Shown here in pieces: positions 1 to 64,000 of a DNA stretch of 64,000 nucleotides. A program made the position numbers and the translations under genes. The first letter of the stretch is position 1. Each line of letters begins with the position of its first letter. The stretch is taken from contig JAHLEZ010000035.1 in assembly GCA_020726505.1 (NCBI GenBank), positions 478,250 to 542,249 of the forward strand. Direction: 5' to 3'. Source of the DNA: Leptodontidium sp. MPI-SDFR-AT-0119. Its lineage: Eukaryota > Ascomycota > Leotiomycetes > Helotiales > Leptodontidiaceae. The notes under the pieces were generated by a model that was given only the letters and a program-made list of their open reading frames with translations, searched no databases and had not been told where the DNA came from.

Positions 1-1744
1 GTCAGTTAGAATACGAGGCGCATCGGAGGTCGTAACAAAATTTATATACTATAACTACTAGTAGAGCTGCTTACTTATTACTATCCTCGTGTATAGTAAA
101 GTCCGTACATCTTAGTAAAAGATAATATTAATGTGCCTCTTAGCAAAGGATAATATTCCCCCCCCCCCCGTAAAGCGGTATTGTGCACGCTTATAAGATT
201 ATTACCTTTAATACACAAAAATATTATTACTAATATATAAAAGTCTAAAAGCTAGGCTATAAAAGAAAAATTTAAAACAAAGGCAAATATTTTCTTATTA
301 AATAGCCTCTTATTTTCTTATAAAATGAAAAAAGTAAAATTCGGCCTTAACCCTTACGAATTTCAAGGAACAAAAGGCTTCCCCTTTTAAAGTAATAAAA
401 CAAATAAACATAAGATAACTAGCTAGTAAGCCCTTAAGCGAGAGTTAGCTGTCTTATATAGGTTTACGATATTACTTAGGGGGGTGTGAAGGGTATAAAG
501 GGCACCTACTTATTAAGTAGTAGTGGCGCACAGACTAGGACGTTAAGCCTTTATTTTTAGCTGTAGCTGTATTTTACTTAGGGAATATAACTACGCTTTC
601 ACAGTTCTAGAATATCTAGCTTCTTTAGGGGTACACGTTATCTTTTACTATATATCTTATTAGCTATAATAATAGAATTTGTTTATAGAAAGCGTTTAAT
701 TTTATAAGATTATAATTATATTAAAGAGAAAAGGCAAGATAATGGTTAATAATACGGCCGAGCGTGTCGTGATAATAATATATATAATCGGGTTTTATAC
801 TTAAGGCGTTAGCCCACCTTTTAAAACATTAGTAACTTTAATATTAATAGTATATTAGCTAATTATATTATATCTTAATAACTATAAGACAAGATATATA
901 TAATTATAGTATTAAAAACTACTTCTCGTCTTATTATATAAACCACGGTAAAGTGTATTTTAGTTCTTATCTTGTTATATACTAGTTACAGCCCTAAAGC
1001 TTCGCTTAAATAAGTTTTCTATTAACGAATAAAACCCGAAGATAACGCGCTAGAGACTTACGACTGTTATAAGCGTAAAAAACAAAGGAACTCGTTTTTT
1101 AAGGAGAAGTAATCTAACTTCTCTTAGCTATTTATTAAGGCCTTAAATTATACCCTTTACGAGATATACCTAATTACTAAGTAAACGAAGAATAAAAGTT
1201 AAGTAGCTAATAACAGTTATTTTAATAAAGATGTTTTAAGTATAAAGCTATTCACGTGATAATATAATACACTTAGGCTAATATAAATAGCGACACCGTC
1301 GTAAAATAAGGTTAGCCTAAGCATAATTTTAATAAACATAGTATTGTAAGAACTAAACGTGTACTAAATACAAATGGCAGCCCGAGTAATAATATAAGAA
1401 AGAAAATAAAGTTATAATAGTTTAAGATTATATATGGAGCGGTATTAAAGCGAATATAATTAAATTATAAATTCTTGGTAAGCGGTAATTTATCCCTTCT
1501 TACGCCGAGAATGTAGGGACAAACTTTAATTTAATAATTAATTATAACGCTTATATAAGGCCTACCTTAATAAACTTATATTAAGCTTTACTTATTTTAG
1601 CGGTTTAATACTTTAACGATTTGCGGTTTAATATATACGTGTTACTAGTGCTTTTTATAAAACTAACACTTCGATCCTTTATACTACTTCTAGCTTTAGT
1701 TTTAACTCTTTGTTATCGGCCGCTTATATAACTCTTTTACACTT
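1..1744. other. TA-rich RIP-degraded block, no gene
   Basis: The stretch is dense in TA, TAG and TAA with no long open frame on either strand, as expected of ancient repeats mutated by RIP. The last 120 bases or so continue, in broken form on the minus strand, the charged tail of the pogo-type transposase fragment that follows. Nothing else is recognisable. Confidence 0.6.
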
Positions 1745-1999
1745 TTAGCCACGTTCTTTCTTATTAAATAACTCTTTTATAATATATAACGCTTCTAGCT
1801 CGGCCTTTACCTCTGTATTTAAACTAGTATTCTTACGCTTCCGGCCGTGTTTTCCCTTCTCTTTTATTATATCTTTCGCAGCACGCTTTACTCGTGCTTC
1901 CTTAATGTCTTTATAGCTCATTACCTTCCCTTTCCCTTTCCCTAGCACTACAGACTTGGTTAACCAGCGAACTTTGGCTTCGTTATTTATACTCGTCAA
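1640..1999 (-). pseudogene. Fragment of pogo/Fot-type DDE transposase (C-terminal tail)
   Basis: On the minus strand 1745-1999 is open and encodes a very basic tail containing GKGKGKVMSY, then KDIKEARVKRAAKDI, then KGKHGRKRK. This Lys/Arg-rich pattern is the usual C-terminus of fungal pogo-like (Fot1-family) DDE transposases, after the catalytic core. The catalytic core is absent: the sequence upstream on the minus strand (above 2000) changes to GC-balanced DNA with no transposase homology, so the fragment is truncated at about 2000. Downstream (below 1745) the frame is broken by TAA and TAG. I recognise this from the tail only, so the family call is moderate. Confidence 0.55.
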
Positions 2000-2960
2000 G
2001 AATGAGTTTCGTTCACCGAGGAGGGCACAATACGCAATAGATCTTTAGCCGGCATTGGCAAGATTTTGCACATGCCTCTGAAGCTGTGGTATACTTGTTT
2101 TTGTAAGTGTACTAGTATCCTTTTATATATAAAGTTCTTTTCTTTTTACTAATATTATAAGCCTTGGGATTTTGCCGTGGAGTATTTATCGAAGATTTTT
2201 CTAACTCGGTATAGCTCATATTTTTAAATGAGTCCATTTTAGAAAATGAGCTCTTCTGCGAGGTTAAAGTAGGCAGGATCGAGTGGGAAAATGTAAGGTG
2301 TTGAGTGTCACGGTAGGCAAAGCTTGTAGAATTGCGGTTCAGAAATGTATTCAGAACTAATCTCTGGCCTTCTAAGAAGTCCAGAGGGGAAGCGTATATA
2401 TAGAGGGGGTGTCCCGTGCGGGGCACTAAAGCACCGGCGTGCGAGGACATACGCAGTCGTGATATGTCCTACCACTATTTAGACAAATAGAGTTCATTGC
2501 ACCCCCGCATCAGCATCGGTCCTTAGGCTCCTTGGCTCAGAGGAAACAAGTGCGCGTACATATGACAGAAAAGTAGGAGAGTTTTAGACTTATGTTGCCA
2601 TAATAGTCAATATAGAACTTCACCAAAACATATAATGCTTTAAACAACTTACTATGAAGGATCTATTGCGCAGTATAGGTGGTGTTTCCTTGGAGCGACG
2701 CCGTTTGGTTGGGGGGGGGGGGAAGGTTGATGGTGCCTAACGTCTTAGGTTTGGCTTGAGTGTATATGGAATATCGATACCGCGATCCTTAGATTGATGT
2801 AATCTGAGAAGGTTACTATGTTACTATATTGCGAAGTATTTATTTGTATTTGGCTGGTGAGAGTGCGATGGGGGTGTGCTTGGGTGGATGGGTATGGATG
2901 GATAAGAGAAGGGGAAGGAATTGGTTGGTGGGTTTGGAGGAGATGCTCCACAGTGCTCTC
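2000..2960. other. Intergenic, nothing supported
   Basis: Composition returns to near-normal GC at about 2000. The short open frames here overlap one another on both strands and show no domain or codon pattern. There is a G run near 2711-2722. I see no gene. Confidence 0.5.
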
Positions 2961-3170
2961 TTCAGTAAGCGGACATTCATCACGGTCGCGCATCGCATCA
3001 ATATAGTCATCAACTCTGACCGCATCGTCGTGCTCAGGAATTGTGAAGTTACTGAATTTGACACGCCCGCAGAGCTTATATCGCAGGAAGGGCTCTTCTA
3101 CAAGCTCGTCAAGGAAGCTGGGCTCCTGGAGAGTGTGGTTTCACAGAACTACGGTTGTGATAGCTCTTGA
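2961..3170 (+). pseudogene. 3' fragment of an ABC multidrug transporter (ABCC-like NBD2 end)
   Basis: The last 69 codons before the TGA at 3168-3170 read as the end of an ABC nucleotide-binding domain. The H-loop is seen in TFITVAHRI, followed by DRIVVLRNCEVTEFDTP and then LFYKLVKEAGLLES. This order (switch histidine, beta-strand VL, acidic EFD turn, F-x-x-LV tail) is typical of the C-terminus of MRP/ABCC-type full transporters. Walker A, Q-loop, signature and Walker B are missing; the open frame upstream of about 2961 is unrelated low-complexity G-rich sequence. So this is a truncated gene end, not a functional transporter. Confidence 0.7.
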
Positions 3171-3473
3171 GGCGTATCAAAGGCGAGTCCTATAATATTG
3201 TTTTTGAGCTTCTGATTACTAAAGACGATGACAGGCGACAAGATCCCCGATTGGACCTTATTTCGCTCGGAAAAGACTGTTGAATCTCGAGATGTCATCC
3301 CTTCGTACTCAAGTCGGCGTGGAAGAGTGTTGACACTCTTTGAGATCGAACCTGTCGTATCACTAATACCGGCGATTGCACGTCGGGATCATCAAGTTGA
3401 TCCCTCGCGATCCCAAACCGCTCTTCTCGGGAGCACTAGAGTCAATAACAATGAACTCACTATATAGTTCCCA
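3171..3473 (+). other. Gap after ABC fragment, nothing supported
   Basis: An open frame (3228-3467) lies here in balanced composition but has no recognisable domain. It may belong to the same rearranged patch as the flanking ABC and LINE fragments. Confidence 0.35.
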
Positions 3474-3647
3474 ATGGAGCACAGAAGATTCATGAATTGC
3501 AACAAGGACGGCCTGAAGATCCTGAAGTACAATGCCATGAGGCCAAAGGATGAAGTCATGGCAACGTTACTCCATGATCCCAAGATCCAAGACTACGATA
3601 TTCTGGCTTTCCAAGAGCGTGGAGGAACTGTTGACAAGGGGTTGTAG
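3474..3647 (+). pseudogene. LINE ORF2 endonuclease N-terminal fragment
   Basis: A 57-codon frame from ATG 3474 to TAG 3645-3647 encodes LKILKYNAM, then KDEVMATLLHDPKI, then YDILAFQE. This is the characteristic start of the apurinic-like endonuclease domain of fungal Tad-clade non-LTR retrotransposons, with the catalytic N (YNA) and E (FQE) present. The rest of the endonuclease and all of the reverse transcriptase are absent. Unlike the large LINE relic at 23.9-26.7 kb this piece is not visibly RIPped, so it is either younger or was too short to trigger RIP. Confidence 0.7.
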
Positions 3648-4635
3648 GAACCTAGAGGCTAGTACGAATGTGTGGAATTGATCATGTGATGAGTGAGTCA
3701 TGTGCAGCTTGCATATGACTCTTTGGGAAGGTTAGAGGGATAGGCACGAGTGTTACGCTGTATATGTATGGAGATTTTTCCATACGACAAACAGTAGTTC
3801 GGTCGATATATTCAGAACCTGTCAAAAGGAAACCCTTTATCTCAACTACTCACAGCCCATCCTCATCCTCCTCTCACCTCTGCTTCCCCGAAGATAGTAG
3901 AGGAGCACCAGCAAGAGTCTGTTTCGTCGTCAACAGAAGGATCGATCCGAATAGGTGGAAATTTACAGAACATACTCGAGACTTGAGCACACTGGAAATC
4001 GCTACACTAACCTCGGACGTAGATGCTAGTATCTCAACTGTCCTTTCCGGCTTTAGAAAAAGAAAACCCCCTCTCTTTGTAGAAACCAGAACGCAGTACC
4101 CTAGTAGTCGCTAATCCTTCACAACACTAGAAAAACATGGCAACACTCATTAACTCATCCTGTTCTCAATAACCTCCCCCAAAAAACATATTTAGCTCTT
4201 CAAGGTGCCTTCCAATCCCTCACAGGGTCATTGTCGTAATGTCATTACTCTCGGTCGAGATCTTTAACCCGCAGGACAGACAAGTTATTTTCTGGTCTGA
4301 CCACACATCGAAAGAACAGGTCACCGATGGCCTTTGGCCTTTGCCAGTCCACCAACCTCGGACTCCTAACTTCGCTCCTTCTGGGTGGTATGGTGAAGAG
4401 TCCAATATCATCGTTTCGAGCTTGGTGATGGGATTTAATTTCAGGATTTGCTTTTCTAGGGGGGATACTGAGTTGAATGGATCATTCCTTCGTCCTTTCA
4501 AATACACGTAATTTTCTCAGGCTCGAACGAACTACCAAGTGGTGTTGCAGAGCGTTGGACAGCCAATGGGAAAGTCGTTATTTGGAAGGTCTTCCCAGTG
4601 GCCAGATGTGCACTTCCAGCCTCTGCGGGGTAATG
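3648..4635. other. Intergenic, nothing supported
   Basis: Contains a 116-codon open frame at 3764-4114 (+) rich in Ser with no recognised domain, and two mutually antisense frames at 4220-4511. None has an intron pattern, signal peptide or motif that would argue for a gene. Confidence 0.4.
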
Positions 4636-5956
4636 TCAAAGTTTCAAGACAAAAGCTAAGAGGACGAAGACACCCAACTTGACATCGGGAAAGGTACGTA
4701 TTGCTGCTCCGGACTTGGAGGGAGTCGTAGTCGACGTTGGTGATGGGACTGCCGACGCTGAACTTGATGCCGACAGGTCCTCCAGTGAAGACATCACCTA
4801 TTTTTGTCCATGAAATCGCGAGCCCCTAACTTCAAGGCCAATAGGGGAAACACACCTTGTCAACAACATGCACAACGCCATTATTGGTGCTACATCTACT
4901 ATTAGTCTAGCTCAAGACTAAACTGATATTAAAGCCACTCACATAACATTCGGACTCACAACTTTCGCATCATTAAACCACACCTCTCCCTCCTTCACCG
5001 TCACCTGTATTTTCAACTCATTATCCGACAAGTACACCTGCCCGTCCTCCAAGAAATTTGTATACAGAACCTGAGGAAAAGTGTGCATTTTCATCGCACT
5101 TTCCAGAGCGGAATCGTTGAGATTGTTCTCAGGATGCTGAGCATTTGCGAAGGCGGTGTCGGTTGGTCCGATGCAGGTGTAGTTGGCGCTGTCGTCAAGA
5201 TCGTCCCAGATGCCGGCGCGGGTGATTGCGCTGTCGAGGGAGCTGAGACCGGAGTTGCGGATCGTTGCAGAGCAGTGCTCAGGTAGAGTGAGGAATCTGG
5301 ATTCATATTAGCATGGGACGTGCATTTGAAGAGTGCATGAGAGGCTCTAGGGCCATGTGTGCTAACCGATCGATCATCTGAAACATTCCTCCATCCCATA
5401 TCCCATCCAAGGCCGTCAAGTTTGCATCAGATGAGAGCCCAGATCGCACTTCTAAGCTTTGGAGTCCCGCACCCCTCACACGGAACTTCTTACTGCTCGA
5501 CTGCAGCCCTGACTGGATGAAAACAACTTGGCCATTCGCACTTGCAGGATTTGAAAAGTTAGCCGAAAGCGCCGTGCCTGCGGATCTATTGTTGTACTGC
5601 TCGCCAACTAAAAGTGATGGAGCCGTGAGACCCCTCGACGCTGAGAAGTTCGCACTAGACAGTCGCCCAACTAAGACATGGTACTGAATAAGCGATGTGA
5701 GCTCAGTTGCTGAAAGAGCCGTGATTGAGTATCCGTTATCGCTCTCATATTTTGCAAATGCGTTGTCGTTGGGAACGAGAATAGTGTGGGGTTCAGTGGA
5801 AGAGTTCGTCAGTAGCTGACTTGCTAGAGGGAAATTGTTTTCGAAGAAAGAAGTAAAGTTGGACAGCTGCGAGATTTGGCTAATGGCGGCATAAAACGAT
5901 TGTGCGCCGGCGCCAAGAGCGCAACTGAGATATAAGAGAGTACTTGAGAGTTGCAT
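4636..5956 (-). CDS. GPI-anchored fasciclin (FAS1) domain protein
   Basis: Secreted adhesion-type protein, 382 aa, exons complement(4636-4797, 4856-4898, 4943-5296, 5367-5956). Introns use GTTAGC, GTGAGT and GTGTGT donors and all junctions keep the frame. Residues 1-19 are a signal peptide (MQLSSTLLYLSCALGAGAQ). FAS1 domain 1 covers about 20-185, with the H1 motif HTILVPNDNAFAKYE and a YH motif (QYHVLVGRL). Domain 2 covers about 195-330, with YTCIGPTDTAFANA and the H2 signature NNGVVHVVDKV split by an intron. A Ser/Pro/Thr stalk then leads to SGAA and a hydrophobic tail (LGVFVLLAFVLKL) ending at the stop, which is a GPI-anchor signal. FAS1 proteins sit at the cell surface and act in adhesion; the exact ligand is unknown. 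The gene looks intact. The start is the first Met before the signal peptide. Confidence 0.88.
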
Positions 5957-6676
5957 GTGTTCGAAGTCATCGATATGACCGACGTTCGGGACTTACAAAG
6001 GCTCAACACTAGAAATGGGGGCCTAAGGGTACTAATAGATTTTCAACTATGTTACAAAGCAGCCTAGCTGCGAATACCAGATCCCTTTTGACGAACGGTT
6101 GGAGCGGGGTGACACCTGGCTCGAATAGTCGGACTGCATGAAGGGCAGTGGGCTTGCTTCTCCAATTCCGATTGACCGAAAGTGCCGAAAAATCTCGGCG
6201 CCTCATCAAACTATCCGCGGACACTCCTTTTCGACAGGGGGGGGGTGTTGCGGTGATGCTTAGCGAGGAGGCTTGTGAAAATGCCAACCATGTTCTGCTA
6301 GGTGGGAATACGGAATTCTCATTGCAACGGCGCTTTCCGCAACCCGATCAGCTGCAGACGCCAGAACCATACAAAAGCATGCCACTGGTAGCAAGTTTCC
6401 AGCTCAACTTCGGGGCTGACAGTTCGGCATTTGATTGGAATTACAAAAGGATCTCCAGGATCCCCAGTCCTCAGCTCTCCTGCTGTTGACGTATGGCAAA
6501 CACATATCCTCTTGACTTCAGCTTCTGATCCTGTGGGCTGATCACGGAGCTCCGGGAACAGTATTCGCATGTGCTTTCAGAGGTTATCTCCAACACAGGA
6601 ACGGTCTAGTGATGGGTCCAACTGTTGTATGAAGAATCTTCACAACTATTTCATTAGTGTCTTCTCGAGCGAAGCT
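5957..6676. other. Intergenic between FAS1 gene and membrane-protein gene
   Basis: The two flanking genes diverge, so this 720-bp stretch must contain both promoters. Overlapping open frames here on both strands have no domain. No clear TATA box or binding site could be singled out. Confidence 0.4.
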
Positions 6677-7773
6677 ATGAATCTATTTCTGCGATGCTTT
6701 GTTACCTCGTCGATGTTTGTGGCACTGCTTTACGGTCACATACATGCCTTGGCGTTAAGTCCGATGGCCAAAAGGACACAATATAATCTGGGCCTCCAAA
6801 TCGGCATAAACCCAGAACCGACATCTGTTCCACATGCATTCCGCGGCGCACATCAGTTGCGGCAAGCTGGTGCTTCCAATCCTACTTGTGGTTGGGTTGA
6901 TGGTAATAAAGGTATGAGTAATCTCGACCTGATTTGAGGTCATATATCGTGAGAGCAGCAGTGCACTTGCTGACACACTAGTCACAAAGCCGACCCTGTT
7001 ACTTGCGCATCAGCACAGTTCATCTGCGGAACGACTGGACCATCTGTAGTAGGGTGTTGTAAGAGGACAACAAGTGCTTTGTGCGGCGACATATTCACCA
7101 CCTGCTATGACTTTCTTGGAGTGCCTTGCAATGCTGCCTGTCAAGCGAACTTGAACAATCTGATCTGGTGAGTTTTTTTCACCCTTCCAAAGGGCATCAT
7201 ATGCCACATGATCTCTTCGCATGCTTACCCGCCTATCACAGCATATCTCCAACGCCTTACTGTGTTGAATACTTGTACGCCAGTGGCTCTATCGGATACG
7301 GTTGTGGTCTGTACAGCGGGCTCACCAAGACCGTCGCCATCACCACAAATTCCAATGGAGCAGGCCCCTTAACAGGTGTTGCAGCCAGCGATACCACAAC
7401 ATCCTCCTCCACCTCTTCAGCTTTAACTACACCCGCAACATCTTCTTCCTCTCCAACCCTAACTGCATCAACACACTCCTCGACCAGCCTCAGTGGAGGT
7501 GCTATAGCAGGAGTGTCCATCGGCTCCGCCTTGGGCGTCGTTTTCATCTCGCTCACAATCTGGTGGATCTTTATGAAGCGGCGCCCCAACTCTTCTGTGG
7601 AATCAACTCATCAAGAATCGGAAGCGGGCGGAAATCACAGGCCCATACGGGACTCGGTGACGCTCTATGGATCAGTGCATTCGCCGAAGATTTTGGGACC
7701 TTGCGGCCCTGAGCAACGGGCATCGTATATAGGTCCGACAATGCCGGAGATGGATGGGGGAAGGCACCGATAG
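6677..7773 (+). CDS. Cys-rich single-pass plasma-membrane protein
   Basis: 314 aa from exons 6677-6911, 6990-7167 and 7242-7773; both introns have GTATGA/GTGAGT donors and join in frame. The start ATG 6677 gives a signal peptide (FVTSSMFVALLYGHIHALA). The ectodomain has ordered cysteines: CGW, PVTC, FICG, VGCC, SALCG, TTCYDF, PCNAAC, then PYCVEY and GYGCG. I recognise this pattern from a common family of fungal proteins with a Cys domain, a Ser/Thr-rich stalk and one membrane helix. The stalk is at about 175-215, the helix GAIAGVSIGSALGVVFISL follows, then a basic stop-transfer KRR and a cytoplasmic tail. This architecture resembles cell-wall stress sensors, but a sensor role is inference. 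An earlier in-frame ATG exists at 6569; 6677 is preferred because it puts the signal peptide at the N-terminus. Confidence 0.82.
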
Positions 7774-8724
7774 CCATGTCCAAGTCGGTGCCTGGATACA
7801 AAGGATCTTCTACGCCATGGTTATATCCATTTTGTTTCAATTCGAAATACATAACCACAGATATGGAGGAAAAGTCGGGGAGGACGCTAGGAGAATTCAA
7901 TTGGCGTGCGACATGTAAGAATCCCAAATAGTTAACTTTCTGGAACGTTCCGACCCAGCTTCTAATGTATTGCCGCTAAGTTTACTAAAGATAAAAAGCG
8001 TGTGGGAATGGTCCTCTTTTAATACTTGTTGTCTTACGGCCAAAACTTGTACCCTTAAACCCTCTGTAGCTTTGTATTCGCCCTTATTAGCTAGTGTCGC
8101 TGAAGTATTAGTCATAAGTGTAAGTGTAGAAAAAAAGCGTGGTGATCTCCTTATCAATAAGGGTCTTTGCATTAATCCCTAGCTTTGTTTCTTTAGCCAT
8201 CTTTGATCGCGAGTCGAGGTTAGACCTCAAAAGATTTACTTGTAGCTTAGGCATGTGCTTTTTCGTTTTTTTTTCGCTTAAGATCGTAGTTGGTAGATAT
8301 TGCTTTCGTAATATAGATGATCGTGTTGTGTTGTGGCGAGTAAAGCACCACAGGTCCAAGAACGTTTAGTAGTCCACGTAAGAACACATAGAATCTTGGC
8401 AATGATTGCATAAGAGAGGTAACACCGTTTAGGAAAGTATGGGGTCTTTTAATATTAACCGAAATCATTCTTCGCTTTAACTCGAGGTCTTAATCCGCGT
8501 CGCGACCTTGTACAGAGAATGCGGTATATAATGATTGGAATATAGGGCATAATTTTATGAAGGCTATTGAAGACCCCTGAGAAATCTTAGAGTCCCTTAA
8601 AAGAGGCTTTTCCCTTAGAAGGATAATCGTTAGGGGGGTAAATGATATAAGTGTATTCTCTTTTTTGATTAATATATTGCGATTTTCTTTTGCCCTTTTA
8701 TTTTACTTTTTTGATACTTATTCG
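7774..8724. other. Transition to TA-rich repeat block, unassigned
   Basis: Overlapping minus-strand frames at 7897-8172 and 8108-8359 and plus-strand frames in the same place show no domain. Composition falls in GC from about 7950 onward toward the Tc1/mariner relic. Possibly flanking repeat remains; I cannot name them. Confidence 0.35.
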
Positions 8725-9780
8725 GAGTTATTCCCATCCTTCACACGGATCACTTCCTTTACGTGCTAAGGTATCCTTTTTATCTATTCTTAGATTTTGC
8801 TTACGGCATCTTCTCCTAATAATTCTCTCACCTCGCCCTTAACTTCTTCTTGTTATTTGTTCCCCCTTTGCGTGTAGTTTTCTTTTTTTATCTAAAACTA
8901 ACGTTTAATTGCGTTAAGATTAGGAGAGTTACTAGGTCAAAGCATTTTAATAACCTCTTGTAAGTTATGCACTTCTTGTTGATACTTTGAGGCGTGAGCC
9001 GGAGTATTATTTTCTTGAATTAAAGTATCCGGGCGATTCTTTTGGTATTTTATAGCGAATGGGAGTAGTTTCTCTAGTAAAATATACTTCTGGTATTAGT
9101 ACTAGTTGATGCTCCCCCTTCTTAATTTTTACACAACTGCGCTATTTTCTTTACTGTGGACTTACGTCTTTTTAATGCTATTAGGCCTCCTACCGTGCTT
9201 TCTAGTTTAATCTCTTAGCCACTTCTTCCAAGCTCTCTCCCATTGAGCTTTATCGTTCTTCATTGTGAGGGCATTTCGAGTATCCAAATGAACCTTTCGA
9301 TCTCTCTTCTCTTGTGCTGTTTTTGGTTCTAACATATAATATGGGCCCTTGTTATTATACGAAAAATAGCCTTAGAACGTGAATTTAGAGAAGCCTTTTT
9401 AATGTTGTTTGATTATATGCTTATGGAAAGCTTTTGTCGGCAATCTTTACACGCGTTGTTTGCCTCTTATGCCTCCTAATTGTATTTGTAGTCTCATTTA
9501 AAAAGATCACGTTTTTCTAATCCTTAAGAGTCTATTATTGCCTCTTTAAACAATACGCAAGGCGAGTTGCTTCATTAACAACGTTGAGACTTAGTTTGAT
9601 AATTAATTTACATTGATTATAACTTCTTGCTTTTAAAATCTTCCAAATGGTCCTCGGGGCAACTTTAAAGCCTTACTACTTCACTCCCTTAGAAATTGTT
9701 GTCGTGTAACATAGGTATGCTCACGTCCCTAGCCTACGTAAGTTATAGGGGCAGTTGTAGTCAGGAGCTTCCTTCTAGAA
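8725..9780 (-). pseudogene. RIPped Tc1/mariner (IS630-type) transposase relic
   Basis: On the minus strand one continuous but stop-riddled frame runs from about 9780 down to about 8725. It reads APRTIWKILKARS (helix-turn-helix end), then VIFLNETTIQLGGIRGKQR around the first catalytic acid, then RPDTLIQENNTPAHASKY around the second, then PSNSPNLNAIKR around the third. These are the three blocks of the fungal Tc1/mariner DDE domain (WTDE, DNAPAHA and WPxxSPDLNPIE in intact relatives). The damage is of RIP type: D to N at the catalytic positions and Trp/Gln codons turned into TAG, TGA or TAA. It cannot make an active transposase. Terminal inverted repeats were not found. Confidence 0.85.
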
Positions 9781-11294
9781 ATCAGACACTTTTTGCCACC
9801 ACGTTGCAGCTATGAGAGCCATGCCTACCGTCGATTAGAGCTTTGCACGACAATTGTAGTAGTCAAGAAGCCACGGGTTGTTGAGTTTTTCGTAACAACT
9901 TTTAAGATAACTGTTATTGCCTCCGCTGAAATCGTAGGTCTCCTAGATCTCTTCTTATTCGCTATATGCCAAGTCTTTAATATTATACTAGTGTTTTGCT
10001 TCTAGTTACGCTGTCGAGCCTTTGCCGCGAGACTATAAACACGTGATTTGTTTATACTTGTAATAGCGGTAATTCGTATTATATTAATATAATAGTTTAA
10101 TATAATAGCAGCTCGTATTCTTGCTTTGATACAGAACTCTTTTTTAACAGCTTTTAATAGAACCACAGCTTTGCTTTTGTCTTTAGGCTCCGGAGGAAGG
10201 GGAATCAGTGGTGACTTTATATTTTCGTTATTTTTAGAACCTAATCATAACTTAAACTACTTTATCTCTTTTTTATCTTCGTTATCCGTTTCACCAGATA
10301 TAATAGAGTTAGGAGGATCGGATAGCTCAAAAGAGTCGTCTGACAAGCCTAAATCGGCAAATTCAAACATTCTAGCGGCCTCTATTAGAAAGAGGGTCAA
10401 TATCTCAGAGATGTGGAGTGTTGTGGAGAGTAGTAGAGCGTACGAAGTGGTGATAATTGAGGGGGGATATCGAACTACCCCTATATTACCCCTCTTCCAG
10501 TGCACCGACAGCGGCTCAGCCCCTGTAAATACAAGGGGCTGAGAGCCGATAAAATCACCAACAGAGGCACAGTTACAGGGGATAATCTTGGCTCGAACGC
10601 CGGTGGTCTCCTACAGGCTCTTACAGGTAGTATTAGTGGAGCTAGGAATGTAATGCCCCGTATTCCAATCACTTCATGCCGCGCTCTCTGTACAAATCTG
10701 TACGCCACAACAGCTACAGGGGCTTTTGAGGATTGCTAGCTTGCTAGCAAGGCTCTAGAATTTAGAGGTTGCTTTTTTATAAGTATTAGGGGTGATAAAG
10801 AGCCCGATAGTGGAGCAATAATAAGGGGAGTCCTCGTTTACTATTTATAAAGGCATTTTACACGTCAGGCCTGAGGGCGGAGAGGATTTTTGTAACGATA
10901 GGACTAGGTGTTGGACATTATGGCGAGTCAGGGACTTCAGGGGATCCACCTGTGTTGAGTTAGACTGGAGTCGGACCCGTACTAGAGTGGTTCCGGAGGC
11001 TACTTGTATTTAAAGGAGCACTCTCCCTCTTATTTCTTTATCTTCTTGTTTCCTTCGTATTAGACCTATTAGTACTCGATAGCCAACGCCAACGTACTAC
11101 CACATACCTCTTGCAACGCTCTCTTCTGCTAGTGTCGTTACAATTTTCTAGTAAAAGGGGGTTAAAATGTTCTAAGTTGACGATAGAATAAGAATAAAAT
11201 AAAAATTTAAAAGACGTCGATATGTATAAAGAATTTGATATATTTAAAGTCAAAGTACCCCTCAATTTTCTCGTCACGGTGGGTTCCTCGCTAC
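9781..11294. other. Unassigned repeat-like region
   Basis: Contains open frames at 10126-10542 (+) and 10257-10505 (-) that are antisense to each other; the minus frame has an acidic stretch (SDDSFELSDPP) but no domain I know. Composition is mixed, GC-richer at 10500-11000. Probably part of an unidentified transposon. One strong hairpin is listed separately. Confidence 0.35.
10512..10548. repeat. Inverted repeat / hairpin
   Basis: CTCAGCCCCT is followed after a short loop by AGGGGCTGAG, and the arms extend with GGCT/AGCC outside a small bulge. The stem is GC-rich within a TA-rich neighbourhood. Could be a transposon-internal structure or a terminator; function unknown. Confidence 0.6.
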
Positions 11295-11531
11295 CAGTGT
11301 GAGAAATGATGATATTAGATTAGATTAATGGCCATTAATCTAAATCTAATCAAGTAAAATTTCAATTAATCAAATTCTAGTCTAATCTAATCTAATTAAT
11401 TGATTATTAATTAATTAATTTAATTAATATAAGAGCCGTATCCTAAAGCAGTATAGTCTAGTAGACTATGCCTAAAATAGACTAACGAATACTAAAAATA
11501 AAGGTTACTAAGCTTTACCGAGGCTTCCTGA

Positions 11532-11680
11532 TGTGACGCAACGGGCTTTCTAATTCTTATATACGTTCTTAGAATACAAAGTAAAGATTAAAGATCAAGA
11601 GATTAAGAGAAGTTAAATAGGGGCTCGCGGCCTGAGGCCTATAAGGCACTAATCCCATGGCGATGCGTCAGCTCGTTACA
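11532..11680 (-). repeat. Long terminal repeat (3' LTR, family 1)
   Basis: 149 bp, TG...CA ended, almost identical to 12994-13142. Contains the direct TGTGACGCAACGGGC start and GATGCGTCAGCTCGT end. Confidence 0.92.
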
Positions 11681-11718
11681 TTACTCCCCCCCTCCGAAAA
11701 AAGCTCGTCCCGAGCGTC

Positions 11719-12765
11719 TTAAGTCTCAAAAATACCCTTTTGCCATGCGTCAGGATGCCTTGGATCGTCCGAGTCGTATTTGTAATCGTCAGAATCGTAG
11801 TCGTCGTCTAAAGTAGCGATTGTCACCTTCTTTCCGCTTGTACCAGCAGATCGAGAGTTTGCAGAAGGCCGGGCTGATTCGTGGCAATCCTTTAACCAAT
11901 GGTCGAAACTACCACAGCGTAAGTAAGCACCTATGTCCTTGTACGATTGACGTATTAGTTCGCTGGATAAGAAATGACTAGGTACGTTAATTGAATTTAT
12001 GCCTATATTCGAGATATCCATTGGGTCACCGTATCGACCAGTCGCTGGAGGGGCATTCGATGCGGTATGCGGTCTAGACGAAGGATTGTGAGTCGAGTTA
12101 AGAGGACCTAGAGTACCGGAACGAGAAGACAGCTTTTGCACAGCTCGTAAGAACTGAGGGTATGACGAAGGCAGTTCTAACTGTTGCGCGAGACGATTCT
12201 TGATTGTTGAGCTAAGACTAAATCGAAAGGCAGAGATCTTGCGGTCGTCGTCCCAATTATGTCCTTTTGCTTCGTACAGCATACGTTCGAACTTGGCGAT
12301 ATAGTTGGGTATAAACTCGGAGGCTTAGTCAATTCGATAGAGGCGGTCGATAGCTTCTTGAGTCTTGTTTGGGTTGTCGAGGGCTCGGGAAAGCTGGTCG
12401 AGGATCGATTAGTATGACCAGAATTGCTCTTACTCCGCGGTAGCTAGCTATAACAACACTTGCGACTGGACTTGGGATTCGAGACGGTCGTATACGTAAT
12501 AGAACTGTGCCACGGAGTCGCCAAGGGCGCCGGAGAGGCCATCTACACGTAGTTTAGCTTTAATAGCTAGGAGCCATGTATCGAAGTGATATGCTTTGCC
12601 GTCGAACTTCGCAGGGTCGGGGAGAATAGGCTTCGGACGAGAGGTTCGTGTTGCTTGTAGAGCTTCGACTTGAATTTGAAGGTTAGCGACTTGCTCGGTG
12701 AGCTGCTGAAGTTGCTGGACGGGAGTAGGGGTCGTCATATTGTGTAGAATCGAAAATGTAGACAA
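11719..12765 (-). pseudogene. Gag protein of family 1 element, disrupted
   Basis: Two open pieces, 12448-12765 (N-terminal, start ATG in the MTTPTPVQQ region) and 11719-12282 (C-terminal), belong to one frame. The segment between, 12283-12447, carries four in-frame stops at places where the family 2 Gag has amino acids. Conserved blocks include PDPAKFDGKAYHFDTWLLAI, NPNKTQEA, and YIAKFERMLYEAKGH. The zinc knuckle near the end reads YLRCGSFDHWLKDC: the first Cys of the CCHC motif is Tyr (TGC to TAC), so nucleic-acid binding should be lost. Stops and the C-to-Y change fit RIP-type transitions. Confidence 0.85.
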
Positions 12766-12993
12766 AAGAGAGAGGAAAGGTTGTGAGGTAAGCTCTATAT
12801 GGTGGAGAGCTAGGGTATCGTCTCGATCGAGCGTTCAATGGACGAGTAGAGAGTTGATAAGTGCGGCAGAGTATTAGAGGTCAGACAGAATATTGTTCGG
12901 ACAGATCGAAGCAGATAGAATACAAAACAGACAGATCAGGCCGGACAGACAGACAGACAGATACAGTGGTCGCAATCAGAGGACTTTGTATAA

Positions 12994-13142
12994 TGTGACG
13001 CAACGGGCTTTCCAATTCTTATATACGTTCTTAGAATACAAAGTAAAGATTAAAGATCAAGAGATTAAGAGAAGTTAAATAGGGGCTCGCGGCCTGAGGC
13101 CTGTAAGGCACTAATCCCATGGCGATGCGTCAGCTCGTCACA
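12994..13142 (-). repeat. Long terminal repeat (5' LTR, family 1)
   Basis: 149 bp; relative to the other LTR it has TCC for TCT, CTG for CTA and GTC for GTT at three sites. Followed by the CCTGA target duplication. Confidence 0.92.
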
Positions 13143-13838
13143 CCTGAAGCGAAATCGATGATTTTCTAATATAAATTAATCTTATTACTTAATTAAAAAA
13201 AAGTATATATATATTAATAAGAATAATATATAGTTTATTAAAATCTAAGAATTATTTAGAAGCTAAAAATAAAATATATTATTAATAAATAATTAATTTA
13301 TAAACAAGTAAAAGTATTTGTTGTGACGGTTAAGAGCACTTAAAGCCTCATTTCTAGTATACTAGCTAACCGAGCTTTACAGAGATTAATTGGCCCAATA
13401 GCGCTTCTCTTTTATGTATAGAGCTTTTCTCTTCTTACCTTCTTTCTTACTTAATTATAGATTTTAAGAGATACTTGTTATTTTTATATATTATATATTA
13501 AGATGTGAGGCCGTTGTCACACGTGATTGCTGTCTTTACAAAGTAAGCGTTACGGGGAGTTATTAAAGAGAAAGAAGACGATATAAGAAAAGAAGTTAAA
13601 GATATAGAAATAATAACTTATTTTGTATTAAATAGGTTAGTTAGTTAGTTTATTAGTTAGTTTATTAGTTAGTTCATTATTTAGTTCATTATTTCTTAGT
13701 AGTATTACAAATATATATTTTTAATATTATTATAAGTTAATCATTAATCAGATTGATCTAGATTAATCTAATTCTAATCAAATCAAATCAATTAATCTGA
13801 TTATTAATCGATTAGCTTGATTAATTTTGCTCACGCTG

Positions 13839-16273
13839 AATTTGACGAACTGGCGTCAAGTGAGGGTACGCCTTCGATTTGGAGCTTTGGTAAAAGCTAT
13901 GCTACTCGGACAATTACCGTCCAGATGCAAATCTTAACGGTAATACTCGTGAGGCTAATTGTTGAATGAATCAGGGCCGGGATAGTTTATCTGGGCTTCC
14001 ATATCGTATTCTGGTGATTGTTAAAGTTCGCAGAGACAGGGTTCGTTTGGAGAGTATATTAGGATACGCTATGCCAGTTCTTGAAAAGTTCCATGACGAA
14101 AGTTTGCAGATAGGCAACTGGGAGTGGGTGCTGAGGCCTAGATGGCGGCTCAGGCACAGCACATATTGGAGAGGACCCCAAATGCTTAGTGTTGATGGCG
14201 AAAAGTGTAGACAAGGCTGATTTTCTGTTTCCTGGTCCTTTTGATGAATATCACTGCGCAATTGTTGGTTGATTGATTATTCACCGAGGTGAAACCCTGT
14301 TGGACAATGATAATGAAGCAGTCGATTCAGAGCAGAGTCATGCAGCAGAGCCTCGTGATTCGCAGTGCCAATGTAGCAAAGCTCTCAGCTTATAAGTGGC
14401 GAAACGTGAAGTGAAGCTGATAGATGAGTTGAGCTCCTGGATATCCAGCTTGGGGCAACTTCCGGTTAGATGAAAATGTTTCGAGGCGTGGCATACAGTG
14501 AGTCGAAATTGGGGATGAAGGGAACCTTGATCCCGGGGTCGAGTAAGGGAAGCGAGGACTTTCTAGGTTGGTCTTAGGTGCTTGTGCTTTAGTGAGTCCG
14601 ACTGACTAACAAAAAGTCTTGACGGGCGATAAGATGGGAGGATTAGGAGGATGGGGGAAGGGGAAGGGATGTGTGAGATGGGATGGCTCAGATGGGATGG
14701 GCAATCACAACAAAAAAACGGGCTCCTCCCTTGCGACTGCAACCCTTTGACCTGACCTATCCACCTTTTCACCTCTCCCAACCACTTGCACCAACCTAAC
14801 CGGGGATCATCCAACGTGCACACCACCTGCACCAACTTGCATCTGCACCTACTCTAACGTACACGAAGAGGTACAGTACAGGACAGGAGAGTACAGCACC
14901 GCTATCGCAGGAGCATGTGATGGCGGCCATGCACCCTGTTTGAGTCGGTTTCTGGTGGCGATACAAAAGTACCTAGTATGTTACAATTGCCGGCCACTCA
15001 CCAGACCATTATCACATCCACTACTGTCTTTCTTTGCAACTTTGCAAAGTGCCCTTGGTTGCAGGTGGAACTCAGCCCTCGCATCTCACATCTCACAAGA
15101 TGGGGAGGGTGACCAGACGGCTCACATAATCCTACCCGACTCCTATGTCTGTAGCTTTTGCATTCCTAAGCTCATTGGATCGAAAATGGATGCAAATTCA
15201 AGGCCATGCTTAAGCAACATTCTCGATTTAGAATCATTAGAAATAGTCAATATTTGACTGAGATTTCTAAGCTACCTAAGAAGTGATTGGAGCACGTTGC
15301 AAACGTTCGGCGTATTGATGTCGCTAAATTGAAAGTACCAGTATGCAAGCCGCTTTTGTGGATCGAGTTTGCACAGTCGTTGAAGATCGTCAATAGAACT
15401 AGTGTGACGGTTCGGTCGACCCATCACATGATACTGCCAAGGAGAGGACTACCTGAAGGATGAGACCGCACCAGCATTACACCATGCAAAGGGTGAGACT
15501 GCACCAGTGCTCGACAAGAGAACATATTGAACTTAGTGCACTCGACCTTTGCCTTGATCCTGCCATCACAACTAGAGCTTGAAGGATATTAGATTTACTT
15601 GTGGGACAAGATGCGATACGAAGGTAACTTTACGATAATATAGGTCTTAAATGCAAGTGGTTCTAAGCTTACAAGTAGTGTAAAGCCCCACTTAAACAAA
15701 GGGGCCTAAGAGGGCGTGGTACTAACTAGCGAAAATTAGTGATTACTCAAATTGATAGTATTAGTCAAAATAATCAACTCTCAGGGTATTGACCAAGATA
15801 CTATCTCATTGAAAGATAGGTAGATACTAGTCAAAATAGCCAAATATTGACCGAAAGGGGCAATTTATTGGCCAATCCCGAATATGACAGATGCCCCGGA
15901 ATAGCTCTTACTTCATCTCACCATCTCGCTAAACGGGTGTGGAGAATCTGAGACACAGAATTCGCGCGTTCATTTCAAAGGAACTCGAGTCCAACTAGGA
16001 TAAAGGAGATGCAAGATACGGCAAGACTATACAATGAGTTCTGCGTGGATAAAGTGTATAATCAAACTAGGACACGGGTTTCACCTTTGTAAACATCTCA
16101 AAATACAAATAGTTCTCGTTCTCGCTATCATGGATTTTCTTGTTCATCGACATTCATTTGCTACTACTCTATATTGTATCTACCTTTCCCTTCACCCTTC
16201 AGCCGAGAATATCTCTAACAGAAATCAATTCTAGGCTCTAAAACTCCATGTAATGGTACTCCCGGTTCCTAAT
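13839..16273. other. Gene-poor intergenic region
   Basis: Balanced composition from about 13850. Short open frames (13966-14220, 14940-15257, 16034-16234) lack domains, signal peptides or plausible splice partners. A purine/pyrimidine-biased patch lies at 14630-14780. Nothing can be supported as a gene. Confidence 0.45.
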
Positions 16274-19200
16274 TTAGCCATCAATCGCAAACCATGTCCC
16301 CGGAAAGTTAAAATCTGCAACGGGATAGAAATCTTCGAAGGTGACATCAAAATTATTCTGCCAAGAACCTGGGAGGTTAGGATAAGCTTGCAGTATAACT
16401 TTTATCTCTAGCCTCCAGCTCTGTAGATCGCTCTGTCGTTTGTCCAGCCACGTGATCATCCATCCGTCCCATAACGCAGCCCACGTCAAATCTGTGCCTG
16501 GGACAGCGATTTCGTTGAACGAAGTGAATTCACTATTGAGGAAGAGGAGTTTTAGCATTCTTCTGGCCAGGTAGGCGGCGGGATCGTAGCAGAAATTAAA
16601 CGGGGAGCTACTTACGGGGAGGCGAGGAATCTGTAGATTCTATCCCGGGCGTTGGTGAAAGCTAAGGATACCGGTTCCTTAGAGAGATACTCCATTACTA
16701 ATTTCGCAGACTCGAGGCTCTGGATTGTTTCCGCGTACCCGGTCTGGGGCCGTGGGAGGACGTTATGTTGCCGTTCAGACTCTGTAAGAGGCCGCCCGTT
16801 CATGATCTATATCCACACGTTTAGCAGTCGGACGATCACTGGGGTGCAACACCACTTACAGCGCCTTTGAACAAGTTCAGCCCTCGTTCCAACACAAATA
16901 ATTCACCCAGTCGGCTATCAGGATAGTCCGGATGGATTGGGTCGTACCATGCCATCTGTGCCATCATCTGTTTTGCTGCGTTCTCGCCGTTATTCGCTGT
17001 CCCGAAGATTCGATTGAGACCTGCGCAGTCGTACCAGCCGCGTTCAAAGACGAAGTAGAAGAAATCTTTCACTATGTGCTTCTCAAACACATGTTCCGCT
17101 ACCTTTGGATTAAAATCGTTTCTTTTGTGGGGGGTTCTGCAACTCACTGTCATATTGATGTTCAACCCCTCGAGCTGGATTTCCTCGCGACGTGTAGTAG
17201 TACACATCATTTGTGCAAGACATCCTATCGGGGAACGACCTAATATAGGGCCGACAAAGCGTAATCTGCTCATCACTTGGCCAGTCTGGGACGTTGTAGT
17301 CCCACTGCATATCGATGTATGGCCCGCCAAGATCTATGTTACCGATACCCAAGATATCAGGAGCAGAGCGAGATGTGTCGGCGCTGTTCCTGTCATCCTG
17401 TTCAAGATCATCGGCTTTTTCATTGCCATTATCAGGCTGTGCAGTCCCCGTTGAAAGCCTACTAGTGGACGGGTATTTAGGGGCAAAGAAATGGAAGTCA
17501 TTATTTTGTTGACAGAAATCGATACGCGGCTGGAACTTCCCGTATGCGATGCCGTAGTTTCCAAGTTTGCCGGTACTGTATCGCTTTTTAAGGGCGCTGT
17601 GACTAAGTTCTTGGTCTGGGAGTTCGTCCTCGGGGAGTGATCGTTTAAGAGGCACCATCGGGGGTGCGGTTGCAACTGCGGCGAAGATATCGCATGCATT
17701 GGCCGATGATGTTGTTGAGGAAGAGGTGGTGGTGCTCGTCTTAGTGGGCTCTGGATTTGGTGTCTCTTGGGTTGGATGGTCAGTCACCGTTGGGGGATTA
17801 TCGCTGGGCGTCAGCAACTTGAGAAGAGAGTCAAAGATATCGCGGGCGACGTTCACGGCAGTATACTACAGCGGATTAGCAGCCGACTGGAAAGCAAAGA
17901 AACCAAGACATACTGCCGCAGTAGCAAGCGCGAGGGCCTCGGCGATTGGAAGCGCGACCGGGACTAGTGACATAATTTCTGCAAACGCTGACTCGAATGC
18001 TGCTTCTATTAATTGTTAATATTTGACCTATTCATTATGGGAGAACTCCTTACGCTGTGCAATGAAGGGATCAGAGATACTGCTGTCAATCTAGGCCGCG
18101 TCAGGTGATGGTTTCAATCAAGAGGTGAATACGTACTACTTGTAATTCGAAGGCCTCTTGAACTTGTGGAACTCGTCGTTTGAAAAGGCTGCCTACTCTG
18201 GCGTGAACATTGAAGTTGGGGACGGAATATCTGTACTTACTCAAGGTCCGCGCACGATTCTGCACACCGGTCAGCAAAGCCTCCAGATCTTCTTGTCGTT
18301 TTCGGATGATAGATCGCCGAGTAGGGACTTGAGCCGCATTTTTCAGTGCAGCCAACGACTCATACAAAGTAGAAAGATAATCGCTGATCTCCCTGATGGC
18401 GTCGATTATCTCTTGCTTGCTAAGTGGAGGTCTCCACTCGGTATTTTCATACACGTTCGCAGCATATGCACCGCCGCATAGCTGGCTGGATTCACCTGAA
18501 CATGCGACTGTACAGGCAGAGGACTTTTGACCCGAAGACAAAACACTTCCCCAGTAGCACTCTGACCCGTATTCGACCGCAATGTAGCGAACATACCCTG
18601 CTTTTGCGATACATTTGGCGACAGTTAGTGCTCCATCTGTGGAGCTGCCTTTCTGCAGGAGTCGTGGATTGCTGGAATCTACGTAACAGCCACTACTTTG
18701 CCAATTGCCCGAGCTGGGTAATACTGTGGGGCCGGATGTTGGGGGTTCATCGAAGTTTGAGTTTTGATATACAGTAGCAGCGTTTCCACCACCACAAAGC
18801 TGGGTCGCAGCGCCTGCGCAAGCCATATTGCAGTTTTCGGAGGTTTGTGCAGAGGAGAGTTCGTTGCCCCAGTAGCATTCAACTGCATACTCTACTGCAA
18901 AGTACTTTGACGATCCTGCCTTGGCGGCACAAGCTGCGACTGTCATCCCACTGTTGTCTACAAAGGATCCCACTGAGAGGAGTCGTGGCGCCGCCGAATC
19001 GGTATAGCATCCGACACTTTTGAAATTCCCAGTGCTAGGAACCAAAGTTGGAGAAGAAACTGCGGAGGTTGTAGTAATTGAAATAGCAGTTGAAGTTGTC
19101 TTTGAAGCCGTAGTTGAGGTCGTCGTTGGTTTTGGCGCAACATAAGCCGTATTCTCATATACCTGCGCTGATCCAGACCCGCCGCAATTTTGGTTGTTGT

Positions 19201-20577
19201 CTCCTGCACATGGAGTATCGCATGTTCCGGATTGGGTCGAGGCAAGGGTATTACCCCAGTAGCACTCTCCCCAATACTCCACTGCAGCATATTTGACTGC
19301 AGTGCCCGCTTTTGCGATACATGCAGCAACAGTCAGGCCACTATAGTCTGTGAAACTACCTTCTGAGAGGATCCGAGGCGTGACAGGGTCTGACATACAC
19401 CCAATGCTCTTGAAGTTTCCAACACCAGCAATAACCGTTGGTACTGGTGGTTTGTAGTCTCCGTTGAGGTACAAATTCACTAAATTATGATTAGATGTAT
19501 CTGGAATTAGGTGAGCGGAGACTTACTGTATCCTGCGCCTCCGCATTGGGCAGTAGGAAACCCTGTAGGATTAGTTAACATTCCTCTTTTTATAGTTGTC
19601 GTGTAACCTACCGGAGCAACCCATATCACATTTGCTAGTATCTCCCTTAGTCGAGGTTGCAGCAAGCTCATTTCCCCAGTAGCATCTTGATCTGTCAGTC
19701 ATGCCTTGATACCTGGTTTGAAGATACTTACTCTACGCCATACTCCACTGCAAAATATTTGAAGCCAGCTGCTTTCGTTGCACATACTCCGATTTTGACA
19801 TCAGCTCCGGTGTAGGAATTTGGAAGACCGCGGGCATTTTCACTATCTGTGTAGCAACCTTGGGCGGTCCATGCATTCAATTCAGCCGTTTGTGTCGGTA
19901 TTGGAGCACAGGCATTGTTCCCACATTTTGTTCCAGATTTGCACAAATACTCTGATTGTGTCTGAGTATTCCAACAGCAACTATCTCCATCTACGCCACA
20001 ACTAGCTCCACTGGAAACGTGAGCAGAAATATTTCTTTTTGAGTTTTCCTACTTACCAGCACCATTCATTCTTAGCTTGAGAGCAGTAAGTCTTGTATGT
20101 AGGACAAAACATATTTCCAGGATTTAAACATGCCAGTTTGGCTCCGTCCTGAGGCCATGGGGAAGTTGTAACGGTATCAGCAGGGCCACAAACAACGGCC
20201 TTGTAGCCCTCTGAACAGTAGAGCAAAGCTGTGGGAATCACACATGCTGTATCACCCTGCGACATATAGCAATGCCACCCATCTTGAATTGAAGTATTAG
20301 CGGCGCTGATATGGTATGAGTGTATCGACTTACTTGCGCATCCTGAATCTGAAGGGCACCTTGTACAGACGCTCGTCTGTATGGCTCGTGCGATGATATT
20401 TGGGGACGAAATGCTTCCATAATCCAATGAAGAATGATTAGAATTTTCAACATTGAAGTCAAAGGAGACTTTAGATGGAGAGATGTTTTCATCGGATAGC
20501 CTGTCAAACTTTTGAGGGATCGCCGTAGTCGATCGAAATAATCCAAAAAGGACAGGCAGAAACTGAAAGGAGTACAT
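16274..20577 (-). CDS. Multi-WSC-domain secreted or membrane protein
   Basis: Predicted 1214 aa from 12 exons: complement(16274-16562, 16616-16806, 16860-17098, 17148-17803, 17870-18005, 18133-18162, 18241-19479, 19527-19562, 19612-19691, 19732-20010, 20057-20282, 20334-20577); every junction keeps phase. An N-terminal signal peptide is followed by a Cys-rich region (CTRCPSDSGC, GASCGVDGDSCCW). Four WSC carbohydrate-binding domains follow, at about 180-290, 309-400, 439-529 and 544-632, each with GCY/M-D...PR-L, a CYWGNEL-like block and C-G-G. The C-terminal 580 residues have a hydrophobic stretch (PVALPIAEALALATAAVCLG), a Thr/Ser linker and an aromatic domain I do not recognise. WSC domains bind cell-wall glucans; the role of the C-terminus is unknown. 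One join is uncertain: intron 17804-17869 (GTAGTA...GCTGACGCCCAG) removes an in-frame TAG at 17866-17868. If it is not an intron the gene is broken there. Confidence 0.78.
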
Positions 20578-22100
20578 GGTGTCTCAACTCCTGCGGAATC
20601 ACGGCTAGCGGAGGATGAACACCATGATCTGAGAGGAAGGAGTCGATAGATAAGTACTCGATTGGAGTGCCCACTTGTCGCATTGGCATCGTCTAAGCTA
20701 ACGGCTCTTGTGATGAAAGAAGGAGATCAAATTGGCATCCTGATCCCCGGTACTCCCGCTGCCCAGGATAAATTAGTTCTGTTGACTCAAGCAAGAGAAT
20801 ATTGGAGATAGTGGGCCATTTGTGCGTAGAAACTCAATTTCTGGGGCCGAAATTGGGACATAGGTACCGGATCATGTGAGGAGATTAACCATGCCAGCAG
20901 AATTCACGGCGAGCCTAGATTCGATGCTCAACCGTATGTAGTAGGGGTATGGACGTTTTGGCGGGGGCGGTGAAATACCAAAAAGGTCACCGACTCCATT
21001 CGACTTCCATCCAGATAAGTGGACAATTGACTGTGGCGGGTCAGGAGTGGCAGTGATTAAGTTAGTGAAGCATGTACTCCATAAATACGAGAGACCGTAC
21101 GATGTTCGGACATGAGCTCGATGACTACATAGACAAGAACTTAATGGCTCTGTCGAACCACCAGTGCCAAGTTGGCCCCACCTTGAATTGTTTGCGGATA
21201 AGGATCGGAGAATTAATCGTTCGATTGGAGGATTTCTAAAAAAAAAAAAAAAAAAAAAAAATTGTATTTCCGTATCGGTTCGGGGCTACCACCTGTTAGC
21301 ATATGAAATCTCCAGTTTGCCCGACTTGTACCTTCGTAATCAGGTGAGGCGAATTAGTGTGTGGTGCTTGACAAGGAAGAATTCGAGAAACCTTCTTATT
21401 CAGCCACGCTAAGCTAGTAAGTTAAGGTTTGGGGCTCGGAGAATTAATCATCCCGGAAGCAGCCTCATTTGGCGACATCCAAGACATTATCTGCTGACGG
21501 CTGCTGCCGTGTTGACTTGCATACTTCGAAGTAAGTACTGTGCACATTGTAGCCTCAACCTTATTTGTCCCCTTGGCCCGTGACGAAAGGTGGGGGGGAG
21601 TCAAGTCCGACGGCCGAAACATCTATGCCTTGGAGATCCACCCCCCTCAAATCTTTTCTCCGCTGTCCATCGCCAAACATGTCTCCTTTGGGAACTCGTA
21701 TTACGTTACTCATCCAATTACCAATTTTGCCATGCCTTGGGCTCCCCCATCGAGTAAAGCTATTAGTGGCTTGACCACTTGCCCGTCTCTTTCTCGACTT
21801 GAAATCCGACCCCCCTCCGCTGCTTAGGCTTTGATTTAAATGCGGCACCAACCTAAAAGGGTGTGTGGAGAAGTTAAAGTCCATGACACGGGGTGTCCTA
21901 ACGCCATTTAGCAAATGTAAAAATTGATTTCAAGGCGGAACGTCGAAGTGGTCATTATTTTGTGCTCTTGAAGCCCTGGACCTGTTGATATATGAGCCGA
22001 AGGCATTCCGGGACAAGATCCTCACTTCCACCACATTCCAATATATCGGAGTGTATACTTCCTTGATTTATCCACCAAACCGACTCGAACTCAACTCAAC
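20578..22100. other. Divergent intergenic region
   Basis: Separates the WSC gene (-) from the small secreted gene (+). Contains a run of about 22 A at 21239-21260. Overlapping frames at 21540-21914 on both strands show no domain. Holds the promoters of both genes; no specific site could be identified. Confidence 0.45.
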
Positions 22101-22877
22101 ATGGGCATCAAAGCACTCATCACTGGTGTCATCGCGCTGAGCGCCTCAAGCATCGTATCTGTCTCAGGAGCAGAATGTTGGCCTGCGGTTGGTAATGGAA
22201 TATATACAAATGGGGCTGGTTTGGAAAAGGCATGGGGAAATCGCGAATATGCATGCAACCAAGTAAGAAAATCTTGCTTCTCATATTTTTGAGCAAAATT
22301 GGGAAACAGAGTCGATTTGAAACTAAGTTACCAATCTTTTAGTAGTAGCGTACTACCGGCAACACTAGATGGGTGTTCTATTCAGGAACAGTGATTAATG
22401 CCTATCCGGTGTGGAACTCTTTCTGGGAGCTCTCAGGGATGACGGATCAACAAAGATGCTAGGTAAGTACATCCATTCCACCCACGGAGCCGGATTCTAT
22501 CCCCAGAGTTCACAAGCCCAATAGGCCAACTTAACTAACATTCCACCAATTAGGACGCAAGTGAGAACATCTTAGCCCAATGCGCCATGGGCCTCGGCCG
22601 CTCCGACGCCTCAACCGGCGGCAACTGGTGGTTGGACCCCACATATATCAGCGGAGGCTACTATCGCGAGGGCCCTTGGAATGGGCCTTGGCCTAATGGA
22701 AAGCGCGCTCTTGATACGAGGGGCTTGCCAGAGGGTCTGGTCGAGCATCTGAACCTTACTGGCACTTTCGGTGTCACGATGTTTGATTCTGAGACGAAGG
22801 AAATTATTTCCGAGAAGTTGTATATGGAGGATGGTAGTGTAAAGGATGCACCTGAGAGGCCGGCGGATATTGAATAG
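22101..22877 (+). pseudogene. Small secreted protein (effector-like), probable nonsense mutation
   Basis: Exons 22101-22262, 22349-22462 and 22554-22877 join in one frame to about 199 codons. The first exon begins with a signal peptide (LITGVIALSASSIVSVSGA) followed by ECWPAVGNGIYTNGAG. The mature part is rich in Trp, Gly and Asn with few Cys; the best-conserved-looking block is NWWLDPTYISGGYY. I do not recognise the family; it looks like a small secreted fungal protein. The last codon of exon 2 is TAG, directly before the GTAAGT donor, in the context QRC-stop-DASEN. A CAG to TAG change would explain it exactly. If real, the protein ends after about 91 residues. A strain-level allele or a sequencing error is possible. 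Confidence 0.65.
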
Positions 22878-23897
22878 ATGTGCATATGTGATGACGGTGA
22901 TGGAGAGCAGGAACGTGGGTTGTGGTGTGACTAGGTGGTGGGGTTGAAAGGTTGAGAATTAGTCACGACTCACTCAAAACTGGTAGGAACGTATTTATAA
23001 TGTTAATCTTAATTCAATATCAAATTAGCTCAGGTATGACAGCAGGCGTTTAACCAGGACTTAGAAGTACAAGCAAGTGTATGTGTCACGGTTCTGGGGC
23101 AAAGTCACCTACCTGACTTACCTCAAAACCTCCCCACGCAAAGCCACACGCAAAGCCGCAGCCGGCTAAGCTGCCGTCGCCTTGATCGCCGTCTCAGTCA
23201 AATCGTATTCAGTAAATCTGAATTAGTTTTATGTCATCTTGACATAGCCCCTCGAAACTTCCTTTTACTGCAGGATAATTCTATTTGTCTTCTTGCTTAG
23301 GCTTCTGCTAGGTTTTATCCACGAGTTTTCGAAGAATGCGTAATACGAATTACTCGTGGATCAAGAGATCATTTTAACGAAAATTTCATGAAGCTAGGGA
23401 ATTTAACGAAAAAGGAGGAAATTCAGATAAATTTAATAATACTAGCTTATTACAACAGTGTACGATTTCACTTATAGGCACTATTCTCTTGTTCTAGCTG
23501 ATTCTTTCTTACTAGCTCTATAGCAGACCTCTTCAGACATTACACGAGGCGAATCTTATAGAGGACAACAACGATAATCCTGGCGCTAATTAATGATTGG
23601 CGTTTCTGGTTCAACCTTGCGTCGAGGAGCGGCTTCGAACAAATCTTCCGGGAGGTTCTAGGCGATGTTGAACACGACAACACTTGCTGGAAAGAAGAAA
23701 TTTTCCCCGTGGCTTATTTGGCAGTTTTGGAAGAGCAGGCTGGGAATGGACATATAGGACATTAAAAATAAACACTCTTCTGTGGCTGATAACTCGCAAC
23801 CGATCAGACAGTCAGGTTTTAAGGTAAGGCTCGTCCGTCCCATCCATTACATCCATTCCATCATGCTACATATTAATAATGGGCCCTATACGATATA
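22878..23897. other. Intergenic, grading into repeat
   Basis: No supported gene. From about 23200 the composition becomes TA-richer toward the LINE relic. Antisense frames at 23611-23843 have no domain. Confidence 0.4.
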
Positions 23898-26741
23898 ATG
23901 AGCCTGAACATAGGCTACGTGAATGTGCAAGGCCTGGATCAAGGGGCGTGGAAGGCCTGCTAGGAGATGTTGGAATCGCGCTTCGATTACTTATTCCTCG
24001 CCAAGACCTAGTTCTTAAACTATGATTGGTATAAAAGTAGTCGTCGTCTGATCTTAACCACGCCGGAGCCAGTCAGGCCGTTGCAACTAAGACGATCCCA
24101 TGGTGGGATCTGTCTTATTAGAACCCATCGAGGGAGGAGTCAGGTTAAGAAGGTCAGGGCTACGACTCACAGTATTACCTTTACAGTAAGAAAGGAGACG
24201 ATTAGCGGGGTATACTTCCCGCTAAAGACTATGTCCACTAATAAGAAAACCAAGATATTAGACTTCCTTAAGCACTCGACGGTTATCTTGGGCCATATTA
24301 ATACCCGTTTCCTGGATTTGGTCTGGCAAGAGGGGCAACCGGGTCCGGCGGATCGACGATTGGCATTTGAGGAGTTCCTAGTACGGACCGGTTTTAAGCA
24401 CCTCAGACCAAGACTGCCAGGGCTTAAGTTAAGGACAAATCACTACTTTATACGAAGCAAGGAGTAGCCACGATTAGAACTCTTACCTAATCCGACCTTT
24501 CAGACGAATCACAAGTATATCATGGGGATTATCCTCGGTAGGTAGTCCCTGAAAATGATCTTGCTCGCTTTCGGATTGGGCGGTTATCTGCAGCAGGGGT
24601 GCAAAATCTCTTGTGCCAGCGAATTAAGGGCTACGACTGCCCTTTCACCCCCAAGGATTTGACCGAGGTGATGAACCGGAAGCTGGTGAGGTGGTCTTAG
24701 CTCGTCCTGCGGTAAACCGTCGGTTAGCAAGCTCGTGGATCTTCTAATTCCCTCCAGAAGCAGTTGTAGAGTCGCAATCAAGTGCTCGTCTATACAAGCA
24801 GGCTTACAAGTCATCCAAGGAGACCCGTGTAATCGTCGTAACCCCTCGAGCTCGAGAGAAGGAGATTGATGTGGTAGTAGAGAACCTGGCCCTCTTTGAA
24901 GATCGGTGGCAAGGAAGCCCCTTTCGAGCAGGCGATTTGCGGAGCGATGAGACCACCGAAGCCTAGTCAAGAGAGCAGCTCTGTGAGGAGACCTAATTGC
25001 AGGCTGTGGACAAGAGTTGCGGAGCAGACGGAGTCTATATCCAGTTCTTGAAAAGTGCCTCGGTAACACCCTTGATCGATTGGCTCTTATTACTCTACAA
25101 AACCTGTCGACCTAAGATGTAGACCCTACTAACTTAAAATCAATTAGAGATTTATTTATTAAATAAAGATCCCGACAAGCCGCGAGATGCGGATAATCTT
25201 CGCCTAATCTTTATCGTTTGTATATTTTGCAAGGTCTTTGAGAGGCTCCTCCTCTTGGATTACTAGTACTAATCGTGGGCACGGTTATACTATAGCCAGG
25301 CCGGTTTTCGACGGACCTACTTAACTCTCAGTAACCTGAGGGTAGTACACGCCCTACTCGTATCCAAGGAACAATCGATTGCTTGCTTTCTAGACTTTAA
25401 GTCGGCATTTGACGTAGTGGACTATACCTTACTCAATAACAAGTTGGCAAGGCGGGGTTACGTAGTAAACATACGCTGGATACTACGAGGATTGATATTT
25501 ACTGGCTTGAAATCGAGACTGCTCATTAACGATATCATCAACGAATAGTTCCCTCGAACGTAAGGGATTTTGCAAGGATCTCCACTATCACTATAACTCT
25601 TTAATATCTTTATCGACGATCTCCTAGAGGAACTCAACAAGACGAGCAAAGGGGTCCTGTGGTGTCTCTTCTACGCCAATAATAAGGTTATATTAGTCAA
25701 CTTATAATTAGACCTCTTACACTTAATAAGGATCGTCGAGAAGTGGACTATTTTTAACTGTATTATATTAAATCCTAAGAAGTGTAGAATTGTAACCTCG
25801 CTAGCCCTAAATCTTATTTGCGTATACGGTGAAGAGATCCTAGTGAGAGTAACATACAAGTATCTTAGATCTCCCGTCACTAGTACAAGAATCGACTTTA
25901 AGTCGCATCTCTAGCTCTGAATCAAGGCTACACTGCAAAGGATAGCCTACCTAGGCTCCCAAAGCGATAGCTAGGTCCTAGGAAACCGACTTAAGATCTT
26001 TAAGCAATTTCTTAGCCCGATGTTTAAGTACGGTGCCCCGCTGCTCTAGGCATAGGCTCAAGAATACCCCAAGGACTTTAAGGAGGCGACGAAGGATTAT
26101 AACTAACTTATTAAGTAGATAGCGAATACGGCGACAGCGAGGTGTAAGGTCAGCGCAAACATCTTTAGTCTACCCTTTTTCTAGTAACGTCTATGTTGTT
26201 ATATCTCTAGTATTAACTTAATATGGAGCAGATACTAAGAGAGCTTATTACGATAACTCCTACGACATAACTGTTATAGATTTACAACATATTTACAAAC
26301 CTAATTATTATACGATCAATTCAAAAAGACGTTAACCCTTCAGCTAATAATCCCAATAGTATTATCACGATTTGCACATACAACAAAGAAGGGAATGATT
26401 GATCAAAACTCGAAGAATGCCCACCTCTCGAAGATGATCCCATTGCGTATTCGATCACGTGTTTGCGAGGCGGGTAAGAAGTTGAAGCGGGGACATGAGG
26501 AAACGTGTTTAACCTGGAAACATTTGGTTCGGTTGAGTCGGCAAGAGAGAGTAAAGAAACGGCTTCTACGACGAGAGTTGGGCTTGATTAATGCGATGCT
26601 CTTTAACACGATTGATTTCTAGTTTAGTACAAAGCAGGTCGGACGGGTAGCTAAGGTTTTGCTAACTATCCGTGATGGGATTCGGAAGGTATGGGCGGGA
26701 GATGCAGTAGAAGAGGGGTCCTTGGAAGACTCGGCTTCTTA
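23898..26741 (+). pseudogene. RIPped LINE (Tad-like) ORF2 relic
   Basis: One degenerate frame from ATG 23898. The endonuclease part reads MSLNIGYVNVQGLD, then RSHGGICLI, then TVILGHINTRF (G-D-x-N in active copies, here GHIN) and TNHYFIRS (normally a D-H). The reverse transcriptase part includes ACFLDFKSAFDVVDYTLL (motif A), GILQGSPLSL (motif B) and FYANNKVIL (motif C, normally Y-A-D-D). Both catalytic Asp of motif C are Asn, and stops fall at former Gln and Trp codons, all explained by C-to-T and G-to-A transitions. The reading frame survives for about 2.8 kb, so decay is by substitution, not deletion. No target duplication or poly-A tail was identified. Confidence 0.88.
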
Positions 26742-28215
26742 ATTGAGTTTGGGTTTGGTTAATTTCCCAAATGATTATTTATTACACACCCCCTTGGCCT
26801 GAGAAGTCGTTAAAAGCATCACAGACTAGACAGGTCGTTAAAAGCGTCAAAAATCCGTCTTATTTCGGATGTTATTTGAACTCGGAAGCGAGAACCGACA
26901 GCGGAGAATTACATATACCTCGGCAAAAGCTCAAGTCTGGCGAAAGAGGTGGATGCTTCGAGTACCGGGTCTTACGAGTCCCTCAGGCGTAGGAAGATTA
27001 CAGTCGGCCATGTAGAGGAGGCGACGAAGTGCTCTGAGGAAGTAGAGAGGACCGCGGTTAGCGAGAAAGCCTAAGATGAAGGGGACAGACGGGACGAACT
27101 TCACGAGGAGTTTAAACCGGGACGGCTCTTCATCAATCTCACGGAAGACACACCGCCGTACAAGAAGTGGAACTCCCTGTTCCCGGGATCGGGGCTGAAT
27201 ATCGACTTTCGAGAGGTGGTAGGAGGGGCTGAGATGGAACCCCATATCGTGGAGAGATGGGTTATTAGGTCGGTGTTTCTAGACCGAGGTGATGGATTTC
27301 GCTTTGGTGTATGGTATGGCCTCTCTTCTGTTAGTTTTGACTAAGAGCCTCGTTTCTTTTGGACTAACTCATGGGCTGTTGTGATGGATTTCCCACGGAT
27401 TTGGCGCTGTAAAGTGCCCTTCAAGGATTTGAGGATGCGTTTCGGGATTATAGTCGGGACTGTCCACAGGAGCGCGTAACCGGACCACGAGCAGGCATTA
27501 TTAACACTGTAGCGGTATTGGATAAAAGCGGAACGCGGAAATCTCTTGGAAATATCGGTGGTGGGAATAGTGCGGTCTAAGGGGGTCTTGTTGACTTGGA
27601 TTAGTAAAGCAGGCTCAGCGGTATAGATAGCCATGGTTACCTTTAATATTTATGCTAGTGCTACGGCGATAAGATAGTACAATATGAACCCATAACCCTA
27701 AAAAATCTTCCGGTATATACACTTTAAAGTCGAAATTATTTAGTTTAATAAGCTTAAAAGAAGCGCCAACTTTTAAAAGAGGCTTCACCTTTAGCCGAAG
27801 GGTCCTAATATTAATAGTATTTGCAACTACAGGTTCGGGCATCGTAATTGCATTAAAATGTGAATGTTAATAATAGTAAAACTGACTTTGTTTTTGTTAA
27901 TGACTTTATTAATCCCCGCACTAAAGCCTAAGGACCTTATAATAATAAGCTATTATAGCAACCGTTTAGCGGACGTGCGCTGTGGGGAGAGCGCTTATGA
28001 CAGTCAAGGGGATAATATTCCAAAATAAAAATGCAAAAGAGCAATAATTATGATTATACGAGCTAAGTCGTAATAGCGAGCAGATTGACTATATTAAGAT
28101 TTGCTAAGAATTGCTTGAGTAAAGAAATAAGAAGCAGAGTAAGAGCAACAATTTGATTCAGCGTCAGTGAAAGTTCAGGATTGAGGGTCACGGTTCGCAG
28201 GCCATTAGCGACCCC
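26742..28215. other. Unassigned repeat-derived region
   Basis: A long minus-strand track of broken frames (27842 down to 26931) is more open than chance but contains stops and no motif I can name. It may be the remains of another transposon abutting the LINE. 27850-28190 is TA-rich without frames. Confidence 0.35.
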
Positions 28216-30445
28216 TCAAAGCTCCTCCACCACTTTCTCCGAGACCCTTCCATCGGCCTGGACGACGACCTTATCAACGTGCAGCGAAGCCTTAACGGGG
28301 TTCTTCTGAGCATAGATGTGCTCAAGCTCTTCTAGAGATCGTCCCTGAGACTCGACGCTGGAAGTAAACCAAAGTTAGCATGCCGTTGCAATATAGAGCC
28401 AAGCCATTGCAAGGAGGGAACTTACCAGAAAAGATACCAAAGGATACTCTCTATAACATCCCAGCCGACGAAGATCCAGACGTATTTGTAGCCAATGTTG
28501 CCAGTGGCGATCGGGGTACAGAAAGTGTTGATGAAGCCCATACAGCCCACAATAAAGCCAGAAGCTGCAAGACCCTTGGCACGTCTGTTGGTGTCGAGAG
28601 CCTCGGCGGGAATAACGCCTTGGAGTGGGGTGTATGTGAATCCGTAGGAAACCTGGAAGAGGAAGTAGAATGCTAGAGCGCCTTTTGCGTACGGCAAATT
28701 GGTGATTTTCGAAGGTGAGACAGAATTGTCAACCTTCATGGCTGAGGTAAGACCAGCGTTGCAGGCAAGGACACAAGCACACACTAGGAGGTCCTGTGTT
28801 AGACAGGAGTCACGATTGACGGAGTATTGACACTTACCGAAGGTTCCGATCACAAGAACCTTGCGACGAGGCATTTTGTCCGTCAACGACATGCCAGTCA
28901 AGCCGCCCATCGCTTGCAGAGCGGTGGCAAGGATGTTGTAACCGAGCTGTTGGGCGGTGGTGGTGATACCCATATTATTGAAGATAGCCGCGTTGTAATA
29001 ACCCAAACCATTACCCGAAAACTGTCCGAAAATGGAGATCATGAGTACTTGAGCCATTCTCCATCGTCCATGGTGCGTGGAGAATAGAGGGCGATCTGAA
29101 AAACGAAGCGGGTCAGGTTAGTAATCCAGGTCTATACCACAGTCTTCGTGTCTTCTTCGACGTTGAAGGGATTTGAGCACTTACAGTCCCACCAAACTTT
29201 GTCAAGACCATCCACCTTAATTCCTTCACGCATCTCCTCGATTTCAAGACGAACAAGGCGGGAGTTGGCGTCTCCATTGCCGTGATACTTGATAAGGAAA
29301 GCCAAAGCCTCCTCATGGCGTCCGTTGGCCATGTAGTAACGAGGCGACTCGGGAATAAACCAAACTGCACAGATAACGAAGATGCAAGCAAAGCATTGCA
29401 AGATGAGAGGGATTCTCCACGACCAGTCGCTATTGATGTTATTAGTTCCGAAAGTAATAAGAGCTGCCGGAATACTGCCGCCAAACCAGCCGTTGTTGTA
29501 AAATCCTGGCAGGACGTGTTAATCAATCGGTATTCGGTGAAATTGAAGAAATTGAGGCAGGGGAGTTCTTACCAACACAACGACCGCGCCAATGGGGTGG
29601 GGAAATCTCGACAGCATAGGCGGGCGCTGCAACCGTCATCATCTGGATGCCAGCACCGAGAATGAATCGACCGACGACAAGCTGCGCCATTTTGTGTGAC
29701 GATGCAGCAACTATAGAACCGAGAATGATGACCCAGGCTCCACAGAACATGCCGACTCTTCTACCGTACCTGTCTGAAATGATGGCACCGACGGGTGAGG
29801 TAACGATAGAACCACTGTGAAGCCAGCGAATAAGTCTCTCTCACTTTCTCTATTTTTGGATGTGGATACGCTTCGAGAGAGTCTAGAACGGGTGGTGATA
29901 AGGCTACCTACACATTATAGAGTGAGGAAATACCAGCAAGCCTGATACCAGTGAGAGAGGTACCGAAAGTCTTTTTAAAGTGATCCATGGCGCTAATGGA
30001 TCCAATGAGCGATCCTAGCATAAGTTAGTAAAAATCCACTGCCTTATGGCAGCCAAGCAGCTGTGTAACTAACCATCGTATCCGTTGGCACACGCACAGG
30101 AAAATGCAACAAGAACCGCAACTACGTGAGGCTCGAGGTTAGTCACCGCCATCGATATCGTAACCTGCTTAGGAAAATGGGCTTACAGTAAAGATGGATT
30201 GATTCCTTGCTCCATTTGTTTATACGGGTCTCTTGGAGAGCTGCGAACAGTTCGGCCTGCAGTCGCCGAGATCAGTTATGAAAAGCTAGTATGAGGACAA
30301 GAGCGTTTGGTCTTACATTGTACACATTTTTTGCTTGGGCTCCTTCATTCGCTGCTGTCTTCCCAGAGCCTGCAGCGACAATGGTGTGGTGTGAAAGGTC
30401 AGGACCCGCCTCGCTGATTTCGGGGCTCTGTTCTTCCTTGGACAT
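28216..30445 (-). CDS. MFS sugar transporter (hexose/lactose permease type)
   Basis: 556 aa, twelve-helix plasma-membrane sugar:proton symporter by family. Exons complement(28216-28357, 28426-28783, 28838-29095, 29185-29505, 29573-29814, 29912-30014, 30074-30121, 30187-30256, 30317-30445); all eight introns have GT-AG ends and keep phase. Family motifs appear in order: CANGYDGSLIGSI in helix 1, SDRYGRRVGMF (loop 2-3 D-R-x-G-R-R), VGRFILGAGIQ, PESPRYYMANGRHEEA (loop 6-7), FSGNGLGYYNA (helix 7 sugar-binding region), and CVESQGRSLEEL after helix 12 (P-E-T-K-G-R in relatives). A Ser/Glu-rich N-terminal tail precedes helix 1. No stop or frame break was found, so the gene looks functional. The Q-x-x-G-N-G pattern places it nearer to fungal lactose permease-like carriers than to Hxt-type glucose carriers, but the substrate is not determined. 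Confidence 0.92.
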
Positions 30446-31797
30446 GATTGCTAAAAAGTCAGATCTGCTAGAGATTGTATAAATCGGAGGGCGCCTGGGA
30501 TCTATGAACAGGAGGGACCGACGTCCTCTACTTATACCCTCGAGGAACCACGGTCGAGAATATTATGAATTCATACGCTTCGTCGGGCTAACGACGCGCA
30601 TGAAGTAGCGGATGTACCGGGCCGCCAAGCTTGAGGGGCAGGGAACCGAAACGATAAGCTTCTCAAGCTTCTACTCAGGCTTCTACTCAAGCTTCATAAA
30701 GTGCGGAAGTTTTTAACCGTATCCCCATTTGGGTCATATAAGCAAGGCGTCGCGAGACCGGATGGCTCGACCGCGTTGCTGATCCTCACGTATCGCGCCA
30801 GGACGCAGCCGTAAACGGGCTGTCCGCTGTCAGGAGTGGAGAGCCCGGAAAGGGACATACGAAGAAGCTTGAAAGTCTAAAGTCTCGGGATTGCTATGTT
30901 ATTGGTCCCGTCTCGTCAGATGTGGCACACCACCCTGCTCGGCCAGCTCGGGTGCTCTGAGGCTCACCCCGTCCAAGTTAAACCAGCAGGTCTAACCATA
31001 AGCTGCTTAGTGTCATGCAGCTCGTGAAAGGAAGGTCGACTAAAGCAGAAAGGTAGACATCCTGGAGAATATACTAGGGCGTTTCTCCAGGTTACTTGGC
31101 CCTAGCGCCAAGAGCCGGTTATCCCTTGGTATCCAATTCGCCGTATATTCCCCAATACTCCACCGTCTGGATCTGCGCCGCGAAGCAGCAATGCGGCGAG
31201 GCTTCGATTTCGTCAATCAGACGAGGAGAAAACGAAGGATGCACGGCCCTCCCTCCGAAGTTTGAATAGGGAGGGAACTCATTCTGACATGTAATGATTG
31301 GTGGATAAAACGACCTTGCTCTAGTCTCGTCTAATTGCGGGGAAACGCCTTTCCACTCCCACTCCACTGAGGACTTCGTACGGAGAGGGGTTTCAAGAAA
31401 TAATCGTTGCCAGAAATCAGGTGAGAACCGCCGAACGATCATAAGAAGGTTGAAGTAAACGTCAGCGAGGAGGCACTGATATGGAAACTGGACATAGTAG
31501 GGATGTTGCAGCTCGGTGTCTTAATAGCTACCGGTGCTTTGCAGAAGAAGCAGGTTAAGCAGGACAAGCAGCAGGATGGGGAATGGGATCTTCTAAGTTG
31601 ATAAGACCTGTTTCGATTTAGAGTAGTTACGCTTATAAGAAGCATCGTTTTCTTTGTCCTACTCTGCACGATTTATGCCTATCCTATCTTCAATCAGAAA
31701 ACCAACTTTAGTGTAGTTAGTTTGTTTCCTTATATAACCTATTAACGTGAATTTGCCAAGAGGGTCAAGTTAGTTTAGTCAAGTTGGTTTATTAGAA
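30446..31797. other. Intergenic upstream of transporter
   Basis: Contains short direct repeats of AAGCTTCTACTCA-like units at about 30655-30700 and several CGG/CCG triplets that could be activator half-sites, though none forms a convincing pair. A possible protein fragment is listed separately at 31119-31529. Confidence 0.4.
31119..31529 (-). pseudogene. Possible protein fragment, family unknown
   Basis: On the minus strand an open frame of about 136 codons ends at TAA 31119-31121; its protein-like start is DTELQHPYYVQFPYQCLLAD, then YFNLLMIVRRFSPDFWQRLF. The residue usage (aromatic and hydrophobic spacing) looks like a real folded protein, but there is no start Met near a promoter and no domain I can name. 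Most likely the last exon or a truncated remnant. Confidence 0.3.
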
Positions 31798-32335
31798 GGC
31801 CACAGCTAAATCGACACACAGGAATAGCTAAATCGACATGCGCTAAAAATGTATTGACTTGGTGGGTGTCATTTATCAACCTCGCCATGCTAATTTGTAT
31901 TGCGTGGCAAGGGCCCCTTATGTATATTATAAAATTCATAATTATGTAATCAGCCCCTGGAATTGAAAATTGAAGCTATTCAAACAACACTTTACAATTC
32001 AAACAATATCCTCCTCTATCACTTGACCTAGTACCCGCCGCGAGACGGCCTACATGTAAGGCACTTCATCAGTCTATTAGACAGATAGTACCGAAGATGC
32101 TACTACAGTTGCTGTTACAACGATGCAAACGGAGGTAATTGGTGGAGTTGAGGTATACACTCAGGATGCCGACTTTGAAATAGATGATATTAATGAATTA
32201 GCATAAGTGCCAATTATGTATTGTACATAGTTATCCATAGAGATTTTGGTGGTGATAAATGTACCCTTCATTTTCGGCTCGCTTGGTTAGCGTATGTCGA
32301 TTTAGCTATTCCTGTGTGTCGATTTAGCTGTGGCC
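31798..32335. mobile_element. MITE with 8-bp TSD (hAT-like)
   Basis: 538-bp element with near-perfect terminal inverted repeats of about 49 bp: GGCCACAGCTAAATCGACAC... at the left and its reverse complement at the right (one mismatch seen, ATGCGC versus ATACGC). The repeat itself holds two copies of AGCTAAATCGACA. It is flanked by a perfect 8-bp target duplication TATTAGAA (31790-31797 and 32336-32343), the size made by hAT transposases. The interior has one open stretch of about 37 codons ending at TAA near 32206 (including VIGGVEVYTQDADFEID), perhaps the tail of the parental transposase. TIRs and TSD are intact, so the insertion is fairly recent. Confidence 0.9.
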
Positions 32336-32343
32336 TATTAGAA

Positions 32344-33546
32344 TTACGTCTAAGTAAGCTTAAATAAGGCTTAAATTCGAGTATAAGTTAGCTTCGACAT
32401 ATAAAATATTAACTAATATAATATATTAAAAAAAGTTTATAATTAAATTATTTATAAAGTCCAAAAAATTAAGAATTCCATTTAATAAAAGTTAATGTCA
32501 AATTTAACAAGCTTCTCTTAAGCTTATTACCCTTTTATTATTATGTTATAAGACTTAGGAAATAATAGTATATAATATTAATTAAAAAACGATTAAAGTA
32601 AGTTATATTATTATATTATATATTAATTATAAAAGATTTAAAAGTATTATTAAAATAAATATAAATAAGAGAACGTATAAAAAAAGATAAAATAAAGTTA
32701 ATAAGAAAACTATAAGTTTTATAAAAAGTAAGATTTATTATTAATATTCCCTCGTAAGTTAAAAACATAGTATTTTAAAGTTTAAATATTAAAATCTCGT
32801 CTAACGGTATTATTAAAGGATGCTAATTTAAACGCAATTAAAAAGGAATAAAGATAGGTTATATAATAAATAAAAGAAGAAAAACGTCGCCAAATTATTA
32901 AAATAAATAAAACTAAAAAGCCTAATTTATAATTATATTAAGTAAGGTGAGTAAATCATTTAGGCTATTTTAATAAAAAGGAATTAATTTATACACGTAA
33001 ACAGGGTTAGGATTAAAAACAGTTAGGAGTTTAAAAATAAAATTTAAAAAGTGTTTAAAATATAGATTATTTCTAAGTTATATTTTGTTTTTATAAATAT
33101 TAATATTATATAAGTATTTATTAATAAAATGATTTTATAAAAATCTTTATTACTAAATCTTCTTATTTTAAATATATTTTATTAATAAGAAATACTTTGT
33201 TATTTTAAAAAATTATATTTTTAATTAAATTAATAGAAATGTTATTATTTTTAATATTTTATTAAATAATATATATTTTATTACTCGAAAGTCTTTTTCT
33301 TCTTATTAATTAAAATAATATAAATATTATTATTTTCACTCTTATAATAATAATTTTTAATATTTTATTATTCGAAATCTTTTTTCTTTTATGACTTAAA
33401 GTAATATAAATATTATTTTTTTAAACTCTTATAATAGTAATTCCTAATATTTTATTAAAATAATACAAATATCTTATTATTCGAACTATGCCTCTTTTTC
33501 TTTAATTAATTGTATTAATTACTTTATAATTTTTTATCCCTAATTC
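32344..33546. other. TA-rich RIP block
   Basis: Almost entirely A and T with no open frame above 60 codons; no transposon domain can be read even allowing stops. It is the left flank of the gag-only element inserted at 33547. Confidence 0.6.
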
Positions 33547-33707
33547 TGTTACGGAGGCACTCAAGACAGACAGATTCAAGACAATACACTTCGTACTTAG
33601 AACAATAGATACAGAAGAAGGACAGCTGTAGCTATAGCTGACCCCTATATCCTCAAAGCTGAAACACTAGCCCCTGAACACGTGACGTCAGCACCAAGAT
33701 CGTCACA
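33547..33707 (-). repeat. Long terminal repeat (3' LTR, family 2)
   Basis: 161 bp; near its inner end it contains CACGTGACGTCA, an overlapping E-box and full cAMP-response element palindrome (TGACGTCA at 33683-33690). Confidence 0.93.
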
Positions 33708-33767
33708 TTACCCCCCCCCTCCTAAAAAGCTCGTCCCGAGCGCTCAAGTATGAAAAATGTTCCTTTG

Positions 33768-34742
33768 CTAAGCATCTGGATGGTCTGGATCGTCCGAGTC
33801 TAGGTCGTCTTCGTCACAGTCGTTGTCGTAGGCGCTATCGTCTAGAGCAGCAATAGTAACCTTGCCGGTACTATTGATGTATAGTCTCAACTTGCAGTCT
33901 TTGACCCAATGGCCTGGAAGTCCGCATCGTACACACAAACCATCAGCCCTAAATTGTTGCCTAAGCTCTGGGGAGACTGAGCGAGCGCGTGGGGCGGTAG
34001 TATTGATTGCTCCAATGGTTACAGCGTTGACGTCCATTGGCTCGCCGTGCTGATGGTTATTGGCGTTGTAGTGTGAAGAGGAAGAAGGGTTGTAGAGAAT
34101 AGACGGGGCAGAGTTAGAAGAACGGCCGGCTAGTTGCTGTATGATTCGTACAAAATCAGAGTACTTGCGAGGAAGGTTTAGCTGCTGAGCAAGCCGACTG
34201 CGTAGTGTAGAATTCAAGCCGTTCCGGAACGCGGAGATCTTATTGACGTCTGGCCAGTCTTGACCTCGAGCCTCGTACAGGACTCGTTTAAACTTAGCCA
34301 CATAGGCATGGAGAGAGTCGGTGCCTTGTTTAAGGGCATATAGCTTGTCCTCCGCTTCCTGCACCTTATTCGGGTTGTCGTAGACACGCGTAAGCTGGTC
34401 GAGTATTGTATTGTAGTCATGAGACGACTCGTCGGCTTGGGAGAGTTGAGGTAGGACCATTGCTTGAACGTGGCTCTCGAGGTTGAGGTAGACGTAATAG
34501 AATTGAGCAGTAGCGTCGCCAATTGCCATGCCGTCGACTTGTAGCTTGGCCTTGATCGAGGGGAGCCACGTATCGTACTTGTGGGCTTGTCCGTTAAATT
34601 TTTCGGGGTCGGGTAAAGAGGGTTTCGGTTTTGAGGGGGTGCGAGTCGCAATAACCGTTCGGAGGAAGGTAATCTCGTCGCGCTGGCGCTGCAGCTCTGC
34701 CTGCAGGTCTGCAAGAGTAGCCTGAATTTGGAGTTGATCCAT
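33768..34742 (-). CDS. Gag protein of family 2 element
   Basis: Intact 324-aa Gag. Residues 1-35 form a predicted coiled coil (QIQATLADLQAELQRQRDEI). Then come PDPEKFNGQAHKYDTWLPSI (the capsid-like F-x-G...Y-x-x-W-L block), NPNKVQEAEDKLYALKQG and YVAKFKRVLYEARGQDW. A CCHC zinc knuckle, CVRCGLPGHWVKDC, is at about 277-290, followed by an acidic tail. Gag forms the particle and packages the RNA. Homologous along its whole length to the broken Gag at 11719-12765. The start Met is the only one before the coiled coil. Confidence 0.9.
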   Translation of the reverse strand: MDQLQIQATLADLQAELQRQRDEITFLRTVIATRTPSKPKPSLPDPEKFNGQAHKYDTWLPSIKAKLQVDGMAIGDATAQFYYVYLNLESHVQAMVLPQLSQADESSHDYNTILDQLTRVYDNPNKVQEAEDKLYALKQGTDSLHAYVAKFKRVLYEARGQDWPDVNKISAFRNGLNSTLRSRLAQQLNLPRKYSDFVRIIQQLAGRSSNSAPSILYNPSSSSHYNANNHQHGEPMDVNAVTIGAINTTAPRARSVSPELRQQFRADGLCVRCGLPGHWVKDCKLRLYINSTGKVTIAALDDSAYDNDCDEDDLDSDDPDHPDA

Positions 34743-34915
34743 TGGCTGAGAGTAAAAAGAGAGATAAAAAAACGTGTGCGTATAGTTTCAAATGAGCCTA
34801 ACAAGCTCAATCGTAGTAATCGTGAAAGCGTGAGACGTGAGACGTAGCCTAGAGTAGAACATAAGCATAAACCTAGGACCTGGGGTACTCAGTCTTAACT
34901 GAGGATCTATTGTAA

Positions 34916-35076
34916 TGTTACGGAGGCACTCAAGACAGACAGATTCAAGACAATACACTTCGTACTTAGAACAATAGATACAGAAGAAGGACAGCTGTAG
35001 CTGTAGCTGACCCCTATATCCTCAAAGCTGAAACACTAGCCCCTGAACACGTGACGTCAGCACCAAGATCGTCACA
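34916..35076 (-). repeat. Long terminal repeat (5' LTR, family 2)
   Basis: 161 bp, nearly identical to 33547-33707, with the same TGACGTCA element (35052-35059). As the 5' LTR for the minus-strand element it would be the promoter of gag. Confidence 0.93.
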
Positions 35077-35081
35077 AATTC

Positions 35082-37167
<2,086 letters not shown>

Positions 37168-38946
37168 TCAGGCCTTGCACTTCTCCAGCCTAACAACGAC
37201 ATTCCACCAGTCTAGCTCGTCAAGGTCTTTTCCTTTATTCTTCTTCTCATCAGCTGGCACTTCCGATCTCATCAGCTCGAAGAAAGATGCCACCTCAGCG
37301 ATACTCTTATATTGCTCAATCTGCATGTTCAACAAATCGCTCACCACATCTCGGTACACAGTGCCCATTTTGTGCCCTAATCTTGGCACATAGGCTGTCA
37401 ACAATTTCGTGAGAAAGGCTGACGGAGTGTATTTTTCTTTCCAAAGTGCATTGATTTGCTCCCACAGACCAATCTCAAGCAGGACAATCCCAAGGGAGAA
37501 CAGATCATGACGTTGCTGGAGACGTATTGCGTCACCGGCACCAGGATTGCCTCTGGACTTTACGATCTCTGGATGACGATAAAGATCATGCAAGCGATTT
37601 GGAAGGGAGTACTCGAGGGTGGATTCGGCAGGGTCATTGGGTTTTGAGTACCCAAAGCCGGATATGTAAGGATCATTAATACATGGCTGGGGAGTGGATG
37701 AAGACGAGTCCGCTTGCTCGGAGAAGAAGAGTATCGACTCGGAGCGGAATGAGGTGTGGACCCAACCACATTCATGGAGACGAAGAAGGGAAGACGCCAG
37801 GGTGCGGGCAAGGGTGAAGCGGTCGCCCAGGTCAAGGAGCAGCTCGTGAGGACCGCCACGGGAGAGGAGATCGTGAAGTGTGACAGGTGGTTGCTGCACA
37901 GTGTTTGATGGGAACTCAAAAAGGTATCCATAGCGAGGCAGAGCCTTGTCCCTGAAGTATCCTAGGCAGTTCAGGACACGAAAATCAGATGGTTTTGGTG
38001 AAGCTGGCTCTAAAAGACGGGCAAGGTTTTCCATACGTTGTGTGATGAGTGCCTGGTAGGAGTTTTTCTCATCGATGGTCTTCCACTCGATTAGAATCAC
38101 TTTGCTGCAGTATTCCGCTAGAATGCGAAGTCCTGTAGGAGACTGCTTGATATAGCCCATTACGGACTCTGAGTCTCGTTCATGATCCCGAGTCACGTCG
38201 ATTGGTACACTCGACCCCAACGGAGGGAGAACTTCTTCAGACTGTTTAATTGCGAGCTTCTTCGCACCCGAGGCTTTGATGAGGTCCACATAGGGCGATG
38301 AAAGCCATCGTCGTTTTGATGAACCATCCCTGACAGCCTCATCTCTGTAGGCTATACATGCTTGTTGAATATTATCACAGTCGACAGGATCATATGTCAG
38401 GCGCAGGATGTCCGACTCATTGCAAGCTCCAATCGATCGTCTTTCGCTGGCATCAAATAGGCAATAGAGGCCATCGTTGAGCTCCTTCAGGTCCGAGACA
38501 AGGCTGGCGAACTTTTGTTTGTCCTTCAGCGACCACAAAAATTTCTGTGCCAGAGTCGGTTTGTCGGGGTTTCTGGCGCGCAATATACCTAGCAGAATGC
38601 GCTGCTCAAGAGACTCTGGTTCAGAAACTCCCTCAATCTTCAGGCCGTATTTCTCCTTCAGTTTCTTCGAGTCTGTGAAGAGCTCCTGGATCTGGGTCAA
38701 AATCCCTCTCACGTCTTCCACAAGATTCTCTTCTTCAAGAAACTTGTCAAACTCTTCCCGACCAGCACCCCAATGCCGCCCCCAGCTCCTGAGTCGGACT
38801 TCTTGAATGCGCAGCTTCCAAAACTCGATAGAAGCATCTCGCCTCAGGTGTTGTGCTGTGGAGATGAAGCGGTAGCTATGGACAGCAGATACGAAGAGCT
38901 GGGCGGTTAGGCCCAAGACGGCGAGACTAGCTTCCATGCCTGACAT
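37168..38946 (-). CDS. HeLo-domain pseudokinase
   Basis: 592 aa from ATG 38946 (the frame is open to 39096, where an earlier ATG would add 50 residues; 38946 is chosen because it places the HeLo domain at the very N-terminus). Residues 1-190: HeLo four-helix bundle, starting MSGMEASLAVLGLTAQLFVS and containing the family's R-L-R-x-W-G block (VRLRSWGRHWG). HeLo is the membrane-targeting death domain of fungal allorecognition proteins. Residues about 270-560: protein-kinase fold, with the possible VAIK-type lysine in VILIEWK, the helix-F aspartate in HDLFSLGIVLLE, and Arg/Pro-rich later helices. It is catalytically dead on paper: the H-R-D loop reads HECGWVHTSFRSES (no Asp) and D-F-G reads SGFGYS. 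No prion-forming repeat is visible at the C-terminus. A single exon. Divergent from the kinase-ankyrin gene starting at 39211. Confidence 0.85.
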   Translation of the reverse strand: MSGMEASLAVLGLTAQLFVSAVHSYRFISTAQHLRRDASIEFWKLRIQEVRLRSWGRHWGAGREEFDKFLEEENLVEDVRGILTQIQELFTDSKKLKEKYGLKIEGVSEPESLEQRILLGILRARNPDKPTLAQKFLWSLKDKQKFASLVSDLKELNDGLYCLFDASERRSIGACNESDILRLTYDPVDCDNIQQACIAYRDEAVRDGSSKRRWLSSPYVDLIKASGAKKLAIKQSEEVLPPLGSSVPIDVTRDHERDSESVMGYIKQSPTGLRILAEYCSKVILIEWKTIDEKNSYQALITQRMENLARLLEPASPKPSDFRVLNCLGYFRDKALPRYGYLFEFPSNTVQQPPVTLHDLLSRGGPHELLLDLGDRFTLARTLASSLLRLHECGWVHTSFRSESILFFSEQADSSSSTPQPCINDPYISGFGYSKPNDPAESTLEYSLPNRLHDLYRHPEIVKSRGNPGAGDAIRLQQRHDLFSLGIVLLEIGLWEQINALWKEKYTPSAFLTKLLTAYVPRLGHKMGTVYRDVVSDLLNMQIEQYKSIAEVASFFELMRSEVPADEKKNKGKDLDELDWWNVVVRLEKCKA

Positions 38947-39210
38947 GACTACGGTATCCAGAGACACAATAAAAGTTGCCAGAAGTTGTTGATATTTGAA
39001 GCCCTCATCCACAAGCGCCAGCGGACACAGGGTTGCAGAAAGAGGTGGATTGTGGTGCCCGATCAAATAGCGAGATGACTCGCCAAGAGGTTGCATTCAG
39101 CTGAGGCTGAATCTACTGAAGGTGCATGCCCAATCCATCGTTCTGCTCCCTGGGATTTCCACGCACCGCCTCAAGGCGGTGAGACATACTTACGGGCATG
39201 AACCTTCGTA
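38947..39210. promoter_or_regulatory. Short shared promoter of a divergent gene pair
   Basis: 264 bp between the two start codons, or only 114 bp if the HeLo gene starts at 39096. It must contain both promoters. In the middle lies CACCGCCTCAAGGCGGTG (39164-39181), an inverted repeat with perfect 8-bp arms and a 2-bp spacer, suitable for a dimeric regulator or a hairpin. Co-regulation of the two genes is inferred from this arrangement. Confidence 0.55.
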
Positions 39211-42200
39211 ATGCTTAGGCCACCCGCAAAAAATATCGAGCTTTCGCCTGGTCATATATCCAGGAGGCGGGGGAACTCAGTGCAGAAGTTAAAAGAACAC
39301 TCAACTCCTTCTACCGTGTTCATTCACCCAAATCAGGATGCGATGGCTGCATCATCCATTCTAGCTTCTCGACAATGGAGGGATGACCATCCCTCATTTG
39401 CAAACAGCGATGCCGCCAATATTCCAGAGGAACCTTACCGGATGAAAAGCTCTGAAGCTCTACTGCTCTTCCTCGAAGTTGTAAGTGCAGGATGCGTTGG
39501 AGTTGCCACCGATCTCGAGCCAGTTCATCATCTAGAAACCCTCGGTGAAGGACTCTCCTTCTCGGTCAAAGTGCACACGAGAAGGAGATCTAGCAAGTTC
39601 GTGCTCAAAGTTTTCAAACACAGCCTTGTTGTGGGCGAAAATGCCACCTTCAACCAAGATCAGCTCACAGCACTCATTATGGAGGCTCACGTTCTGGGCC
39701 ACAAGCCTCTTCACGACCACGAGAACATCGTCACCATGACTGAGATAAATATGGCAATCCGATCAAGTATCCCCCTCCAGATCTCCCCGGCCCTGTGTCT
39801 CGAGCGCGCACCTCATGGCACTTTGGATTCTTTTGAGCAGTCAGTCTCCAAATCTCAGGTCAGCTGGGCAATGCGAAAGATGCTCTGCTATGATGTGGCA
39901 GCTGGTGTCAAGGCTCTTCATGAATGCGGAGTTGTTCACGGAGATTTGAAGGCAGAGAATGTGCTCATCTTTGATCACCCCGTTCGAGGCTACATCGCCA
40001 AAATCAGCGACTTCGGATCAGTCGCCATACTACCAACCGACGAATCTCAGCAGCAAAGGGTCCGTCTATCTGCCTTTACACCACCATGGAATGCACCTGA
40101 AGCTACAAGCTACATGGCACCCTCCGAACTACCACTCACGGATATGTACTCACTCGGCCTGCTCCTGTGGAGAATCTTCGTCCATCGGGATCCGTTCTTG
40201 CTATTCGACATTCCACTGGACCCAGATCTCAGGCTTGAGCGGAAAGGCACGATACTCGCCGTTTCCAATATTTCTGGGCTGATACCTTGCTTTATTGAAG
40301 AAGAAGTTGGCTTTTTGGATACAGAAGAGATTCTACTTCTTGTGCGGATCTTCGCTCATACTGTTAATGTGGACCCAAAGACTCGATCACTTGACCGGGT
40401 CTTAGAGCTGTTGGAGCAGCACAGTGGTAGACCACAAAATAAGTACGCTCCTAGATATAGACACGGTGAAAAATTGTGACAGAGCTAATCTTTGTCAGTG
40501 CAACGACTACCACACCAGACTCGAAATCATTGGAATTGGCCGCTCTTCCCAATAAGCTCCGTGATGTATTGACCCCGGCTTCGCACTCTGCTCCTCGGTA
40601 GGAAGCTAACTTCAGAATTAGATTCCTTCCAAGCTTGATTGGATTCAAAGATTCCACTATCTCGTACAAAGGCAAATCCTGTTCGCCCTGGAAGACTTTT
40701 GTGGCTTCAAACCAATTCCGAATGGTCCACAAACCCTCCCCGAAACCTTCGAGGACACTCATCTCTACGAAAACGCGATCTGGGCTGTCTTTAAATGCCA
40801 CTTGTTGGGTATCGGTACAGATCCGAGTCCAGAGATAGCACTGGATATTCTCTATCACAGTGGTCTGCCGGAGAATGGCAGACTTTGGAAATCATGGGTC
40901 GTCATCGGACCGCTTTACAAAGCCCTTGGAATCAAAGTTCCCGAGGAGAAGTTCGTCCACGTCGCAGCAATGTCCCTGGGTGGCTCTTTGGACTCCGAAT
41001 TTCACCAGATCGTCTTGTCAGGCAAAGAGCCATACGAGCATAAAGTTGCCAAATTCCACCGAATCGAACTTTCCCAGGAGCAGTTCCGTCAGCTAAGAAC
41101 TAGAATTGCTGACCATGGCTTGGATCGAAGTGCGAGTGCTCATGCAGAGTTTGACGACATTGAAGTTGGCGGCAGCAACACGCTTCTACATGCATCTTCA
41201 TTCTACGATGACGCCATGATCGCCAGCTATCTCGTCAGGAATGGACTGGTAGATATTGACGCCGCGAATGACTTGGGGGAGACTGCTCTCCTTATCGCTT
41301 GCAAATACAACTCATACGACGTGCTCGAGCTTCTCTTGACCAACGGTGTCGATGCGTCCATTGCTGACAAACAAGGCCAAAACGGCCTTTATTGGCTAAT
41401 GTCTCTTCCGCAACAATCAACACTAAATATAGCGAGAAGACTCGTTGAGAACGGGGCACGTCTATCGTGGATGGTGATGGATGTACACAAATCCGAGAAC
41501 ACTGACCTCATTCCCCAATCCTTTCTCCAGCATGGTCGAGTGAATGGAGGTCCCCTACTCCAAGCGATTGCACGACGAGATCTCCATTCTGTCAAGATTC
41601 TGCTTCAGCTCTGTATTGAGTCCTACGACGAACCTATCATTCTGCCCGGAGCCTTATTTGCAGTACCGTTGCGGCTAGCTGCAGACCTTCACCTATTCGA
41701 GATCTTGGAGTTTCTATGCTGGGAACTCGGCAAGGTGCTAACAAGGATAGGAGAAAAGGACATTGCGCCAAATCTAGTTGGGGGTGTGTTCCTGTATATA
41801 ACAAAGACCGACTCCGTCCTCAGAGGAGCTATCAGGATGGCGCAGCATGTTTATCGGCTATGCTATCATGGCGAAGAGTGGAAAGAGGCGGCAAGGAAAA
41901 CAATGGGTGTTCTTCACCGGTTTGGATTCGTGAGTCAGAGCATGGCAGTATTCAACACGATGGAACGGACCCTGAACACCGCAATCGGTGCCGGGAACTA
42001 TGAGGTAGTGAAGGAATTGCTAGAGCATCAGGAGATTCTGGAACAGATTGATGAGGCTGACGAGGACCATTTCGACACTCCAGTAAACAAAGCCCTGAAC
42101 GGCAGAAGGCTCGATATCATGCAGTTACTCATCGAGAAAGGAGCAACAATTGATCTTCGGAAGAAGAGGGATCCAAAGCACAAACTTAGCGGTGTCGAGG

Positions 42201-44552
42201 CAAGTTACCTCCATGTCATCGCCTCCCTACGAATTGAGAAAAACGATTTCGCCGAACTTCTTCTGGAGCAAGGAATTCCACCAGACGTCAAGGACAATCA
42301 AGGTCTCGATGCCTTTGGGCTCGCACTCATTCGATGCTCCTTCAATCTTTGTAGATTGCTACTCAGCCGTGGCTATGACCTGCGAGCACCATGTTTGTTC
42401 GGCTTGACCGTCCTAGGGCAAAGATTCGAAAAACAATTGGCAAAGCAGCACGATGATATTTATGAAGCAGTGAAGTATGTTCTTCCATCCAGCACCTGTG
42501 GCTCCTTCCGATAGATGCTAGAAGTATATGGCTGACTGGTAGAGTAGGTTCTTGCTCGAGTTTGATGGTCCTGGAGGGCAATCACTATTCATCGTCGACT
42601 CTACCAACAATCAGAGTGTTTTGCATATTGCAGTAGCATTTCCCCTGGAAGATGAGACTCGATACAGAGATGTACTGACCCTGTTATTGTCTCACTTCAA
42701 CAAGCCAGAGCACCTGAATGCCCAAGCGGGAAATGCATCCAAATCGACTCCACTTCAAATGGCCATCGCAATGCGAAATCCGATTGCAGTGGCTGCTCTA
42801 ATTGAAGCTGGTGCCAACATGAATATCCAAGACAAGACCGGATCAAATGTCATGGACATTGCTCGCCAGGTTATCACCACCCTTATCGGTGAGGATGCTG
42901 CGGCAAAGCCCAAGAATGCAGGACGGGAGCTGAAACGAGCATTCCAAACACTCTCTGTCCTTGCAAGCTGGCAACCGTGGCCCGAAGATTTCCGCCGGAA
43001 CCAGCAATTGAAGGCAGCGCTCGAGGAGGTTACGCCGTTGATCAACAGGATGATGCAGCTCTCGCACCAAGAGTGCTACGTTCTTAGACTCGAAACGAAG
43101 GCTCTCCAGCTTGTCGCCAATCGAGTAAAGGGGCCGGCATCAACTTTGGACGCTTCTGAGCACATGAGACAGGAGGTAAACAGCATCATTCAACCATGTC
43201 TTTACGCCGAGATCGCTGCCTACGTGGCGCCTAATGAGGAATGGGCACGAAATTCCAGTAGCAGTTATACGTCTGTCCGACGCCGAATTCCATGGTGCAA
43301 GACTATCAATAACGCCAACCTTAGCTCCTTCCAGCAAGCAGCCGCCCTGGAGTGGCTCCTTGAGGAGATCAGAGAGCGCGGACAGGTGGAAGAAGGAAAA
43401 AGCCTCTATGGCCTCTCCCGCTTCGCACATTCTGGCGATCCGGCCCACCTACCAATTGATCACCGATTCGTCCGCTGGCCTCCAACTTTGCTGGACTGGT
43501 ATGTCCGCGCCATCCAAGAGGACCAAGTCGAGCTCGAAGCGTCTGAAAAGGAAGAGGTTGCTGGCTACGTGGAAATTCTCCGTTCTCGCCGAGCCGCCCA
43601 ATCTCGCGGCGTTATCCTTCCACCCTTTTCTCCTGAGTTCAAAAAGCTTCACTTTGAGCAGCTCCAACCCGACAAACTTGACTACGACTCCGTCTGTGTA
43701 AGTCCCATCCTCCTTTACCGCTGCCGCTGCTTCCGCGAGAAAATTAGTGCTTGGACCGTCACCTCTGTTGAGCAGAACTCCCGCGGTGCGGAGTTATGTT
43801 TTACTCTTTTTGGGACTGATCCCATTGGTGCCTTGTATAAGGTCAAGGAGCGCGAGATCAAGCGTAAGAGTGAAGAGATGAAGTGGAAGAAAAGGATCGG
43901 GGTGGATGAAGGTGAGGGACGAGTTGAGAGGACAGGAGTACGGAGGAGTAATAGCGTTGCAGAGGTGCTGCAGATTCCGAGTCAGCAGATGCTGCGCTTG
44001 TTGAGGAGTGGATCTGAGCCATCCGATGCTGTTGATGATGGGAGAATTGTTGAAGTTGATTCCAATGAAGATGAGGACGAAGATCGCGATGTTGAGGAAA
44101 GCTTCGGAGATCAACAAGCCAGTGCTGGGACGGAACAAGACAGAGAGGCTTTCCTGCGGCCCACTGAAGCCAGAGACAAGGAGGGCGACGACGATAGTCT
44201 CGAAGAAGTTGAAGATGAAGAGGGCCCCAGAGATGAGGGCCCACACGAGAGACCAACAGAAGAAACCTCATCAACTCCACCCCCTATCGAGGTTGAGGAC
44301 GACCATGTCGTATCCGCCTTAGTCGCCTACCTTTTCCACGCCCAAGCCAATGAGGTGGGGTCCGGATTCAGCCGTGATACCAAGTTCGCTATCCAGCATA
44401 TTCGTGATGCAAAAGTTGACGGAAATGGTAGGATAACGATTGAAGAAGTCATTGGTGGTAGTGTCGATTCTGAACAGGAACAAATGTATACAGAAGTCGA
44501 GGGGAGTGTGGTTTTACCCGAGAAGCCGTTGGAAAGGCGGTCGGCGCAGTAG
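39211..44552 (+). CDS. Protein kinase with ankyrin repeats
   Basis: Predicted 1719 aa from exons 39211-40442, 40499-40565, 40622-42474 and 42545-44552; the three GT-AG introns remove stops and join in phase. Residues about 105-410 are a kinase with all catalytic elements: glycine loop LGEGLSFSV (111-119), Lys133 in FVLKVF, Glu158, catalytic loop VVHGDLKAENVLI (Asp245, Lys247, Asn250), DFG 267-269 and APE 295-297. HGD in place of HRD is a tolerated variant. Residues about 560-960 hold ankyrin repeats, e.g. NTLLHASSFYDDAMIASYLV, GETALLIACKYNSYDVLELL, then a helical region and further repeats (TPVNKALNGRRLDIMQLLIE, STPLQMAIAMRNPIAVAALI). The tail is very acidic (SNEDEDEDRDVEE). An alternative start is Met45. 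A further intron after YDSVC (43696 on) is possible but not needed. Likely cytosolic signalling protein; partner of the HeLo pseudokinase by position only. Confidence 0.83.
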
Positions 44553-45020
44553 GGAGACAGCGAGTATAGAGACCTAACAGTTAGTACGATAGAATTGTAG
44601 ATGATGATTCTAACATACAGAGTGAGAAAGACTCTTATAGCCCCTTAGCTGTTATAAACACACCCTTTAGCCAGTGTGTAAAATGATTTGATTTGATTTA
44701 ATTAATGGCTATTAATTAAAATCAAATCAAATCAAATCAGATTAATTGATTATTAATTGATTAATTTGATTAATATAAGAGCCGCATCCTAATTAGGTAT
44801 AGAGTGCCAAGATCTATCCTTGTTAGGTTTAACGTATACTAAAAATAGGGATGGCGAGTCCTAACCGAGCTTTACGTAGCTTAGCCAAGTAATTCTAAAG
44901 CCTTTTTTATAACACTTGATTATATTAACTAATAATAAACAAAAAATATATATTAGTAAGTATTTAATAATATATTAATAAGTTAAAGAATATATTAGAA
45001 ATAAAAAGTAGCTTATATTA
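44553..45020. mobile_element. Left end of a second hAT-like element (partial)
   Basis: From 44672 the sequence CAGTGTGTAAAATGATTTG begins a TIR like that at 11295, followed by paired AATCAAATC/GATTAATT repeats and the shared landmark AATATAAGAGCCGCATCCTAA. No matching right end was found before the next element, so it is truncated or is the host DNA of the hAT insertion at 45029. 44553-44671 is the 3' flank of the kinase-ankyrin gene. Confidence 0.55.
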
Positions 45021-45028
45021 TTAAGTAC

Positions 45029-48000
45029 CAGTGTGATAAATAGATTAGATTAGAGTAGTACTCACTACTCTAATCTAATTTAGTAAATTTATATACTACT
45101 CTAAATCTAATCTAATCTAATCTACTACTCTAGATTACTACTCGAGTAGTAGTCATGTGATTATTACACTAGCCAAAAGTAGTCTAAAGCAACGGTCCTT
45201 ACCAAATAAGGCTTAGCGAGCGGCTTTACCCGAGTGACGAATAGTGATTCTTCTCACGTAGTTTACTTAATAACTTTATAAATATAACTTTAATTAAGAA
45301 ATTGTTTAATAAAGCTAGTTATATTAGTAAGTAGTTATATTATAAATTATAGATTATTTATAACTTATTAATTAAATTAATAATTATTATATTAGAAATG
45401 TTTTGATTTATAATTCGGATTATAAATCAACTTTCTAAAGCTTTCTGTTATATTATTAATTACTTTAAGCTATAGAATATACTAGAACTTAAAGCTTAGG
45501 TATAAATAAGTCGTTCCCTTTTACTGACGTTTACTTTTCTTTATTCAAAGTATTTTACTTATCTTACTTAATACTATTAAATTATCATATAAGTATCGAT
45601 CTTATTCTACTACTTATTATTCAAAATGGTTAATAAAACCTCCGTCGCCTTAAATATAGCTCAAAATTCTCCTGAATTTAAGCTTGAAGAATTAGAAAAT
45701 AGCCCTATTATATATAAAAAAAAGCTATTTTCTAAGACTTTAAATCCTCCTAAAGAAAATCCGGAAAATATCGAAAACTATCGAACGGTTACTATTAAAT
45801 GTTTACGTCCCGGTTGTAAGTAAGTTATGTAACCCCTTTATTAATATTTATTAAAATATTTACTAATTAATTAATAGTAAAACTTGGAAAAACGAAAGAG
45901 TTTATGAGTCTACGAGTAATTATATTGCTCATTATAAAAACTCTCATAAAGCTTTTAATATAAGGAGAGTTCTAAATAATATAGACGATGGTACGTATTT
46001 TTTTAAATTATATTAAGGATTTAAGCTAATAATTATTTATAGATTCCGACGTAACCGAATCTTCACAAGGAACTACTAGTACTATTTCGGACGCTTTTAT
46101 TAGACAAAGAGCTGTTAAACGGCCTAAATCTCTTGAACAAGTATTTGATATTAATAGATTTAAGAAGCTTCTTTTTAAGTTTATTATATTAAATAATATA
46201 TCGTTCCGAGCAACTACTTCAAACTCTTTTAAAGAGTTGTTATTTTATCTTAATAAGTAAGTCTTTATTATAACTTTTATAAAGTAATTACACTAATACT
46301 TTATAGTCAAGTACCGAAGTTATATTATTAAGCTCTTAAAGAAGATTTGAATTCTCTTTATTTAGAGAAACAATCTTTAATAAAAGAAGAGCTTAATACA
46401 AACATTAAAACAAACGGTTCTTTTAGTTTAACTTTAGACGCTTGGACGGCTATTAATCAAGACGCTTATCTTGGAATTACAATGTAAGTACTATTAAAAT
46501 CTAATTAAGATAAATAAATTACTAACTTAATGTAGTCACTATATTAATAAAGACTTTCAATTAAAGTCTCATTTATTAGTAATGAAGGATTTAAAAGAGC
46601 CTCACTCTGGCCTTTATTTATTCGAAGTCTTATTACAAACGTTACAAGATTATAATATTGAATATAATATTACTAGGTACGTTTTCTATTTAATCTATTA
46701 AGAATATAACTAACTATTTATATAGTATTACAAGAGATAATGCTAGTTCTAATGATACTTTAATAAAAGCTTTAAAAAGCTATTATGATTTATCTGGAAT
46801 AGCTTTTCAAGGCGATATATCTTGTATTGCTCACGTTTTAAACTTAGTAGTACAAGATATCTTAAAAGCTATTATAAAAGAGGCTTATAATAACCTTAAT
46901 AATAATGATGTTTATAACATCGAAAATGAAGACGAAATTGAAGAAGATATACCTAATAGTAAGTTTGCCCTTATAATAAATTGATATTATTTATTAATAA
47001 ATTAACTTTTATTTAGATATTTCTTTATAGAATCGAATTCGAAGAATAATAATTGGAGTTAAATATTCTCAAGAAAATATGAGATTATTAAAGAGCCAAA
47101 TACAAGCTCTTAATATACAAAATCCTAAAATACCTCAACTTAGTAAGTTATTTTATTAAGATATATATTACTAATAATATACTAATTAATACTACTTTAG
47201 ATCAAAAAACAAGGTGGTCTTCAACAGCTAATATGCTTAAAGACTTTTTACACCTTTGGCCGGCTATTAAAATCGTTATTAGCTTATCCGAGTCAAAAGC
47301 TTTTAAAAAGAATAAAACTATTCTTTTATTAAGAGACTCCGAAATTTTATATTTAGAAAAGTGCCTTAAAATATTTAATATCTTTGTAAAAGCTACTACG
47401 AAATTACAAGCCGATAAATACCCGACTATATATTATTTAATACCAGAGGTATATAATATATATAATCGGTTAGAAACTATTCGAGAAGAATTAAATGTAA
47501 GTATAACCTAATAAATACTAATAAAGTAAGCTAATTATTTTTCTAGGATCCTCTATTTACAGACGCTATAAACAAAGGCATTGCTAAATTAAGGAAATAT
47601 TACCCTAAGCAGGGTATAAACCTTGATAATAAAGCTTTATATTTATCTTTGATTTTAGATCCTAGAATTAAAAGAGACGGTTTAGAGCTTATAGGCCTTA
47701 ACAGAGGTCAATCGACTGATATATTTAATCGATTAAGAGAAATATATAATATATAAGTTATACTTTTAAAGATTTAATTATCAAAAAAATAACTTATTAA
47801 CTTTTATAGATATAAACAAGACTATTTATTAAGTTTACCTCCTTTACAACAAGCCGAAAACATAAATTTAAATCGAAACGACGACGACGATTTAGATATA
47901 TATATAGAAAACAACGATAACGACGAAGTTAATGAATTTACTTTATATTTCGACGAAAGAAGAGCAAATAGAACTGTAAGTTTTTAATTACTATATTATT

Positions 48001-48562
48001 ATCTTATTAAAATAAATACTAATATTTTATTTTATTAGGTTCAACCTTTAACCTTTTGGTTTAATAACAAAGACAAATTTCCAGTTTTATCTTTAATAGC
48101 TCGCAATTATTTACAAATACCGGCAACTTCCGCGTCTTCGGAGAGATATTTTAGTCAAGGAGCTCTTATTATTAATAAGCTAAGAAATAGGCTTAGTAAA
48201 GAGACTTTTGAATTAATAATCTCTTTAAAAAGCTGGAGTGTCTTTAAAGAAGACTTAAAAGAAGAAGAAAGAATTAATATTAGAGAAGAGGATATGTTTA
48301 TTATTGATTAGTTTATTTAGTATAGTTATAAATAAAAGTGCTTAATTACATTAGTTTTAAATCTAATATCTCTTAATTACTTACTTATATATTAACTTAT
48401 ATAAAATATGTTTATTAATAATCTAATAATCTAGATTAGGCAAGATTTACTACTCTAAATCTAATCTTAAATTTTTAGATTTTTTACTAATCTAATCTAA
48501 TCTAATCTAATCTACTACTCTAGATTACTACTCAAGTAGTAGATTAGAAATTTTTCACACTG
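45029..48562 (+). mobile_element. hAT transposon, near-complete
   Basis: 3534 bp with inverted ends CAGTGTGATAAAT... and ...AATTTTTCACACTG and a perfect 8-bp target duplication TTAAGTAC (45021-45028 and 48563-48570). Both subterminal regions are filled with TCTAATC and ACTACTC repeats in opposite orientation, the usual transposase binding sites of hAT elements. The transposase gene lies in the middle on the plus strand. Ends and target site are intact, so the insertion is comparatively recent even though the gene has a few stops. Confidence 0.93.
45626..48311 (+). pseudogene. hAT transposase, multi-exon, with in-frame stops
   Basis: About ten short exons separated by TA-rich introns. In order: a BED-type zinc finger (CLRPGC ... 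HYKNSH) in exons 1-2; LTLDAWTA and ITRDNASSND (two catalytic Asp regions of the hAT RNase-H fold) with CIAHVLNLVVQ; TRWSSTANM; KYPTIYY; and at the end the hAT dimerisation domain (PATSASSERYFSQGALIINK ... RNRLSKET). The stop is TAG 48309-48311. In the best frame-consistent joins two internal stops remain, TAA 46329-46331 (QAL expected) and TAG 47028-47030, both explicable as CAA/CAG to TAA/TAG; the donor near 47755 is also not GT-perfect. So it is probably recently inactivated, unless my joins are wrong. Confidence 0.85.
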
Positions 48563-48570
48563 TTAAGTAC

Positions 48571-49239
48571 TTTAAAGAAACTAATAATAGCTAACGCATC
48601 TCAATATAGGCTTAAGGATTAAGACAATTACGAGATAGTCGTTACTAATTTTAAATAAGCCGTGGACTTATTCGCTATTTATAATTACTCGAGCTTTATT
48701 TATAACTACGTACACTTAGTCGTTTAAGTAGAGAGCTTATAAGAGTAGATATGAGATAATACATCTCGAGGGTTAAGGCGTAGGCAAGAAACGAAGTAAT
48801 TATCACTAGTCTCTTTCTTACTTATCCGAAACCTTAGACTACATAAATTAATCCGCGACGTAAAAGGTCCCTCTAAGGCTAAGTTCGACTCTAAACAGGT
48901 ACTAAGTATTATAAGAACAAAATAAACACATTTAATAATTTAATTACTAGCTTTAATTATAATATAAATATTTATATAAACGTTAATAAGGGCTAGTAGT
49001 AATAATTACTTAATCTATTATATACGAATATAAAAAAACCCGTTATTTTATCTTATTAAAATACTCGCTTATTTAATCTATCTCTAATTCCTTAGGGTTA
49101 AGGTTTGAGGTTTAGGTTATATTTGTTTCTAATAACGCTAACTTGCTACAAGTGTTTTTCTCTCTCTTTATTTCTTGTATAAGTATATATATAAGGTATA
49201 TTATAAGTAAAAAAGTAAGGTTAAAGTAAGTAAAATGTA
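48571..49239. other. TA-rich flank, nothing supported
   Basis: No readable domain on either strand. Forms the right flank of the hAT insertion and the left flank of the minisatellite. Confidence 0.5.
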
Positions 49240-49715
49240 AGCCTTAGGGTAAGCCAGGTGTGAGCCACAGAGTAAGCCAGGTGTGAGCTATAGGGTAAGC
49301 TAAGTGTGAGCTATAGGGTAGGCCAGGTGTGAGCCTCAGGGAAGGCCAAGTGTGAGCCTCAGGGTAGACTAGGCGTGATCCGCAGGGTAGGCTAGGCGTG
49401 AGCCATAGGGTAGGCTTAATGTGAGTCGCAGGGTAGGCTAAGTGTGAGTCGCAGGGTAGGCTAAGTGTGAGTCGCAGGGTAGGCTAGGTGTGAGCCATAG
49501 GGTAGGTTAAGTGTGAGTCGCAGGGTAGGCTTAGTGTGAGTCGCAGGGTAGGCTAGGCGTGAGCCATAAGGTAAGCTAGGCGTGAGCTATAAGGTAGGCT
49601 TGGTGTGAGTCGCAGGGTAAGCTAGGTGTGAGTCGCAGGGTAGGCTAGGTGTGAGCCATAGGGTAGGCTAGGTATAAGTCGCAGGGTAGGCTAGGTGTGA
49701 GCCGTAGGGCAAGCT
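49240..49715. repeat. 24-bp minisatellite array
   Basis: About 20 tandem units of a 24-bp motif close to GGGTAGGCTAGGTGTGAGCCGCA, with variation mainly at the GTC/GCC/GCT and CGC/CAT/TAT positions. The alternation is mostly C/T, which suggests mutation after amplification. Related units recur at 52330-52465. Confidence 0.92.
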
Positions 49716-49739
49716 AGGCTATTATTAACGTCGCGGCTA

Positions 49740-52190
49740 TACCTCTAGCCTAAGTTAAGATTAGAGTAATATAACTGTCGAGCCATTTAGCGCTACTCTC
49801 CCTTAAGAGGCCCTGTAGTGCCTTATAGTCCTTTGTTATATCCTTCTCTATTAGGCCTCTAGCTAAGAGGATTAAGGGGTAGAAAAAAGCCCCTAAGTCC
49901 TTATATTTCCGGCGTTTTTCAGCTGCGGCCTTTATAAGAGTAGTGTAAGCCTCTTCCCGTGTTGAGTCCTTATTAATAGCTACTATTTAAACGTCGTAGT
50001 AGTGTCTAGTAGTGCCTAGGAGTACTAAGAAGTCGGGCCGGCGGCTGTTTTCCAGGGTTAATAACATTATAGACGCTATAAATATAAGCTTCAGCTCTGA
50101 TTCTACTTTTAGGTCTTCCCGGCTAGAAAAGGTTATAATAAATACACAGGTAACTTAGTTGTGGCGTATAATCTAGCGTCGTTCGGCTCCTTTATAAGTG
50201 TCTTCGTGGCCTATTTCGGGGTAGGCGCCACACGTTATACAGGGTGTAATCGGGGCCTTTACAGGGAGTAAGAGCCTAGTCCTTAAGGCTTCTATTATTG
50301 TAGAATCTGCTAAAAGGGAGTGTTTTTGCGTAGGCAAGACTCTGAGCTAGTGGCGCCCTAAGTAGCTAGCGTTCTCAAGCTTAGCTTTTAAGGCTGTTTT
50401 TAGTAGGGTTAATAGAAGCTTCTTTTCTAGGCTTTTATTAACGCTAATATAGACTTCTTGGGCTGTCGGTAAGGGCCGTCTAGGGGGGTCCGGGTATATT
50501 ATAGGGCATATAACCTGTAAGATAAGCCTATAGGATTCTTTGGCGGCCTTATAGAGGCCTAAGGCGAGTAAGGCGTATTAAGGTATTCTGAGGCCTCTGT
50601 CTTGTACTAGTAGAGAGAGTAATACTTAGCGAATTAAGGTAATTGTGTCCCCTAGTTCCCTAGCGATTAAGGCTTGTATAGCGCCCTTAATCACTAAGTC
50701 GGTCGATTTCCAGAGGTTTAGTAGGCCTTTAAGGTCGAGCTGGCGCTAAAGGTGCCTAAGTAAGAGGTATATACTACCCCTAAGGAGTAGTTAGGCGTGT
50801 TATTTAGGGAGGTCCTTTAGAGTATTTACCGCTATAATTAAAGTACTAATTTTCCCCTAAAGGAAGGTGCGGCGGTGGTTTATAGGGCCTATAAAGGTCC
50901 TTAGGGCTTTGAGTCTAGTGGTTCGAAGCCTAGAAATCAACTATTTAATACTCTTTCGGCGGTTAAGAACTATTAAGGAGTACTAAAAAGCCTCTGTAAT
51001 TACAGGGAAGAGTGCTGTCTTTTCAGGGCTGAGGACGTAAATGTCGTCTAAATAGGCTATAATCGTAGCCTTTAGTAGGGTAGTTTAGAGGTGTTCTAGT
51101 ATAAGGCGTAGTATTAGAGAGAATAGTAAAGGAGCTAGGGGGTCTCTTTAGCGTACTCCTTCGGCGCTTGTTAGTGTTTGGCCGCTATTTGTTACTAGAA
51201 TAGACGGTTGATTATAGGCCTATTTGGCGGCTCGATATAGCGTAGGGGCGTATTTAGCGACTGTTGACGCTATAAAGGTGCGGCCTATTCGGTTATAGGC
51301 GTTAGTTAAGTCTAAAGAGGCGATTCACTATGTATTTAGCCGGTTTTAAACCGCTAATAGCCTCCTCTAAGAGGAAAATCGCCGGTTCGACGCCTCCTAC
51401 GCTATTTACCCCGAGTTAGTTAGGGAGTAGTATTAAGGGCCTAAAAGAGGTAATAAGGATTACTTTTAGGGCTACCTTATAAATAAGGTCCCTTATAGCG
51501 ATTAAGCGTACGCCCCCGTCAGGCTTTTAAAGGCCTATAAGTCGGGAGGCGTATAAGAGGTCGTAGCCTGGGGCTATTTCCTGTTAAATCATGTTTATTA
51601 AGTGTGTAAGCGCTGTAAGTATAGGGCTCTTAGGCGTATATAACGTTATATCGAGTAGTAGGCGAGTCTAACCGCTTAAGCCCGCGGCTTTCTCCTTATT
51701 AATCGATTTAATAGCTTGTAATACGGCCTCTTTAGTAATATATTGCCTTAGAGTCGGGTTAGCGTTGCCGAAGGGGTTCTCGTTCCCTATAGGGTGCTTG
51801 TCGTATAGGGTATTCAGGGTCTCTAGCGTATCGGGGGCTAGGGGTATAAGGTCAATTAAGGCCTTAGAGGCTCGACTAATATAGCCCTTTTCTAAGAGCT
51901 TAATTACTCGTTTTGCCGGGGGGTCGTTCGATAGAGTATAAGGCTCTTCTCCAGGCCTAATAAGGATTGCTGGGATCGTCGTAGGGTAGGCTCGTAGTGT
52001 TTTAAGGAGTTCCCCCTTCTTTAGGCCTATGCCTAATACCCTAAGAAGTAATAAAAAGTCTAGTAGTTACTTCTCTCTTAGTAAGCGTAAAAACGCTGTC
52101 GCCGCCTTATTAGCTGCCTCTATAAAGAGTATAGTATGCCTGGCGTGTAAGCGTTTTTCAGGGACTTGTACTGTGCTGTAAAGTATTAAA
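49740..52190 (-). pseudogene. Reverse-transcriptase element relic (non-LTR type)
   Basis: On the minus strand a single degenerate frame reads IASLDLTNAYNR (RT motif A), then ILVTNSGQTLTSAEGVR-stop-GDPLAPLLFSL (motif B with Q turned to stop), then ATIIAYLDDIYVLSPE (motif C, both Asp intact). Near its end it reads CGAYPEIGHEDTYKGAERR and IIRHN, resembling the Cys/His nucleic-acid-binding tail of such elements. Stops are TAG and TAA at Gln/Trp positions. It differs from the LINE at 23.9 kb: motif C is Y-L-D-D, not Y-A-D-D. I cannot assign the clade. It lies between two blocks of the same minisatellite. Confidence 0.78.
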
Positions 52191-52690
52191 GTTTATACTG
52201 AGGGCTTTTATAAGCTAGCCCTTATCACATTTAAGTGATCTATAGCGCTATCGACGTCTACAGGCACTGCTGAAGCCTGTGGGCGTAGGGGTATAAGCGT
52301 TAGGGTAGCCTAAGGCCGGTGAATTGAGTGCTGAAGGCCTGAGGGTAAGCTAGAAGTAGTTGGTTAGGAGCTTAAGGGTAGGTTAGGTGTGTGGTGTTGA
52401 GAGCCTGAGGGTAAGCTAGGTGTGCGGTGTCGGGAGCCTAAGGGTAGGCTAGGTGTGGCGCCTGAGGGTTAAGGTTATTGTGACGCCTACCTCTTATGTG
52501 TGAGTAGTGTTTTAGTAAAACACTAAAACTCGGGTGCTGTGATTGGCCCGAGCGCTGCTGACTAAGGCGGTTTCTAGTAAGACATTATTTAGTAAGACAC
52601 TAGTTTGCCTAAACTACTATTTCCGTCCTAAATTCGACTCTCTTACGTACGAGTATAATGTTTTCATATAATCTAGTGCACTAAGTAGTT
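52191..52690. repeat. Second minisatellite patch and palindrome
   Basis: 52330-52465 has diverged units of the GGGTAGGCTAGGTGTG type, here joined to GCGGTGTCGGGAGCCT segments. At 52508-52526 AGTGTTTTAGTAAAACACT is a near-perfect palindrome. No gene. Confidence 0.6.
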
Positions 52691-54360
52691 GTGTGCTATA
52701 TCTACAAGTCCTGTATTATTCCTGGGCGCTCAAGCTAAGAGCGTCACTTACGAGCAGCACTACACCGACTCTCTAATAAAGAGCTCAAGACTACAGTCTA
52801 ACTCTTAAGTAGTTATAATCTAAGGACAATTAAAGAGTTAAGAGAGCATAAGCCTCGAATCGAGGACCATTGTCAAGTAATTGAGCACTTGGCTTACTAT
52901 AGTGGCTTTTACTACTTACAACTAGAGTATTAATATAATACTCGTCATTTCCGTGAGATAAAGAAACATATGCCTTTAGTCTATTAAATCAAGGCTATAG
53001 TCTATGAAAAAACTACACTGTAAAGAGAGGTTAAGCTTTAGACATATTTCATAGGGCATAAGAGGATTAATTACTTTGCAGTGACAGATAATCAAGAGAA
53101 GGAAGGGGTGTCTAACTAAGCCAGTGACTCCGTTCCCTTAATATAACCCGAGAAGGAATTGTTTAAGAAATTAGAATAAGATTATAAGGATATGAAATAT
53201 GATCTTAATAAGTAAGTAACTATAGTCTAAGATATTAGAGATTTAAGGTTAAAAAGGGTACTATAACTACACGATTTAACGCACTTTCTATCCCATATAA
53301 TTACGCTAAAGGACGAGGAGATCTAAAACTTGTATAAGCTGCCACCGAAGAAAGAGCTTAATACGAGTAGTAAGAATACTAAAGATCTTAATCTCGTCCG
53401 AATCTTAGTTACAGCTAAAGCTGTCTTGAGAGACGCCTACCGGTTATATAGCGACACTTCGCTAGACCGGAAAATGATATAGCAGCAGGCTAATATCTTA
53501 AACGAATTCTATACTAAGGCGTCAGGTAAAGCAAATAAGTTCTAGTATTACAAGAATACGTCGACCTTAGTCACTTATTTCACTACTATGAAGTAGTTGT
53601 TAGTGTATTACTACCGCGTAATATATTGTGAAGGCGGTTATTTTACGCGGGCTAAGTTAGACTAAGTGCTGCCTAAGGATGTCATCCAGCTAACCGCCTA
53701 ATAGATTTAAGCTATAAACGAGATTATAAAGGCTTTAGCTCTAGAGGATAAAAAAGAGGCAGAGTTAGTTATTAAATATATTATTCGGCGAATTTACTTG
53801 GCCCTAATCTATTATACTATTAGTAGCGTGCTATTTAAATCGCCCGTCTTAAGTTTCTACACTATATTAAGTAAGAAAGTCCGTGGGAAAGGCCGAGGGT
53901 TATAAGAGAAGCCGGGGAATTTCAACAGCCACTTGTTAGCTCTAACTTAAATTACTTAACTCATACTCTTTAATTATACTTGTTTTTAAGAGCAAGACAA
54001 TAAGGACTAAATCCCTGTCTTCTTTACTAAGATTTATAAGAAGTCCTTCTAATAGCTAATTAAGACGCCGTTTAAATATATTCTATAATAGAGGCTATAC
54101 TTATTTAAGGTTAAAAAGGCTGCAATTACTAAGCACTAAGCTCAGTAGTCCTTAGACGGGCAAATAGTAAAATATCGCGGAGTAGAATTACAGATGTCAC
54201 AAATCTCTGACTTAGTAACTTCCGAATATTAACGGGCTTATACCCTACTTTATAATAAGCTCTTATTCTAAGTAAAAGACTTAACTCCTATGGAATCGTG
54301 GCGGCTAAAGGACGACTTAAATCTAGAAGATTTTAGAGGCTCGTGGCTCTCTTATCCCAG
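52691..54360 (+). pseudogene. Telomere-linked RecQ-like helicase relic, copy A (N-terminal part)
   Basis: Degenerate frame with recognisable blocks of the N-terminal region of fungal subtelomeric RecQ-like helicases: ERHLRAALHRLSNKELKTTV, KPRIEDHCQVIEHLAYYSGF, REIKKHMPLVY, ELFKKLE, LTHFLSHIITLKDEEI and YRLYSDTSLDRKM. Many TAG/TAA stops at former Gln/Trp codons. Ends abruptly at 54360 (LEDFRGSWLSYP) before the helicase core. 53151-54360 is duplicated at 55049-56254. Confidence 0.7.
53151..54360 (+). repeat. Long direct repeat, unit 1
   Basis: Matches 55049-56254 with scattered, mainly C/T and A/G, differences. Begins AGAAGGAATTGTTTAAGAA and ends GAGGCTCGTGGCTCTCT. Partner unit lies in helicase copy B. 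Confidence 0.88.
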
Positions 54361-54656
54361 GTTAGGGTCCTATCTCTTATGTGAGGCTCCTTTTGCGGTC
54401 CAAAAGGGGGGCGCGGACCACTTGCGGCTCTGTGCCCCCCCGGCAGGCACAGACTTACATCCTGAAAGGTTACATCTTAAAAGGGGTTGACGGTAGGTAA
54501 TACTTCTACTAGTCTACGCCTACTAGAAGGCTCTATTTAGTTAGTTTTATTATTACTATATCGCTAGACCTCGTCTATAACCCGACCTACTAAGTAGTCG
54601 TATGCCGGCGTTACTAGACGTGCCTGGTTCCCAGCCAGAGCAGTGTCGAGCGACAC
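54361..54656. other. GC-rich junction between helicase copies
   Basis: The sequence departs from the repeat exactly after CTTATCCCAG and becomes GC-rich (GGGGGGCGCGGACC, CCCCCCCGGCAGG) in contrast with both flanks. It may include the promoter of copy B. No gene. Confidence 0.45.
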
Positions 54657-57600
54657 TTGCGGGGCGAGCCGCATCGTCTGCTAGGTCCGGCTTTAAAGGC
54701 CCACTTAATATATATTAATGCGTTAACGTTACAGGACCTAAAGACCTTAAAGAGGGACAGGCCTAAGGAGCCGGTTGCCCTAATTAAGCACCTCCTAGTC
54801 CACGCGGGGTTTCGCTGTCTCCTCTGCCCCCTCGAAGATCCCTTTTACACGATCCGCCTCCCGCGAATACAAGACTACATACTTAACTATAATAAGAGAA
54901 GTGCGAGGGAGCATAAGTCGACGCCGCTCTAGGAGAGTTGCCTCCTCTAAACTTACTTTACTAATAATACCCTAGTCATTTATTTTATTATTATTAAGGG
55001 CGTAAAGACGCCGGACCCGGCCTATTCGACTGTACTGACTAAGCCTAAGAAGGAATTGTTTAAGAAGTTAAAGAAGAATTACAAAGATATAAAATGTGAT
55101 CTTAACGAGTAAGTAAGTATAGTCTAAGATATTAGAGATTTTAAGTCAGAAAGGGTACTATAACTACACGATTTGACGCACTTTTTATCCTATATAATTA
55201 CGCTAAAGGACGAGGAGATCTAGAGCTCATACAAACTGCCACTAAAGAAAGAGCTTAATACGGGTAGCGAGAATACTAAGGATCCTAATCTCGTCCGAAT
55301 CTTAGTTGTAACTAAAGCTGTCTTAAGAGACGCCTACTAGTTATACAGCGACACTTCGCTAGACCAGAAAATAACATAGTAACAGGCTAATATCCTAAAT
55401 AAATTCTATACTAAGGCGTCGGGCAAAGTAAATAAGTTCCGGTATTATAAGAATACGTCGACCCTAATTACTTACTTTACTACTATAAAACAGTTGTTAG
55501 TATACTACTACCGAGTAATATACTATAAAAGCAGTCATTTCACCCGAGTTTAGCCAGACTAAATATTACTTAGGGATGTTATTTAACTAACTGCCTAGTA
55601 GATCTAGGCTATAGGTAAGATCATAAATGTATTAGCTCTTGAGGATAAGGAAGTTAAGCTAACTTTAAAGCACGCCATTCGGCGACTATACTTGGCCCTG
55701 ATTTACTATACTATTAGTAGCGTGCTATTCAAATCGCCTGTCTTGAGTTTTTGCGCTATATTAAGTAGGAAAATTCGTGAGAAAGGCCGAGGGTTGTGGG
55801 AGGAGCCGGGGAATTTTAATAGCCATTTGTCGGCTCTTACGTAGACTACTTAGCTAGTACTTTTTAACTATACTTGTTTTTAAGAATAAGACGACGAAGA
55901 TTAAATCCCTGTCTTTCTCGCCAAGATCTATAAGAAGTTCTTCTAGTAGCTAGTTAAGACGCCATTTAATTATATTCTATAGTAGAGGCTATACTTATTT
56001 AAAGTCAGAAAGGCTACAATTACAAAATACTAAGCCCAGTAGCTCCTAGACAGACAAACTATAAAATATCGCGGGGTAAAATTACAGATATCGCAGATCT
56101 TTAACTTAATAGTTTCTAAATATTAATAAGCTTATACCTTACTTTACGATAAGCTAATATTCTAAGCTAAGGACTTAACTCTTATAGAATCGTGGAGGCT
56201 AAAGGATAATTTAGATCTAGAAGATTTTAGAGGCTCGTGGCTCTCTCATCCAAGCAATTCTAAGTTCTTAAAAGGTATTAAGCTAACTCTCTTCTAACGG
56301 ATCTAAGGTAATATTAAGCTCTGGGCTATATTCTTAACTAAGGATAAGAATAGAAGTATAGTCTTGTGTCCTAAGGCTATAGACATCTACAAAACACATG
56401 CCTAAGAGTTCCTCAAGCGGGCATTAGTACTATACTACATCCCACTTAGCCTACTATTACGAGAACCGGAGTTATTATTAGTGATGTGGCGGAATAATAC
56501 TCGACAGCGCTATCTATTAATATAAGAGAAGCTAGTGATAATTTACACTAAGTACTATAAGAGTCAATAGTAGTCTGGCGCGTATAAGGACAATATCCGG
56601 TTCTTACTAAAGGCTATTAAAGATCTACTGCTTTCGTATATTATATATGTCCTGCCTTTAAGACAATTATTCCTCCGACAACAGACTCTAGGTACTCTTA
56701 TTTCTCCATACCTCTAGGCTAAACTAAACGGGACAGTATAAGCTAATAAGACGCTTTCGGCTTACTTAACGAAAGCTTACACTTATACTAAGGTGCCCCG
56801 CTTATATACGTCTAACTAGCGGCAGTTCGTAACATCGATTACTAAGGAGAAGTTTTCTATCAAAGAACAGGCGAACTTTAATATCGAGGGTATTATAGGG
56901 GAGGACATTAAAGACGAGCTAAATCTAGTTACCTTAACTAAATTAAGTAATTACACTTTCTACACCTTTAATTACGCGTATACTAAGACGACGACGCTTA
57001 CTATAAGTACTTTATTACACCGGAATTACCGAGTATCCGAGAGCTAACGGACGTTCTTCTAGTTCGACTATACTCTATAGGGAAAGAGGCCCCGGGGTGC
57101 TTCAGAAACACTGTCCTTGCGAATACTCGATGCTTTTAAGCGTAGTCAAGTGCGTAAGAGAGGTGCGTACTCCGAGGCTAATTTACTAGCTATTGCCCGG
57201 AAACTATACAATACGCCAGACTTGCAATTCCGGGTTTTAGGTTAACAGAATAAGGTGCTTACTATTATAGGGCCTCAGCTAGCCGAGTAAGTAGTTCTAG
57301 TAATAAGAACCGGCTCTAGTAAGACTTTAGTCGTTATAATTGGGGCTACAATTATAAATACTAGGACTACTATCCTAATTCTACTAATAGTTACTCTACG
57401 GGGCAATATACTAAGACGCTTTCACGAAGTAAGTATCCGGCCACTGATCTAGTCCGTTGATTACAAACGGTTAACTTCGTTAATTATAGTGTCAGCCGAA
57501 ACTGCGTGTACTTAAGGCTTTCTTGAATACTGTCACATTCTAGTTAGTAAATAGAAGCTAGACTGTATTATTATTAATAAGGGCCATCTCACTATTACAG

Positions 57601-58520
57601 CTAGTAACTACCGGCTATATATGGCCTAACTAGGCTAGTATGTCCGGTAAATTAAGACGCAAACGGTTTAGCTAACAGCCACACTTCCTCTAGTAATATA
57701 AGAAGAGTTTATCAAGCACAACAAGCTCGTAAAGCCTAAGATTATCCGGGAGTCGACTAACCGGCCTAATATTAAGTATATAATTAGCTTTAAAGCCGGA
57801 CCCGGGCCCTTAATTAAGAGAGCTACTAATCTAGTATAAGTATACTAGCCTAAGCAGGAGATCTTCGACCACTCCTAAGACAAGATCATTATTTACTGCC
57901 GTACGCGGAACAAAGTGGCTCTACTTACTGACCTTCTATAGTGTCTATTATACACTTCCGAATTAGGGTCTAAAGAGGAAAAGGCTACTATTCTCTCTTA
58001 GTGGATTACTGACAAAGGCTAGCCCGTGATTATAGCCACGTCGGCTCTTAAGATTAGGTTTAACTATCCTTACGTACAATAAATAGTCTACGTAGATACG
58101 CCTAGCGAAGCATCTACCTTCTCTCAGGAATCTAATAAAGCAAGGCGAGACAGTAGGAAGGCTTCTTCTATTGTCCTCTTATATTCTAAGTAGAAGCCAC
58201 AAGTAAATAAGTCCCTCTCTCCCGATCGGGAGGCTATATAATTATATTTAACTTAATAATACTACTCCCGAGGCGTACTTAGCCAGTTTTTAAATAATCA
58301 GCTAAACTAGCGGTAATATATAACGGGCGAAGAAATATGCCAGGTTTATCGAGAGCCTCATACTAAAGCCCGGCCTCTTGACGTAAAGTTTACTCTAAGG
58401 AAAGAGACTAGGATAGATTTCATTAGGCTAGAAGAGGTCTTGCGCTAAGATTATATTAAGGATTAAGTATTAGATAGTTATAAGAGGGATCTCGAGATTA
58501 TACTAGGCATATGTCTCTAA
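54657..58520 (+). pseudogene. Telomere-linked RecQ-like helicase relic, copy B
   Basis: Starts with a C2H2-like finger region (RCLLCPLEDPF, HKSTPL), diverged from copy A, then repeats the copy A N-terminal region, then a helicase core. Motifs, all decayed: RTGSSKTLVV (Walker A, G-T-G-S-G-K in relatives), IIINKGHLTI (former D-E-A-H), TATLPLVI (motif III), NRPNIKYII (motif IV), IYCRTRNKVALL, VIIATSALKI (motif V) and ESNKARRDSRKASSIVL (motif VI, former G-R-A-G-R-D). G-to-A changes explain D to N and G to R/K. Stops throughout. Subtelomeric RecQ-like helicases are common next to telomeres in ascomycetes and Ustilago. Confidence 0.82.
55049..56254 (+). repeat. Long direct repeat, unit 2
   Basis: Partner of 53151-54360, similar over its whole length. 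The duplication is a good substrate for RIP and fits the level of damage seen. Confidence 0.88.
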
Positions 58521-58685
58521 CATTAGTTATCGTCATAAACGTGGTTTATGGGTTGTTTTTGTATAGTGAGAATAAGGTTTAGTCCGTGCCCCAGAAACGT
58601 CGTTTATGAGTTAACCCTAACCCCACCAAACCCACACACACAGAGCCCCAAATCATTCAAAACAGGTCGAAACAACCCAGGAACC
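58521..58685 (+). other. Upstream region of helicase copy C
   Basis: GC-balanced, contrasting with both flanks. Contains CGTCATAAACG and ACGTCGTTTATGA, two related half-palindromes. The open frame here runs into copy C, whose preferred start is ATG 58686. Confidence 0.4.
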
Positions 58686-61600
58686 ATGGCCCAACCGATC
58701 CCCCAAGCGTTAGCCTATTTGATTAAGTTAAATGTTGAGTTTTGTACATTGATTTGTTTACAGTGCCAGTATGCGCAGAGGCCCACGTACATTTGTCGGC
58801 ATTTGGGTGACCGACATAAGGTCCCCATCGAATTGCGAAAGCAAGTAGAAGAGTATACTAAAGGATGTCCGTTTAAATATGATTATACTAGTATACAATT
58901 ACCCAGCGACGGTTCAGCCCCCCAGCCCATTATTCCCGTTTTAAATAAGTATAAATATAAGGGTTGCCAATTCAAAACCCACGGCCGAGATATAGCCAGG
59001 CAGCATTGTAACAAGGACTATAATCAGAAGAAGATAGCAGATGAGGATATGTTTGAATTAGTCAAATTACAATGTTAGTTTGGGGCAAAGAGAGGGAGGT
59101 TTTAGATTATTAATGAAGCTAGAGGCCAGGAGCAGGAGCGCTAGGCACGGCGAGCCAAGACACGTGACGTAAGAGAAGAAACCGACGATTCAAACGATAG
59201 TAACGATAATAGGGAGAAGACTGGAAGCGATCAAGATAATATCAATAATTAGATTGTCTAGGATATCGAAAAATAGAAGGGCGAGGCCTAGGAGCAGCGA
59301 TTGCGGACGTTGAAAGAGGTGCCCGTCGTTGAAATAGATTCGTGGTTATAGTATATTAAGTAGAATGAAGTGTTAAGCTAATCCAAGCACAATTTAGTCG
59401 AAACATTCCGTTATACCCGTATACTCGACCTAGAGGAGCCGCAATTGGAGCGGTTATTACGTGCGTGGAATCGAATTTTGGAACGTTATTTAAATACGTT
59501 AGAAGCGACAGACTATAAAGACGTATTAAAGTGGTGGGCATCCCCTAAAAATGAAGCCGCGGACTAGCGCCTATTTGAATTACCACAAAATACCAAAAGC
59601 GTCGATAAGTATAGTGGGATTTTTACATGTTTCATTTGTTATATAATACGTACGGCGCTATTAGAGAATTATATAAATGAAACAGGTATATTAGATTGTT
59701 TTTAAGGTTTTAAATATAATTTCCAAAATATTATATTAAATTTGACTATAACCACAGAAACCGGAGTGAAATACACTAACGCATAATAGAAATACATCCA
59801 AAGAATCCGAGGTAAATTAGATGAGGGCAACCCTGCAAATGATGAGACCGAAGATCGACTATTGACTAATACATTAATGTGTTTGTGTATATTGACAGTG
59901 ATACAGGACACTAGCCGAATTAGATTGTACTATTCGCCTATAATATATTATTTAGCCGTCCAAGGAATTAATGAACAGAGCCAGTCATTACGATCGGCGA
60001 TTTTTTACACGCCCATTTTAGTAGGCATGTTATAGATTAACCGGTTAATCATATTAAAAGTGGCCATCCCATGCGAGCTATAGCCGGAATTACACTTAAA
60101 TAGTAAAGCCGACGTTAATTCCGTACCCGACCAGATCTATCAGTTACGAGAGTTACATTTATACGAGGGGTCATTTTCACCGACGTCTAGTATTTTGACG
60201 CAGTTAGCTATAAGAAAGAAGTTCAATAAGACGCACTAGTCGCCGTCTAACATCTATTAGTCGGATGACGAGCAGACGATTAATTATTTGGGCCAGCTAG
60301 TTATATTAGCCAAGATCGAGAGCATGTGTCACACGTTAATCAGAGAATTACAGGAATTAATAAATGTATTAACATTTGGTTCCCCGGTGCCCCCCATCGA
60401 TTTGAGTCGAATTATTAATAGTATAATATGGAGCCAGGCATTCCGGCGACAGAATTTCAGTTTTATCACCTATACCCAGAACTAGGACTAAGTAGCCGGG
60501 GATTATAGGTTTTTGTTAGAGCGAGCACAGAAAAGGGAGGGGCGATGGGGGTTATTACAGACTAACCACACTACTAAGAAGGTTAAGTGAGTAGATTCCC
60601 AAGTTACATTATATTTAACCAAGGAACGTCAATTTTTACGGAAGTTAATAGTATACATATATATCACCGGTATATTAGCCCATTCTATCTATTATACAGT
60701 TGTTTATTAGATCAGGGGGCCAGCCCGCACGTGGACCCGAATTAAGTTCTATTAAAGTAAGTAATAGTATATATTCGGCACGTAATATATATATTATTAA
60801 CAGACGGGTATGTTTTTTAACTATATACGACAAGGCGCGGAAAAGAAGAGAGAATACTAAGTATATTATCCGGTGTTTATTAGACGAGGTCAGCTAAATC
60901 GTGACCCAGTATTTAGTGCGGGTTCGACTATTTGCCCGGGCATTAGATTATCGCGAGTCGGAATATTTGTTTAGGGATTTGCGGAGACTATAGGCTAGTA
61001 AGGAGTTAAGCCAGGCGTTAGGGAGTGCTACTAGGAAGTATTTAAGAGTATATTTACGGGCATCTGGATAGAGGCATACCGCCATTAGAATTGCCACCTA
61101 GTATTTAATGAGAGCCAATAAGACGTAAGAGAAGGAACATGAGGATCCCGAGGATAATATTAACGAGTTTGCCGAGGGAGATAATAAGGAGGAATTAGAG
61201 TTAGATACGTTTCGACATATTATAGTCCGGTATGTTTAATTTAGCCCGCCGGGCAGGGGAAATCGGAGATATCGAATGTTTAGTTGACATAAGTATAAGT
61301 AATCCGGGCATAGACGTCGGGTTATACAAGCCCATTATGCCATCGACGGGGCATTTTTACATCGATTAGGGCCCGAGTTGATCACGGCATATAAATAAGC
61401 GTCGACGGCATAGCATAGATTATAGAAGTTACACAGTAACGGCGCTAGCAGTAGTAAGAGTATAAGAGGGACCGGTTATCGCCGCGAAGCTAGCCAGTAG
61501 TTGACTAGCCGGCCCATCAAGAGAGAGCGGATAGAGACATCAGACCCAGCGTTAGTTGGATTATAGCGAATATACTATAATCCCCAGGCCAAACCACGAA

Positions 61601-63434
61601 CCGAAGGACAGGCGTCTGCGTTATAATTAGTCCATCGCCCGTCCTAAATACAGCCGTTAGTCATCGTATTACCCACTAGTAGTAGCAAGTCAGTATTGTT
61701 TTTTTCGATAGCAGCAATGACCTAGCAGTAGACGGTCATCGTCGTTGTGCTATTTGCCGTGTTAGTTAATAATATTATTGAGCGTAGACAAGCGGCTAGG
61801 TTAGATTACGAAGAATAGATTAGTGAGAAGTCCGGACATGAATTACAGTAGTTAATTGTGGTTAGTGTAGACCGGGCGGTCTAAGGCGAGTTTTTATATT
61901 ATGCTAAGGGTTTGGAGTTAGAAGGGCAATTAGCCCATGTGTTTTTCGATGAGGTCCATATTATATTTACTGATATATTATACCGTGAGCGGTTGCGAGA
62001 GTTATAGACATTACGATATTTAAATTGCCTATTCACCGGATTGACGGCGACGTTAATGATAGATTTAGAGGATGTATTACGGGAGCGGTTATATATTGAT
62101 AATACCCAAATATTCCGGCGAAGTACAACACAGAAGACGATTCGATATCAGGTGAGGGATAGCAAGAATGAGGCCCCATCCGACGTCGCCATCAAATATA
62201 TCTAACAGACACATTTAAGAGCAAGTACGAGAGGGGTTATATATGTCCAGAGTTACAAGACTAGAGGGGTCGTCAGTAGAGTATTAGAATGTCTATTTTA
62301 TCGAGCACGCGCGGAATCGAAGGGGGAGGTATTACAGCAGTAGGTCCAGGGTGCCGGCGGGTGGATTGTGGCCACGGGGGCATTAGGGACCGGCATCAAC
62401 ATCGAGGGGATCGTTTACGTGGTCTACGTTAGGCGACTATATAGATTGACTAGTTTCGTGCAGTAATCTGGACGCGGGGGGCGGAATAGCGAGGTCAGCG
62501 AGTCAATTATTATCACCCGGGTTAAGAATAGTCATAGGCGGAGACAGAGTGAGGTCATGAGCGAGTATTCGGTTGAGCAGATCGATGAGGATGCCATGAT
62601 AGAGTTTATCTAGGGCCAAGGGTGTCGACGTTAGGTATTAGGTCGGCATATAAACGGTGATTAAGATAGAAGTAGTTATAGCTAGACGGACAGTGTGTTT
62701 TGTGACTAGTATAGGATAAGTAGCTAGGCGAGGGGCCAAATACACGAAGAGTCAAGGGAAGAGCCCGGGATCGACGTGGTAAAGGAAAGCGATGCGATTA
62801 AGGGAGCGGATATTATCTAGCGCAGGTTAGGGCGAGTACAAGTATCCCAGGAGTAGATGATCGCGGTGATGGATCGATTGCAAGGTGATTATATATATTG
62901 TGGATTAATATATAAGGAGTATGTGAGAGGCCGGGCACATGTATATAAGGATTGTCGGCACGCCGTGGAGACCGGATGCGGGATTACGGCATATGAGGCA
63001 TAGAGAGAGAATGTTGATTTAGGGACATTTCAACATTGTTAGAAGTGCGGATTGTCCTAAAGGATATGCCGGCGTTTGGAAGACGACGGATAGTGTGAGT
63101 ACCCTGAGGTGATATTGCCGGGGATATTTATATTATACTAAGAGCAGCATTTGCAGGTGATTGTTAAGGCGGCGGGATTCTAGGGGGATTATACAGTTGA
63201 TATTTAGGAGTAGTTAAAGGAGGTAAGAGAGGGGTTTAGTCAGGATTGGGAGAGCAATTAGATGAAGACATAGCGAATGGCATGTGAGATATATGCTAAG
63301 ATAATAGAGGGGGACGGATCGCTAGCAGGAAGGGTATAGAGAGGATATGATGTATTCGGTGCCGGAGGGGGTCCCAAGCCACTAGGGCCGAGTCCGAATT
63401 GTGGCCGCCGAGGGAGAGAAGTGGATTTATTTTA
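58686..63434 (+). pseudogene. Telomere-linked RecQ-like helicase relic, copy C (telomere-proximal)
   Basis: About 1580 codons from ATG 58686 to TAA at about 63434, transcribed toward the telomere. The first 131 codons are open and start MAQPIPQALAYLIKLNVEF; they contain a C2H2 finger (CLQCQYAQRPTYICRHLGDRH) and a second Cys/His group (GCQFKTHGRDIARQH). After that the frame is traceable but filled with TAG/TAA. The helicase core is better preserved than in copy B: PTSSSKSVLFF (Walker A), VFFDEVHIIF (D-E-V-H), GLTATLMI, VATGALGTGINIEG (motif V), QQSGRGGRNSE at motif VI with one stop next to it. A different family from A/B by sequence. Known members of this class unwind DNA at chromosome ends; this copy cannot be translated fully. 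Confidence 0.85.
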
Positions 63435-63770
63435 ACGAAGCGGTTTTATTTGAGTATTAATGGATTTATTTTAGCGCAGCGGTTTTATTTGAGTGTTAAT
63501 GGATTTATTTTAGCGCAGCGGTTTTATTTGAATAGAAGGGGTATAATTTAGATGAGAAGGGATTTATTTTGGCGAAGCGGTTTTATTTGAATGGAAGGGG
63601 TTTTATTTAGGTGAGAAGGGATTTATTTTAGCGTAGCCGTTTAGGATGAATGGAAAGAGCATAATTTAGATTAGAATTTTGGCGTAGCCGATTTATTTGA
63701 GTATTAATGATTTTATTTTGGCGAAGCGGTTTTATTTGAGTGTTAGGGGATTTTTATTTTAGCCAAAAGG
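63435..63770. repeat. Subtelomeric tandem repeat
   Basis: About seven diverged units of 38-60 bp built on GGATTTATTTTAGCGCAGCG and GGTTTTATTTGAGTG, with spacers like AATAGAAGGGGTATAATTTAG. The array lies directly between the end of helicase copy C and the telomere. Confidence 0.85.
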
Positions 63771-63849
63771 AAGGGTGAGTTGTTAATGATTCCCCAAGTT
63801 CAAGACAGATTTTTCCGATTAAATAAAGGCAAGGCCCGTTTTATAAGGG

Positions 63850-64000
63850 TTAGGGTTAGGGTTAGGGTTAGGGTTAGGGTTAAGGGTTAGGGTTAGGGTT
63901 AGGGTTAGGGTTAGGGTTAGGGTTAGGGTTAGGGTTAGGGTTAGGGTTAGGGTTAGGGTTAGGGTTAGGGTTAGGGTTAGGGTTAGGGTTAGGGTTAGGG
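63850..64000 (+). repeat. Telomere, (TTAGGG)n
   Basis: About 25 TTAGGG hexamers with the G-rich strand running 5' to 3' to the end of the window, so this is the right-hand chromosome end. One variant unit, TTAAGGG, occurs at 63880-63886; a degenerate TAAGGG precedes the array. Confidence 0.99.

Follow-up and report, generated by a model that had tools for sequence, protein, structure and literature searches.

A head-to-head HeLo-pseudokinase and kinase-ankyrin gene pair in Leptodontidium: a possible fungal equivalent of the animal kinase/MLKL cell-death switch

In the known fungal necroptosis-like pathways, an NLR signals to a HeLo protein via amyloid templating. A locus in the 64,000-nucleotide stretch of Leptodontidium sp. 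MPI-SDFR-AT-0119 analyzed here (the window) raises the question of whether a kinase acting on a pseudokinase could drive a HeLo executioner as well. The initial annotation, made from the letters alone, had described two genes lying back to back, and our analysis confirmed this arrangement, with gene 1 on the minus strand and gene 2 on the plus strand, head to head. The locus is organized as follows.

37168..38946, minus strand: gene 1, HeLo-pseudokinase, 592 amino acids (alternative start at 38937; open frame extending up to 39096)
38398..38925, minus strand: HeLo domain PF14479, N-terminal helical bundle (Pfam E 1.7e-30)
37327..38127, minus strand: pseudokinase fold, overlapping DUF7580 PF24476 (Pfam and profile comparison)
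37735..37764, minus strand: degenerate catalytic loop WVHTSFRSES, without the HRD aspartate
37651..37659, minus strand: GFG where DFG is expected
38947..39342: short intergenic region (396 bp) between the head-to-head genes, putative shared promoter
39343..44552, plus strand: gene 2, kinase-ankyrin protein, about 1675 amino acids, three introns
39343-40442, 40499-40565, 40622-42474 and 42545 (or 42548)-44552, plus strand: exons of gene 2
39526..40197, plus strand: protein kinase domain PF00069, with HGD (39937-39945) and DFG (40009-40017) intact
41150..42382, plus strand: ankyrin repeat region
42597..42836, plus strand: more ankyrin repeats, in the last exon (Pfam scan)
42840..44552, plus strand: C-terminal region of gene 2, without Pfam match

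Both halves of gene 1 correspond to what had been proposed for it, namely, an N-terminal HeLo bundle, whose absence from a profile search had been named as grounds for abandoning the reading and which was found, and a kinase fold devoid of the HRD and DFG aspartates. When compared with solved structures, the HeLo profile matched HET-s (2wvo) at 1.1e-17. The most hydrophobic 19-residue segment of the protein (residues 4-22) lies at the N-terminus, and the N-terminal helix is only moderately hydrophobic (mean 1.58). The DUF7580 score of 40.5 bits exceeds the curated cut-off of 27, and the C-terminal end, DWWNVVVRLEKCKA, is similar in close relatives. Pfam and motif matches likewise bore out the description of gene 2 as a kinase with every catalytic residue, followed by ankyrin repeats. 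Homologues from Exophiala and Pseudogymnoascus can be aligned over the first part of its C-terminal region, as far as residues 1417 and 1469 of 1675; the acidic end remains unaligned with them, and the structure model of this region was uninformative (pLDDT 49). No NACHT or NB-ARC match was obtained up to an E-value of 1 in a Pfam scan of the three large exons of gene 2, and neither a RHIM nor a death domain was listed in the general, non-dedicated Pfam scan.

How closely do these proteins resemble those of animal necroptosis? Among solved kinase folds, the pseudokinase profile matched MLKL best, at 1.8e-5, by a small margin over GCN2, LIMK1, and PERK (1.1e-4 to 1.9e-4); a single-sequence search with the pseudokinase did not list MLKL. 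The gene 1 pseudokinase and MLKL also have in common a GFx motif in place of DFG. The gene 2 kinase profile matched RIPK1 at 4e-23, with CTR1, LRRK2, CERK1, and others scoring higher. In MLKL, as in gene 1, a four-helix bundle of the killer type precedes a pseudokinase; MLKL is driven by a separate active kinase, RIPK3, and gene 1 would be driven by the gene 2 kinase. In contrast, the fungal genes are adjacent and often head to head, their kinase is followed by ankyrin or TPR repeats, and phosphorylation is putative here. The kinase-ankyrin order of gene 2 is also that of RIPK4 and ANKK1, and plant MLKL-like proteins combine a HeLo/4HB bundle with a kinase-like domain as gene 1 does, but the likeness shown here is one of domain order rather than of close sequence relationship, and to our knowledge neither group occurs as adjacent gene pairs. 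The Leptodontidium pair has the appearance of a fungal version of the animal kinase/MLKL cell-death switch.

The pairing is not restricted to the window. Using the window kinase as the sole query, we recovered all nine loci of its subfamily in the genome, and a pseudokinase-family gene was found within 10 kb of eight of them, against 0.04 expected, and within 5 kb of six, against 0.02 expected. The binomial probability of the 8/9 linkage is 1e-18, or 3e-15 if the effective genome is 30 Mb. Seen from the other partner, 8 of the 16 pseudokinase loci have a kinase within 5 kb, compared to 0/18 HeLo and 0/17 DUF7580 control loci outside the HeLo-pseudokinase family (Fisher 2e-5); within 10 kb, these counts become 9/16, 1/18, and 0/17, so that seven pseudokinase loci have no kinase found at this distance. 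That homologues consistently lack their partner, named initially as a second ground for abandoning the reading, does not hold for this genome as a whole, although the seven loci make the outcome a mixed one.

Copies of the pair are only 21-38% identical, and their linkage is nevertheless retained while their parts vary. The repeats of the kinase partner are either ankyrin or TPR depending on the locus. A Pfam HeLo domain was present at 10/16 pseudokinase loci and absent at six in the scans made, which left out C2:2.38. At two loci (C1 and C3), an active-looking kinase is found N-terminal to the pseudokinase in place of HeLo, and a HeLo pore therefore cannot be the endpoint of every pair. Such swaps are expected if the contact between kinase and pseudokinase is the constant part. 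Partner kinases at C45 and C10 fall outside the gene 2 subfamily, and others carry motif variants (HGN for HGD at C20, HGDLT at C34, and DVG and DFA in the two C3 kinases). Partner distances were uncorrelated in Mantel tests with eight pairs (r -0.30, p 0.85), with nine pairs (r -0.33, p 0.89), and with eight pairs when C45 was left out and the second-fungus locus L033 included (r 0.14, p 0.28).

Evidence from other fungi is thin and points both ways. Searching with the HeLo-pseudokinase as the sole query led to one contig of a second fungus, L033, which also carries the head-to-head pair and is the one locus known beyond the Leptodontidium genome. However, Paraphoma, which has an 82% identical kinase gene, was absent among the five HeLo-pseudokinase matches with an organism name. 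Furthermore, both partners were not observed together on the database contigs compared: none of the 20 longest HeLo-pseudokinase contigs, of which 14 are at least 8 kb, was among the 67 and 55 kinase-match contigs, a result that split exons and gene calling weaken without removing. Conservation as divergent neighbors elsewhere thus holds for L033 and is left without support by Paraphoma and the contig comparison. The suggestion of a RIPK-MLKL-like pair forming one locus gains from the diverged copies, L033, and the MLKL match, while linkage remains mixed.

We consider it probable that the locus is a receptor/executioner module. The ankyrin repeats of gene 2 would detect a non-self or danger signal, upon which its kinase would phosphorylate, or allosterically engage, the gene 1 pseudokinase. 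The latter would be the receiver, restraining the N-terminal HeLo bundle until activated. Once freed, HeLo would oligomerize, its hydrophobic N-terminal helix would enter the plasma membrane, and the hyphal compartment would die. Domain content, the contrast between lost and intact catalytic residues, and recurrent linkage are observed; the signaling steps, and a role in allorecognition or defense, are our inference. Counting against this reading are the seven pseudokinase loci without a nearby kinase, the uncorrelated partner distances, the partner kinases outside the subfamily or with altered motifs, the Paraphoma and contig results, the kinase-for-HeLo loci, and the modest hydrophobicity of the N-terminal helix.

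Accident would be a very improbable source of such a locus. This genome is rich in HeLo, kinase, and ankyrin genes, so that members of two large families could end up side by side, and none of the database contigs compared showed both partners together; yet with eight of nine kinase loci linked, none of the 35 controls having a kinase within 5 kb, and a pair in a second fungus, the pairing is not due to chance. Retention of linkage between such diverged copies, and the subtelomeric, AT-rich setting of the window, would also suit a killer/antidote or incompatibility element, in which the HeLo-pseudokinase is a poison restrained by its neighbor and separation is lethal. We regard this as improbable, since an obligatory antidote would hardly permit seven pseudokinase loci without a nearby kinase, and an intact kinase with sensor-type repeats better suits a receptor. 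Somewhat less unlikely is a signaling pair that causes no death, in which the kinase acts on a pseudokinase that serves another pathway as a switch or scaffold and HeLo mediates oligomerization or membrane tethering. The kinase-for-HeLo loci and the six loci without HeLo in the scans made speak for it, because they show that pore formation is not a fixed trait of the pseudokinase family. In the window protein, however, HeLo is most hydrophobic at its N-terminus, the site of the HET-S pore helix, and PMC12881547 describes the HeLo domains characterized so far as cytotoxic. The receptor/executioner module hence remains our preferred reading.

The fungal two-gene systems NWD2/HET-S and PNT1/HELLP likewise comprise adjacent genes for a repeat-bearing sensor and a HeLo-family executioner. 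Here, by contrast, the putative sensor has a kinase domain and no NACHT or NB-ARC match, and the proposed executioner carries a C-terminal pseudokinase in the position of the amyloid motif of HET-S and HELLP. Fungal gasdermin/protease clusters (PMC12881547) similarly place a pore-former beside an enzyme with fused ANK, TPR, or WD40 repeats; the present pair has a HeLo-pseudokinase for the gasdermin and a kinase for the protease. The same source already reports HELL domains fused to kinase or pseudokinase domains, whereas no description of a HeLo-pseudokinase and kinase-repeat gene pair was found in the literature searched. The fungal PP motif and the mammalian RHIM, which assembles the MLKL-phosphorylating kinases, do not hold equivalent positions in their two pathways (PMC5485727).

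The recurrent pair could supply the kinase-to-pseudokinase arm that is missing in fungi. Tentatively, filamentous fungi may possess NLR-free receptors made of a kinase and ankyrin or TPR repeats, each encoded next to an own pseudokinase-tethered executioner (HeLo or kinase); kinase and pseudokinase would then form a death circuit encoded in the genome, equivalent to the step from RIPK3 to MLKL and possibly sharing a common origin with it. The pair points to a receptor class alongside NLRs, with swappable repeats and effectors, and its recurrence makes directly testable whether the kinase-to-pseudokinase arm is older than animals or has arisen twice.

Two neighboring genes of the window, a HeLo-pseudokinase gene (37168-38946, minus strand) and a kinase-ankyrin gene (39343-44552, plus strand), had been singled out in the initial annotation, and their composition and catalytic status were confirmed here. 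To define the relatives of the second gene, a kinase subfamily was delimited as the nine loci that two or more of three kinase queries recovered, a rule set after the lists had been inspected. The window kinase as sole query gave 11 genome matches at E ≤ 1e-5, and the two other queries each recovered eight of the nine subfamily loci (one missing that on contig C1, the other that on C20). Three single-query matches were left out, two of the window kinase query (C7 and C38) and one of another kinase query (C1:987801). Of the 20 matches of the window HeLo-pseudokinase, 16 were separate pseudokinase loci, three were loci with HeLo alone and one was a second exon; a different pseudokinase query returned the identical 16 loci plus one HeLo relic.

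The two kinds of genes are recurrently linked in this genome. Eight of the nine subfamily kinases have one of the 16 pseudokinase loci within 10 kb (0.04 expected), and six have one within 5 kb (0.02 expected); with the three left-out matches added, the former proportion becomes 8/12. The ninth, unpaired kinase locus (C36) has stop codons in frame; this copy adjoins an ORF resembling, by eye, a HET-domain protein (extracted locus L021, 1785-4999). As controls, we used HeLo loci unmatched by the pseudokinase queries (n = 18) and DUF7580 loci outside the family (n = 17). A kinase was found within 5 kb of 8/16 pseudokinase loci versus 0/18 and 0/17 controls, respectively (Fisher, 2e-5), and within 10 kb of 9/16 versus 1/18 and 0/17 (Fisher, 3e-5). 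The genome-wide kinase list is a lower bound, with 125 of 464 candidates scored; on that list alone, the comparison gives 3/16 versus 0/35 (Fisher, 0.03). We hold it very probable that the two-gene module is real, if slightly less so in view of the contig comparison given below.

Arrangement of the paired loci, named by contig
Window, C19, C34 and C20: head to head; kinase of the same subfamily, then ankyrin repeats
C45: head to head; kinase of a different type, ankyrin repeats
C10: head to head; decayed pseudokinase frame without Pfam match; kinase of a different type; no ankyrin seen
C1 and C3: same strand; active-looking kinase instead of HeLo; partner kinase frame, then TPR frame
C11: same strand; partners 9.4 kb apart; ankyrin repeats
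C1:3.46 Mb (L026, 3893-9718): head to head; HeLo-pseudokinase and Sel1/ankyrin frame

Modules are swapped among the pairs: the kinase beside the pseudokinase is constant, whereas the repeats and the N-terminal effector vary. Ten of the 16 pseudokinase loci have a HeLo domain recognized by Pfam. Start-to-start distances, taken from the first plausible ATG, are about 200 to 540 bp in the window, C19, C34, C45, C1:3.46 and L033, a pair on a contig of another fungus. Kinase and repeats share a single frame at C11 and C45 and occupy successive frames at the remaining pairs, where they would be exons of one gene. At L026, two frames that lack a Pfam match (359 and 340 aa) come before the Sel1/ankyrin frame and perhaps encode a different enzyme in the kinase's place. 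Where an active-looking kinase stands N-terminal to the pseudokinase and HeLo is absent (L016, 1276-7292; L018, 632-6803; L017, 831-7322), the gene adjoins kinase frames, then TPR frames; C3 has two such kinases, the TPR of the second (L017, 2071-3711) being read by eye. Judged by their motifs, some partner kinases do not look intact (HGN in C20, HGDLT in C34, DVG and DFA in the C3 kinases).

No kinase was found within 10 kb of the pseudokinase loci at C34:2.10, C2:0.62, C1:2.87, C39 and C4, and the locus at C2:2.38 contains stops, with a weak kinase-profile match just upstream. At C21 (73658-81191), a HeLo gene related to that of C45 (54-56% identity) has decayed, with internal stops; a kinase match lies 6.4 kb off, and the locus may represent a defunct pair. 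The pair copies are 21-38% identical (C45 kinase left out), so their linkage has survived strong divergence. Partner distance matrices were uncorrelated (r = -0.30, p = 0.85; with L033 added, r = -0.33, p = 0.89; with C45 left out, r = 0.14, p = 0.28), which either argues against strict co-evolution or is a sign of saturation.

Because (TTAGGG)n telomere repeats terminate the window (63850-64000), the two genes lie in a subtelomeric region, some 19 kb short of the assembled end; a stop-ridden frame at 61700-62700 resembles, by eye, a RecQ-type telomere-linked helicase. AT-rich blocks on either side of the pair (35001-37000 and 45001-49000, GC 0.19-0.31) resemble repeat-induced point mutation islands, and a gag-like ORF lies at 33768-34787. 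Ten other window ORFs were scanned, with fasciclin, WSC and sugar-transporter ORFs at 5303-5992, 18101-19522 and 28422-29117.

Evidence for linkage in other fungi comes from a single locus, L033. The HeLo-pseudokinase alignment retrieved two loci from prokaryotic genome contigs; L034 was rejected as a bacterial kinase. L033 (NYXK01000099.1), filed under a deltaproteobacterial MAG, reads as fungal because it carries a gene combining NLE and WD40 domains, presumably Ytm1-like, and because its kinase and ankyrin frames are split as if by an intron. Its HeLo-pseudokinase gene (HeLo, E = 2.7e-7; local profile, 1.7e-58; DUF7580, 22.5 bits, under its cut-off) stands head to head, about 470 bp off, with a kinase (8e-26) that precedes ankyrin repeats (2.5e-24). 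As the query contained no kinase-ankyrin sequence, this pair is an independent test, successful in one of one case. The module thus recurs in this genome and has one occurrence outside it, at L033. Against this, when the 20 longest contigs with HeLo-pseudokinase matches (14 of at least 8 kb, including the 18-kb contig of P0001, a 95% relative) were compared with the kinase-match contigs, no contig was shared, and Paraphoma was absent among the five named HeLo-pseudokinase matches, both observations being weakened by intron-split gene calls and protein-search length limits. A kinase protein of the dothideomycete Paraphoma (P0021) is 82% identical over 1123 residues (window 39343-42893), while the next named relative reaches 36%; horizontal transfer between root fungi is possible.

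Against solved-structure sequences, the top match of the pseudokinase alignment was the HET-s HeLo domain (1.1e-17). Mouse MLKL came second (1.8e-5), with a small lead over GCN2 and LIMK1 (about 1e-4), and was absent from the matches listed for a single-sequence search; on this basis, shared ancestry with an MLKL-like protein is possible. MLKL LHRNISSSSFLV/LAGFELSK aligned with family motifs of the type LHKGLRSENILFF/ISGFDYSRP. The kinase profile broadly matched TKL and tyrosine kinases, including RIPK1 (4e-23), and the large exons of the kinase-ankyrin gene had no NACHT/NB-ARC match. The best NCBIfam match of both proteins is the bacterial antiphage kinase MAD6, far under its 460-bit cut-off (28.7 bits for 37168-38946; 37.8 bits for 39343-40476). 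A 2025 review (PMC12881547) already reports HELL domains joined to kinase or pseudokinase domains. Consistent with the earlier claim of novelty, no fungal kinase-repeat/HeLo-pseudokinase pair of such layout was found in the accessible portions of the open-access literature searched, including those of PMC9815663, PMC10197012, PMC12258605, PMC7889193, PMC3321046, PMC5485727 and PMC5613156.

A RIPK/MLKL-like reading is, on sequence grounds, the best current explanation of the pair. The repeats of the kinase protein would sense, the kinase would act on the pseudokinase, the pseudokinase would restrain HeLo, and HeLo would kill via its N-terminal helix. Of all 19-mers of the window protein, the most hydrophobic (mean 1.58) is N-terminal, as it is in 11 of the 12 relatives examined out of 20 matches. 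This full mechanism we consider moderately likely. The idea that contact between kinase and pseudokinase would carry the signal is best supported by their juxtaposition being the constant element of the pairs.
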